Both the position numbers and the translations under genes were made by a program. Shown here piece after piece: positions 1-64,000 of a DNA stretch of 64,000 nt (its first letter is position 1; each line of letters opens with the position of its first letter). The stretch covers positions 143,826,858 through 143,890,857 of the forward strand of contig NC_067282.1 of NCBI RefSeq assembly GCF_020740795.1, given 5' to 3'. Under the pieces are notes generated by a model that saw only the letters and a program-made list of their open reading frames with translations, searched no databases and was not told the DNA's origin. Origin of the DNA: Apus apus (lineage: Eukaryota > Chordata > Aves > Apodiformes > Apodidae).

Positions 1-968
1 CATCAACATTTTTATTGGAATTACTTTCCATTTTCAGATTATGGTTGTTTTTTCGGTGTTAGGATCAAATGTAAAATATCTGTTTTCTCATTCATTGCTG
101 TAATAAAAATAGGCTACAGCATTTTTCCAGAGCTGCAGGTGTATCCTGAATGTATTACTTTTCTAGCTGATATCTCCAATAGTTATCAAATTACCTTTAT
201 CAGATGATGATTGCTTAAAGGAGTGGACATGTGTTCAGTGAGACACTTCTTGTAGAAGTTACTGAACTTCAGAACAGTTTAATCCATAGATGGTCACCTA
301 GAATACATAATTCCAACTGCTTCTGTGACAGAGAAGACAAAATCCATCATCTAATTAAGAACTGAATAATCTGATCTAATTTTGAAGTTGGCCCTGCTTG
401 GAGCAGGGAGGTGGATTAGGTAGCCTCCAGGGTTCCATTTCAAATCTTCACTACTCTTGTGATTCTGATTTGTTACCATGCAGCGCATCCACCAGTATAA
501 TTTACTTTATGAGCTATTGTAGCAGCAGTGAGCATTAGAATACCTGGCATTATGTGAATGTACGGAAGATTTGAAGAGCCTGGACATTCATTATTAACTT
601 TAATACATTTTTTTTCCTATCATAGCTAATATAGTGTTTATAAAGAAGAAACTAATATTTCTGAGAGAGTTTTATAAATCTATAGTTTGATCTTTCTAAC
701 TGATTCCAGTTCTGGTTTCATGTGTCTCTTAATTGGAGCAGCACTGCATTTCTCAAGAACTAATGCACGGAAATGAGTTAATTAATACTAAATTTACATT
801 AACTTTTCATAAAGAGAAGTTATGATCTAAAGATTGTGGGACTAAAGATCAGTTACATGTAATACAGTATCTCAAAACCTGTAGTGCGTTTTTTAACTTG
901 TACAAAGCATGCATGCTTGCAAAATTAAATCTGCTGTGAAAAATAAGCGTTCTTTTATTTCTCTTCAG
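1..968. other. Intron upstream of the first visible CDADC1-like exon
   Basis: AT-rich sequence with no recognisable coding exon. It should be intron if the gene starts further left, because the exon at 969 begins with a clear acceptor (ttatttctcttcag) and unit 2 has a leader exon before its equivalent. I looked here for a copy of that leader exon and found none I could support. A CR1-like tail lies at about 388-468. Confidence 0.6.
388..468 (+). mobile_element. Possible old CR1 3' tail
   Basis: The words 'ggccctgcttggagcagg', 'tggattaggtagcctcca' and a final 'tgtgattctgat' follow the order of a CR1 3' end (group of G-rich words, 'actagatgac', 'attctgtgattct'). It is short and diverged, so the assignment is tentative. 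Confidence 0.4.
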
Positions 969-1155
969 TTCAATAAAACCGGGATTGTAGTATGTGAATC
1001 AGACAAACTACAGAAAATAGTAGCTATGAGTTTCTCCAAATCTGGGTTGCATGCTGTGCAACAAATAATTCTGTATCTTCCCTCTTCTCTGCGTGGTTGC
1101 ACTGTGTATTTGTCCCGGAAACCATGCACAACTTCTACCACATTCCTCATTCAAG
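969..1155 (+). CDS. CDADC1-like: CDADC1-like unit 1, exon for degenerate N-terminal deaminase half
   Basis: Exon of 187 nt, entering in phase 0 after ctcttcag and leaving in phase 1 at CAAG|gtatgt. It encodes NKTGIVVCES, then SGLHAVQQ and SRKPCTTS. It matches the CDADC1 N-half (TGLVV..., DLHAGQ..., SRKPCSAC). The residue after LHA is Val instead of the catalytic Glu, as CDADC1 also lacks Glu here. The second cysteine of PCxxC is replaced by Ser, so this half should neither bind zinc normally nor catalyse. Its partner exon in unit 2 (11176-11362) has exactly the same length and phases. The reading frame stays open upstream to an ATG at 909, but the strong acceptor makes that intronic. Confidence 0.85.
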
Positions 1156-1593
1156 GTATGTAATACATTTTTAATCAGTCTGTGTTAACTGCAGTTGTAC
1201 GTGGATAACTTCATAAATGACCCCACTAAGCATCACGTCTAGAAAAATAATGTACATGACTCAGCTCAAGAAATTGCTCCTTAGTCGAGTAATCCTTTAT
1301 GCTTCAGGTAGTCTCTTAGAACTGCTTGCTTGGGAAAGGATTGGCAAACTGCAGGAGGTCATTTATGAAAGTGAAGTAGCAGTTGTTGCAATATTTATAT
1401 ATTCAATTCAGATTCCACTGCAATGGGAATGGTTTAAGCTCTGTGGATGAATATATGGGCTTTGGACTCTGGTGTCCCCACAGAATTGCAATTCAAGAGG
1501 AAACTGGCCCACTGTTTTAAACAAAAAACATGTGAATTGAATGTCCTGCCTGACTGTATGACACTTTAAGTGACTTTCAGCATTTGTTTCTAG

Positions 1594-2001
1594 GCTCAGT
1601 TTCTTCAGTCTATTACTGGCCAGAAGATCCTGAAAAAAAGGGAGATGATTCAGTAGTTAAAGAAGATATTCAACAAGCTGACCATATGTTTCTTAGAAGT
1701 CATATAAGCAGTGGTGTGCTCTTACCTGTTACAAGCTTTGAAACTGTGAAAACGATTGCAAGAAAAATCAGTCGCAGAAAATCCCCACTGAACAGCAATT
1801 TTAAGTTGTCTGGTGATCAAACTGAAGACCTGTCACTGGTTAGCATACAGAGCTGCAAAGATACATGTGCCCAGCACATGCAAAATGCTTTGCGTTGCTA
1901 TTATTATTTACTGGAATGTTCCCAACTTAAGATGAATGCACCTGAAGAAATTGTTCATCGACATGCACTGCAGCTTTGTTATTTTTTAGGAGCAAGATCT
2001 A
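1594..2001 (+). CDS. CDADC1-like: CDADC1-like unit 1, linker exon
   Basis: Exon of 408 nt between gtttctag and A|gtaagt, phase 1 to phase 1. It starts with SVSSVYYWPEDPE, the counterpart of ISYWPADPE in CDADC1, where the first domain ends. The long middle part is poorly conserved, polar and charged. It ends with HALQLCYFLGARS, matching the unit 2 ending HALQLCDLLASRS. In CDADC1 the same region joins the two deaminase halves (MVQARLLAYRT). No motif of another domain is visible. Confidence 0.85.
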
Positions 2002-2421
2002 GTAAGTTACGATGGGAGTATATAAACAATAGAAATAACACATAAAGACTAGAATCTGCTAGAGCGAAGAGTAATTATTTCACAACATATGTGGGGATCA
2101 GAGAAATTGGCACGCTTTGCTCACCTAAAGTGTTTTTCATTAATGCATTGACTACACTAATGTTGAATATTATTGTTTATAACGTTTGGTGCAACACTGA
2201 ACATAAACCTAAAGCAGAAGATGGAAACTCATATTACAGAAATATAGAAAATAATATTTTACCACTTTGGGGGGAGGGAACAATATTTTTATTTTATATA
2301 TTATTCTTTTTGTATATATACACACATATATATTTAATATATATCCACACAAACATATGTTTTTAAGTATGAAAAAAGTATGTTTTTTAAATGATGTGAA
2401 AATCTTTGTCTCTTCTAAAAG

Positions 2422-2474
2422 GTGATCCATATGAAGGTGTGGGGTGTACACTATACAGTGAGAATGGATATTTT
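2422..2474 (+). CDS. CDADC1-like: CDADC1-like unit 1, first strand of the C-terminal deaminase domain
   Basis: A small 53-nt exon, too short for an ORF search, between tctaaaag and TTT|gtgagt (phase 1 to phase 0). It encodes DPYEGVGCTLYSENGYF. This matches the CDADC1 segment TGVGAVIWAEG and the unit 2 exon NINGVGTVIYKEDNI. It supplies the first beta strand that packs near the deaminase active site. Support comes from motif, splice sites and phase together. Confidence 0.85.
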
Positions 2475-3167
2475 GTGAGTAGATTGAATTCTCCAACACT
2501 TATAAAATTTCTATTCACTGCTCCAAGGAGTGTGGTTTATTTGACCTAATGTAGACCTCTGCAGCATAGATGCCTACTTCTGGCCCTGGCTCCTCCTTAT
2601 AGTTGATAAAGGTATAGACTGTCATTCATCCCAATCCAGAGTCTGGAATAGGCCAGGTGGACCTGGTTTTCTCCTTTGAATATAAAGGGAGTCTATGGTG
2701 ACTAGTTCAGGTGTAGACATGTAACGAAGTTAAGGGATGTGAATTTACTTCACGAACATATTTTTCCATAAATATGCTAATTGTAATGATAATATTTATA
2801 ATATAACTTACAAAAATAATCCCTGACACTAGAAAGGAGTTTCTTGCAAAGGTAGAGAGACAAAAAAGATTGTGGTGAAATTAATGGGAAAAAAAATTAC
2901 CTTACTGGATGCAAAGGCAAAAATACCTCTTGATTGTATTAAAAGCCATAGCCTGATGGGGTGGTAAGATGCTCATGGCAAACTTAAAGCTGATTAAAAG
3001 TCTGGTATAAATAGCTGTAAAACCTTAGAAGTTGTATGTGTCTAGAAATATGTAGACTGCTTATATTTATGTTCTGAAGCTGTATTAGTATATGGTAAAA
3101 TGTCACTGAAGTTTGCAAGAGTCTGTTAGATTTTGATAATTTTATTTCATTTGGGTTTTTTTGGCAG

Positions 3168-3304
3168 TTTGGGGCAGGTTATAATGGATACCCTATTGGC
3201 ACATTATATGCAAACTTGCCCATTGCTGGAAGAAGTTGCCGAAGGAATGGACCTTCAAAAGGGGAAGTTGTTCTCCATGCTGAAGCAAATGCTCTCCTCT
3301 TCAG
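3168..3304 (+). CDS. CDADC1-like: CDADC1-like unit 1, catalytic-helix exon (HAEAN)
   Basis: Exon of 137 nt after ttttttggcag, phase 0 to phase 2 (TTCAG|gttatt). It encodes FGAGYNGYPIGTLYANLP and later VVLHAEANALLFR. The H-A-E motif supplies one zinc ligand (His) and the proton-shuttling Glu of the cytidine/deoxycytidylate deaminase superfamily. GYNGYPIG matches GYNAFPVG of CDADC1 and dCMP-deaminase-type enzymes. The site looks intact together with the PCxxC in the next exon. The donor gttatt is weak but fixes the correct frame. Confidence 0.88.
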
Positions 3305-3987
3305 GTTATTGTTGCAAATGTAGTAACAGAGTGACTTTACAGGCATTCCTTATGACAATAGATATGAATAGTGTGTAGTGTGAATAAGTGAGTGACTAGC
3401 CATGGATTTTCTCTTTAAACTTTCCATCTGTTCTTCACCTGTTAGTCCAGTTTCAAAGACTTAACATTTTACAGCTCTGAGCTTACAATCAACATGTTAA
3501 TGTGAGTGTTTCCTCTCCTCCACCTCTGCAAAGTTGTAATAACACCTTGTATTCCTAAACTGTCAAAATAATCACCCAATCTCATTTTGATGAAGCTCTG
3601 AACAGGTTTTGTAAGACACGGTCTGCAGCATTCTACTTGACAATCTTTTTTGGTGGTCCTTAGGCTAGCAAGGGTAGTGTCAAGCTAGCCAGATCTGTTA
3701 GGTTTTTAGATGTCCATAGGTGGAGAATCATTAGTCTGTGAAAGCATATGGCTCAGAATGGTGGCACTTTTGCATACATAAAAGTAGAGGAAGCAAAAAT
3801 GATCTGATATTTGAAGGGAAAATTGAAATGAAGTAAGAAACTTGGAGGAGGAGATAGCGAATAATCTAATTAGAAGTAATAGTCTTAAATTAAAATGCTA
3901 GATTTATTTTAAATAAATGTAGACATTGTGTTTTGTGTTAGCTTTGCAGAAAATTAATCAATTGTGCAAATACATTTATTTTTTCAG
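3305..3987. other. Unit 1 intron between the HAE and PCxxC exons
   Basis: An ordinary AT-rich intron that splits the active site between two exons, as in unit 2. No repeat or RNA gene is recognised. Confidence 0.6.
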
Positions 3988-4120
3988 ATCGAAGACCAAA
4001 ATAGAAGAGACTGATGTTCTTTACTGCACCAAGCCTCCCTGTCCTGACTGTTGGAAACTTTTGAGCGAGTTGAAAATCAAGAAAATTCACTGTGTGAAAG
4101 ACTTGTCCAAAAATAGTGAA
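3988..4120 (+). CDS. CDADC1-like: CDADC1-like unit 1, zinc-binding PCxxC exon
   Basis: Exon of 133 nt after attttttcag, phase 2 to phase 0 (AGTGAA|gtatgc). It encodes SKTKIEETDVLYCTKPPCPDC followed by ELKIKKIHCVKD. The two cysteines of C-P-D-C are the remaining zinc ligands. CDADC1 has TKCPCDEC at this place and IKQIYAGDVD after it. With HAE from the previous exon, unit 1 keeps a complete catalytic set. Confidence 0.88.
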
Positions 4121-4974
4121 GTATGCTTATGTAATATCATTTCTTTATTGTCATGATGTTATTATATGTTTGGGGGCAGGCGGTTCAGTTTATTTATCAT
4201 TGACTTACAGACAAATTCATCAGACCTTACCCTTCTGTATAGGAGCCTATGAGGTGTTTCATTCTTCTCACCCATGTACAACTGGAATTTCATGGCTTTC
4301 TGTCTTGGAAATCTTTACACTCAGATGCTTCTGCAGTCAGGAAAGGAAAAAGTTATGTATTTTAAGATTTCACGTGAGGGAAGTCCAACCTAGTGTTGAG
4401 CTATATCTATATGGCAGAGCTACAGAGTGCTGTCTGATTTTGCATCTGAATGCTTAGTCTGTCTGTACCTGAACTTTTATGATGGTGAGACCTGGATATG
4501 TGTCTTGGTTGCTTGGAGGAAACCTGGGCGTAGATGCTGAGGGGAGCTGTGTTCATTAAGGCCTGCAATATGAAGGAGCGTCTCTGTCCTGCATTGCACA
4601 CACTTCTAATCCCTCAGGATAAAAGCAGTAGCCTTCCTTCTGAGTCTCATATTTCCATATTTGAAGTGTCTGATGACCTTGGCTTTGCTTTTTGCAGGTC
4701 TGTGCCAAACAAGGTATTTTTGGCTCAATCACAAGATATAGCCCTCTGTTTAGTAGAAAGAAAAAGTATTTTCTGAGTTTGCAAAGTATTGTTCCTTTCA
4801 GGAAAGTTCCTTAAGTACTTAACAGGATGTACACAGATGTAATTTAAATACAATTATTTTTGTATGACTTTAGAAAAGTCCTTCTGAAGGAAAAGGTCTC
4901 AGTCTTGGTTCAGGCCAAAGTATCCTGTGAATGTCCATGTTCTAGATTAAATTCTTTCTCTATAAAGACAAATG

Positions 4975-5761
4975 TGAGCAAGGTATTCAAAGTCTTCTTT
5001 GCCTTGGTTTTTACTGCCAATATTTGCCCTCAGGAATCCCATCTCCCTGCGACCAGCAGGAAGATGTGGAGCAATAAAGGTTTAACCTCAGTAGAGTAGA
5101 ATCTGGTTAGGGAATATTTAAAGAAGGTGTATGTATACAAGACCATGGGATCTGTCAAGAAAGTGACTGGGAGTAGTTAGCATGGATTTTGCCTGACTAA
5201 CCTGACATCCTTTTATGATGAGTTGACCAGCATGGTGGATGAGTAGAAAGCAGTGGATGTTTTTCATCTTGACACTAACGAGACTTGCAACACTATCTCT
5301 AACAGCATCCTCATAGCCAAGCTAATGATGTGTGGACTAGATAAGTGGACAGTGAGGTGGATTGACAACCACCTGAGCTGCCAGACTCAGAGGGTTGTGA
5401 TCAGCAGCATGAAGTCCAGCTTGAGTCTGGTCCCTAGCAGGATACCCCTGGGGTGAATGGTAGGACCAAAACTGTTTAATATTGTCATTAGTGAACTGGA
5501 TAATGAGTAAGAGTGCCCACTTAGGAACTGTATAGATCATACAAAACTGAAAGGACTGGTTGGTACACCAGTTGGTTGATTTAGAGGGACCTTGACTGGT
5601 TGGAGAAATGGCAAAATAGGAATCTAATGAAGTTCAGCAAAGGGAAGTGCAAAGCCCATGCACCTGGGGAGGAATAACCCTATGCCCAGTACAGCCTGGG
5701 GCTGAATAACTGGAAAGCAGCTTTGCAGAAAAAGACTTGTAGGCCCCGGTGGGTAAGTTTA
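4975..5761 (+). mobile_element. CR1 LINE, reverse-transcriptase region (left part of a split copy)
   Basis: The DNA follows the CR1 ORF2 order: 'ttctttgccttggtttttact', 'accatgggatctg', then an RT stretch readable as DVFHLDTNETCNTISNSILI and GLDKWTVRWIDNHL. It ends at 'tttgcagaaaaagacttg'. There is a deletion after 'gggatctg' and several stops and frameshifts, so it is dead. The 3' part of the same element resumes near 6466. Confidence 0.8.
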
Positions 5762-6465
5762 CTAGGATACTTATTATCAAATACCATACTAAGCCCAAAA
5801 TATCAATCATAATCTTTAGAGGATCTTACAGTCTTAATAATGAAGATTACTTAATGTTAAGTTTGCTAATAAAGACAGTGAATGAGTAATATTTCTCACC
5901 CTTGTCAGGCCACAGCTGGGTGTCCTTGGTCGGATTGCAATTCCTGAGTATCAGTCTCTCTGACAGACACCCCTAGCTAGAGGAGAGAAGGTCCAGAAAC
6001 TTCCCAAGGAAAGTGTTCTGAGATCTCTCTGATCAAAAATGGGACCAAGCTTTTATAGAATAAAGTGGATTGACTGCTGTCATTTGACCATTAGCCATAA
6101 CTCTGACATCTTTCATTAGAGAATAAAAGGGAAACAGTAGAAAAAACCATGCAGGCCCTGTTCTCACCAAGCAAACTCTGTTGTTTATCTGTCCATTATT
6201 ACTTTTTCTCTGTTTCAGGCCTGGTTGTGGCTGGGCTGAGCTCTGTGCTCTTCAACACTGGAGAGCAGCTGGTGTTATGCACATCCACTTTGACCTCTGG
6301 TTATACCTTTCAAGGTTATTACCAGCTCAGAGTTTGCTAGGCTGTTTACTTTCTCATGGGAACCTTTCACTGCAGGCCAGGGCCTGCAAAAGGAGAGACA
6401 AAAAGCAGTTGAATCATAAAAGGGAACTGAGGCAGGCATATTGAGAGATGGAGTACCCTGCTACA
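5762..6465. other. Unclassified ~700-bp DNA interrupting a CR1
   Basis: This stretch separates two CR1 pieces that would be nearly adjacent in an intact element. It is not CR1-like. It contains TATAGAATAAAG near 6055 and AGAATAAAAG near 6120. I could not identify clear terminal TG...CA ends or a target-site duplication. It may be a nested insertion such as a solo LTR, but this is unproven. Confidence 0.4.
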
Positions 6466-7005
6466 GATGTGTCCTTGAGGCAAAGGTCAACTGCCTCCTG
6501 GGCTACTCAGCACTGGTGAGGCTGTGGTTGGATCATTGTGTCCAGTTCTGACCTCCCTGGTACAAGAGATGGACATATGAGACCAGTCCTGCTAACGGCC
6601 CTGAAGATGACTGAGCAATGTGAGCATTTCTTATATGAGGAGAGGCTGAGATACTTGGGACTGATCAGCCTAAAGAAGAGAAAGCTCAGGTGGGATCTTA
6701 TCTCTGTGTATAAATGCCTGATGGGAGGGAGTAAAGTAGACAGTCTTTTCACAGGAGTGCCTGGTGAGAGGACAAGAAGTAATAGGCACAATTTGAAATG
6801 CAGGAAATTATACTAAGACATAACAAAAAACCTTTTTTGCTGTGAGAGTGATGAGCATTGGAACGTCTACAGGATGTAGAGCCGTCATCCTTGGAGATAC
6901 TAAAAATCTGAGTGAACACAGCCCTAAGACCTCTGCTTTAGTTCACCCCGCCTTGACTAGAAACCTCCAGAGGTGGCTCCCAACCTCATGGATTCTGTGA
7001 GTGCC
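6466..7005 (+). mobile_element. CR1 LINE, 3' part (right part of the split copy)
   Basis: Contains the CR1 3' ORF2 words: 'gcactggtgaggctg', 'gtgtccagttctg', a translation with RLRYLGLISLKKRKLRWDL and YKCLMGG, then 'tggagatact' and a final 'atggattctgtg'. It is diverged, with stops. It ends about 35 bp before the acceptor of the 48-nt exon at 7046. Confidence 0.8.
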
Positions 7006-7045
7006 TGGTTTACTTTTTGCTAATAATTTTTGTTTTTTCTTTTAG

Positions 7046-7093
7046 GATAGAATATATTCAGACAATGAAGAGGATCCCATTTTCTATAAAGAG
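7046..7093 (+). CDS. CDADC1-like: CDADC1-like unit 1, 48-nt exon without a visible unit 2 partner
   Basis: Short exon between cttttag and GAG|gtaggt, phase 0 to 0, encoding DRIYSDNEEDPIFYKE. In position it corresponds to the CDADC1 stretch after the zinc site (ISYMRFGELEG). The splice sites are good and the frame fits both neighbours. I could not find an equivalent between 16723 and 18716 in unit 2. Because it is a multiple of three, it could be skipped without breaking the frame. Confidence 0.7.
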
Positions 7094-9328
7094 GTAGGTT
7101 TGTGTATTGAAGATTAGACTTAGAGTTGTATTACTAAAAAGTATTTTTGAACATTCTTTTAATAAGAGCATAGAATACTTTGCTTTGATATATGTCATCC
7201 TTCTTGTTTGCCTCACTTATTGTTGGGTTTTTTTCTGTTGTTTTTAAGAAGCATGTTTTCATTAGATGGAAAGTTCATTAAAATACATTGAATGCTCATG
7301 AGCCGTTTGATGATATGTAAATACGTATTAGCCTGAATGTACACTTCAGAACTTTTCACTCATTATTTTGAATTCCATCAATAGTTTCAGGAGGCAGTCA
7401 TTCCTGGATGTCACAAAAAAATATTCAGCAGGTAGAAGGCATGTCAGAAGTGGAAGCAGATGGTGTAGAATAGTATTACTTTACTTCTCTGTGAAGTCTC
7501 TGAAGCAGTCTAAGTTGGAAAAAAAGCATACTGAGACATACAGGACTACTGATGAACTGGATAAATACTTAGGGGAGAGTAGGCTATGTAATTTATTTTT
7601 ATCTTTCTCTGTAAAGCCAGAGTTTTAGAACTGAAATAGGCAAGAATGACTCTGAGGACCCACATGGTCCAAGGTTCTATTTGAGCAAACAATGTGTGGA
7701 AAGTACCACATAAATGTTCACTTATGCTTTCAATAAATTTATTTAGTTTTTGTTTGGTTGCTTTTTTTTTCCAGTGGGATCAGTCCAAGACTCAATTTAT
7801 AGGAGGTATGGTTAAGATTAATTTTTTTTTTCTTTGATACTGTTCCATTTGATTTCTTTCGGTACTACTTGGTGTTTAAACTAAAAAGCACAGTATATTA
7901 CTAAATATTTTTCTTTTAAACCCTTTTGCAGCACATAATAAATACGCCAAACTCTGGTTATAAATTGCATCTAATTACTGTAATTTTATTTGAGTTACCC
8001 TTGAAGTAGTTCTGCTCATTCCAACTTTACTTTGTGACTATACGTAACTGTCTGAACTCATCTGCAGATTTCACTTCTGCCACAATTCTGAATATGTACA
8101 AGACAGAAATGTTGCCTTTTAGTTCTGTAAATGGCCACACCCTGCAACCAGTTACAATTGAAAAGACAGAGGAATAACATTGCATGTTTATGGAGTTAAT
8201 AGTTTCTGCTCTTTCTCTGAATAATTAATTTTTCAATTTGTCCAGATGACTAATCACCACCCTTCATGAAAGTTTTCTAATTTTAAGGCTTTTTTTGTTA
8301 ATTTCTTCTAGCCTTAAATGGTTATATCCAAATCCTTGGAGGTACTGGGCTTGAATCTTCTCCCCATGTCACTGGCTTTATGATAATCTGTGTTATGCCA
8401 GTCAGGGAGTCAGAATACACAGAATAATGTCATTAATACAAAAAATTTTTTTTTCAACACTTTGAGAATACAAAAAATCTTGTATACTTCTTGCTTAGAA
8501 CATTAAACTTAGAACATTAACATTTTGAAGTCTTAATGATTTGTAACCTGAAGCATCATTGACCATACTGGGGGAGAACAAAGATTTGAAATAAAATTAA
8601 GAATTGGAACAAAACTAAAATTGGAAACTCAAAAAAGTTCCTGACAACATCTTCATGGAGTGTGAAGATACAATAGAGAACTGAGTTGGGGAAAATTGTG
8701 TAACTGAAGAGGAGTAAGGGATAGTTTATTTTAAAATTTAGGAGAATGGTATGTATTTGCAGTAGAATGAAATCAAATTGATGGGAACAGTGAGAACCAA
8801 GATGATGACGTTCAAATAAGGAGGATGACAGGATGGTGAAAATGAACAAACAGGGACTCAGTATTGAAGATAAGAAGAGGCAGTCCTGAGTGTGAAGGCA
8901 AAAGGAGTAAGGAGACAGTGTGGGTATTGACTGTTCTGTATGTGAGAAAAGAATTATAGATTTGTGAAATTAAATGTGGAATTTAAAGTTAAAGTAACCC
9001 CAACAACAAGAAAAAACCCAACCCCCTTGTCACCACCACCACCACTGGGGAAGCATATTTATTTCTACACGAGATTCAGTTAACTTTTTTATAACTGGAC
9101 AATTCCCTTTCACTTTAATATAGTTTCTTTTTGAATTAAAGTATTACACTTCAATGTTCTGACTGTCAGTCATTGTCCTAAACCAGCTGTGGCTTCTGAG
9201 ATGCTGAGCTCACCGTGGATACTCTGTCAGTGTTGATAATAAGAAAATGAGTGCTGTTACACAGCTGCACTTCAAATACTCTCTTCTGTGAAATTCCTAA
9301 TCAGAAATTTTTCTTTTCTGTCTTCCAG
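7094..9328. other. Unit 1 introns around the 31-nt microexon
   Basis: Two introns (7094-7774 and 7806-9328). They are AT-rich, with short T and A runs and a CACCACCACC patch near 9032. No mobile element or RNA gene is recognised. Confidence 0.55.
7775..7805 (+). CDS. CDADC1-like: CDADC1-like unit 1, 31-nt microexon
   Basis: Microexon between gcttttttttttccag and GGAG|gtatgg, phase 0 to 1, encoding WDQSKTQFIG. It starts with Trp, like the tail after the deaminase core in CDADC1 (KFTWQLNPS). Unit 2 has a microexon of exactly the same length and phase at 18717-18747, which is the main support. Confidence 0.72.
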
Positions 9329-9394
9329 TAGCCAGTGATTCAGAAGACAATCAGGGAACAGAAGAAATTAATGATGAAGACAAAGTGAAATATG
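9329..9394 (+). CDS. CDADC1-like: CDADC1-like unit 1, acidic tail / unit-joining exon
   Basis: Exon of 66 nt after tgtcttccag, phase 1 to phase 1, encoding ASDSEDNQGTEEINDEDK and then VKY. It corresponds to the last coding exon of unit 2 (18923-18990), which is also acidic at its start. Leaving at ATG|gtcaac puts the next exon in the right frame, but gtcaac is not a strong donor. If the donor is not used, the frame reads on to a TAA at 9460-9462 and unit 1 would end as a separate gene. Confidence 0.6.
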
Positions 9395-9805
9395 GTCAAC
9401 TTGTCACTAGTCATCATAGTTTTTGTTTCCCTAATTTCATTTCCTTAAACAGAATTGAGTAAATGTGATTGTCCTGAAAGCAGTAAGGTGGATATTAGGC
9501 AGTACAGAGAGATGATACCCAAACTTCTGACACATCTCTCTGGCAGCATATTTGTCTTCATTTTAGTTTTATTTTAAGTAAAAGTAATTGTATACGTGGG
9601 TTTTTTTTTTTTTTCAGTCTTAACCAATGTTGTTGAAATCTTAACAGAAAATATAAAATAAAAGGGAAGGTTTTACACAATGATAGTTGAAGTATATACA
9701 TTTTGAAGAAGAGTATGACATAGGGGAATAGATTGGCCATTAGGGCTTCTCTTCTCAGAAGTGTGGCAGGATCAATAGTCCAACCGAAGCGCATCCACAC
9801 TGATG

Positions 9806-9966
9806 CATGCAATGGGCAACAAACAGGAGGAGCTGGAAGCCTCTGTGCAGCAGGAAAACTGATTTAGTTGTCATCACTAAAACATGGTGGGATGACTTAC
9901 ACAGATGGAGTGCTCAAATAGATAGCTACAAACTCTTCAGAAAGGATAGGCAAGGAAGGAGAGGAT
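9806..9966 (+). mobile_element. CR1 LINE fragment, endonuclease region
   Basis: 'ggcaacaaacaggaggagctggaag' and 'actaaaacatggtgggatga' followed by 'agctacaaactcttcagaaaggataggcaaggaagg' are typical of the CR1 ORF2 endonuclease. The reading includes ITKTWWDD and SYKLFRKDRQGRR, where T-WWD is the conserved core. It sits in the intron that joins unit 1 to unit 2, just before the unit 2 leader exon. Confidence 0.8.
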
Positions 9967-10014
9967 ATTTCTCCAAGATTGATTTTATCTTTTCTTTCCA
10001 TTGTTGCTTTCTAG

Positions 10015-10103
10015 GTTCTCCTATTCCTCATCTGATGAAAGAAGATGTGTGCATGTTCTTAGCACTACATATGGAAAATTTCCCAAGTGAACAAGAGAAA
10101 CCT
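10015..10103 (+). CDS. CDADC1-like: CDADC1-like unit 2, leader exon
   Basis: Exon of 89 nt between ttgctttctag and CCT|gtgagt, phase 1 to 0. It encodes IPHLMKEDVCMFLALHMENFP, cut short here to its key words IPHL, CMFLALHMENFP and SEQEKP. This resembles CDADC1 exon 2 (IPRLSKVNLF, LWMELFPAE), which also begins in phase 1. An internal Met (LMKED) could start translation if unit 2 were its own gene. The matching leader exon for unit 1 is not in the window. Confidence 0.8.
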
Positions 10104-11175
10104 GTGAGTTAAGTCAATTCAAATATGTGTATTGTTATTAAGGCTAAAAAAGCTGTAGTACCCAATATGCTTTTGATTTAAAAATTACTGGCTGTGTGTT
10201 TGGGCAAACCAATCTCAATTTGGGGAATTTTTACTTAATTCTGTTTATTGCAAATAAATACAAACTTCCATTTGCTGAATTGGATATATATCAGAAATGG
10301 AACCATAAGGAGTTCAACAGCTTCCATCCATTTTTTCCACATTCATCTTAAGCCAGACACTTCTCCTTCCACCTTCCCAGTCTCAACTTCCCTTTTTTTC
10401 ACCATAGGTTACTCCCAGTCAAGTCTCAATTCCTTCAATGAGGTGAAGGGTGGTGCAGGAGAGTGGGACTATGTGTGTGATGGTTTGTCTTCAGCTCCTC
10501 TATGTTTTTTCCCAGTTTTCCTCTGCACAACTGTGATTCCTGCTGACCTTGTCCTGGCAGGAGTTATATGCTGGCTGTGGTCCCTCAGGAGTGTCCCTGC
10601 CCCCATGTGGGCTTCTTGTGGGCCACAGTCTTGCAGTTGAGATTTTAATCTATTGTATGCTTAAACACTAATGATTTTTGATAAATTTATGCTGTTGTGT
10701 TTTTGAAGCTACATAGATGATGTTTGTTCCTGCTGTGAGTATCCTTTGAGTAGTGTTGGCATTTGTTTGAAACTGCACCCTGTCACTCCTTTCTCCTGTT
10801 TTGGTATTTGAATAGACCAGCTATTGGGATATTCATCTTCCTACTTGTTCCATGATTTTACAGAATTACAGACTTTTAAAACGTCTACCTCTTACCCCTT
10901 TCTGGACTCCAGTCAAAGTACTTGTGACATTGATCTAGAATGAAACAATTGAGTTGTGTGCTGTAGACACACCAGAAATGACTGAAAATCCCCAGGAATC
11001 AGCACATTTCTAGACTGCTTGATCCCTACCCTTTTGCAACAAATGCCATTCATTTTCAGTGGGAGCCTTTGCTTGCTATTACTTTACATATACATGATCT
11101 GGATGGACTCTCATTCACTGAATGGTTATAGATTCATTTGTGTATGTATGCATGCATTTGTATATGTATATGCAG
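10104..11175. other. Unit 2 intron after the leader exon
   Basis: Contains no recognised gene. The last ~55 bp are TG/TATG/CATG-rich (about 11118-11173) and lead directly into the acceptor of exon 11176. Confidence 0.55.
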
Positions 11176-11362
11176 GATTACAACACTGGAATTGTCATTT
11201 GTGAAGTGAGCAAGCCAAAAAGGATTATCGCCCTGGGCTGCTCCTCAAAGGACCTTCATGCTGTACCAAAAGTGCTGTTAAGGTTTCCTAACGCACTGAA
11301 AGGCTGTGAAGTTTACATGTCTCGGATGCCCTGCAATAAGTGTGCAACATTGCTGGTTCAGG
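11176..11362 (+). CDS. CDADC1-like: CDADC1-like unit 2, exon for N-terminal deaminase half
   Basis: Exon of 187 nt, phase 0 to phase 1 (TTCAGG|gtaggt), encoding DYNTGIVICEVSKPKRI, SSKDLHAVPK and SRMPCNKC. It matches the CDADC1 N-half (TGLVV, SSEDLHAGQ, SRKPCSAC). It keeps both PCxxC cysteines but, like CDADC1, lacks the catalytic Glu. It is therefore probably a structural, non-catalytic domain. The acceptor lies in TATG/CATG-type repeats instead of a normal pyrimidine tract. Confidence 0.87.
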
Positions 11363-14324
11363 GTAGGTATCAGAATGGAAATATCTCCTAGGCCAAGATT
11401 GCTCGTGACATCCTCACAGGCTGGAAAACTAGTCATGACAGGCATTTCTCTTCTTCTTAATTTTCTTCCATTCTGCTCACTGCATTTTCCCTCAGTTGGT
11501 TCTATATGAATCATTCAGTTCAGTATCAGAAGCTGATGTGGCTAAATATTTTACCAAATAGGCTGCTGTGATAATCAGAGAAATTTAAGATGTAATTCAT
11601 AATGTCATTGTAGAAATCATTGATATTTACATGAATCATGAAGAGTGCAAGTCATTAAATGAAAACGGAGCCACCTGAGTTTGTAGGGATGTTTGTTAAA
11701 TGAGAAAGAAAATTAAAGGAGTGGTCCCAAGGGATGTGAAATCCTGAAAAAGTGATGCATAGATATTTGACCTGATAAAATAAACAAAAAGCAAAGTAAT
11801 TCTGTTTAAGCTATTTATCGGATGAAAAGTATACCTCAGGTATTAGTATTCAGAATAACAAGGGAAGTAGGTAGATTTTTTTGCAGACAAGTTCATGTAT
11901 AATACTGCACAAATGATACTGTGCTACCTAAATATTGCATTTTTTATTTTTTAAGATGCCTAATTGATATGCATATTTTTCCTTTGCAATAATTTCAATA
12001 GCTTCTTGTTTCTTTTTAAAACAATCTTGTTGTTTTGGAAATTTTTACCATTTGGTAAATATAAGTAGAGAAAAAAGTTTAATCACCTGGAAAAAAGCAA
12101 AACCCTCATGATTTGTATATAAAGTTTCCCTTTTGACTGTGAAAATAATATGTTACTAAAAAATATTTATTTCTTATATTTATGATGCGAGGAAAATCTG
12201 CAGATGAATAAATATATACCATATCACTTTACATTTATTAATAGGGGGTGTGACCACTAGTGTATTTCATATTTGATATTAATCTTGCATATATCTTTTT
12301 TTCAGCACAAGTCTCACAAGTGTATTACTGGCCAGATTTGGACATCACAATGGATACAAATAACCCAAAGAATTATGATCCACTAGAACATGTTCATTCC
12401 ATCTTTATAAACAGCTCCATTGCTGCAGCGGTGTATGTACCAACAATAGACAAGCAAAGACAGGTGCAAATACTTGGTTTTAATAGCAAAGTGTCTCAAT
12501 TTTCATCTAATGGTGAAGAAGTTAAGTACAGGTATCTTAACTTGAAGCACCTGAAAGAAGGACGACTGAAGGAATACAAAAAAAATCTTGCTACAGCAAA
12601 GGAGTGTTTTCAAACTCTGACAAGTTGCAAAGATGAAAAAATAGTAATTTTAGAAGAGGAGGAATCTTGTGTAAATAATAATTCAAAATACACCCATGCC
12701 TTACAGCTCTGCGATTTATTAGCATCCAGAAGTGGTAAGTAAATTAATATTACTAGATTTAGCTCAGTAATTCATACAATGTAGAAAAATTCTGCATACT
12801 ATATAGTCATATTCCTTGAGGTGCAATATCCTGAGAAAATCTTTAATTGATTCCATTGCATTCTGTTAGCTAATTCATTAAACTCTTCATATTTGCCAAC
12901 TTTAGTATTGCAACTGTGTTATAACTGTGTTATAAAATGAATTCATGTTGTATCATTGTCTTACAAAACATATTCAGGATATCAGAGGCAGGCAATAGTA
13001 GTAACTGGGCAAAAAATCTCCTTAAGTAAAAAGAAAGTGTATTGTTACTACGAGCTGGAGATTTCTTTGCTGAAGGGACAGTTGCCCCAGCATGAGCCCC
13101 AGGGCTGGGTAAGACCCAAAGAAACACCGTGCAGAGATATTCAGCAGGGCTCTTTGTATACCACTAGGCAAACTGGTGGAAGAGGAGCAAAGTGCTTCTC
13201 CAGTCTTCCTGATCAGGTGGGAATTTCTAACTCCTTAGGCTGATGATAAGGGGCTCTGGTTGTTGCCAGTTTCTCCATGCTCTCAAATGGCAGGCGGTCA
13301 GTTGTGATACTGGTTTTTGTTGAGATTTCCTATTTTTTAATTAAGAAATTGCAAAACTGAAGGAGCATTGTGACGATAGGTAAAAAGAAAACAAATCCAA
13401 ACATCATGTTCTGTTCCTTTTCCTCCTTGTCTGCCTGGCTGTGGTTGGTTACACCGAAGATAGTAAGTTGTGTTTTTTTGTTCAGTTGTTCCTGTGCAGC
13501 TTGAGAGTAAGCTTCACTCAGCAGCACAGCAGGAGTTTTCCACCATATCCCAAGTTCCTACTCCTATTTCCCAATGCTTTCCCTACTGTTAGCTAAATGC
13601 AGTTGGCTGCTTTACAGAATAGAAGGCATTGCAGGTTTTGACTACTTTTAATCATTTTAACAGTTGCTCATTGCTAACAAAATGGAGTCTTATGGTTCCC
13701 AGCCTTATCTCAGGACTCTTCATCAGTATCATGCCCACACCAGCTCCCCTGGGTCACCAGAAAGTGGAAAGCTTCTAGTTTTCCTTTCCCCATCTCACAA
13801 AAGACAGTTTTGGGGAGTTGTTTCTTCTTGCCAGGGGGAAGACGGAGGGAGGGAGAGAGATCCTGGGCAGGAGATGTCATTGCATGTACCTGTGCCCTGA
13901 GGAAGGCCTAACAGAACTTGCTGTTCAAGCAGAGAAAGCAGTTTTAAAACTCTTCCTGAGCTGCAGCAAATCAAGCACACTAGTTGCAGCAGTAAGGGAG
14001 GTCCATGGTTTGGGTACTTCAACACATGAGCTCTGGATAAGGCAATTGAGGTGGACTACAGGAGACAGACAGCTATGAGGACTGGAGGCAAGTGCGTTGA
14101 TGAGCCTAACAGCTGGTTAGCCTTCTTGTCAGCAGTTTACCTGGTGCAATATTTTCTGGAGGCAGTCAAGCAAGGAACTGCAACTTTTGTCACAACAGGT
14201 GTGTCCTGCGTCTCTCTGGACGAGCATGCAAGAGTAAGAATGCCATACCTTGCAGCCAGCAGGTTTGTTTAACATCATAGTGTTGTATGAGTTTATAACT
14301 GATTTTATAACTGTTTATCCTCAG
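11363..14324. other. Unit 2 introns flanking the linker exon
   Basis: Introns 11363-12305 and 12735-14324, with donors gtaggt and gtaagt. Nothing beyond AT-rich intron sequence is recognised. The second one is less AT-rich at 13660-14270, where several short open frames occur without splice or motif support. Confidence 0.5.
12306..12734 (+). CDS. CDADC1-like: CDADC1-like unit 2, linker exon
   Basis: Exon of 429 nt between atctttttttcag and AGTG|gtaagt, phase 1 to 1. It begins AQVSQVYYWPDLD and ends THALQLCDLLASRS, the same borders as the 408-nt exon of unit 1. The middle is polar and rich in Lys and Glu (YKKNLATAKECFQ, VILEEEESC), with little similarity to unit 1. This shows strong divergence between conserved ends. 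Confidence 0.87.
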
Positions 14325-14371
14325 ACAACATCAATGGAGTGGGGACGGTGATTTACAAGGAAGACAACATT
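14325..14371 (+). CDS. CDADC1-like: CDADC1-like unit 2, first strand of C-terminal deaminase domain
   Basis: Small 47-nt exon between tttatcctcag and ATT|gtaagt, phase 1 to 0, encoding NINGVGTVIYKEDNI. It matches TGVGAVIWAEG of CDADC1 and the 53-nt exon of unit 1. The donor is a perfect GTAAGT. Confidence 0.86.
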
Positions 14372-14625
14372 GTAAGTAAATGTTTATGTGCTCTGGGAAA
14401 TTGTGCTGCTCTTTTAAAAAAGTCTAGTTGTGATCTATTGTCATATGAAAATAATGCTTGTAAGATTGGAAAACATGACAATATTTTTAAAAGTCCATTT
14501 CTGCCCTACGAAATGCTCTTTAGATTTACTAGGCTACTGTTTATGCATGTAAATGAGGAAGTTAACTTGCATCATATAGGCTCTCCTAAAAAATGTGTTA
14601 GTGGAGTTGCAGTAATGAAGACAAC

Positions 14626-14690
14626 TTTTTTTTTTCTTTTTTCTTTTTTCTTTTTTTTTTTCTTTTTTCTTTTTTCTTTTTTTTTTTTTT
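14626..14690 (+). repeat. Pure pyrimidine tract (T6C-type repeat)
   Basis: 65 consecutive T/C bases made of T runs separated by single C. It lies 255 bp after the 47-nt exon in the unit 2 intron. A long open frame over it (polyphenylalanine) is an artefact of the repeat. Confidence 0.95.
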
Positions 14691-15282
14691 GTGAAAAAAC
14701 CCACATGCTTGTATTCCCTAACTGTCCCAGAACATTAAGATTATGGATTATTTGATATCCAGTCAGCAGTTAGAAGAGGTGAAGTTCTGTATTTGCTATA
14801 CTTTAAAGTAATGAGCTGATGTCCCTGATGACATTGTTACTATTACCACATTTAAATCCCATGCTTATTTTTATTTTATGTATTTCTCCAAAAAGGACAT
14901 AACTAAGAAAATGTAGCTAACATTTTCCAAATCTTTTTGGTGACTTTGTGTTTAGCAGCTGCTTTTTTGTTTATTTTTTCTTCCTAATCAGCTTTTCCTG
15001 TGATGCATTTTATTTCATGTTCGTAGGAGAATGTATTTCTAGAAACAAAGACAAATTATCTTTTTTTGGAAAAAAATATTAATTTTCTGAAAGTTCACAT
15101 ATCATACAAATGTATGATGAGAATCCACAATTTTGAAATTTGCATAAACACTCCCAAAGAGCATCATATGAGGACTCTCACTGAAGTTATTAAAAGCTTT
15201 TAGGAGTTGGATTAGGCTGTAGATAACTGAAGGTCCCAGAACAACATTACTTTTTGTTTCTTTCTATGTTGTTTCTTTCTAG
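14691..15282. other. Unit 2 intron, remainder before the CAE exon
   Basis: AT-rich intron. The acceptor is preceded by a duplicated pyrimidine-rich word (tttctatgttgtttctttctag). No other feature is seen. Confidence 0.5.
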
Positions 15283-15404
15283 GTTGCTGTGGGCTACAGT
15301 GGCTATCCAAAAGGGGCAGTGAATAATTTATTTTGCAACAGGGACGATGTTGATTTTGACAAGCATGCAATTGTATGTGCAGAAGCTAATGCAATTATTA
15401 TGAG
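15283..15404 (+). CDS. CDADC1-like: CDADC1-like unit 2, catalytic-helix exon (CAEAN)
   Basis: Exon of 122 nt after gtttctttctag, phase 0 to phase 2 (ATGAG|gtagga). It encodes VAVGYSGYPKGAVNNLF and AIVCAEANAIIMR. The first zinc ligand is Cys instead of His (C-A-E). Classic cytidine deaminases use Cys at this position, so zinc binding can be kept. The catalytic Glu is present. The exon is five codons shorter than its unit 1 partner, in the variable loop before the helix. Confidence 0.88.
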
Positions 15405-15557
15405 GTAGGAACTCATTAATACCTTCATAGAATTAGGCAAAAGAAGGCTTGGTGTTGAGTCCTTCGTTAATGAATAAATAGCTCTTTGACTAATCTACCA
15501 TAGGAGCTTCAAAATTGTAAAACAGAGAAGTAACATTACATAGCATGGAAAGGAATC

Positions 15558-15860
15558 AATCATAGAATCATAGAATTGTGGTTCGAGTTGGAAGAGACCT
15601 TAAAGGTCATCTAGTTCCAACCCCCCTGCAAGGGCAGGGACACCTTCCACTAGACCAAGTTGCACAAAGCCCTGTACAACCTCGCCTTGAACACGTTCAG
15701 GGAGGGGACATCCACAGCCTCTTTGGGCAAGCTGCCTCACCACCCTAACAGTAAGTAATTTTTTCCTAACTTCTCACCTAAATCTACCTTCTTCCAGTTT
15801 AAAACCATTACCCTTTGTCCTATCACTACAGACCCTGGCAAAAAGTCCCTCCACAAGAAA
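15558..15860 (-). mobile_element. CR1 LINE 3' end, antisense to the gene
   Basis: Reads 'aatcatagaatcatagaat...gttggaagagaccttaaaggtcatctagttccaac' on the + strand, the reverse complement of the CR1 3' tail. It is followed by the reversed 3' ORF2 end ('gccttgaacacgttcag', 'aatctaccttcttccagttt'). The copy is about 300 bp and 5' truncated. It lies in the intron between the CAE and PCDDC exons. Confidence 0.92.
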
Positions 15861-16601
15861 TCAGTCTTATAAGGCACTGAGTGCAATTGTTTTTTAGAGA
15901 GATCAAGGTCCATGTGATCTTATATTCTAATACACCCAGCAAACTTATGTGACAGTCTCAGAGGTTCCTGCTAGTCCCCTGTCTCTGACCCCATGCAAGC
16001 CCAGTTCCTGTGGGCAGTCATGGGCAGGGGTCTTCACATGTGCTGAAGATGGGAGTAGCCAGTAGTAGAGCTGTTGCTTCTGTGTGGGCTCTGGTGTTAC
16101 CTAGCCACTGGATCACAGCTGGGTGCTCAATTCGGACTGCCTCCATTGACATGTGCAAACTGAGTTTCATGAAGATTCACACCTTTGGGAAATTTCTCTG
16201 CAGACTGGCAGTGCTGGTGCAAATGCTTGTGCACATGTCCCTGGCTGATGGTCCCTCTTCTGCTTAGTGGGCAGTGTGCTGACTGAATGCTCTGTCATCT
16301 GCTGTCACATTCAGATGTTTATGGTTTGGTGATGAAATGATTCCTGCATAGGCAGTTCACAAACCGGAGTATCTGTCTTTACAGTGCTGAGTACACAAAG
16401 AGTAGGTAGATCCATTTCCTCAGCTGGCAAGCTCATGGTACACACTGCAACTATTTGCTTGTCATGGGTTGTATAACCCTTACTCACCTCCCTTGGCCAA
16501 AGGTAGAATAGAAAAGAGAAGAACCCATTCTAGATTCCAAGGTAAATAATTCCTCCTGTAAAGACCGCATTTGTAATTGTGACAATATTGCATTTTTTCA
16601 G
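15861..16601. other. Unit 2 intron, part after the CR1
   Basis: Unique-looking intron sequence with moderate GC content. No further element is recognised. It ends in the gcattttttcag acceptor. Confidence 0.5.
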
Positions 16602-16722
16602 TTCTGAGACAGACCTGCATGATGCTGAACTCATCACTACCTCTAAGCCCTGTGATGACTGTCTGAAACTGATCCGAGCAAAGAAAATAGCAAAAGTCAT
16701 TTGGCCTGTGCGAGACAGAAAT
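16602..16722 (+). CDS. CDADC1-like: CDADC1-like unit 2, zinc-binding PCxxC exon
   Basis: Exon of 121 nt after gcattttttcag, phase 2 to 0 (AGAAAT|gtaagt). It encodes SETDLHDAELITTSKPCDDC and then KKIAKVIWPVRDRN. The PCDDC cysteines complete the metal site begun by CAE in the previous exon. It matches TKCPCDECVPLI and the following strand in CDADC1. Confidence 0.88.
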
Positions 16723-18716
16723 GTAAGTGATATTAGAGATGGTTAAAAGACGTGTCATGATTCAAAGTTTGCTGTTCCTCTGTCCCTTCCCTGAGGACAT
16801 CTTCCTAAAAATCTTGTGCTGGGGAGCAATTGCACACTCTTCACCCTTTTAGGCTGGGCCTTCTTCTAGATTGCCAGTTTCTACCTTGTTTGCACTGTTG
16901 GAGGTAGACTGGGTGCCAAGGAAAGGATACATCTCATGGGGGTGTAGATGGTAGAGATGGCTGCTCCCACTCTGACAGGGAACGCTACAGGGATGAAAAG
17001 TAATGCTTGCAAGCTGTCCTTTTTCTCCTTCAGCAAGTGGGGAAGGTCCTGCCTACCAAGGCACCTAGCCTTTAGATGGAGCTTCATTGGGCCCACTCTA
17101 CCATCCTGCTTACCAAGATAGGCTCTGCTCTACTGTCCACCTACATAGGGACATTTTGGCTGTAGCAGTTGCTCCCTCTTTATGAAGCCACATACTCTTT
17201 CTGAAGAGCTCATGCTTTGCTAAGGGAATGTGCATGGCTCCCTAGAAACCCAGGGTCTACACACTTGCCTGCCATGGCAACTGTTACCTTCCAGACAGTG
17301 GTAAGGACTTTATAAGCATTATTAAAATCCTTGTCATTCTGTCTTAGAAGTAATGAGTAGAGATGATAATACAACAGGGAGAACAATAGGAGAAAATACT
17401 GTACAGAATGACAAGAGTTTAGATTATTCACTATCCAAATAGTATGAACAAGAAGAGACTATCTAGCTGTTGCACATTAAACAAACAAACAAGCCATCGC
17501 CTTGTAAAGAGCCTGGTAATGTTCTCCTATGCACACTTTGTACACTCAGCTGAAGATGCTATTCTGTAGCACATTTAACTGTTAATAAAAGCAATGACTA
17601 TGGGAAGTTGTTACTTGCTGTAGGTTCAGGTAAATGCCAAGTTGGAGTGGACTATTAGATCTCCTTGTGCTGGTAGGGGTCACTGACTTCAGATAATCCT
17701 TGCTCTTTTTCTCTCTTTGTTCATACTGTCTCTTCCCAAGTTAACTTCAAAAATTCACTCCAGTTTGCAACAGTATTGAACACATAGGCAATGACAAGTG
17801 TTTCCTGACTCGTCACCAAATCTAAGCTAAGAATAACATTTATTTGGCATATATATATATATATATAATATAAACTTTTCTTGAGGCTGGCTAGATCAGA
17901 AAAGGATTGAATGTAAAATACCCAGCATGACAGGTGTGTCATTGCAACAGAAGAAACCTTTTCTGTGTATTCACCCAAGACTGATGCTACCACCAAACAG
18001 GCAGTGCAAGGCAGGCAGTGTCACAGCTTGCACATTATTAATTTAGCAGAGGTTGAATTAATAATTTTCTAAAGCTGCAAAATTCTTACCAGTAACACAG
18101 GGTAGAGTCATGGTGGTCTGTGAGCCAAAAAGCATGAGAGCTTCTCCACAAAGTGGCATTCAACATTAAAACATGGAGATGTATTGCATTCAAGAACTTT
18201 ATTTTCCGGTAAGAAAGTGATACTCTGTTTCAAGCAGTCAAACAGAGCTGCTGCAGGAAATCTAAGCTTGAATTTGTTTACATATCACTGGCAACAAACT
18301 GTGTCACAACTTTGATACTACATTAACACAGCTGTATTTGATAGAGTGCATTGGGACTACTACTGGTTTTGATTCTTGCAAAGAATTATCTCAGTGAATG
18401 TGTGCGCGCAGATCTCTGTAGAACTGAGACCATACAGTTCTATTGATATGAGATAGAATTAGCCAAGTTATTTTTCACTTTATCAAAATGTAGCTCAAGC
18501 TCACTAAAACAAATTGGGTTTAATTATCTTCACTTTTACAGGCCTTTTACACTGTTAATGTACATCCTAGATGATTTTGTTTCTTTTAAAAAAAGCCTGT
18601 CAGAGAATATAAAAATAGAAATATGAACAAAAAAATTATATGTTTTAAAAAGTCTTTCTTATGGTTTAATGGTGTTATAGGTTTGTCACTCACTGTGTGT
18701 TTTCTTCCCTTATTAG
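16723..18716. other. Unit 2 intron before the 31-nt microexon
   Basis: I searched this stretch for a counterpart of the unit 1 48-nt exon and found none that fits motif and phase. It contains an (AT)n run at about 17848-17870. Confidence 0.5.
17848..17870 (+). repeat. (AT)n microsatellite
   Basis: Uninterrupted alternating AT of about 20 bp within the unit 2 intron. Confidence 0.9.
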
Positions 18717-18747
18717 AAATCCAGAGGATCAACTGAAGATCCTGTAG
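18717..18747 (+). CDS. CDADC1-like: CDADC1-like unit 2, 31-nt microexon
   Basis: Microexon between cttccctt-attag and GTAG|gtaatg, phase 0 to 1, encoding KSRGSTEDPV. It has the same length and phases as 7775-7805 in unit 1, which is why I accept it despite low sequence similarity. Confidence 0.68.
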
Positions 18748-18922
18748 GTAATGACATCCAAATAAAATAATAGCAAATATGAAAAGGACAAACCATATTA
18801 ATTTTTTCTCTACAATTATGTTTGGCTCTGACAAATGACCATGTCAGAGGAAGAAACTAAACTAAGTGAGGTTATGACGTGCTAAATATTGAGACCAAAA
18901 AATGAGTATTTTGATTATGTAG

Positions 18923-18990
18923 GTGGTGAGGAAAGTTCTGCTGGAACAGGGACAGCTCACATCAAGTTGAAAGCAGAAAAGCTACAATGA
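18923..18990 (+). CDS. CDADC1-like: CDADC1-like unit 2, terminal coding exon with stop
   Basis: Coding part of the last exon: acceptor attatgtag, phase 1 entry, GEESSAGTGTAHIKLKAEKL-Q and TGA at 18988-18990. It is the partner of the 66-nt exon of unit 1. The acceptor has a poor pyrimidine tract. Six bases after the stop an inverted CR1 begins, so the 3' UTR would start inside a transposon. No AATAAA was seen close downstream. ATTAAA occurs at about 20399 and 20419, too uncertain to call. Confidence 0.65.
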
Positions 18991-18995
18991 TTGCA

Positions 18996-19216
18996 TAGAA
19001 TCATAGAATATGCTGAGTTGGAAGGGACCCGTCAGGATCATCGAGTCCAACTCCTGTCCCTGTGTAGGGCACCTGAAGAATCACACTATGTGCCTGAGAG
19101 CATCATCCAAACATTTCTTGAACTCATGCAGACTTGGTGCTGTGACCACTTCCTTGGGGAGCTTGTTCCAATGCTCAACCACCCTCTGGGTGAAAAACCT
19201 TTTCCTGATATATTGC
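18996..19216 (-). mobile_element. CR1 LINE 3' end directly after the gene's stop codon
   Basis: Begins with 'catagaatcatagaat', then 'gttggaagggaccc...aggatcatcgagtccaac' and 'gcttgttccaatgctcaacca', the reverse complement of a CR1 3' end. It starts six bases after the TGA of the CDADC1-like gene, so the transcript would run antisense through it. Confidence 0.92.
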
Positions 19217-22200
19217 ATCAAATGACTTCTTAGAAATCTCTGAGATAGTGTATCTTGCAATCATCCCTCCCTTCGCAATCCACTAATTAATTCAGTTACA
19301 GAGCTCATTTTTGCCAGTTATCCCTTATTCATGTTTCCTGTATTTCTGCTTCCATTTCAGAGGGGTGTTCTGTGGGTGCCTACAGGTGGTGAACCAGCGT
19401 AAAGCTCCAGAACATCAACATGTGCTTTAGGATCCAACACCCCGAGCCACTCCAGCATATTCAGTGGAACCTTGTGACTGCAGCTGCTGTATTTGTACTC
19501 ATTCCCTTCCAGAAGCACATCTCATAGCGATCCCCCTGCCACCTCTTGCCTTGTAATCATTTCTGCTGTGCTCTACAGGGATTTGCTTCTGTCTGTGGCT
19601 TAGGGGTGGAAAACATTTGTTTCCTATGTACCTCTAAGGAATGGTCAGGCCTAACTGTGCAGTGTCTATGGCCATGAAGGCAGGTGTTACTTTCTGTGGT
19701 CCTCATTCCCCCTGCAGTTGCTCTTGGATTAGTCAGCGCATTTGAAGAAAGATTTTTCCTTTAGTGCAATTTTCCACCCTCCCTCACATTATTTTTTAAT
19801 TTCATTTGCTCTTCTTATTTTTCAATATATCTATTTTCTTTTTATCCTGTCATCATTTTCAATTGAAAATTAACCAGTTCCCTCTTTCATTGGTCTCTCT
19901 CAGTCCAGGGGTACTGCTGCTTGTGTCTCCCCTTCCTTCTCTCCTTTTTCCTTGCAGCACTATATCACTTCATTGTTTCTTATTCATGGACCTGAATGGT
20001 CCTTTTTGTATGTCCTCTGATAGGTGATAGGTGCGTGCTTGTTCTTAATTTGTCTTTGTGCTACATTGATCATGTTTTAGACTTAAATTTGATTTCCATC
20101 CTTGAAACACCAGATTAATTAATGTGGAATATGCTTTCATATTTTTCCAGGCTAAATAATTTTGCTCTAAATGGGCCAAGGGACTTGCAGACTGTGGTGC
20201 TGACAGCTGCATTTGTCCTTGCTTTTAGATTCTCTCAACTGCAGCTTCAACACAGGGATTTTCTAGGATGACCCCAAACCCAGAATCAACTGTGAAAATC
20301 CTCTTGATTTTTAAAATATCAATGTGAGAATGCTATTAATTGTGGCCTGGTAGTTTATAGCAATTATTCCTTTTACACCGCCTCTTTAGAATAAGGACAT
20401 TAAAGTGTTTTACATGGGATTAAATTGAAAAAACCCAGTAAGTTGCAGTTTTCAACCTGTGTCCTCTGACTGTGTTCCCTTTGGAGATGTTAAGAGCACA
20501 ACATCACAAACAAAGTGGCAAGGCACAGGCCATGGTAGTACTTGGTGCTCAGGTTGAAGCACATGTTGCTAAGACTGGGCATGTATTTCCCTCACACATG
20601 GTACATACAAGTCTTGGAAAAACCTCTGTTCTTCCTGTCACCCTTTCCCTCTGTTATCTGGTATGAAAGCATGTGTGGGCTGCCTGCTTAGTATGGAAAC
20701 TGAGAAGGCACCATCGGAAAGACGATTTTGATACAGGATAGCACAGTAGTGTGTGTGTGCATGTGTGCAGCAAGGTCTTGAGCACTGGTTGTAATTTCCA
20801 AGGATGTGCCACTCATTCTATGATGTAGGTATGACTAAGCCATGCTACAAGGATCCTGGAAGAGCACCTTTACAGAGCTAAATTCTATATGTAAAACCAG
20901 CATGATAGTACCATGAGTCCAGAATCTCTCCATTCTCCACAGTCATGCACAAGCTTAATTTTAAAAGAAGGTAGAGAAACTCTTAAAAAGTAAGTTGTGC
21001 ATCTCACATTTTAACTGCAACAGCTTCCCCTGGGTAATGCATAAACCCATGCAATTATCAGAATCATAATCCCCACTTTAGTTGCATCCCACTCTAATGT
21101 GTTCAGTGCATGGCCACCACTCCTTGCAAAGATGGAGGAAGAACTTGTGTAGAAGTTTGCGAAGAATTCTAGGCTTCTGGAAGGAATAATTTTCTTCCAG
21201 CCAACATTGCTAGACTACATCTAACTCATTTCATAACAGTAGAACTTACCTACAAGAGGTGATGTTTGTACATGTCAGACATTGGCCTTTTTAATCACTG
21301 AATTATATATACTTTCATGTGTATGAATATAATGTATACTTTTTTAAAAAGCATCATACTATGTTAGTGACACTGGAATGAAAATAGTTACACAATATGT
21401 TATGCACCCAGTATATTTTTTTCCTCCAAGGCTTACAGGGTGGTATCATTTGCTAACAAAGGATTTGCTTGTGGCATTACTGAGAAAATTTCGGTTACTA
21501 TTTCATCACCCTGCCATACTGTAACCATCAAATTATTTGTGCTAAGGACCATTCACTGTAAAGACTAAGCCAAAGCCTAGGGTGATCTCTCTTGGCTGTA
21601 TTATGGAATACCAGTATTATAACGAGGGAAGGTAGGGGGACTTAATCCTACAAGAAGACAGACTAAGTCTGAGACAAAGAAATGTGTGGATACAGTTAAA
21701 GATCAGTAAGGTGCTTTGCCTTGTATCTGATCATCTTCCTATAAATCCAGAAACAATTTAGCTCAGCCTTGTAAGCAGATTATTTTTACTGGCATTTTGT
21801 AGCATCTGCACAAAACATAGGGAATGAACAGTAAAGGCTTAGCCTTCCATGTGGTAAGTGGCATAGCAACGAAGGGATAATTATTTTCATGACAATGTAC
21901 TCGGATACATAATGTAGATTAGAACAAGAACTATCAAAAGCTAATAAGGAGTATAAGAGTACTGTTTTTCCCAGTTGAGTTTTTCCCAGTTTTTTCCAAG
22001 GTTGTTACCTTTACTCTGGCTTTCTAGTTTTGGATTGTTGATGGTGCTGACACTGAAGAGAAGGAGGAAGCCATTCTCTTTCACACCGTATAACGTGAAA
22101 GCTGAAGCTCCCTCTGCTTGCCAGTGCAGGTATATAAGGCTCTTGGTGGTTCGAAAGCAATTACTTGGAGAATTCAGAGCACTGCTATATGAAATCAAAG

Positions 22201-22483
22201 TAAATATAACAGGCTAGTATGAAAGGCCTCTGTGGAGAACAGTGAGAGCCCACCAGTTCTCTGGACAGTAATTGATGTCACTGACAGTAATAGACACCTC
22301 TCCACCTGTTTTCCTCATCATTGAGAGAAGGTCAGTTTCTCTGGGTCCATGGATTCTTTGCCTTTCCTTATTCTCAAGTAGATGTGGACATAATCAAATT
22401 CAACTACTACATTATTGTGGCATCTAATTATCAAAATAAGGTAACATATCCTGCAAACCACAATAGTCTCTCTATCAGTAGTG
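19217..22483. other. Intergenic sequence downstream of the CDADC1-like gene
   Basis: No coding exon, RNA gene or clear mobile element is recognised. It may include the 3' UTR of the upstream gene. Open frames here are short and without family motifs. Confidence 0.5.
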
Positions 22484-23449
22484 TCCCCCAGGTGTCAATA
22501 CTCGGTCTGATGTTGTTCAACATATTCATCAATGACCTGGATGAGGGGACAGAGTGTATCCTCAGCAAGTTCGCTGATGATACCAAACTGGGAGGGGTGG
22601 CTGACACTCCAGGGGGCTGTGCTGCCATCCAGCATGACCTGGACAGGCTGGAGAGCTGGGCAGACTGGAACCTGATGAGATTCTACAAGGACAAGTGTAG
22701 GGTTATGAATGTGGTGAGGAAGAACCCCATGCATCAATAGAGGTTAAGGGTGGAGTTGCTGGAAAGCCGTTCTGAGGAGAAGGATCTGGGAGTCCTGGCA
22801 GATAGCAACTTATCCATGAGTCAGCAATGTGCTCTTGTCAAGAAGGCCAATGTAATTCTGGAGTGCATAAGGTACAGTGTGGCCAGTTGGTTGACAGAGG
22901 TCATTCCCCCCCTCTACTCTGCCCTGGTGAGGCCACATCTGGAATGCTGTGTCCAGTTCTGGGCTCCCCAGTTCAAGAGAGACAGGGAGCTACTGGAGAG
23001 AGTCTAGTGGAGGGCAACAAAGATGACTGGGGGACTGGAACACCTTCCTTACAAAGGAAGGCTGAGAGAGGTGGGACTCTTTAGCCTGGAGTTGAGAAGG
23101 CTGAAGGGAGACCTTATTAATACCTATAAGTATCTAAAGGGTGGGTGCAGGGAGGTTGGAGCCAGACTCTTTTCAGTAGTTCCCAGTGACAGGACAAGGG
23201 GCAATGGGCACAAGCTGGAACACAGGAAGCTCCCTTTCAATATGAGGAAAATCTTCTTAACTGTGAGGGTGACAGAGCAATGGAACAGGCTGCCCAGGGA
23301 GGTTGTGGAGTCTCCTTCTCTGGAGATATTCAAGGCCTGCCTGGATGCAGTCCTTAGTAATGTAGTCTGGGTGATCCAGCTTTAGCAGGAGAGTTGGACT
23401 AGGTGACCTCTAGAGGTCCCTTGCAGCTCTACCAATTCTGTGAGTCCGT
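22484..23449 (+). mobile_element. CR1 LINE, ~970 bp 3' part
   Basis: One of the better preserved CR1 pieces in the window. It includes FADDTKLGG (the RT active-site D-D region), [20 protein letters not shown] and [13 protein letters not shown], then ESPSLEIFK and the tail 'ctaggtgacctctagaggtcccttgcagctc'. It is 5' truncated inside the RT and carries stop codons and frame shifts. It is a retrotransposon remnant, not a host gene. Confidence 0.95.
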
Positions 23450-23756
23450 GAACAGCATTTTAAACCACCCAGAGACCTTGGAAACTATTATAAGAATTTC
23501 CCAGAAGCTATTATTTTTGAAGCTAGTTATAGTGGCAACATTGTATTTTGTGTCCCACTAGCAGGAGTGGCAGGCTGAAGGAGGACTGCACAGCTGGCAA
23601 GTCACAACGGGGGTAGTTACTTTAGTTTTCACTTCATGCTTAAGTTGTCACCTAGTATTTAATTCATATTCTTCTTGCAGAGGCCAGTCTAATTCCATTG
23701 AAAAGTATCATCATTTGTTGTTACCAAATATAAAATTCTGCTTTGGTTTATGTCAG

Positions 23757-24113
23757 CATAGAGAAGGCTCCAATATATTTGCCTTCCAGTATCTGAAGGG
23801 GGCCTACAGAATAGTTAGGGAAGGACTTTTTACAAGAATGTGTAGTGATAGGATGAGGGGTAATGGTTTTAAGATGGAAGAGGGTAGATTTAGGTTAGAG
23901 ATCAGGAGAAAATTCTTTAGTGTGAGGGTGGTGAGACACTGGAACAGGCTGCCTAGAGAAGCTGTGGAAGCTTTATCCCTGGAAGCATTCAAGTCCAGGT
24001 TGGCTGGGACTCAGAGCAACCTGGTCTAGTGGAAAGTGTCCCCGCCTATACAGGAGGGTTGGAGCTAGGTGATCTTTAAGGTCCCTTCCAACCCAAATCA
24101 TTCTATGTGTCTA
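23757..24113 (+). mobile_element. CR1 LINE 3' end
   Basis: Runs from 'gagaaggctccaatata...ccttccagtatctgaaggggg' to 'ggagctaggtgatctttaaggtcccttccaaccc' and 'attctatgtgtct'. It has a readable stretch RNGFKMEEGRFRLEIRRKFF. It lies about 300 bp after the preceding CR1 in the same orientation and is a separate 3' end. Confidence 0.93.
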
Positions 24114-24365
24114 TTATTCTCTGCTTTATTAGCTTGTTATACTTTACAAGGAATACCTTCTCTCCTTTCCTCCCGATAAAATGAAGTTATACGTGCATTA
24201 GCCACGAGGTGGCAATACAAGAGCTTGATATGATACATCTCGCTGGTGTTCGTAGCATTCACGCAGGTTAGGATTTGCAGTATTAGCTAAGTAAATATTT
24301 TTGCTGTCTTACTGCACAGTTTGACTATGCCAGCGTGTGATATGTGCTCCGTATTATCATAGCTG

Positions 24366-24437
24366 GGGGGCTGGAACTAGATGATCTTTAAGGTCCCTTC
24401 CAGCCTTAACAATTCTATGATTCCATGATTCTATTTG
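24366..24437 (+). mobile_element. Short CR1 3' tail
   Basis: 'ggggctggaactagatgatctttaaggtcccttccagcc' followed by 'attctatgattccatgattctat'. Only the last ~70 bp of a CR1 is present. Confidence 0.9.
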
Positions 24438-25705
24438 CATAATTGACTTCATGAAAAAGCCAAGGAAGATTAAGCTGATCTCCTGGATCAATAATTTTTG
24501 CCTTTTATGTTGCTAATCATTGTTATCTGTATTTAAGTGGCTCAGTAGTGAATGAGAGATGTTATGCTAGGAACTCAGCTGCTGTTAAAAGCAAAATAAC
24601 TTAGTAAGAGGGATGTACCGGTGAACATACAACTGTCCTACTGTGAGTCCTCTCCTGCCTTTAAATCTTGACCTTCCTGAGGTACAAAAGGACCTTGGCA
24701 TCTCGTATGTGTGGATTTCCTGAAGATCTGATTGCTTCAATCCCCTAAATACTGCTTCTGTCAAACAGTTTTTTGATTCACTGTTCAGCATGGCTGATCC
24801 TTGTAATCCTGCATTATCAGAGCATTCAACAGTGAATCAAAAGTGATGTCAGTTGGAAATAGTTAATTTCCAACCTTTATAATAATTTTTTGTAATGAAA
24901 AGTATGTGTGTCATTTGCAGGCATAGGGAAAGCAGTGATATCTCTGTCTTCCAAAGTTAATTTCAAGGACTAGTTCTCCACGCACCGGAATGGAGAAAGT
25001 ATTTTAAGACATTTTCTATTTTGATGCTACTTCTTTCAGTAAAAGTGAAAAGCTGTAGCTTTTCACCCAGGAGGTGTGTTTGTTTGTTTGTTTTTCTAAT
25101 ACAAATAAGATAGACTAAAAAAACCTGTAGCATAAGAAACAGATTGTGGTGTTGGCAGATGTCTTACGTCACTCTATTCACCACATTATTTATGTGGACA
25201 TGGGGAAATTATTATAGATGCTCATTTTATGTTATTTCACACAAAAGTGATAACAGCCTGCTGCTGTCTTCTCTTGAAATGGTACCAGTTCCCTTCTGAG
25301 CACTTTATGAGAAATCTTATTTTCATTAGGCAACACATTGTGAAGTCAGTGTGTTAGCATATGCGTCTTTCAAATACACACAAATGTGTGGCTTAGTAAA
25401 TAAATAGCAATGTAAAGGAGAGGAACACAGTAAGAAGCCTTGAAAAGATAAATAATTTTTGAGATGTGAATGTCTATCAGAAGGATTTGAGAGGACACTC
25501 TGCCTGTGAGCTGGGTGTTCAGGCTGACAGACCTGCTGTGGCCATGCATGCTGAGACTGCCATGTATTTTGAATAACTTATAGCTACTTCTGCAAGCCCA
25601 TTGATGGCCCATGACAGTTCAAACACCTTCCCAGGCCAGGGGTGCAGGCATACATGTGTCTTTGTCCTTTCAGAATTCAAGGTTCACAATTTCTAAGGCT
25701 TGCTG
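24438..25705. other. Intergenic, nothing recognised
   Basis: AT-rich unique-looking DNA with a small (GTTT)n run near 25078. No gene is supported. Confidence 0.5.
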
Positions 25706-26076
25706 GCCTCTTCTCCCAAGTGAATAATGACAGGACCAGAGGAAATGGTCTGAAGTTGTGGCAGGGGAGGTTTAGATTGGGTATTAGGAAGAATTGCTTT
25801 ACTGAAAGAGTGGTCAGGCACTGAAACAGCCTGCCCAGGGAGGTGGTGGAGTCACCATTCTTGGATGTAATCAGGAAATGTGTAGATGAGGAACTACAAG
25901 GCATGCTCTAGTGGCCAAGATTGTAGGATGTGTGTTTGTGGTTTTTTTTACGGTGTGTGGGGTTTTAGGGGGGGCATTTGTTTGTTCATTTGCTTTTTTT
26001 TTTTTTTTTTTTAATGGTTGGACTTGGTGATCTCAGAGGTTCTTTCCAACCATGGCTATTCTGTGATTCTGTGAAG
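25706..26076 (+). mobile_element. CR1 LINE 3' end with an internal G/T-rich and poly-T expansion
   Basis: CR1 words 'aatgacaggaccagaggaaatgg', 'aggtttagattgggtattaggaag' and 'gaggtggtggagtcacca' are followed by ~85 bp of G/T-rich sequence ending in 19 T (25994-26012). The element then resumes with 'ggttggacttggtgatctcagaggttctttccaacc' and 'attctgtgattctgtga'. Confidence 0.9.
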
Positions 26077-29000
26077 GAAACAGTTGGCTGATCTGCCCTC
26101 TGCGCAACACTGACAGTTAACACAGTCGGGGACCTGTATTTGGCAGGAGCACGTATTTTGAAAGACACCTGGGCTGTGGTGTATCTCTAAGCCTACCTGT
26201 TAACATCAAGCTGCCTGCTTAGACAGTTGATAAACAAACTTTGTCTTCAAAGCTGATAACAGCAGATTTCATCTGGGGAAACATGCCTCAAGCCTCTTCT
26301 GTTTCTGGAGATCATTGACATGCACATGCTAGCTTTCGTGTTTCCATACTGCACAGCCTGCAACCACACAAAGCTCAGCCTGTGCTGCCGGCACGTTACA
26401 TAAAATGAACTTGAAAAGGCTGGCTGGTGTTTGAAGAAATGAACGTGAGCTTTGGGACATGATGTTTGAGGAACTGGGTGGCTACTGCTTTTCTCTTACA
26501 GCTTTCTCTAACTACCTCTGCCAGCTCGTGGGTGGGGTGTTAGATATAAGCCCCAGTGGGAGAGATTTCTTGGAGATCACATATAATTGCAGAAGGCTAA
26601 CTCAGCTCCGTGTCAGTCGTAATCAATAAGATAGTATTTCTAACCACCTAAGTCGTTCTGTAGTGTCAAATTAAGAAGATAATTTATCCATTTATCAATC
26701 CATGGTTTTTGGACATTACCCTGACAACTGTGACTGTCCAGAATAGCGTGTATGCCTGGGAGGGGAGAGTTTAAAAGGCAAGAGAGGAGCAGAAGACGAC
26801 TTGTCTGAAAGTACAGTTACTAAGGAATGAGACTACACAGGATATACTTCAGAAAAATAAAAGCTATTCTTGGAAATACCTAGTGTTCTCAATTGTAAAT
26901 TCTCCTCTGTGAATGAGCATTTTTATTGTATTTCTTCCTGTAGCAGCCAATTTTTTCCTCACTAAATTTCGGTGCTCACTAGCGTGGGTAGGATATGAAA
27001 AAGGCAGCAAAGAGGAAAGGATCAAGCATTCAGAAGCAGCCACAGAAAGCTTTAGTGAGATATTTCTGTTTGTCTTGCTGGGAACAACCCAGAAATATTT
27101 TTCTGGAATCTCAAAAATCATCCTGGACTGTACCAAGGTGTTTCAGTGGGGTTTGGGGCAATGGCAGTGAAGTGCTCTCCAGGATCTGTTCAGAGCAGCA
27201 AATTTCATTCAACTTATGTTCCTCCAGTCACCTATCTGTTCTGCATTTGTTGTGCTGAGCATCAGCTTTCAATGAAGCCAGTAGATACATTTTAATTGAC
27301 CTTAAATAGCAACATATATATAAAAAAAAGTTCATGCTGAAACTTAGTTTGTGTTTATCTGATATCAGAAGATGTCATGCTGCTTTGACTCAACACATTA
27401 AAATATACAGTGATCTGGGGTGAGAATATCTTCTTTAAGATATAGTATAGATGATAAAATTTTCCTTACTCTCTCCAACCTCCCTTGCTTTTACATTTCA
27501 AAATGTCATTTTCAAACTCCAAGCAAACTAGGATTTTCAAACTGATTAAACTTTATCAGTAGCATGTCTCCATATTTCCATGAGACACTGGAACATTTTG
27601 CAGCACTTGGCATTTGTATGTAAATTGACTCTTACTAGATAGTTTGTATTTCTTGTGTGCATCTTGACATGGATGCAGAACAGTTGTTTTATCGCATATT
27701 TCTCTCTCTGATTTAAGGTATTCAGTATATATTTAAACCAAAGAGCAGGAATCTGGTGATCACTTAAGTGAGTGATGAAATATGATTTTCCTGATATAGA
27801 CAACAGTGTCTCGTTCTAGGTTGGTCATTATTTTCCTTATACATTCTGTATATATGTGTGTGTATATATATATATAGTACATTAATAGCTGTCTTTGATG
27901 TTCAGAGATTATTAATTTGATGGGTTTGTGGTTTTGAAGCTAATCATTTACGTTCCTGCTCGACTCCCGGAAGGGGGATGTGCGGTCTTTCTTCCTGGGA
28001 ATTGCTAGTCAATGTGCTCTGTTCAGACTACTCATACCCTGTGTATTGCTATGTGATAAGGGGAAATTACAGAGTGGGAACCTACCTGCAATCTTCTAGG
28101 CCTGTGGGACTTCCCCTAATGTTGCAAAATTCTCCATGTACATGATAAGGCAAGCTGCAAATACTGATGAAAGAAGGAGAAAAATGCTCATTTTTCGCAA
28201 GGGAAGGGAATTACCAGCTGGAACCCCTTATGAATCTACGTTAAGCCCAGTGCTGTTTGAAATACCTACAAACATAGAAAAGTAGGTGGTTAGTGAATGG
28301 CTGATGATGAGATGATATCAGCTCCCAAAGACATATCAGGATGCTCTAATCTAATAATGTTTAGAGATTTGCTGTGTAACAAGATGAATCTGGTCTGCTT
28401 GCCAGACATCGTGGAGAGATCAGAATGAGGGCTGAATGGAACTCAGGGGGAGGAGAAACCTTAAACTTAATATTTTTACTAGGTTTCTAAGAAAAAATAT
28501 CTGCTTCAAAAGCAGGATCCACTGGAAAACCTTCTGTTACCACAAATATTTTCTTACAAGGCCCAGTTGCAAACAAGGAAAATAAAGATTGTCTGTGCCC
28601 AGATGCATTTATAGTTTAAATACAAAGTGAAACAGTATTTGCTACAAACAGACACAGAATATGAAGAAACAATGGGAAATTATGGACAGCCATAATCTAA
28701 ATTGTAGCATCACAGGAAATATATTCGGGCTAATAAATGTGTGTCTTTGCAGTTTCATTTTTGTTTCGAGACACATGCCAGTGTTTTTGCAATAATAGGC
28801 CAAGAAGTAGATGAGTGTTTTGCACAATGCAGGGTTTTGTGGTGGGTTTTTTTGAGTACAAATAGAACGTCTAACTGCTCTTATCAGCTGAGGCTTAAGA
28901 AATCCTTTGAATTCCTGTTGCACATCTGTGTGTTTATGTCAGAAACCTCAAGTATGAGAAAACTGAAATAAGTGATTTTTTTTTGCCTGCCCTCCCAGTA

Positions 29001-30529
29001 AAATGAAGTTCTATGTAATTAACAGGTTTGCAGTAGCGTATAGGTATCCACCAGAAAAAAAAAATTACAACAGGTATTAACTGGGGACATGTAGAACCTC
29101 ACCTTTGAGAGATCTAGGTACTATGTGGGAGGAAGGTGTGTGTCTATCATCAGACGAAATAGATAGGTTTGCTCTCTCCTGGAGATCTGCCCCTTTCTGC
29201 CTCAGAGCAAGTCACCAGCTGTCTCACTTTTACCTAAAAATACATTTCTCACCTAGGATGTTGGCTTGAGGCTGAAACTACTCAGATGAGGTATCAAAGA
29301 GATATTTGGTGAGTCTGGTAACACTGGGCTTGTGAATAAACCCAGGGGAAGTGCAGACGGTGTGTTGTGCTCTGCTTGTCTAGTGTGAGGTCAGGGAGCC
29401 TCCTGGTATGATGGAGGAGAGAAGCCTAGCCTTTCTCTTTTGGGTTAGGTGCAAAGACGAAATTGTGATATCTTTTGATGTTTCTAGATCCATAAGGGAA
29501 GACATGAATATGTTGTGAAGTTTCACTGGTAAAAGCATTGTGTAGCCAATGGACTTTTCTATGTCCAGGGCAGGCAGCATCTCAGCAGTAATTTGCAGAA
29601 ATAAAATTCAGATGCATGTAAGTGGGTCTTAATTAAGACCCTTGACGTAAGAGTCAAGGCATCACACTAGGTAATTCTGTGTGTGCCTCCCACTTTTAGG
29701 AGCCCTTCCAGCCCCCGAAGGCACTCTCAGCCCTCACTGTCCTGCCCAGCCTCCCCACGGGCCTCCCTACCCTAACTGAGGTCCAGGGCGTGGTTTCAGC
29801 TCAGCCCACCCTTGCTGTATTACACTGGTGCCTCCGCTCAACCCTGTCTCCAGTCTCAGCTCTTTTTGCTCCTTATAGGATCCACTGGCTCACCCCTGGG
29901 TGGATCCAATGAGGCTGAGCCCCTTGATGAGTTCTGTTGATTGAGGAGTTGCCTTCAGCCCCCTGCTTGTCCTCTTCCTGGTACAGCTCCCCAAAGTGCT
30001 GGGCAGCCCGTATGGCATTACAGGGTATGGATGGGCAAGGCAGGTCCATCAGTGAAATGCAGGATGTTTAGGGATGCTGAGTGTCTCAGAAAGTTTTCTT
30101 TCCTGGGTTGCCTGAAAAGTGTCTAGCTTCTTTTGCAGCTGTTGGTGTGAACCCATTCCTAAATCTCACTCCTAGCCCTTGAGCTGCAGGGATTTCCCAC
30201 CTCCCTGAAGCTCACCACAAGGTGAACTTCATTTTAGCTGGAGCTATTAATACTGCAAGGACACATCAACACTGTTATGTGATACTGGTAAACACTGATA
30301 GCCCAGAACCATAATGTTTTTACGATGCAGTGGGTTTTGCTGGCTGTGAGCTGCAGTGAGTGTCTGGGTGAAATGTCTGCTGGCCCAGAAGCCTTGTTTT
30401 AGCTGTGAAGTTATGATGTTGGCCAGACGAAGCCATCAGAGACTGAAAAGCAGCCATAAATACCAGCTTCTCCAAAGTGATTCAACCCATCAATGCTAGG
30501 AGTAAACTCCAGGAAGTGATGGCTGCTAA
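26077..30529. other. Intergenic, with AT microsatellite and C-rich patch
   Basis: No coding exon is recognised. A (TG/TA)n run is at about 27848-27877. A C-rich, CT-rich patch at about 29690-29940 stands out from the AT-rich surroundings, but I cannot assign it. TTAAGACC and its near-inverse occur near 29625-29650, without a clear larger palindrome. Confidence 0.45.
27848..27877 (+). repeat. (TA/TG)n microsatellite
   Basis: TATATATGTGTGTGTATATA followed by more TATA. Intergenic simple repeat. Confidence 0.9.
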
Positions 30530-30531
30530 AG

Positions 30532-30655
30532 AGTCATAGAATCATTTTGGTTGGAAAAGACCTTTAAGTTAATCAAGTCCAACCATTAACCTATCACTGC
30601 CAATCCCACCACTTAACCATGTTCCTAAGCACCACGTTAGATCATCCTCATGCTT
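30532..30655 (-). mobile_element. CR1-type 3' end, antisense
   Basis: 'tcatagaatcattttggttggaaaagacctttaagttaatcaagtccaacc' and 'aaccatgttcctaagcacc' are the reverse complement of a CR1 subfamily tail common in bird genomes. Truncated to about 120 bp. Confidence 0.88.
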
Positions 30656-31539
30656 GTTCTCATGATCAGCTGAAAGTATGGCTGTGGTCCCACATGTTTC
30701 CAGAGCTGTAAAGTGATGTGTTTTAGGCCCTTATTTACCTTCCCTTTGCCAATCCAGCGTTATGCAGCAGTGGCAGGTTGGGATATGTCCATGGAAATCA
30801 AAACTCCTTAGTCGTGATTTGGGTACTGGAGACTTAGAAATTTTCTTAACCTGTTGGAACAGATCACGGCAGTGGACAATCCTCCTTATTATTTTGGGGC
30901 TCCAGTGACACAATAGCCAGGGCCTGTATATCCCTGTCTGCAATTGCTTTGTTATCCTTGCAAGTAGGAGAGTGACAGCCCCTCTGCACAATGTATACCT
31001 TAGCATTATGGACTACTAGACGTTATTCTTGGCCATGTACATTGCTTAACTTCAACGTTAAACAAGACAAGCTGTTTTGGAGCCCAGGATAAGTCCTGAC
31101 TGCCAACTAGAAGGAAAGAAGTCCAGGAGCAGCTGTGTAAGCACTCTAATTTTTTGCATGCATGAACCTCAAATAACCCTGAGGAATTCATTATTCAATC
31201 TTTATCATGAGCACGTAAACAAATATGTTTTCTAAAAATAGCAGTTTCATTAACACTGGTAGGTAAAGGAGCCTCTTGGATGTTGTGGTTATGCACAACC
31301 AGTGGATAATTTTAAACATTTATTAGCAATAACCACCATTACTACATAACATTTTAGGTTATATCTGTACAGATATATACGAAAGTTTTATGTTTTTAAA
31401 AATTGTTTATAAAAGAAATATAAACATATATTTACATATACACAAATACAACCCTGTAGTCCTTTTAAAATATGCTGAAGCTCATGTGAAGAAGAAAGAG
31501 CAAAGCACAGGGAGATTAACCCCACTGTTGGAGACTTTG
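30656..31539. other. Intergenic, nothing recognised
   Basis: No supported gene or element. Short AT-rich stretch with TATA/ACATA near 31370-31445. Confidence 0.45.
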
Positions 31540-32213
31540 CCAGCTGGCTTAAACCAGTGCAGCTGGCTCTTTGCTAGAAAAGCTCAAACTCAAGAAGGAA
31601 GCATATGGAGGGTGGAAGCTAGGGCAGGTATCCTGGGAGGATTACAGAGAGGTTGTCCAAGCAACTAGGGATCAGGTTAGGAAAGCCAAATCCCTGCTAG
31701 AATTAAATCTTGCCAGGGATGTTATGAGCAATAAGAAATGCTTCTATAGGTATGTTGGGGAGAAAAGGACAATCAAGGAGAATGTAAGCCGCCTCCTGAA
31801 GGAAACAGGTGAGATTGTAACAAAGGATATTGAGAAGGCTGAGGTCTTCAATGAATTCTTTGCTTCAGTCTTCTCTGGCAAGTGCTTCAGCCTCAACACA
31901 AAGGCCACAATAGGTGAAATCAGGGACTAGGAGAGTGAATTACTCCCCACTGTAGGGGCAGAGCAGGTTTGTGAACATCTAAAGAACCTGAAGGTGCATT
32001 AATCTATGAGACCTGATGGGATTCACCCACGGGTCCTGAGGGAGCTGGTGGATGCGATTGCTAAGCCTCTGTCCATCAGATTTGAGAGGTCGTGGTGGTC
32101 TGGTGGCATTCCTGCTGATTGGAAAAAGGGGAACATGGCCTCTATTTTTAGAAAGGGGAAAAAGGAAGACCTAGGGAACTACAGGCCAATCAATCTCACC
32201 TCTGTGGCACTGG
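31540..32213 (+). mobile_element. CR1 LINE, segment A (upstream of and entering the RT)
   Basis: Reads as CR1 ORF2 in + orientation: LKKEAYGGWKLGQVSWEDYR, VFNEFFASVFSGKC, GIHPRVLRELVDAIAKPL, WKKGNMASIFRKGKKEDLG and NYRPINLTSV. It contains a stop at 31928 and a frame break. It stops abruptly after LTSV, where the sequence switches to the opposite strand. Confidence 0.93.
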
Positions 32214-32572
32214 TCCCAATACTGACCCCCGAGGGACACCACTCGTCACCTGCTCCGTTTGGACATTTAACCATTGACCACAACTTTCTGGGTGTGGCCA
32301 CCCAGCCAATTTCTTATCAGAGCGGTCCACCTGTCAAATCCATGTCTTGTCAGTTTGGAGACCAGGATGTCATGTGGGACAGTGTCAAATGCCCTGCACA
32401 AATCCAGGTAGATTATGTCAGTTGCTCTGCCACCATCTCTGTAGTCTTGCTGTAAAAGGCCACCAAACTGGTGAGGCATGACTTGCCCTTAGTGAAGCCA
32501 TCTTGGCTGCCACTAATCACCTCTTTTTTTTCCATATGTCTTAGCACACTTTCCAGGAGGATACAGGCTGGT
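32214..32572 (-). mobile_element. CR1 LINE, segment B (RT core, inverted)
   Basis: On the - strand this encodes the next part of the same [22 protein letters not shown] and [14 protein letters not shown], ending at the word for SLGVSIGTS. It begins near the word for LLESVLRHM. It fills exactly the gap between segments A and C but in reverse orientation. Confidence 0.92.
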
Positions 32573-33288
32573 GGGTAGAATGGATTGTGAGCAGTCCTGA
32601 GGAGAAGGACTTGGGGTGGTAGTAGATGAGAAGCTCAACATGAGCCACTGGTGTGCACTGGAACCCAGAGGGCCAAGTGCATCCTGGGCTACATCAAAAG
32701 AAGTGTGGCCAGCAGGGCCAGGGAGGTGATTCTGCCCCTCTGCTCTGCTTTGGTGAGACCCCACCTGGAGTGCTGTGTACAGCTCTGGAGCCTTCATCAC
32801 AAGAAAGATATAGACCTGTTGGAGAGGGTCCAGAGAAGGGCCATCAAGATGATCAAAGACCTGGAGCACTTCTGCTATGAAGACAGGTTAAAAAAATGGG
32901 TCTGTTCAGCCTAGAGAAGGCTCTAGGGTGACCTTATAGCCGACTTCCAGTACTTGAAAGGAGCCTACAGGAAAACTGGGGAGGGGCTTTTCATCAGAGA
33001 AGATAGTGACAGGAGAAGGGGTAATGGTTTTAAAATGAGAGAGGGGAGATTTAGGTTAGATATTAGGAAGAAATTCTTCACTATAAGGGTGGTGAGGAAC
33101 TGGAATGGGCTGCCCAAGGGAGGTTGTTGATGCCCCATCCCTGAAGGTTTTTAAGGCCAGGTTGGATGAGTTTTTGTGCAACCTGGCCTAGTGGTAGGGT
33201 TCCCTGCTCATGGCAGAGGGGTTGGAACTAGATGATCCTTAAGGTCTCTTCCAACCTTAATGATTCTATGATTTTATGATTCTATGGT
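32573..33288 (+). mobile_element. CR1 LINE, segment C (3' part and tail)
   Basis: Resumes + orientation at 'agaatggattgtgagcagtcctgaggagaagg' and continues through SVASRAREVILPLCSALVRP, CCVQLWSLHHKKDIDLLERV and 'tttaggttagatattagg'. The tail is 'ggaactagatgatccttaaggtctcttccaacc' with ATTCTATG-type repeats. Confidence 0.93.
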
Positions 33289-36200
33289 CTGTCTTTCAGA
33301 GAACTGGATTATGGTCTGCTGACATTTGTTTGGTCAAATACACTTGAGGGGAGTGGAAGAGCACAAGTAAGTTCAGAAGGCAACTTTGAAAAGAAACAAC
33401 AAACCAAAACACCCACAAGTGTGGTGCGTGCACCCAGCACAGGCAGCTTTGGCAGCTGCTATGATGGTCCCTCAAGTGCTACTGAAAGCTTAGTAATCCA
33501 GATCCACTCTTAGTTGTCTCCAAAATATTTACTAGAGACTGTAAGTCCACCCTTTCACTTACTGTGACTAGCTGCTTTTGGTTCTTTGAAGCTCTCCATG
33601 CCATATTTCTGGTCACAATAGTCTATAAAAAGCCATCTGCTCTTGCTCTCTTTTCCCAACTACAAGAGATGGAGATGTTCAGAGCCATGTGCCCTCCATA
33701 AAGTCTTGTTTCAGCTGAAACTGAGGACAAGTCCTGGAAACAAACAAGGTCAGAGCTGGGGAATGGGAAGCGCATCAGGCCAGGTGGGGGAAAAACATCT
33801 GGGGAAAAGATTTCAAGAGAAAATTTCGTTACCTGAGAGACTGAAGAATGGTGGTCTTTGTCCAACGAGGTTTTCTTCAACCTTTTGTCACAATTGTATT
33901 TCCTTTGTGTGGCTACCTATGGTAAAAACATTGAAAACAGAAGGGAGATCTTTTTGTTCACTGTAGTCCCTTGATTGGCTGCCTAGAAAAGGTAATGTGT
34001 GTGTCTCAGGGTGAGGAAAGATTCCCCCTGCTTTCTTCTTGAGGCCAAATGTTGATTCAAATGACAGATAGCAAAGCCAAGTTAAAGAATACATCGATAA
34101 ATGATCAGTGAAAAAAGGATTTAAATGCAGTCAGTCAAAAGCAAGTGGTAAATCCATTAAGTACAATCAGAATTATTAGACTACAAATTAGTTACAAAAG
34201 CTTCAGTGACACCCCAGCTCAAGATACAGTGCAGCAGCTCCTGGGACAAAGTACATACTTAGAGAGGTAGGCAGGCATTAGCCAACAATTGTGCCTGTTC
34301 CCGGTGTGCTACATGATATAGACATTTTATCACAGTGACATTTCTACTTCATTTATTTTATCTGGAGCAGAACAGTTATCATCTTTCACAGGCAGCACTT
34401 TTTTTCATAAGACTGCACTTAAACAGTTCAAAGCCTTTTTTTTCTCATTTGCATCCCGCTCTTTCCAGTTTACGAAAAGGCTTCTGCATCAGCATCATCC
34501 CCTCAGATTATTATTTTTGTTTCTTGCATCGTCCACAGTAGCATGGTTCTTGTATCTTGTAGCATTTACCTAAAGGGTCATGGCAGCTATGTGCATATAC
34601 TGAGGGGAAAAAAAACCTGTCTTGCCAGTCAGCAGCACTTTGGGGTGGAAAATGACCTAAGGTATGGAGGGTTTTGCTAGAGCAATAAAGACATAATTTC
34701 CCCTGGCTATCCATAACATGCAAAAAGCAGCAGCAGTACAGATCCAGGACTCCTGGAGTGACCCCACACTTCTTGCAGGGACTCGGGATGATTGTAGCTG
34801 AAGCCATTGCTGCTGTTCAGCTGAGGCTCCCCAGGGCTTGCTGAAGGCTTCTGCCACCAAAGGGGTGCTTGGTGGTGCTGGGATTTGGCCACCCTAATCC
34901 TCCCCATCATGGTGTCACCCTGTCCCTGCTGAGAGGGTTGTGGTGGGCTCCAGTCTGCCCTTGTCATCTATTTGTCCTGTTGCTTCTGCCATCCCAGATG
35001 AGCAGTTGGGGCGTCAGAGGGGTGCTAGTTCAGGGCTGTGGTCCTGGGAGGGTGGGTGGCCGTCTCTGTCTTTGAAAATACCAGATGCTGCAGAAATAGA
35101 GGCTCAAGAGAAGTTTTTATGTTTTTTCCTTTTTTTTTCCACCTCCCCCCTCCAATAGTGGAGCTATACCAGGAATTAATTTAGTTTTGGCGTGTATAAT
35201 TTCCACTGTGTTTATAGTGGGTTTCTTTTCTGCTAAGCAGCTTGATTTTTGTTTGGTTGTTTAATATTACCTGATCTGTTGCACTGTGATGGATGATTAA
35301 TCTTTGCCAGTTGTGTTATTAAGCAGTTCCTAGGACGTATGAATTCAAAAGTCTGTACTTTCCATTCTCCCTCAATAGAAAGCCTGGGCACATATTGCAT
35401 TTCATTTCTAATTACATACGTTAAGGTGAATTACATGCTATTACTCAAAACCAATTGTTCTTTGATGTAAGTTCAGCATATGAATGGCCGGTTATAATTA
35501 CACCAAGTTGAAACAGAATTTAGTACTATTGTGCCTAGTCCAAAATAAGTCTCTGTGTTTTATAATAGAATCAAATCACCACTTTCCCATTGTTTCTCAA
35601 TTCAATGTGGCAATTGTGAAAGAATTTTTTCCTTTGTAGATTTGAGCTAAAAATTCAAATGGTATGTGAGTGGCCGAGGCAGGGGAAAGGTGATCCTCGC
35701 TGGTTCACTGTCTCCAATTTTCATATTCCTTGCAAAGGCAGAAGCCAGTGGCTGAGTCACTGCACTGTTGCTTCAGTTCATAGCACTTTTGTGACCATGC
35801 TGAGTTCCCAATATATGTGCTGGTGTTCATCATAGGAAGATACCTCAGTGATGGCTTAGCTCCTCTGTAGAGTAACGTAAAACAGAATTGTATACAATTT
35901 GAGGTAAGGGGAGAAAGGGAGGACACACACTCTCTTTTCAGTAATTTAAAGATTCTGTGGATGTTCCTGGCGTTGTTTTGGTGATAAATACTGATCCTCT
36001 GCCATGCTGGAATGCAGAGACAGTGCTCTGCTGGAGCAAATCAAGCATCTGTCTTTTTGGCAAACATAGGACTTTTTAAATGAGAGGACTAAACACATTC
36101 CTGGTGTCATACCTTAACTTCAAAGGCTTTGGTTATTTTGGTTAATCTGTAGCTAGCACACATATTGTACTGGGTGGAATTTGTTATCAGTCACAGTCAC

Positions 36201-36877
36201 AGGCAGCTCTGAGGCTGCATGGAGCCATGAGGCTGTTTGGCATTTGCAGTTCTGCTGTCAGGCTGCCTATTTTACAAGAGCGAGTGTGTGTCTGCTCCAT
36301 TTTGGTTTTAATTATTGGTGGTAAATATGCTTCAGGAGTGAAATATGTTTTGTCAGGAGAAATCTGGAAGTGCTTTCTCAGGAGAAAAATAATTAGAAAG
36401 GTTAATGCAATCCACTCTGTAAAAGACTAAGTCATTTACTTGGAGATGTGAAGCAGATGCTTTGTTCACAAAACTATTAAATGAGCCCTAGGGGGGTCAT
36501 ATTACTGTTTCCCAAGTACAGCAAAAATGGCAAATTAAATATATATCAATGTTAAATATTGAAGATAAAGTCTGCTGTCAAATGTATACAGTGCTCTATG
36601 CAAATCACTGTCATTTTACCCTGTGTTTTTTTTCACACAAACCTTAGGAGAGCAAAAATTGGAATTGTAGGTTTTCTGTATTAGAACAATAGATCTCTTA
36701 GATCTCTTTGGACAGGCTGTGTAGGAATGTGATTTTAATAGGATGGCGCAATCAATACCAGAAGTCCTGACCTGCAAGTCAGTTCCTTGCAACAAGTGGA
36801 AACCAACTTTGGGAACAACTTCCTTTTGAGGTAAGCAGACAGAGCCAATGGGTTGCCCTTGACTAAGAAGGGCCTGC

Positions 36878-36903
<26 letters not shown>
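36878..36903 (+). repeat. Poly-T tract
   Basis: 26 consecutive T. It could be the reversed A-tail of a retroposed copy, but the flanks show no recognisable gene or target-site duplication. Confidence 0.95.
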
Positions 36904-36908
<5 letters not shown>

Positions 36909-39900
36909 GAGGTTTTCAGGTTGCATATGCACACAGCATTGTAAAGTGTCTCATCCTGCTCTCTTTGGACTTTTGAACTGCCTTTGCTGGGCCATGAGAA
37001 GCTGAAGAGTGTTGGGAGTCTGCCCCAACAGCAATCTCTCTCGTTTGATAATGCCAGGGCAGTGCACCAGCTTCTATCAAGTTTGCTCTGGCAGAGCAAT
37101 AGTAACACTCACCTGACGCAAATCACATCCGTGACTCTCACTCAACAACTGCTTGTGCCTCCCTGGCTGAAATTCTGGCTGCAGTTCCAATGCGCAAACT
37201 TCCTTGCAGGTCATTATAACCCAGGTGTTTCAGCCAGCAGATGCAGAGGCTAACCCTTAGTGGAAAAAAAACAACCAAGAGAACACTTCAATTAAATATT
37301 TCAAAGCTCGAGAAATCTGTTGTTGGGTTCTGTATAGAAACAGACTTAATCTCCCATCAGTTTTAGAAACATTGGTTGGGTAGATCATATTTCCTCCTGT
37401 AATCCAGAAGGGAACAGCTTTTACAAGCTGTTTTGCACAAAAACCTTGTTCAGGTAGTGGTGGGAAGATGCCTTGAACCTGTTGTGACCTCACTTTCGGT
37501 GCTAATATGGGATGAATTGCTGGAGAGATGCACAACAATGAATAAAACAGGAAATCCTGAGTTCTGTGAAGTTCCTCCCTTTGAGGTTAGCAGTACCATC
37601 TGTCATTTCAGTTACAATAGGTTTGTTATTTCTGCAAACAATTTTTCACTACTGAAAGCACAGCCATCTCTCTGCTGGGATTAAGGAAGCAATTTGCAAG
37701 GAACAGAGGTAATTTTGGGGCTAAGATAAGAGAAGCTGTTTCTCAAGAAAGCACTTGAGAGGAATTAATTGTGCTCCATGTGTTTCTTGATAGTTACTTG
37801 AGTCAAAATCTCCTATGTTTTTTTCAGGCTGATGGGACAGCAATAGAAAACTTCTGCATTTTATTCCCTGGTTCTATATGCTCAAATTTATTACTTCCCC
37901 TTTGTCTGGCAAAATCCGAAGATCTATGATACAGGAAAAGGTACTTGGCATAAATACAGAAATACAGTTCAATCTGAGGCACAGGGAAAGCAACTGCAGA
38001 GGCAGACTTCTTAATGGAATGTGAGGCTTTAATTTTATCACTTCACTTCTTCCTAGGTCATCTTTCCAGGTGACCTCCATGAGTAATATTATTTAAGCAC
38101 AATGAATGCATTCCCAGGTATGCTGGTGAAGGGCCCAGCTTCAAGCTGTCCTCTTACAGTTGTGAAACACTAATAAGGCAGTTGCCCAACAACCTTCCAC
38201 TGTTTCCTGTTTGCATATATATATATTTTAAAAGCATTCCTGGCATCTGAAATGTGATATATTTATCTTTTGTCTATCCAGCTGAAGCCATTACAGGACT
38301 TGTGCTAAGTAGTGATGCCCTTCCCAGCAACTCTGTTTGGCTCCCCCTTTCCACACCTTGAGCCCAAGTGAACTTGCCTCAGCTTGGGGAAGAGAAACCC
38401 TCCAGGAGCACATTGCAACAGCAGCAGTTCTGGCCCCAACAATTTTTTCCCATTCCGACCAAATCTGAAGTGCTCAATACCATCAGAAAGGACTATCAGA
38501 CTGTCACAGAGGATTTTCACCCATCAAAGGTGCTGTTTAATGGAAAGGTGTAAGAATTTTTGTTAAAGTGCTTTTACCCCATTAGGATGAATGTATTTTT
38601 TCCTTTTATTTTTTAATAATAGTTTTCACAGTTGGAACAGGGTACTTGCATATGAAACTGCAGACAACAGTTCTTGACTTTTGGTCATTAAACACTGATT
38701 TTCTTGTCATAGTTCCTTTTGTTTTACTTGGATGCCTTCTTATCAGAATCAGAGGCCCTATGAGATCCCAAAAGAATAGTTTTACTTTATTATGTGGTGA
38801 CATGTCAGGTTTTATTTTCTAAATATGTTTAAAATTACATCCACACCCTAAATGCCTTTAATAATTTGATTCTGTTATGTCAAGGCTACTAACCTTGATG
38901 TCAAAATGCTCTTGCATTCAGCTCATAGTCAATAAAACTGCCTTATGTGGCTATTCAAGGAAGGGTGGAGTTAGTGGTACTGTTTTAACCAAAGGATTTA
39001 ATGAGAAGAAAGCTGTCAACTCTGGAAATTTGCTATTAATCAGCACAGGAATTCTGGTTAATTACTCCTGGCAAATTCCTCCCGGCAGTATTATGAGAAA
39101 GGCTCACTGGAACAGGACCTGGACTGCCCCGTCCCTCCTGCCAGCACTCTGGAAGCATTTAGTCCTGTTTTGTTACCTTGGGCCTAAGTATTTGTAGCAC
39201 CATCTGTGAAAGAGGGATTAGCTGGTCCTGTCATGCTGCACTGTGCAGGGACACACTGGAATGTGCTCTGTGGGCTTCTACTGTGTGTGAGCCACAGAGG
39301 CTTAACTGGGCCCTCCAAACCCTTTGGTGTGTTATCTCTGAGGTCACCAAGGACTTCTGTGCAACTCTATCCTTTTTTTTGTGTGTGTGTGTTCCACTTC
39401 CCTTTTCTTTTGGTAGTACAAAAAAAAAAAACAAAACACCAAAAAACCTAACTAGAAGTAAGAGAATATTTTATTTAGTCCAAGATATAACTTTTTTTTT
39501 TTTTCCCCCAAATGAGGTTTGTTGTTTTTTTTCTTGTAAATCTGAATTGAAACCTTTTTCAGGGTTTCTGAAATGGTGGTTTCTTATTTAGATTTGGGTT
39601 TTATGAGAAATCACCATGCAAATGGGTTTATATTACTTGGTGTCCATTCTGCAGTGGCAACGTGGGGGTGCATGCTCAGGAAGTAGAGAAAATTATGCAG
39701 GGTTGAGCTGAGCTGGGGGTACAGAACAGCTCGTGCTAAATCTGGTGGTTAGGAGCAAAAGGGCACCACTCTTCAAACTCCAGCTGGCATGCTGAGGAGG
39801 GGATGCTGCTGCCCAGGACGGCTGGAGGTGCTTCTTTTGTCAACCCCCATGACCACCTCTGTCACGTGCAGTGTTGGTCTGCGGGCAATCCTGCACCTCA

Positions 39901-42900
39901 GGAGAGCAGAGCAGCCCTTGAAGCTGTGCCTCCCATGCAACAGGAGTCCTGGGGAGTCAGGGTGCAGCAGAGCAGGAGGCCTTGCTGTGGTCCTCTGTCC
40001 TCAGCTGTTGTTGCTGCTGTTGCCATGTTGCCAAGGCAGCAACAGGCGCAAGATTCCCAGTGGCGAGACTGGATCCTTTAATTAAAAACTCCACTAAAAA
40101 TTATTACCCATCCTGATAAGCCCTCAGCCTCCCCGGTGTGGCAGTGGAGACAGTGCCAGGTGAGTCACCCCACACGCCCTGGTGGCCCTTCCTAGGTGGA
40201 TGGAGGCCAACGCCTTCCCCTTGCTGCTCTGCTGGGCTGGCTTCCAGCAAGCCCAATGGGTCAGTCCCAGAAACAATGAAGGACTGTGTTGGCCATGAAC
40301 TGGGGTGGCAGGAGGAGGCAATGCTCTCCTCTTGCCCTGGGGGATTTCCTTTACGGCTGGGAATTCATAGGGATGCCTTGATTTCTCATACCTAAGCTAT
40401 GGTTGCTGTGAAGCACAGGGGAGACTTTCAGTGGAAACTGTGTGTGAGAAACTGGAGTAATCACATTTAAAACAAAACTGGGGTGGGTGTGGCTTTCCCA
40501 TCTAGACTTCAACTGATCAGCTGTAAATGAAATAGCTCCAACAGCCTATAATCAGATAACACTTGCCAAGTGCCAATACGCTGTGCTTCACAGTGCTTAA
40601 TCCCAGCTATAGACAAAGGATGCAGGGGAGCAAAACCACGCAAGGTAACTCCTGGTGCATCTGGCACAGAGCTGACATCTAAATATGACCCCACCCCGAG
40701 CTCTTAACTCCTCTGCACTCAGGCAGCTGTGGGTCCAGGAGTGCACCCTTCGGAGCAGTGGCACTTGGAGACCTGCATCCCCTATTCCCATCCCACATCT
40801 GGAATGACTGAAGTCTGCACAGCTGGGGCAGGCTCCCCTTGGGTGTTTTTTCTGTTTTCTTCTTCTAACGTTAGTCCAAGACAACTGAAGGGACACCAGG
40901 GAAGTGTGGTAGCACTAATGAGTGATATTTTGGGCACCAGAATTGCAGATTTTGTCCTGACCAGCAGATGTAGCTGGAGGAAAAACACAGCCTGTTACAC
41001 AACCCTTTCTTTTAATAAAAGTCCAAATATTGGTTGCTTTTTCTCCACAGAAATTATCCTAGTGAGTCCTGGCAGTAGCTCATGAGGTCCCTCCTTGACA
41101 AAGTCAGCTTTTGACTTTGGGCACCTCCACTTTGCTCAAGCTTCATAATACTCACTTAAGTCCTTCCCTAAATTCTGTTGGCTCTTGTGGGATGACTGCT
41201 CTGACCAGGGACTACCAGTGCATGGCCCACCTGTGGCTAAGGTACTGTACCCTCCTAGGGATTGGATGGTGCAGCTTTCTACTGTGCAAGTCCTCAATTA
41301 ACGCTAAAGGAGGAGCATGCTGTGGCAAATGGTTCAGAATCAAGGTTTTAAATTACCTGGTAATACTCAAACAGCTTATGTTTGTAGGTTGCACATAATA
41401 CATGCTACTGCAGCTCTTCCAAGATTAATGAAATAATGGGCTATGATATGTATCTTTATGGCTTGTTTAGTGGTTGTGTTCCTGACTCAGCGGGCAATTT
41501 AAGATAATGCTTCCTGAAATTAATTTCTTTTGGGGCAATTAACATAATCCAGGATCATGAAACAATGCGCAACAAGGTTTCTGGTTTTTCTCATCTCCCT
41601 AAGGAGGAATTACAGGTCTGGGACCTGAGTCAAATCGCTTCAAGCCAGAGGAGACTTGAAAAGGATGACCCCTCTTGTCCTCTAAAGGAAAGAGGAAGGA
41701 AGAAGCCCTTTTCAAACTCTAACATATAAGGTTATGACCCACTTTCTCTGCTCACCACATGAATGGAGCATGATGGCATGGCATGAAAGGCATGTATGCA
41801 AACACTGAAATATTATTTTCCTGGAGCACTTGTCATCCTGTCAGCTAATTCTCCATTTCATGGAACTTGGCTTACTCTGTCATTTCTTGAAAGCCCTGAC
41901 CTGCAGGTGTGGCACCACAAACTGACCAGTGAGGAGACTGGCTGGAGACCTGTGATGGGACTCAGGGACTTAACTGAAAAGCCCTTATAAATCAATTCCA
42001 TGATATAAGAACAAGAAAGAGGATAGCGAAGAGATCCAGTTACTGCCAGTGTGGTTTTGATTTCTTCTGAGGATGGCAGTAAGAGTCTTCTTCCTCTGAT
42101 GAATAAGTCATCTGTTGGGTCATGCATGTCAGAGCCATAGCTGAGGTTGGAGACATGCCAGATTGAACTGTGCTGGTGCATCTGCAGGCAGAGCCTCAGC
42201 CTGCCCCTGGACATGCATGCCTGCCCTGGTCTAATGCCTCACATGCCTGACACCCAGGCGAGCTGTCTGGAGAGATACACAGGCTCAAAGGAACCACAGC
42301 AAAGAAGGTGAAAAACAGAGGGGGAGGTGTCAAGTAAATGTCAGAATTGATGCCAGAGAAGGCAAAGTATAGTCATGAGGGAGGAAATAGCAATGATTTC
42401 AGTTGCTTTAAACTATTCCAGAACCACACTCTGAACCAGCAATGACACCCAGATCAAAACACAGGATTTCCCTGTCCTGTATGATGCTGTTGTGGCTCCC
42501 TGTCTTTACTTTGTTGTCCACAGTAAATACACTTCAACCAGGCCTCAGGCTTCTAAGTGCTCCATAAAACTGTGGAATGATCATGTGCTGACTAACCTCC
42601 CTAAGGAAGCATTGCAAATACCTGCAATTTACAACCAGTTGAAAATTAGTCAGCAACTGGATCAGACTGGAGAGGCATTCTTTACAAAGAGAGTCAAAGT
42701 ACAATTAACCAATGGTTCACAGTACCCTGAGGCAAGCTCTCTTTTGTTTCATCCCTTTGTTTTTTCTCTTTCAGTTCAATTCAAAGACAATTAAATCTCA
42801 CCTTAAATCATAGCACATCTTTCTGCTTGATGTCAGTCTTCTCTTGTTGAGCTTGTGTGAAGATACTGTGATGATGGCAAATCAAGGCGTCTACTTGCTT

Positions 42901-44105
42901 TACCTTCGCTCCAGCTTAACTTCAATGGGAGAAGCATTTTTCAATTTTGAGTGACAGAAGCCATCCATTGTGAGATCACATAGTGAATCCTTACCAGGCA
43001 GCGTATTAAACTCTCACTCTCTGCCCTCATTTACTGTAGGAAAGGAGTTTCATATGTCATACCAGAGAAAAGGTAGGTGTGCCTAGTCTATAAATTCCTG
43101 GCCTGCCTTTTACCCTCTCCAATGATAAGCCTCATGCTTACTGTCCTTTGGGCCTTTTGAGCCTTGCCACTTGTGCTGGAAATAATTGATTATCACTAGA
43201 GATTATTTCAGTTTAAGTATTCTAATAGTCATTTTACTAGACTTTATCGACTGCAATATGTATTTTATTAGATTAGTGATTAACTTGTTTTTCATCCAAT
43301 CTGTCTTTTTTTCATCTTTCTCCTTTATCTTAGCAGGATTTTGCAGGTAGCTCAAGGTTCCTCTAAGAGCACTGCCCTATCTAAGTGAAAAGATGAAAAT
43401 GAGCTTGGGCATTTGATTTGGTCAGTTCTGATACTGTACTGAGACTAACAAGGAAGCAGTCAGGCCACTTAAATTAATACAGTGCAAACTTCTTAGATAG
43501 CTATATATCTGGATATTCTGCAGGCCTTGCTGGAGTAATTTGCTTAATTTGTCCCTTTCATTTAGAACTGGAAGAGAATATGCAGCACAGGTGAAATAAA
43601 GTATGAGGGATTATTTTATTAGCATAAACACCAAGGTCAGCATTCCCTGTGAAAGGAAACATATTATCCTAAGAAGAAATCTGAGCAGATCTCAGCTTAT
43701 TTCTGCAGAGTTGTAAAACTGCTGGTTATTTTAATTAAACTGTCTTCTTCCATTCTAGCTAAGCTAGAAATGTAGTTTTCTTGAATGTTAAGATGTTTTT
43801 AGTGTTGTCATTAAAGGAGCTACATTTGTGGAAATCCCTAATTGCTCTGAGCCTGAACTGGGAGCAGTTTGCAGTCAGCATCTCCAGACAGTTCTTAGAA
43901 AAACAGTTTGATCCTGCTCTCCCTGGCCAGGCAGACCTGTCTGGCCATGTGTTCCCAGGGGAGAGGAACACAATGGCTGCACTGGTGGGTTCTCACCCTT
44001 GCAGGTAGTGAAATGCCACACTGATGGTTCAGTGACAGCTCCGGATACAGATTTCTGTACTGAGGCTGTCTATAAAAACAGTGCTGCTCTTAGGCAACCT
44101 CCCCT

Positions 44106-44148
44106 ACAAACACACACACGTGTGAGCACACACGTACAAACGCACGCC
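44106..44148 (+). repeat. Alternating purine-pyrimidine CA/CG tract
   Basis: Sequence of the type (CA)n, ACGTGTG, GCACACACGT and CGCACGC. It is an imperfect microsatellite and unusually CpG-containing for this AT-rich region. Confidence 0.7.
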
Positions 44149-44235
44149 TCATGGGGAAACTGTAGTTAACTTTCTGGAGAGACAGAGGGTTGCTCGGACA
44201 CGCTGACACATCACTGGTGCAGCCAACATAAATTT

Positions 44236-44276
44236 TTTTCCCTCTGGAAATGTTCAAAACTGGCCTGGATGAGCAG
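44236..44276 (+). mobile_element. Possible tiny CR1 scrap
   Basis: 'ctggaaatgttcaaaactggcctggatgag' resembles the CR1 end words (ctggaggtgttcaaggcc...ctggatgag). Only ~40 bp, so it may be chance or a very old copy. Confidence 0.3.
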
Positions 44277-47200
44277 TAGCTTCTTCAACATTCCACATGT
44301 TAAAATACTCCATTTTCTTCCACAGCTTTTCTGATTTTGGCAGAGAAACATTTAGGAAGGCTGTGCTTTTGTGTATGATTAGTATTATCATGATGAGGAA
44401 GATATTCTGAAACATAAAGGGTTTGTTTCTAACAAGAAGCTCCTTGCCCAAACTGGGCTAGAAAAAACAGCTGTTCTAGTTCACCTGAGCTGCGTAAGCT
44501 TCTAATTCTCCTTTGCAATGTATGTTAGAAACAGGGCCTTGTTGTTTTGCCACATTTGTACTTTTTTAGGCGCCAGGTGAATTTGTGGACGTGGTATGTA
44601 GATGAGTACCTGCTGCTCTTGTCCATGCAGAATGCATTTAAAAGTGATATTTTACATTCTCACTTTTCTACAGGTATTTTTTGGCATGGGACTTCACTTT
44701 GTGGTTGTAAATGCACTGCAGACATGTTTCAACGGCAACAGACAAACTGCAGCAGAACCTTCTATCTAAACTTGGCAGCTAAGTGCCTCCTTCCAGGATT
44801 GTGGGGATATGTTGCCAAAGTATGTTCTCTTTGGCATTTATCTGCGCATCTGGCCCTCTCTTGGCACGGGCTGGGCCTGTGCAGTGTGAAATGAAGTTAC
44901 AACGTCAGCATAATGGAGAAATGCAACAAAGTAAAGCCTCTAGCCAAATGAAACTTGTAATTGGTCTGTCACTTTCAAGTGAGAGAATGGCTCAGGCAGG
45001 TTCAGCATTGTGCCCGAGTTGCAGAACTGCCATAATTATCCTATGTGGTTTTTAAGACTGCTGAGAAAAAGAAAGTGAGCTACATTTGAGAACTGCAGCC
45101 TCCTACCAATATGCAGCTGACATCTAAGCATTTCAGCTAGCTGACTTGTTCATGAGGAGTAAGGCAGGGTCAAAGTTGCCAGCACAGGTTGAGTTACTTA
45201 TAAAGTACTGCAAATTCTTGTGGATACAGACACTAGACTGCCATTAAAATTGTATTCTAATTTAAAGATTAAACTCTTCCTCTCTGTTTAATGCAGAGCA
45301 TGTTCTGGAAACATAAAAGGACAGACTTAAAAACGTAATTTTACTCCTGATCCTTCCTAACTTTCAATGCTGGACTTTTCCCCCAGTCCTGAGGACATTA
45401 TTTTTATAAGCCATGTACATAAATTTGCATAGACACTCCCACCCCCCTATATAGAGAAAGACATTAGAATTCAGTGTGCTTGAATAGATTTAACACCTTC
45501 CTAAAAGCAACCTAGGTGATATGAAAGCTCGTTGCAAAAGGGTGCCCTTGAGCTAACATACTGCATGAGGAAGCTCTTACAAACAAATGTGTGGGAGGTG
45601 CAGAATATATTTAATCTACATCTGTCAGAAGTAATAAATCTAAAATAAGGTTTATAGTTATTTGACCAGTTATTTGGCCAACAAACTCCTGAACCTGCTG
45701 TGCTTGTAGCAGACCAGAATGAAGATACTGCTGCTTAGAGCATTGATGCTCTTTGATATCAAGCTTGTTTAATAGGTATCAAAAATAATTTATGAGGAAA
45801 GAGCAAAAGAAGGCACTTTATCTGAAGCAGGTACTTTCAATTCATGTCAATATATACATAAAAAAATCTGTGTTTCTCTTGCAAGTGTCTTCTCATATTC
45901 AGTGCTCAAAGTCAAATCACGGAAATAGAAATCAGTGAGGTTATGGTCCATCTGAACTGTAAAAAAAGTGGTGCTAAATGACAGATTTATCAATATCCTT
46001 GGGGTCTTGCTGATCCCCTGAAAAATGTCTCCAGACCTTTGGTCACACAGGTGAGTTATGCACACCTTCTCTATTTCTTTCAGCAAGGAGGGGAAGGTGA
46101 TGTGTATCTTCACATCCATGTGTTCTTTATGTTCATGTGGGTTCCAGTGTCCACTGCTGCTACAGGACATCAGTAGAGAGCAACTCCCTTCCAGAGAGAC
46201 ATATCTACCAAAATCAAAGAGGATTATTAGCACACATACACACAAAATAAAGGCAAAAAAGCGCAGGTTTTTAAGTTACTACATGGTCATATAACTGTGC
46301 ACTTTTTAATGAAAAGATTTGATTGATACTGCTATTACTGCCTCCAACTCCACAGGGATAAGGGAACATTGCCAGGGATGGCAATTGTTTTGTTTCTGAA
46401 CTGTTACACTGTTCTGAAACACTGAGCTGCTATGGATATTCCCATTACACTAGAGAACACTTTTGGTAGTATCTTTGGCCTTTGTTTAATTATTTTTTTT
46501 TAATGTGACATGCAGCCCTGTACATTAATTTCACATGCATGTGGCCTCCTAGCAAAACTCACTATAGTCTTTTTAACAAACTTTTCAAAGGATTAAACAG
46601 CAAACTGCCATATCAGGACTTTACTGAGGAAGCTGAATGGATTGTTGTCACTGGAGAATAACCTGAGGTGAAGATTTTAGGGTAGAATGGAGCTGTGGCT
46701 TTTGGGATGGTAAAGGTGAAGTTAACTCACCTGCTGCTCTTCTAGATGATGCCAGGCAAGACTGGTTATTTTGAAGAGCACCAAGTTCATAACAGATTTT
46801 ACTGATACCGAGAGCCATTGATCTGACAGGTAAGCAACAATAAATAATTCCCTCTAGGTGCAGGAATCCTGTAAACTCTTCAAGAACAGGTAAAACTTGT
46901 TGGTCTTTTCTTGAAGTACATTCTGAACCATAACATTTTTACAGAGAATAAGATTTGAACTCAGTGTTCATGTTGTTATTTTCTCTGTACTTTTGTGTAT
47001 GCAGAGGCTTAGGTATGCAGTACAAAAGGGTAGCTCTGTCCCCAGGTGGCATTATATGATTTTTTTTCTTAAAGTGCCTACATGATTTAGGAATAAAAAT
47101 CCCAATTTTTCTGTGCAACTCATGATAGCAACTAGGCTTCTTAAACACTTACCTACATTTACTCACTTACCTTGTATGTGGACTCTCTGCTTGGGCTCTG

Positions 47201-49164
47201 CAAGCTAGCAGGCATCTCAGTTTTGTGAGGTGAAAATTAAGCCCTCTATTAGTAATTATTGATAACTAGTTAATATATTTTCACAGAATTATAACTGAGG
47301 CTGGTCAATACAGAGGAATTTCTGAGACTTTTTTTAGCAGTTATTCCTTAACTTTTACATCAACTAAGAAAGAAACACAGGATTTATTTTGTGAACAACC
47401 TCCCTCCAACTTCATTACTACTGTTAGAAGAGCAGATCAGTGTGGTATTCTGCCTTGGAAGCATAACAAGTAAATTATTCCAGTATGAAGTCCTTTCATA
47501 CGATTTCTTAAAACTGGGCTGTTCACTCCTGAGCTGTGATATCTGTTTCTTTGACTTTGTTCATCATTTACCAAGTGGTAGATGCAGTACAAATTTTACC
47601 CATCTATTAACCGCTACCCACAAGCCCAGGTCTTACCATTTCCCTTACCTAAGTAGGAATTAGGTTTCTAAATGTTGTAAAATATACACTCATTCTGCAT
47701 GGGCACTTCTTTAAGCCATTGCTTGTTTATGCCTAGGTTCCCAGATGCGCTAGCATCTCTAACTCACAGTGGTTGTAAAAAAGAAGCAGAATAAAACTGA
47801 TCTCTAAATTATCATGGTAATTACAAAAGAAGCTCCAAAACTTCAAAGGAAGAAGAGTTCTAGAGTACATTATTATCCTTCTCCCCTTTCCTCCCTGATT
47901 TTAATCTCTATCCATAAAAAAAAAAAAAAAGAGAAACCAAACAATGAAAAGAATGCAAGCCTATAAGCCAAAGTTGTATCTATACAACCAAGTGCTTTAA
48001 CTAATGGTAACCTCTAATATATTTACCTACTGAACATGGTAATCGACATTAATATGGTAACTGTAATGAGAAAAACAAGTGCTGCATTATGCAAAGATTT
48101 GCATTGAGGGCTCAAAGTTTGAATCCATCTGGAAACCACCTATTGATTAGCTGGTGAAAACAGCTAACGAACAAGGCTACATTTCCTCTTTATCTGAGGC
48201 ATTTTCCACAATTGACTGAGCTGCTCATTCATCAGCGAGGCAAGACTCCAAGTCCGTTAAGAGACAGGACTAGTTCTTGATGTGGGTCACACATATAAGC
48301 TCCTGATTAGCAAGTGGATTAAAGGAATTTCTAAAGCTGGCTCGGTCTGACTGATGGTGACTATTACAGCTGTAATATGAGAGTTATACTGAAAGGAAGA
48401 GACAAAAGGATAAAAGTACTGTAAAGGAAGCTGTCATCATTGTAAAAAATCAAAGCTCAAGCAAAAGTACAGTAGATTCTGAAAACAGATATGGAGAAGC
48501 TCTCTGTAGTAATGGTTTTGACTAATTTCAGTGAAGTCTGTAAGTTACTGTTGGTTTTGGTTTTTTTCTCAACATGTGTTCTTCCTTTCAGGTAGGGGTC
48601 ATATGAAACTTCATGGAGGTAGAACTGTTGGCTTGTGAAGTACAGAAGCATTCAAAAACTGTGGAAAAACTACTTGCTTTCTGGTGAAGCTACGGTTGTG
48701 CTAGGTAATAAGAAAAGGATTTTCTTTATGCTACTAGGAGGTCAGAACATCCTGTTCTAGTGTCATTGGCCAAACCAAGGTAATGCTAATCTAAGCTGGA
48801 ACAAATGTTACTCTGGTCTGCTTCTTACAGATAAGCAGGGACACATGGAATTTGAATCCCCAACTAGTGGATGAGATCGCCTTCAACTGGAAAATATTTC
48901 CTAGTCTTCAGCTAAAGTTGGCTCAAAGAATTTCCCTTTCTACCCCCATGGACTAAAACTGCTTTGATTATTCTTTCACTTTATGCCAAGAAGCTTTTAA
49001 AATCCTGTAGAAATCATATGATACTAAAGGGGAGGAAACACAGAAACACCATTGAAATGCCATCTGCTGTCAGCAACTGTCCTGATTGCACTCAAGATGT
49101 CACCATTTGCACTGTGCACAGAATAGGATATACCGAGTTACCATGCTGGTTTTTTCTAGTTAAG
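44277..49164. other. Intergenic, nothing recognised
   Basis: AT-rich DNA without supported genes. A run of 15 A lies near 47918-47932. Confidence 0.45.
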
Positions 49165-49535
49165 TTTTCAAAAGTGTCAAGGATGGAGCATCTCTGACCT
49201 CCCTGGGTAACCACTTCTAGCATGGCATCTCTGTCCTGGTAAGAAATCTTTTCTTAATGCCCAACTTGAATCTCCCAAACCTCAGCATGATGCTGTTGCC
49301 CTGTTGCCCCTGGCTTTACCACCTCTCACTGCCACCTATCGCTGCTTTGGTTCTGTCATCTCTGGGGCTTATTGTCAAGTACTTTGTAGGTTGCTTAGCC
49401 TCCTCTGCACCAGGCCAAATATGCCCATGTCCTTCAATGTCTTCTTACAGCTTATATGCTCTAGGTTTCTCACTGCCATGGTAACCCCCTGCTGGATCCT
49501 CTCCTCCTCTTGGCATCCCTCTTCCCAAACTGTGA
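49165..49535 (-). mobile_element. Old diverged CR1, antisense
   Basis: On + the order 'ggatggagcatctctgacctccctgggtaacc', 'aagaaatcttttcttaatgcccaacttgaatct', 'ctctgcaccaggccaaatatgcccatgt' and 'ccctgctggatcctctcc' is that of a reversed CR1 3' ORF2 end. The tail itself is missing and many substitutions have built up. Confidence 0.75.
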
Positions 49536-50626
49536 CGGTTAAAGTCACAGCACTGCAGTGCAGTGTCACTCCCTGCCAAACAGGAATAACAACTTCCCTT
49601 GGTCTGATGGCCATGCTTCTCCTAACATAGACCATTACACCGTTTCCCCAATTCACTAAGTATCTGTGTTCTTGGTTCAAATTTCACTAGGTTTCCACTG
49701 TAAATCCCAGGCCTTTGCAGCAGGTCACCTGCTCTGCTGGTAAATCCCAGCTGGCACCGGTGGCCTTTGAGTAATTATCTTGCATGTGTATGAAGTTCCA
49801 GTGAGCTAAGTTGCATCTCCTGATATATCCCCTTCCAGTGAAACAGCAGGTTGGAAAGCTATCCCGAGAGCTTCTAAAACCTCTTACCATTGACAATGAG
49901 CTATCCCTTTATTTTTAGGGGTATCCCTTACACGACCCATGTTCTTACATTGTCTCTCTTCCCCCTCTGGAGGATTCAGTCCTTTGTATATAGAGGTACT
50001 GCAAAAGACCAGTGTGTGTGTTTGTGTGTGCACATGGGACTTTCCTGCACTGTTACAATCTTAACCCTCCCCACCTGAGGAGTGCTTGAAGACCCATGGG
50101 CAGCTATTGTATTAACACAACTACTGTTGTAATGAAGAAGGACCCAAACAGGTGTATCTCACTTTGTTTTGGCAAGAAAATTCTCGAGCCACATTTGCAA
50201 CATCCTTTGGTTTAGGAACCTCCCTTCCCTCCACCCTTTTCTGACTTTTCTGTGTCTGGGAATATATTTTGTGTTATATGGAGGTGATCAATATGTCACT
50301 CTGACTTCACTGCTAAATTTACAGGAGGTTGAACTGACTTTTGGTGTATGAGCATAGATGGGACTGCTGGATTGTTTGTTCTCAAGTTGTCAGCGACATG
50401 TCACTTTCAGAGATTGTCGACTAATCAAAACAAAAATTATTTGTACTTTGTAGCATGTTTGCAGCTTTTAGCAAACGTTTTGTACAACGAAGTTCCCAAA
50501 AAACCACATTAATTGACTTATTTTGAAGTGGGGTGGGGAAGAATAATATTTTGCTTAGTTTAGGAGGAGAGTTATTTTTGTGGCCCAGAAAGAGAAAAAA
50601 TGTTGGGAAGATCTTCAAACAAATGA
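49536..50626. other. Intergenic, nothing recognised
   Basis: No gene supported. A 'tgtgtgtgtttgtgtgtgcaca' run is at about 50011-50034. Confidence 0.45.
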
Positions 50627-50985
50627 CAGAATCACGGAATTGTCAGGGTTGGAAGGGACCTCCGAAGATCATCTAGTCCAACTTTCCTGCTAAAGCAGGA
50701 TGGCCCAGAGCACATTACTCAGTACAGTATCCAGGTGGGTCTTGAATATCTCCCTTGTCCCTTGGGGGACACCACAGGTTACTGGCCTCCATCTTTACTC
50801 TGCACCACTCATCGTAACCCTTTGAGTTCTATCACACAGCCAGCTCTCAACCCATCTCACTGTCCACTCATCTACCCACACTCCCTGAGTTTCCTAATGA
50901 GAATATTATGGGAGGCAGCGTCAAAAACCTTGCTGAAGTCAAGGTAGATGATATGTGCTACTCTCTCCTCATCCAGCCAGCCTTT
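50627..50985 (-). mobile_element. CR1 LINE, antisense, with internal deletion
   Basis: Starts at 'aatcacggaattgtcagggttggaagggacctccgaagatcatctagtccaac' (reversed CR1 tail). It passes into a reversed RT region ('cttgggggacaccac', 'cctgagtttcctaatgagaatattatggg', 'tcaaaaaccttgctgaagtcaaggtagatg'). The order shows that the 3' ORF2 part between tail and RT is missing. Confidence 0.88.
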
Positions 50986-53900
50986 TCTCCTTGCCTTCAT
51001 CTTCTTACCTGGAAAAAGCTATTGTTAAATACAATGAAGGTAAAAATTGAACTGTTCCCCTCTGATATGATGTCTCTGCTTAACGGACAGCAGTACAAGT
51101 CAGTGTAAACTGTGAGTTATTCAATGTCCTTTTTGTGAAGACAGCAAGTAATGCTGGGGCTTCACTTGCAGCCAGAGCTAAACATCCTGGGTACTGCCTG
51201 GGGTGAAGACAGGAATCCTTGCCAGTGATGCTGTTAGCAGTCAGGAGAGTGTCTTGCCCAAACCACAGGGTCATGAACATTTAACAAGAATTTAATGTTT
51301 CACTGGAATTTTGTTAAAAGATTTCTCTGGCTTGAGATGTTACACTGATTTTTAATTAACTTTTTTTTTAGCTGTGTCTCTCCAGAGAAAACAAATCTGG
51401 CCAGGGCCCTGCAACTAGACTGCAGAGTGGAAACAGTAACAGAGTAAAACATACACCTGCTGCAGGTGGTTGGTGTAAACCTGTGAGAGATTAGGGACTA
51501 ATGTCCAGGGCCACACCTTATTTACCTTTGTTTTCTTTCCTGGATGGAAATCAACTAACTGCTGTTTGCTGACTTTAATGGCGAAGCTGAGAGCAGACAG
51601 GCACTTTCCCAGGCTTTTGCCAACTGCACTTAACATGACTGAGAGGTGTTGTTAAGTGCACGTTTCCCAAGGCATGAGTGCCCATGGGACAGAGCAGCCA
51701 TTGCCTCTGAGCTGCTCAGAGCCCTCTCAGAGCCATGTTGTGCCCAACCCAGATTTGTTCAAACAATCCTTGCCAAAGCATCCATCCCACAGGCCATGTG
51801 TCTGCTCCTCCCCGTGGGTGTCCCCCCTGCATGGTGTCCTGCCCTGCACTGGTGCAGTGGGCGCCAGGGGCAAGCCAGCCTGACCTGCAGCAGCTGGCTA
51901 GCTGGGATCATCACTTCTGCTGTGGCACCAGGAAAAAAGGTGCCAATTCACAATGATACACAGATGAGTAGAGCCTTGCAGGGCTCAGGGAAAGGCCAGG
52001 GGTGGTTGCCATCAGCCAGGCAGCATCCTGGCCCTGTGGGGAAAGTGGGCATACATTGTGACAGAGCAGCCACCACGTACCTGCCATTTTGTCCTCCAGA
52101 TTTGCATGTGAATCAGTAGATGTTCCTTCAAAGCTGCTTTAGTGCTGTGCTGCGGTGGATCAGGCTGGGGGTGCTGGGCTTTTTGAGTCAGATCAGCAGT
52201 ATTTGAAAGCACTTTTCCATCAAAAAATACATAAAAGGCAACAGCGGAGCCCAGCTTTTAAATCTACATATAAACACCTTCTTAGGTCAAGCCACCTCAG
52301 GCTCTCATGCTTTTTCTATTTCTTTTTTTTTCTTCTTTTTGTAATGCCAATTTAAAAAACCTACACCTGTAGCCACTGCAGTAGATACATGAGACTGGCT
52401 GTAAAACTCGGGTCCATGTCTTTCAGATGCACTAAATACTTATTTTATAGGTAAGCATATTAAAGATTAAGAAATTTGTTGTACCCTATTTGCTGTCCAA
52501 ACAAACCTTGGCAATGTCCACTCCAGCTTCTTGATTGCTCCACTTGCAATTTGGGAAGGGAGCTGTTTGCAAGTCTGTCACAGTTTGCAGTGTCTCCTGA
52601 GATGAGTCCGCTGAAGGACCTCTGACCAAGCATCCATATGGTCTTCCTTTCTGCCAAGCAAATTTTAGAGCTTCTGAAATTTCTTTCTTTTCCACACTGC
52701 TTGCTTGGCCTTTCTCTCTTTCACAGTTTAACCACCTCATACTTTTTTTTTTGCCAGCTTCTGCTGCCTGACCCTGGCAACACTTCTCTCCAGAGGTTTG
52801 GCACCCCTCCCCTCTCACCAGAGAGAAGCCAGATCCCTTCTGTCTTCCCCACTCTCCAGCTTTCCTCCCCCTTCCTTGATGAACTGCTCTGGCACTCACA
52901 TCTCTTTCAAACGCCTCTGCTCCAGTCTTTCACAACAGAAGACAGTTTTTCCTCCACCTCTTTGTGATTTAAGCTCTGCAAAAACTTTTGCAATAACACC
53001 TGCAGGAGCATTACTGCTATCCAAAACATCAGCTACTGACTTCCAGGTTTTAAGTATTTTCAGGTTGAGTAGTAGCATCATAAACAACCCCCCCGCCCCC
53101 AACACTAAACAAAAAGACTACAACAGTGCTGCTTGCAAATATTTCTTTGTAGATTCTCTTTTTCACCAGCATGTAATATCATCAGGCCTGGGTTTCTTAT
53201 CACAGCCTACCTTTATTTTTAAAACTTTAATAATTGTCTGCATGATTTAAAAACAAAAATACAATTCTATTAAAAAATATTATTTCAAGGCTATATGTAT
53301 CATAATTTTAGAGCAGCTTTTCTCCTATCATCATGAAAGAAACTTCTTAAGGATCCTTAATTTAACAGTCAGAAAAACAGCTTAAAATTCCTGTAATCCA
53401 AGATTTCATTTTAAGCACAAAGCAGGAGCTGGATAGCACACCTAATCCCACGTGCTAGGAAACAGAGCTGGCAGCCCACATGGCTGCCCTGTCTCTCTTC
53501 AGGGATAAAGGTTGTCTTTGAAAGCCTCCATTGTTCTCTCCACAACATCCTGCAAACGCCAAGGTAACCCTAGCACAAACACGCTGTACAGTCTGCCCCA
53601 ACTATGCTGCCAAGCAACATTTTTATAACAAAGGGGGATATTTCTTCTTTACATTTATTTCCTCACTTTTAGTTAACAGCTTTTCTTTTTCCTATAAAGT
53701 CATTTTAAATCTCAGCTGCAGATGACTCATTCTGTATTCCCCATCCAAGGCTCTCCAGCCTCAAAAAGTTTAAAAGGTTTAAACTCATGCACAATTCTTA
53801 ATTGGGCTACGCCCAACATCCAGTGTTTTGAGTTACACTCAAGTGTGCTCATATATCCTGAGGCACTGTGTGTTTTCCAGGCAGAGTTCAACACTGATGC

Positions 53901-54307
53901 TACAACATTACTGAGTTATTTTGTTGTTATTCCAAGCCAAACACAGCTATTCTGGCTGGGGCCCATTATGTTATGACCTTCATGGGCTTCATAAAGTTTT
54001 TTCAAATTTCTGAAAGGTATTACCCTCTTAGACAGCAGTTAAAAAAGCCCCTTTCACTCTCAATAATTTTTCTGTGTTCACCTAGTGGCTCAGGCTTGGC
54101 TACCTCAATGTCTGGTGAATACACTGTAAGACTTATTTTTGAGGGTAAAACAATGCTCTTAAATTTCTCTTGAAATGAGGGAGACCCAAAATCTCGTATT
54201 TGAGGAGCTCCCAGATGTCTAAATACATTTGAGGTAGTCATGGTGTCCTTCTGAGCCCCAGAAACCAAGAGCGAGCTGGAAACTTTTGAGGCCAGCGCCT
54301 TTCAGGT
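50986..54307. other. Intergenic, with a GC-rich patch
   Basis: GC-rich sequence at about 51640-52080 and CT-rich sequence at 52680-52960. Frames of 150-157 codons exist here but have no recognised motif, no splice signals in order and no conserved family. I do not call a gene. Confidence 0.45.
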
Positions 54308-54849
54308 GTGAGTGTACTCAGCACTGGTGAGGCCTCACCTCGAGTACTGTGTCCGGTTCTGGGCCTCTTACTTCAAGAAAGATGGGGTGGGTCCAGAGGA
54401 GAGCAATGAGGCTGGTGAAGGGACTACAGGGAAAGTCTTATAGGGATAGGCTGAGGGAGCTGGGGTTGTTTAGCCTGGATGAGACTCAGGGGAGACCTTA
54501 TAACTCTCTACAACTACCTGAAGAGAGGTTGTAGTCAGGTGGGGGCTGAGCTCCTCTCCCAGGTAACTAGTGACAGGACGAGAGGGCATGGCCTGAAGCT
54601 GTGCCAGAGGAGGTTTAGGTTGTATATCAGGAAGTACTTCCTCATGGAGAGGGTGATTAGACATTGGAATGGACTGCCCAGGGAAGTGGTGGAGTCACCA
54701 TCCCTGGAGGTGTTTAAGGACAGACTGGATGTGGCACTTAGTGCCATGGTCTAACACCACCATGTGGTGGTGTTATCATAGGTTACACTTGATGATCTCA
54801 GAGGTCTTTTCCAGCCTCAATAATTCTGTGATGCTGTGATTCTGTGATG
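54308..54849 (+). mobile_element. CR1 LINE 3' part
   Basis: 'gcactggtgaggcctcacctcgagtactgtgtccggttctgggcc' through 'gggatgctgag'-type RL motifs, [37 protein letters not shown], then 'gtggtgttatcataggtt...gatgatctcagaggtc' and an 'attctgtgatgctgtgattctgtgatg' tail. About 540 bp and 5' truncated. Confidence 0.94.
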
Positions 54850-55954
54850 AGACTTTGGCTCATAGTCATGCAGCTGATTACAGCTTAGAGACTGCAAAAT
54901 GCAGGCATAGGTAAGAGAGGGCCTTGTGCAATTTCAGAGGGAATTATGTCATCATAGTGGAAAAAAGAGTCAAATGACGAGCACTGTATTTGGAGCTGGT
55001 GTCCTCCCCTGCTCCTTTTCATGGTCAGTGTTACCTGCCCTGTGACCAAGGGCATGTGCATGTGCAGAAAAGGCCCTGATACCTTGGGGGGATTTGCAGT
55101 ATTGGCTCTAAACTGCAGCTGCTAAGGATGTGTAAAACAAATGCCTGCTTCCTCTTTTTCCTGTGGATATTTAGACTGGTCTGAGAGGTCACAAAGAATA
55201 ATGGGATACAAATAAGGGAATGGGAGCTTAGGCTGAATAATGGAAAACATTGTAACAAATGTTACACTCCTAAACTTGAATTATTCACAGTTACACTGCA
55301 TGCAGCACTGGAAGATACAGCTGAAGAAAGGATGCAAGCTGATTCTGAGCTGACAATACCTCTACTGTGTGTAATAAAATGTTTTTGGCTCTGATCATGT
55401 AAAATAAAACAGGCTTTTTTCCTCATCATATGCAAACCTATTAAAATATCCAAAGCATGACTGCAGAGAACAGCAAAACCCTGCTCAGTGCACATTATCT
55501 GTTATAACCCCCTTTTTGTCTTTGCTACATTTGAGCAAATCTCCCTGCTGGGTTTTCAGCGGGCTGATGTTGTGCAGCATCTAAAACAATACGCTAGGAG
55601 TAGATCCACATTATTGCATTAACACTTGATTCAAGCCTTGTCCCTGATGCTCTGTGATGTTGAGCTCAAACACGCATTTTCTCCAGTCTCATTTCTGCCC
55701 ATTTCCAGACCTTTGTCTCATACCAGATGATGCCTTAAGGTCATGTTATCTTCCCCAAGGGCTTGGGTCTAGAGTGTGAGCCAGGAATGCAAACAGGTTT
55801 TAATCAGTAGCAGTTGAAGTAAAATAATGGAAGACCAGCTTCTGGTGTTGTAATATATTACAAAACATCAGTCTTATCACTTTGCATAGTTCGTGTGTGA
55901 TTCACACTGTGACTGGTCCTGGTGGACAGGAGGATGACCATGTGCCCTTGTAGG
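54850..55954. other. Intergenic, nothing recognised
   Basis: No supported gene or element. Confidence 0.45.
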
Positions 55955-56553
55955 CCAATGACATCCTGGGGTGTATTAGAAAGGGTGTGGTTAGTAGGTC
56001 AAGGGAGGTTCTTCTCCCCCTCTATTCTGCATTGGTGAGGACGCATCTAGAGTATTGCGTCCAGTTCTGGGCCCCTCAGTTCAAGAAGGACAGGGAACTG
56101 CTTGAAAGAGTCCAGTGCAGAGCCACAAAAGTGATTAAGGGAGTGGAACATCCCCTTATGAGGAAAGGCTGAGGGAGCTGGGTCTCTTTAGCTTGGAGGA
56201 GACCGAGGGGTGACCTCATCAATGTTTATAAATACGTTAAGGGCGAGTGTCAGGAGGATGGAGCCAGGCTTTTTTCAGTGATGTCCAGTGATAGGACAAG
56301 GGGCAATGGGTGCAAACTGGAACACAGGAGGTTCCACATAAACATCAGAAAAAAACTTTGCTTTACTGTGAGAGTGACAGAGCTCTGGAACAGGCTGCCC
56401 AGAGAGGTTGTGGAGTCTCCTTCTCTGGAGACATTCAAAACCCGCCTGGACACGTCCCTGTGTAAACCTAGGTGATCGTGCTCTGGCAGGGGGTTGGACT
56501 AGATGATCTTTCAAGGTCCCTTCCAACCCCTAAGATTCTGTGTGATTCTGTGA
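55955..56553 (+). mobile_element. CR1 LINE 3' part
   Basis: From 'ggccaatgacatcctggggtgtatt' through [20 protein letters not shown], 'ggctgagggagctgggtctctttagcttgg', [13 protein letters not shown] and the tail 'ttggactagatgatctttcaaggtcccttccaacccc' with 'attctgtgtgattctgtga'. It has only a few lesions, so it is relatively young. Confidence 0.95.
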
Positions 56554-59023
56554 CTGAGATCACTAGGCTATCTCAGGAACCCCCTGACCGCATGAGGGCT
56601 GTGAAGTGGTACTGTTGGGCTTTTTGGTCCTGAATCCTAAAGGCAGGAAAATGTAACACTTCTGGCAAGTGGGAGCCCAGGGGCTAAATACGGTAACAAG
56701 CAAAGGGACAGCTGGAGATCCATTCCCTAAGCTTCAATGAGTCATGTTTGAGGACACACTGCCAGGCTAAGCAGCAGCTGATGAAAGGGCTAGGATTGTA
56801 CGATGGCTCATGATGGTGCCAGTCCATCTCACCTGCCATTTTGTATGTGCCCAGAAGGGAGTACTAAACCTTTCTGAATACGTAGCATGTTCCTACTCAA
56901 AAAACAAATGGAAAAATAAAAAATGCACAAAAAAAGCCAAGTATCCTAAACCCTGTATCCATGCACAATATAATGCAATATTTTATATAGTTTAATTCTA
57001 TTTATCAAGAGAGAGGGAGAAGAAACAGCCCTAATAATGAGAAGCGATGACAGTAGAAAAAAGGTAGGAGCTTGAAATGAGGAAGGAAATTACTAATTCT
57101 CTGGCAATTAATTAATGTCTATATTCTGTAGTATCTACTACAACATTATCCATGCAATTAAGAGTTTCTAATAAAACAATTCAGTAAAAGGTGGTTGTAC
57201 TGACTTGTTGCTAAGACACTATCTCAAGATAGCAGGACCTAGAGACAGTTAAACACTTTCTGAATATGACTTACTACATTTAAATTCAAGGTCTCAAATC
57301 TCCTCTCTGGAAAAGGGCAAGTGTGGGGGTTGTATTTCCCAAGTTGGCTGTGGTGAGGATGATTCTAATTGTGTTTGAGATCTCCAGTGGTGATATGGCC
57401 CATGGTAAAGTTTATTGGCAAAAACAAATTAAAGAGGGGGGTGAATACTGAGGTTTCCAGGTGCTCTGATAGGTCAGTAATACTGGACAAAAAGAGCTGT
57501 GGCAGATTTTTAAAGTAAAAATAAATGATTTGCAAGAGCACTCTGATGTCAATAGGAGCATTACATACCTTGCCTTCAGTAACACTCGCCTGCTGTAGAA
57601 AAGTTCAAGTCTCTCTACCTAGATTTGATTTAAAAAATTATTTTCCCTTTTAAAGGAAGGACTAAGACTTGAAAATATGTTTTCTGCAGCCCAGCAAGTA
57701 GGTTCACTAATAACAACAAAAAGCAAAGACAGGTTTTTTGCATTAGAGAGAACACTTTATTATTTCTCTGACTAACATTCTTTGCTTTCTTTGGAGCCCT
57801 GCTGAAATGTTTTTGATTGCGTACAAGTGGGAGATCAGTTGTAATAAGGCGTGTCATTGTTTCTCATCCCTGTTATAGCTTTCAGTTGTTGCCAGGTCTG
57901 ATATTCTTCTTTATGACTTCTGAACACTGCTTTGATTTTAAAGGGACACTATCAAGAAAAATGACCTTAGAAGTTTACAACCCTTTCTTAAGGACATCTT
58001 ACTGGGATTTAGATTATACTAAGTAAGACAGCTGAATATGCCCAGCATTCACCTTTTTTTTTTTTAAATAGCATATGAATTTCACAGAGCTAAACCAGTG
58101 CCTGAGTATTTCTAAGAGCTCCTTTCCTGATCTTTAGACTGCAGTTCTAAATTCCTGTGCTACTCTGTATTTAGGTACACTCTTTGTATATTAATTTTGC
58201 CCACCACGAAGTTTTGGGCAGTAAAAGTAGACTTGTGCACATTTCCTGCTGTTTATTCATCTGTGGCATACACCGAATTCCTTGAGTTAACAAGTTAGAA
58301 GTAAAAGTTACATTTTAATTGTCTGTTTTCTGTCATATTTTTTTAAAAAAATTTAAAAAACAATTTCCTCAACATGCGGTGCTTTAAGTTCGCTTCCCTT
58401 GTGTTGTTTTTGGACCTGGAGTATTTTGAAAATGACCTCTTAAAAAACAACAGTATTTTGAAAACCTCCTACTGGAATGCATTTGAGTTATTCAAAACAA
58501 ATGCAGAGGATGAATAGACTATGAAAATGATCTCTGATGAGAAAGCAGTGTTGTTTGCTTAAATCTTTCAGGATATGTTCTGTTCTGCATGGGCATGTGG
58601 AACTTCCTGGGAACTCCATGAGAACTATGTGTATCTACCAGCAGAATTTCGCTCCTCGAGATCCAGAAATATGTTTAGACACAGTGCAATGTCAAAATCT
58701 ACTGGTTGTAAATGTCTGGTAGGAGCTAGACCTTTGGCCAGGAGTGTTGAAGTGAAGAGGCCTGATGATCTCTTCTGTGAGGTCCCTACTTGAAGGATTA
58801 TGCATCTCTTTCTGTACAAGAACAGCTGTAATAGCTCCTGTGCCAGCAGTTCAGGGTGGGGGTACAGCATGGGCTCCATTTGTGCCGGAAGGCTTAAGAG
58901 TACACGTACCAAAATCCCTGTTGCCATAAATGTAGCGTGGCTCCACTGGTTTCAGCAGCTGATGCCACATCATGTCAGCTGATAGTCCAATCCACAGAGC
59001 TTTCCACATTTATATATGAATGT
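56554..59023. other. Intergenic, between CR1 and the likely PKP2 3' end
   Basis: AT-rich DNA without supported exons. The stretch at about 58560-58800 shows faint CR1-like tail wording ('cctgatgatctcttctgtgaggtccct'), too weak to call. Confidence 0.45.
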
Positions 59024-59029
59024 TTTATT
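59024..59029 (-). promoter_or_regulatory. Candidate poly(A) signal for PKP2
   Basis: AATAAA on the - strand (tttatt on +), about 1.2 kb after the PKP2 stop. It is the first exact hexamer I noticed in that direction. A variant ATTAAA lies just beyond it. RNA ends would be needed to confirm it. Confidence 0.3.
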
Positions 59030-60241
59030 GTTTAATGGACAATTTAACTACTCGTTTGTTGAGATAAATCTCACTTACTAAAGGTATTAGGTGGGATTTT
59101 TCAGGGCTTCTTCTCCCTCTCTGAGTATCATACAATGGGAAGAGCCTTTAGGTGCTTAGGAATTTTTCTCCTGTTACCTATTCCCACATGTGCAGAACAC
59201 AGTCCCTCAGTTATCACATTGCATGTAATTGCTGTAGGGAGCTGGATGATTTAAAGTAAGAGAACTCTAAGCAGAATCAGAGGAATTCCTTAAGCAACAC
59301 AGAGTCTAACCAGAATCCTGTGTGTGCCTGTCTATTACTTCAAAAATAAAGACTCCATTCCCTTTACTATATATAGATTATCAACAGAACCAGTTTAAAA
59401 ATGCAATTTTCTTAAAACAATCACTGAATCACCAGCAAATAACTCTTCTACCAATTAGCAAAGAATGATGGGTCTTAGTTCAGCCCAAAGTGTCTGACAC
59501 ATAGTGGTTCCAGATAAAATCTTTTCTGGACACAGTTACAAATTCCAGCAGCCATGTGAGGGAGGATGAAAGGAGCAAGGGATGGTAAGACCTATGTAAA
59601 ATCAGTTTTAGTGCTGTTGCTGATGAAATCTCAAAGGAAAGAGGCTTAAGAACCAGTGAGCACAGGAACACAAGCAATACAAAACCAATAATTTTAACTT
59701 CATTGGTGATTTTATAATGCAGGTAGTGAAACAGTTTCTTGTGTATAGTCACAGAGTCTTGAGATATTCTTATTTAGCATGTGGGAAGAAACAAAAGGGT
59801 GAAAAATTACTATGTCTTGAGCAGTGCACTTGATGCTTATCCACTGTAGAAAACTATCTGTATAAAAGAGTCTGAAAAGAATTTGCTGCTGATCAGCATT
59901 TTAAACCTCTCTGTATAAATGCCTGTTATACTTAAGGCAGCCATCTGAAGCTCTGACTTTCAGGTCAACCTGGATGAAATTTCACTTCAGACATCCTGAA
60001 GAATCCATCTTTGGTTATTCTTGTATTGATATAAGCTTCTTAAACTGATACATACGGTGGCAACAAGGTAATTAGGATTAAAAAATAAACCAGCTATCCT
60101 CTGGTCACTCAAGTCCTATATGAAATCAGCCTCTTTCTTCCGAGATACTTGCTGGTTCATGATGGCAACACCAACCATGTGGAGATAGTTACATTAATTG
60201 ATGTATGATCTCATTTTTCTTCAGTGCTCTTATGCTCTGAT
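59030..60241 (-). other. PKP2: Likely PKP2 3' untranslated region
   Basis: Sequence between the PKP2 stop and the first candidate AATAAA. It is AT-rich with no CR1 copy. The assignment as UTR rests only on position. Confidence 0.35.
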
Positions 60242-60310
60242 TCAATCTTTCAGTGAGTTATAGGCTTTTGTGGTCCGGGTATTGATGAAATCTGCCTTCT
60301 TAAAGTCAGC
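60242..60310 (-). CDS. PKP2: PKP2 terminal coding exon
   Basis: Reading - strand: acceptor cattccaaag, then ADFKKADFINTRTTKAYNS and LKD, then TGA (+ strand 60242-60244). It matches the human PKP2 end AQFKKTDFVNSRTAKAYHS. Phase 0 entry fits the preceding exon. Confidence 0.95.
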   Translation of the reverse strand, partial: ADFKKADFINTRTTKAYNSLKD

Positions 60311-61871
60311 CTTTGGAATGAAAGAAACAGAATAATTAATTAATCTTCATGCTAGTTCTGCAAGGGAAGGGTGGGTTCAGCTGCCTAAAAGCCAGGAATG
60401 GAGCTATGGTGGGGCCTGGGCAGAGTCCTTTACAGTCAACAGAGCCAGAACAGGCATCTCCCAGAAGTGACTCCATTCAGTCTAAGATAGGTGAGATGAA
60501 TCACTGCAGTTGCTTAACACTCTCCAATGACTGTATGGGGAGCCTATTCTTCTAGCTCAGCTCTACAGATTCCTAACTCTTAGGTAACTACTGTCAGCCG
60601 AGATTAACCCTATCTGAACAAAGAGTAGAGGGCAATGACAAAATGACTCAGAATTTTATCAGTCTCGTTTGATCAAGTGATTTCTGTTGCTCATTAAACT
60701 GGCTTATCAAAAATGTCTAGGCATTAGGTAGCCTGCAGCTTTCAGTGCTACATATTTCAGTGATATCTCTAGGGGACCCGATTAGCACAGGAACAGTAAT
60801 CAGCTTTTTGAAAACTCAGATCCAACAAATGTATCTTAAAGGCATACACAAAGTACCAGTGACTTCAGAAAATTCATGCCATCAAGGATATTGCTGTACA
60901 GTAAAGTCAGGAATGTAGTTCCAAAAAAACCAGAGACAACAAAATCCAATTAAAGTTTATACGGGTACAGCACTCTTATTCTTGAACACAGAGTTCTGGT
61001 TTGTAGGTCAGCATACTGCTGAGTGATGGAAGACTGTTCAAGGATACTACACTAAGTAACTTTTTCAAATTTCAACTAAAAATCTACAAGAAGAAACAAC
61101 CTGATTAATAAATGCTAAAGACTATAGCTTGAAAAATCAATTAGTTTCTGATTATAAGGTATTTTGGGTGACAGGAATTCTGAATGGCAAGATAACAAGG
61201 AATGAAACCAGTTTGAAATGCAGGCTGAGGGTAGATAGGTTGAAGTCAACCCAGCTGTGTGTTGAAAAGCAGTCATAGAGCTTCAAAAAGAAAGAAAGAA
61301 ACTGGTTTGTTGGCAACTTCATGCTGGTCATTTTTTTGTTGATTTTGACTGTGGCAGTAAATGTTTGCCAACACCTTTCCCAGGCCCTACCTTTTTGTCT
61401 GAATGTAACTAACACCTGGGCTCACAGACCGTACAAACAACAGGGAGAACAAACTGCTCTGATTTTGAAGCAGCCAGCTGCCTCACCCTGCCTTGGTTTT
61501 TGCTGGCACCTCAGGCCTTCTGTGTCAGGTTGGTTCAGTCACTTGGTGGATGGACACCTACTGTGCATCACTTCTCAGCATTTGAGACTTCTGGCAAACA
61601 GCCACAATGTTTTTCATAAACTTTGCTAGTGGATATAAAGCCACAGAAGGAAAGAATATGAACACAGATAAGCAAAATTAAAGGGCACACATTCATTACT
61701 TGTGCAGGACTATATACAATTAATAGAAACACCAAATTCATACACTACTCGAAATCCTGTCATGGGCTGGTTTTTAACAATGCAGAAGTGCCAAGGGCCC
61801 CAGAGAACAAACAAGAGGGTTTTAAATCTGAAATGACAGATTACAAATCTTTGCTCTAACCCAGATCTTAC
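60311..61871 (-). other. PKP2: PKP2 last intron
   Basis: 1.56 kb intron with donor gtaagatc and an acceptor in ...cattccaaag. An (AAAG)n run is at about 61285-61301. No mobile element is recognised. Confidence 0.7.
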
Positions 61872-61959
61872 CTTTTTGTACACACTGTGGAGATCAGTAT
61901 GTGACCACAAGGAGTAGAGGAGGACTGAGGCCGCCCGACTAGCTTTGCTGAACATACTA
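61872..61959 (-). CDS. PKP2: PKP2 penultimate coding exon
   Basis: 88 nt on the - strand between acaaaattgcag and AAAAAG|gtaagat. It encodes [20 protein letters not shown] and TDLHSVYKK, matching [20 protein letters not shown] of human PKP2. It enters in phase 2 and leaves in phase 0. This is the last armadillo helix and start of the tail. Confidence 0.95.
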
Positions 61960-62947
61960 CTGCAATTTTGTGAAAAGAATGATAAAACATGTTTAAATTC
62001 CCACTTCCTAATCACAATGCGTGTGCAGACGTCAGCAAACGTAACCTTGTAGCATTCATTCTGTTTATCTTTCATTCTAATTACTGTTTTATTGCTCTTC
62101 AGGTATTCTAGCACATTTCATGCAGCCCTGACTACTGAAACAAATGAAAAATGCCTTCTTGCTTCAAGTATTCTTCAAAATTAGGGAGAAATTAAGTACT
62201 TTACAGCCTTCATCTGAGAGCAGCTAACATACTGTTCATATTCAGTTTAGGGAAATACAACATTCAACATAACAGGCATTCAGAAAGATCTTTCCAGCAG
62301 GTAAAATCTCTGGTTAATTAAATAAGATTTAAACTACATAGAGCCTCATGAAGCCTTCTTTATGAAGCGGAATTTCCTCTTCTGTTTAGTAAAATGAGAG
62401 AAAGGCTAACAGAATTAATTCATATTCACAAAGCATTAATTTTTCTATTTTGAATAAACATTGGTTGCATATGATTACATATTAAATAAATGATTAAAAG
62501 AAACTCAACATCTGTTATCTGAAATGCTCCTTTAAAATATTTTTTAGGTACAGTTCTATCTGCTTTATAAAATGTATCTCTGCACTTTTCTGATAAAAAT
62601 CAGGGCTGTGTTAGAAACTTTTTTGGGACAGGTCAGCCACTTCATATATCAGAATATATGTTGTGCCATTATCTTCTGAGAAGTTATTTAAAATGCTGGA
62701 ACATGGCAAATGTAGCTGTGGATGGAACAGTTGCTACTAGAGATTTTTCTGTATGGAACAGTTGTTATTAGATTTTTCTGTATTTCCCAGTATGTGCAAT
62801 TCTATTCACATCACAATCACTTATTTAAGCTGTGCTGTAACTCAAGATGCAATATTTTTTCATCCTAAGTGGAAGAGGTTCCAGTTTTGTTGTTTTTTTT
62901 TTCCCCAGGGAAAGAAGGGAGAGGGGAAGGCTTCTCAACCATCTTAC
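61960..62947 (-). other. PKP2: PKP2 intron
   Basis: About 990 bp, AT-rich. A near-exact direct repeat (tggaacagttg..tta.tagatttttctgtat) is present at about 62724-62780. No other feature is seen. Confidence 0.65.
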
Positions 62948-63137
62948 CTGTCATTCATGCTGATGGTAATAATCTTTGGTAGGCCATCGGCACTCAGGAG
63001 AAGTCGTGCATTGTGTGAATTGCTCTGTGTCAAATTGTACAAGGTGTAGCAGATGGATGCTGTGGTTTCACAGACAATATCAGACCCTGGGGCAGACTCG
63101 GGAAGTATCGAGACCAAATCAGGCAAAACTTCTCTAG
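62948..63137 (-). CDS. PKP2: PKP2 antepenultimate coding exon (armadillo repeat)
   Basis: 190 nt on the - strand. The best acceptor is cttccaacttgtag at 63138; four bases later a second tag is possible but has a worse context. It encodes REVLPDLVSILPES, CETTASICYTLYNLTQSNSH and GLPKIITISMND, with the T-A-S-x-C-Y-T-L-x-N pattern of plakophilin armadillo repeats. The donor is GACAG|gtaaga (phase 2). Confidence 0.93.
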
Positions 63138-64000
63138 CTACAAGTTGGAAGAGAGACAAGCAATTCCATTACCAACAGGTGCAGATTTATCTAGGGGTCC
63201 TACAAGACCTTATTGCTCCCATTAGCAGCTACCAGGGTGCTGTGTGTCCCATGACAGAGTCAAGGTTTCAAACCTGCATTACAATCCCACATTTTAGGTT
63301 AAGCTGTGTCTGCACTGAATCTGACATGATGTATTTTGCCTCCTACACAAAATATGAATACCTTGTGTACTGCAGGGATGTCAGCAGTCATGTGCTAGCA
63401 GCAGGCTGCCACTTGCTGAGGAACCCTATGTGTTCTACAGGTATAGTGACACACAGCAAACTGAGAAAGGGTGACTGCAGCACAACTGTTAGTGTGGCAC
63501 TTGTCAGTCATCAGCTGTAAAGGGATGCAAACTCTCAGCCTTCTGAACCTGTGTGTCAGCTATTTATTTAAGAAGAACATCATATTCTGAAGTCCACTCT
63601 TACTCAAGAAACACTCATCACTTTAACCACACTGGATTTGACCCTATCAGCCACCTGAACAGCAGCTGAGTCCTACTTTACGCTGTGAGATCTGTGCCAT
63701 GGGGACCAGAGCTAACGGAGCAAATTATAAGAATCGGCAAGAGCTCAGAGCCAGATGCTCCCACTGGAAGAACTAGAACTGGGCAGTAGTTTGGGGCTAT
63801 TTGGGGCCATTCTCCTCTCCCTACCTGTGTTCCACTTAGATGAAGTGCTTTGCTCTCTGTGAGTTCCATTCATTCCTCCAGATGGGTGTGTGATAAGGTT
63901 CATGAATATTGAGACTACACTACATCCAATTAAAAAAAAGGACCTTTAAAACAGAATGAACCACCTGCTATGCTAAGTATCTCTGATAGTCCATTCTTTC
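63138..64000 (-). other. PKP2: PKP2 intron reaching the right edge
   Basis: Intron sequence upstream of the last armadillo exons. A + strand open frame (63053-63520) overlaps the antisense of the exon and has no motif. Nothing else is recognised. Confidence 0.65.

Follow-up and report, generated by a model that had tools for sequence, protein, structure and literature searches.

Does a single gene in the swift Apus apus encode a protein in which the whole architecture of the deaminase CDADC1 occurs twice, and what might the two halves of such a protein do? We analysed a 64-kb stretch of the swift genome (the window), in which 16 spliced exons on the forward strand (969-18990) give 2157 nt, corresponding to 718 codons and one terminal TGA. 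From sequence comparison we consider it probable that this locus is one gene whose CDADC1-like protein is a tandem double containing four domains of the deaminase fold.

The swift reading frame

All 16 exons are bordered by AG/GT, and neither a stop nor a frameshift lies inside the 718-codon frame. The encoded layout, a dead N-terminal domain combined with a catalytic-type C-terminal deaminase domain, is present twice. In unit 1 the dead N-terminal domain (HAV...PCxxS; 969-1155), delimited by its splice sites and 85.9% identical to the penguin and kittiwake exon, is followed by a 408-nt inter-domain linker exon (1594-2001), a 53-nt exon for the first strand of the C-terminal domain (2422-2474), an exon with the HAE motif and the K392-equivalent lysine (3168-3304) and an exon with the K423-equivalent lysine and PCxxC (3988-4120). 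Unit 2 begins with an exon encoding IPHLMKEDVCMFLALHMENFP (10015-10103; compare human IPRLSKVNLFTLLSLWMELFP) and continues with its own dead N-terminal domain (HAV...PCxxC; 11176-11362), a 429-nt linker exon (12306-12734), a 47-nt first-strand exon (14325-14371), and the exons carrying the CAE motif (15283-15404) and PCxxC (16602-16722) of its C-terminal domain. A 31-nt tail exon (18717-18747; compare QSRGLTEDP in relatives) and the final coding exon with its TGA stop (18923-18990) complete the frame. The opening exon or exons of unit 1 either lie left of the window or have been lost, and a plakophilin-type gene adjoins the locus.

The initial annotation had described the whole CDADC1 layout as occurring twice in one frame, and this was borne out both by the frame itself and by five core exon pairs (187/187, 408/429, 53/47, 137/122 and 133/121 nt) whose start and end phases are equal in every case. 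Its list of seven duplicated pairs held for these five and failed for the other two, as the peptides of the 31/31 pair (WDQSKTQFIG and KSRGSTEDP) and of the 66/68 pair (VASDSEDN... and GGEESSAG...) have no visible likeness. The 66-nt exon directly precedes unit 2 in relatives (P0003, P0004, P0009). Alignment of the two swift units spans 305 columns at 31% identity and scores 140 bits, compared to a best score of 24.3 in 200 shuffles of unit 2. Pfam PF00383 was matched by both swift units and scored 110-142 in the relatives tested, and the best PDB match of swift unit 2 and of related double proteins was human CDADC1.

Age and distribution of the duplication

A tree of the second domain (29 rows) separated both units together with human CDADC1 from two DCTDs with support of 99/97, confirming that the units are CDADC1-related. 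Unit 2 of sharks and of sauropsids formed one side of a branch (100/99), and the tree thus shows that the duplication predates the living jawed vertebrates, in agreement with the old age first proposed for it. The placement of human CDADC1 with respect to units 1 and 2 had support of just 55/63, and its grouping with unit 1 was not rejected (p-AU 0.415). A sponge protein (P0053) considered as an invertebrate CDADC1 gave weak matches only (47.0 and 45.6 bits) and was excluded from the trees.

Two-unit proteins made up 24 of the 78 proteins returned, from 21 species including the swift, so that the double frame is annotated from sharks to birds, with gene models in birds, turtles, alligator, gecko and eight elasmobranchs. 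The suggestion that more units might lie further left was not upheld: none of the 24 contains a third full unit, and the 64-kb window gave no match beyond the known exons at E 1e-3. No mammal, amphibian, teleost or snake names appeared among the 78 proteins, nor did a chicken or duck relative, a hummingbird or an oscine songbird; these searches were word-limited and clustered at 90%, and loss is not proved by them. Our literature search found no paper describing double CDADC1-type proteins, which agrees with the original view of an undescribed double-length paralogue, although NCBI already holds models of it, unnamed.

Catalytic sites of the two units

The roles of human CDADC1 residues, including five triphosphate-contacting lysines among which are K392 and K423, were taken from PMC12088426 and PMC12184417. 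Among 92 matches to N-terminal domains the motif was HAV in 84, HAA in 5 and HAI in 3, and HAE in none. Having lost the catalytic glutamate, the N-terminal domain of each half is predicted to serve an architectural role, as in human CDADC1.

In the first units of 20 two-unit models, the histidine and glutamate of the motif were present in 20/20 and both cysteines of PCxxC in all 19 covered, as were lysines at the K392 position (20/20) and the K423 position (19/19 covered). The C-terminal domain of unit 1 keeps HAE and PCxxC together with two of the five triphosphate lysines, which makes deamination of a phosphorylated cytosine nucleotide its most likely activity, with (d)CTP as the first candidate. 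Specificity for (d)CTP is unproved, since the K337 position is lysine in only 1/20 first units and the K450 and K452 positions appear unmatched in a region where the alignment is unsure.

The second units differ at the same places. Cysteine replaces the motif histidine in all 18 covered, the catalytic glutamate is present in 18/18 covered, and the motif reads CSE in two turtles. The covered second units of the 20 models had no lysine at the K392 or K423 place, and among 51 matches to C[AS]EAN lysine occurred at the K392 place in none and at the K423 place in one (P0031). Given the exchanged zinc ligand and the missing lysines, unit 2 would be otherwise specialised, as a second deaminase site of a different kind or as a sensor; PCxxC and the catalytic glutamate have persisted in its C-terminal domain from sharks onward. 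The earlier proposal of two potentially active sites needs amending in that the second has cysteine for histidine.

Comparison with known deaminases

The closest characterized protein is CDADC1 (NYD-SP15, a (d)CTP deaminase; PDB 9HFQ-9HFT), which has the same dead N-terminal domain, linker of >100 residues and catalytic-type C-terminal domain as each unit; unit 1 of the swift type shares with it HAE, PCxxC and the equivalents of N367, K392 and K423. The human protein, however, has 514 aa and one unit, compared to two units and four domains in the swift-type chain, and unit 2 has CAE and neither the K392 nor the K423 lysine. The loci differ too: chicken CDADC1 is listed with CAB39L/KPNA3 on chromosome 1 at 170-171 Mb in PMC10976558, whereas the swift double gene is at another locus, beside the plakophilin-type gene.

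DCTD (dCMP deaminase) has the same fold and zinc motifs and also a lysine at the K392 place, but it has one deaminase domain per chain, human DCTD lacks a lysine at the K423 place, and the tree sets DCTD apart from the units and CDADC1 (99/97). The zinc motif of CDA (cytidine deaminase) is Cys-Ala-Glu. Unit 2 shares this motif but is CDADC1-like, and no CDA was among the PDB matches listed. AID/APOBEC proteins belong to the same deaminase superfamily; Pfam APOBEC_N was matched in 2/6 relatives at 25.8 and 25.2 against a cut-off of 25, with no stretch passing alone, and the AID score in the relatives tested was 20.5 against a cut-off of 27.3.

The junction between the units

Between the units lie a 48-nt linker exon encoding the C-terminal tail of unit 1 (7046-7093), which is an exon of the NCBI Apus apus model P0001 and occupies the place of LDDLKKNFDYHE in other birds, a 31-nt linker exon (7775-7805; compare WKQCKTQLTA in Calonectris) and a 66-nt cassette exon (9329-9394; VPSDSKDNGGTEG in relatives). 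Scored by a simple PWM, the cassette donor at 9394 reached -2.7 bits, the weakest of the 15 donors in the 16-exon frame, and a stop follows at 9462. Skipping this exon leaves the frame unchanged, and it is likewise skipped in kittiwake model P0056; in the NCBI swift model it is replaced by an alternative 30-nt exon (8312-8341), which also keeps the frame and has a weak donor (-1.0 bits). Other birds splice or read through after ...NDEG, with condor model P0043 terminating in NDEGKVK. The ancestral donor seems to have lain 15 bases upstream, after 9379, where the swift reads GATGAAG|AC, and has apparently been lost there. Model P0001 joins both units, and its residues 30-501 are reproduced by window exons; it has a LINE-like start, leaves out the catalytic exons of unit 1 and terminates early. 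In another bird, P0005, a 353-aa frame on a contig of 2225 bases, crosses seven exon junctions of unit 2 and suggests a spliced transcript.

Gene-prediction programs can fuse neighbouring genes, and the joined frame could be such a fusion of two adjacent CDADC1-like genes or of two single-unit products of one locus. In five species (Theristicus, Amazona, Rhynochetos, Carettochelys and Rhineura) unit 1 and unit 2 occur as separate models on equally long contigs, and the unit 1 models of four birds (Theristicus, Amazona, Rhynochetos and Pterocles) end alike in VGLHIED or VGLHLED, which slightly strengthens the case for separate products. At the same place, past the donor of 7046-7093, the swift has VGLCIED and a stop, and a common start, MSEVEAD, is seen in the unit 2-only models P0003, P0004 and P0009; the low-scoring donor at 9394 and the stop at 9462 would also fit. 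However, the swift equivalent of this start exon carries a stop (after MSEVEADGVE, near 7432-7485), six other unit 1-only models (P0033, P0034, P0039, P0040, P0042 and P0044) end in dissimilar, intron-like tails, and in Caretta one locus number (LOC125626659) covers a double isoform and a unit 2-only isoform (P0060, P0074). Joined models recur in the 21 species, from sharks to birds, the linker stays in frame, and the inter-unit linkers can be aligned across birds, turtles and alligator. With 24 two-unit models at hand, we regard a fusion as unlikely and favour the single double-length gene.

A working gene elsewhere could still be decaying, or dropping unit 1, in the swift, and to this we give somewhat less than an even chance. 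The swift alone among the 92 N-terminal matches has CxxS, in unit 1, in place of the second zinc cysteine. Its unit 1 catalytic domain has a branch of 0.34, compared to 0.053 in penguin and 0.078 in kittiwake, and to 0.073 for its own unit 2 domain. At columns invariant in other sauropsids the swift changed 5/96 and 5/98 (10 of 194), against 0-4 per unit in other birds with the exception of ostrich unit 1 (8/115); set beside 62/209 and 79/207 at variable columns, however, the 5/96 and 5/98 count in favour of the double gene. The decay reading gains from the apparent loss of the ancestral donor and from a stop in the swift's alternative start exon for unit 2, and the odd NCBI model with its LINE-like start agrees with it, but 718 codons remain without stop or frameshift and both C-terminal domains retain their catalytic residues. 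The swift copy is fast-evolving with its frame still open, and may be decaying. It seems improbable that both catalytic sites are inactive throughout and that the protein serves canonical CDADC1 or DCTD as a scaffold or regulator: unit 2 has no clear phosphate lysines and unit 1 just two, but the catalytic glutamate persists in all 20 first units and in all 18 second units covered, compared to 0/92 N-terminal matches.

Discussion

We favour a double CDADC1-like protein encoded by one gene. The dimer of trimers formed by human CDADC1 becomes tighter with substrate, and by analogy three double chains might, speculatively, amount to the same assembly with its pairs covalently joined from the outset. 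A wider proposal, which we advance tentatively and think may well not hold in full, is a jawed-vertebrate family, undescribed in the papers searched, that would combine two cytosine-deaminase sites in each chain, a CDADC1-type His/Lys site and one whose zinc ligand switched from histidine to cysteine before the split of sharks and bony vertebrates, would assemble three chains into a permanently paired double ring, and would have disappeared from mammals and from several groups of birds, as often happens to dispensable factors of defence or of the nucleotide pool.

A double-length relative with an altered second catalytic site, equally old, offers a natural comparison for CDADC1, and substrate specificity can be tested by comparing unit 1 with unit 2. 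The double proteins point to sharks, turtles, crocodilians and some birds as animals in which this activity may matter more than it does in mice.

The swift gene contains an old internal duplication

Rebuilding the sixteen-exon plus-strand model of the initial annotation reproduced it in full: exons 1-8 (969-1155, 1594-2001, 2422-2474, 3168-3304, 3988-4120, 7046-7093, 7775-7805, 9329-9394) and 9-16 (10015-10103, 11176-11362, 12306-12734, 14325-14371, 15283-15404, 16602-16722, 18717-18747, 18923-18990) join to 2157 nt, or 718 codons, with TGA at the end. The two CDADC1-type halves of this frame (units 1 and 2, each with an N-terminal and a C-terminal deaminase domain) are 31% identical at 140 bits, against ≤24.3 bits for the best of 200 shuffles of unit 2, and the five core exon pairs have equal phases (1, 1, 0, 2, 0 at exon ends). 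The swift double frame is therefore a real, old internal duplication. Two further exon pairs proposed as duplication partners (31/31 and 66/68 nt) were rejected: their peptides show no resemblance, and relatives place the 66-nt exon directly before unit 2.

The NCBI Apus apus model recovered by protein search (P0001, 501 aa), whose residues 30-501 are given letter for letter by exons of the window, links the units via 7046-7093, 7775-7805 and 8312-8341, omits the unit 1 catalytic exons (donor at 1838) and ends just beyond the donor at 15404. It is thus a second annotation with both units in one chain, different in its details. Its residues 1-29, encoded left of the window, appear by eye CR1-like and not like the MEDESHP...CHAPSDQ start of other birds, so in swift the genuine first exon may have disappeared or been overlooked. 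CR1-like LINE fragments, also judged by eye from translations, lie at 9724-9980, about 22300-23400 and 31500-32900, one of them between the two units. A stretch of a swift unit 2 intron (14030-14090, ALDKAIEVDYRRQ...MRTG) is included as an exon by the loon model P0012, where it is likely false or alternative.

The minus strand at 60242-63168 carries the last (3') exons of a gene of the plakophilin/p120-catenin family, in tail-to-tail orientation to the deaminase gene. When three of its pieces were joined, they matched catenin delta-1 (2.9e-8) and plakophilin 1 (2.1e-6); a 25-residue piece searched alone gave no match. This neighbour is presumably PKP2, as it was named initially. PMC10976558 lists chicken CDADC1 with CAB39L and KPNA3 at 170-171 Mb of chromosome 1, so the swift double gene, beside a plakophilin-type gene, looks like a second locus; the canonical CDADC1 of swift did not turn up in this analysis.

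Two-unit relatives and the age of the duplication

Other birds and reptiles, which the initial annotation had proposed to search, do have gene models of such proteins. Two units, each matching a one-unit profile at >150 bits and >140 positions, were found in 24 of the 78 proteins returned, from 21 species including swift: birds (Apus, Calonectris, Spheniscus, Tyto, Rissa, Struthio, Caloenas), turtles (Pelodiscus, Caretta with four models, Pangshura, Macrochelys), a crocodilian (Alligator), a lizard (Eublepharis) and elasmobranchs (Mobula, Amblyraja, Heterodontus, Hemitrygon, Pristiophorus, Cetorhinus, Scyliorhinus canicula, Hypanus). One unit is incomplete in some of these models (Apus, Calonectris, Caloenas, Eublepharis, Hypanus). 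The remaining 54 proteins are one-unit, partial or, for the sponge, distant. The sturgeon model P0049 (Acipenser ruthenus) has a catalytic-type C-terminal domain (domain 2) and, after it, the beginning of a further unit, suggesting that ray-finned fish may also have tandem CDADC1-like units. The sponge model P0053 (Amphimedon queenslandica) contains two deaminase-like stretches that resemble the units weakly, which touches on the proposed restriction of CDADC1 to vertebrates. Pfam MafB19-deam scored above its cut-off, and below PF00383, in all six relatives scanned (P0054, P0057, P0066, P0071, P0069, P0060; 69-95 bits versus 27).

A 66-unit tree had a branch (100/99, starred; present in every one of 200 bootstrap trees) that set apart unit 2 of sharks, turtles, crocodilians, lizard and birds; unit 1 was coherent apart from the human row, a long one that joined it with weak support. 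The duplication, already suspected to be old, therefore took place before cartilaginous and bony vertebrates diverged. Kinship with CDADC1 also held: in a 29-row tree of domain 2, the units and human CDADC1 separated from two DCTDs (99/97, starred). Canonical CDADC1 may be sister to unit 1 or to both units; its grouping with unit 1 was not rejected (p-AU 0.415, domain-2 tree).

One gene or two

We consider it probable that one gene yields the double protein plus additional single-unit products. For two separate genes, the less probable reading, speak distinct unit 1 and unit 2 models in Theristicus, Amazona, Rhynochetos, Carettochelys and Rhineura; likewise, four bird models terminating after unit 1 share a VGLHIED/VGLHLED ending, where swift has VGLCIED-stop, and three unit 2-only models share an MSEVEAD start. 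However, both units are joined in models of 21 species, other unit 1-only models have intron-like tails unlike each other, and a single Caretta locus has both a double and a unit 2-only isoform. Also in favour of one gene, the MSEVEAD exon of swift is a remnant (about 7432-7485) interrupted by an in-frame TAG. One gene with extra single-unit products thus remains our preferred reading.

P0005 comes closest to RNA evidence: on a contig of 2225 bases, its 353-aa frame runs through unit 2 as far as the end, for a stretch spanning about 9 kb in the swift genome; its closest named proteins are from ibis (P0004, 88% over 353) and eagle (P0006, 89% over 330). P0005 represents either a spliced transcript or a retrocopy, and is uninformative on the unit junction. 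In keeping with the initial impression of novelty, the double protein was absent from the titles and abstract openings listed for CDADC1 (40 of 60 papers), NYD-SP15 and CDADC1 with sharks, and 'paralog' occurs 0 times in the main texts of two 2025 CDADC1 papers.

Catalytic sites and state of the swift copy

According to PMC12088426 and PMC12184417, human CDADC1 assembles into trimers and hexamers, with dCTP as its preferred substrate; its N-terminal domain is dead (HAG; zinc ligands H109, C134, C137, E157), its C-terminal domain is active (H398, E400, PCxxC, N367), and K337, K392, K423, K450 and K452 contact the triphosphate. Among 92 N-terminal matches in the 78 proteins, the dead motif is HAV (84), HAA (5) or HAI (3), and none has HAE; CxxC is present in 91, the sole exception being swift (PCTTS). 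In 20 two-unit models scored by unit order, first units keep the human His and Glu (20/20 each), K392 and N367 (20/20 each), K423 and both cysteines (19/19 covered each), with K337 in 1/20. Second units have Cys for His (18/18), Glu (18/18) and both cysteines (17/17 covered), and have Lys at neither the K392 nor the K423 position. Across all aligned rows, the N367 place is Asn in 30/30 unit 1 rows; of the unit 2 rows, 19 have Asn there and 15, from birds and Rhineura, have Ser. The K450/K452 places lie in a region of unsure alignment.

The swift frame is open, with catalytic residues intact. Its changes fall at 5/96 and 5/98 invariant columns versus 62/209 and 79/207 variable ones; such avoidance of invariant columns is a pattern of past constraint. 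Swift branches are nevertheless long, 0.19 (unit 1) and 0.31 (unit 2) in the 66-unit tree; for the catalytic domains (domain-2 tree), unit 1 has 0.34 versus 0.053 (penguin) and 0.078 (kittiwake), and unit 2 has 0.073. One zinc Cys is Ser in the unit 1 N-terminal domain. The 66-nt cassette exon (9329-9394) has NDE-DKVKY where the condor model P0043 continues as NDEG-KVK, and its ancestral donor seems lost; the donor modelled initially, 15 bases downstream, is the weakest of 15. Skipping this exon leaves the frame intact, so the loss is not necessarily damaging. Decay may be under way in swifts, either of unit 1 or of the entire gene.

By their residues, the chain carries two catalytic-type sites of unlike composition, each with the catalytic Glu, plus two dead domains. 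Unit 1 would deaminate a phosphorylated cytosine nucleotide; unit 2 might act on a substrate with fewer phosphate contacts, or have turned sensor; the dead domains may serve as ring builders. PMC12088426 describes active human CDADC1 as a tight hexamer of two stacked trimers. By analogy, and speculatively, a chain with two units could tether both rings from the outset.
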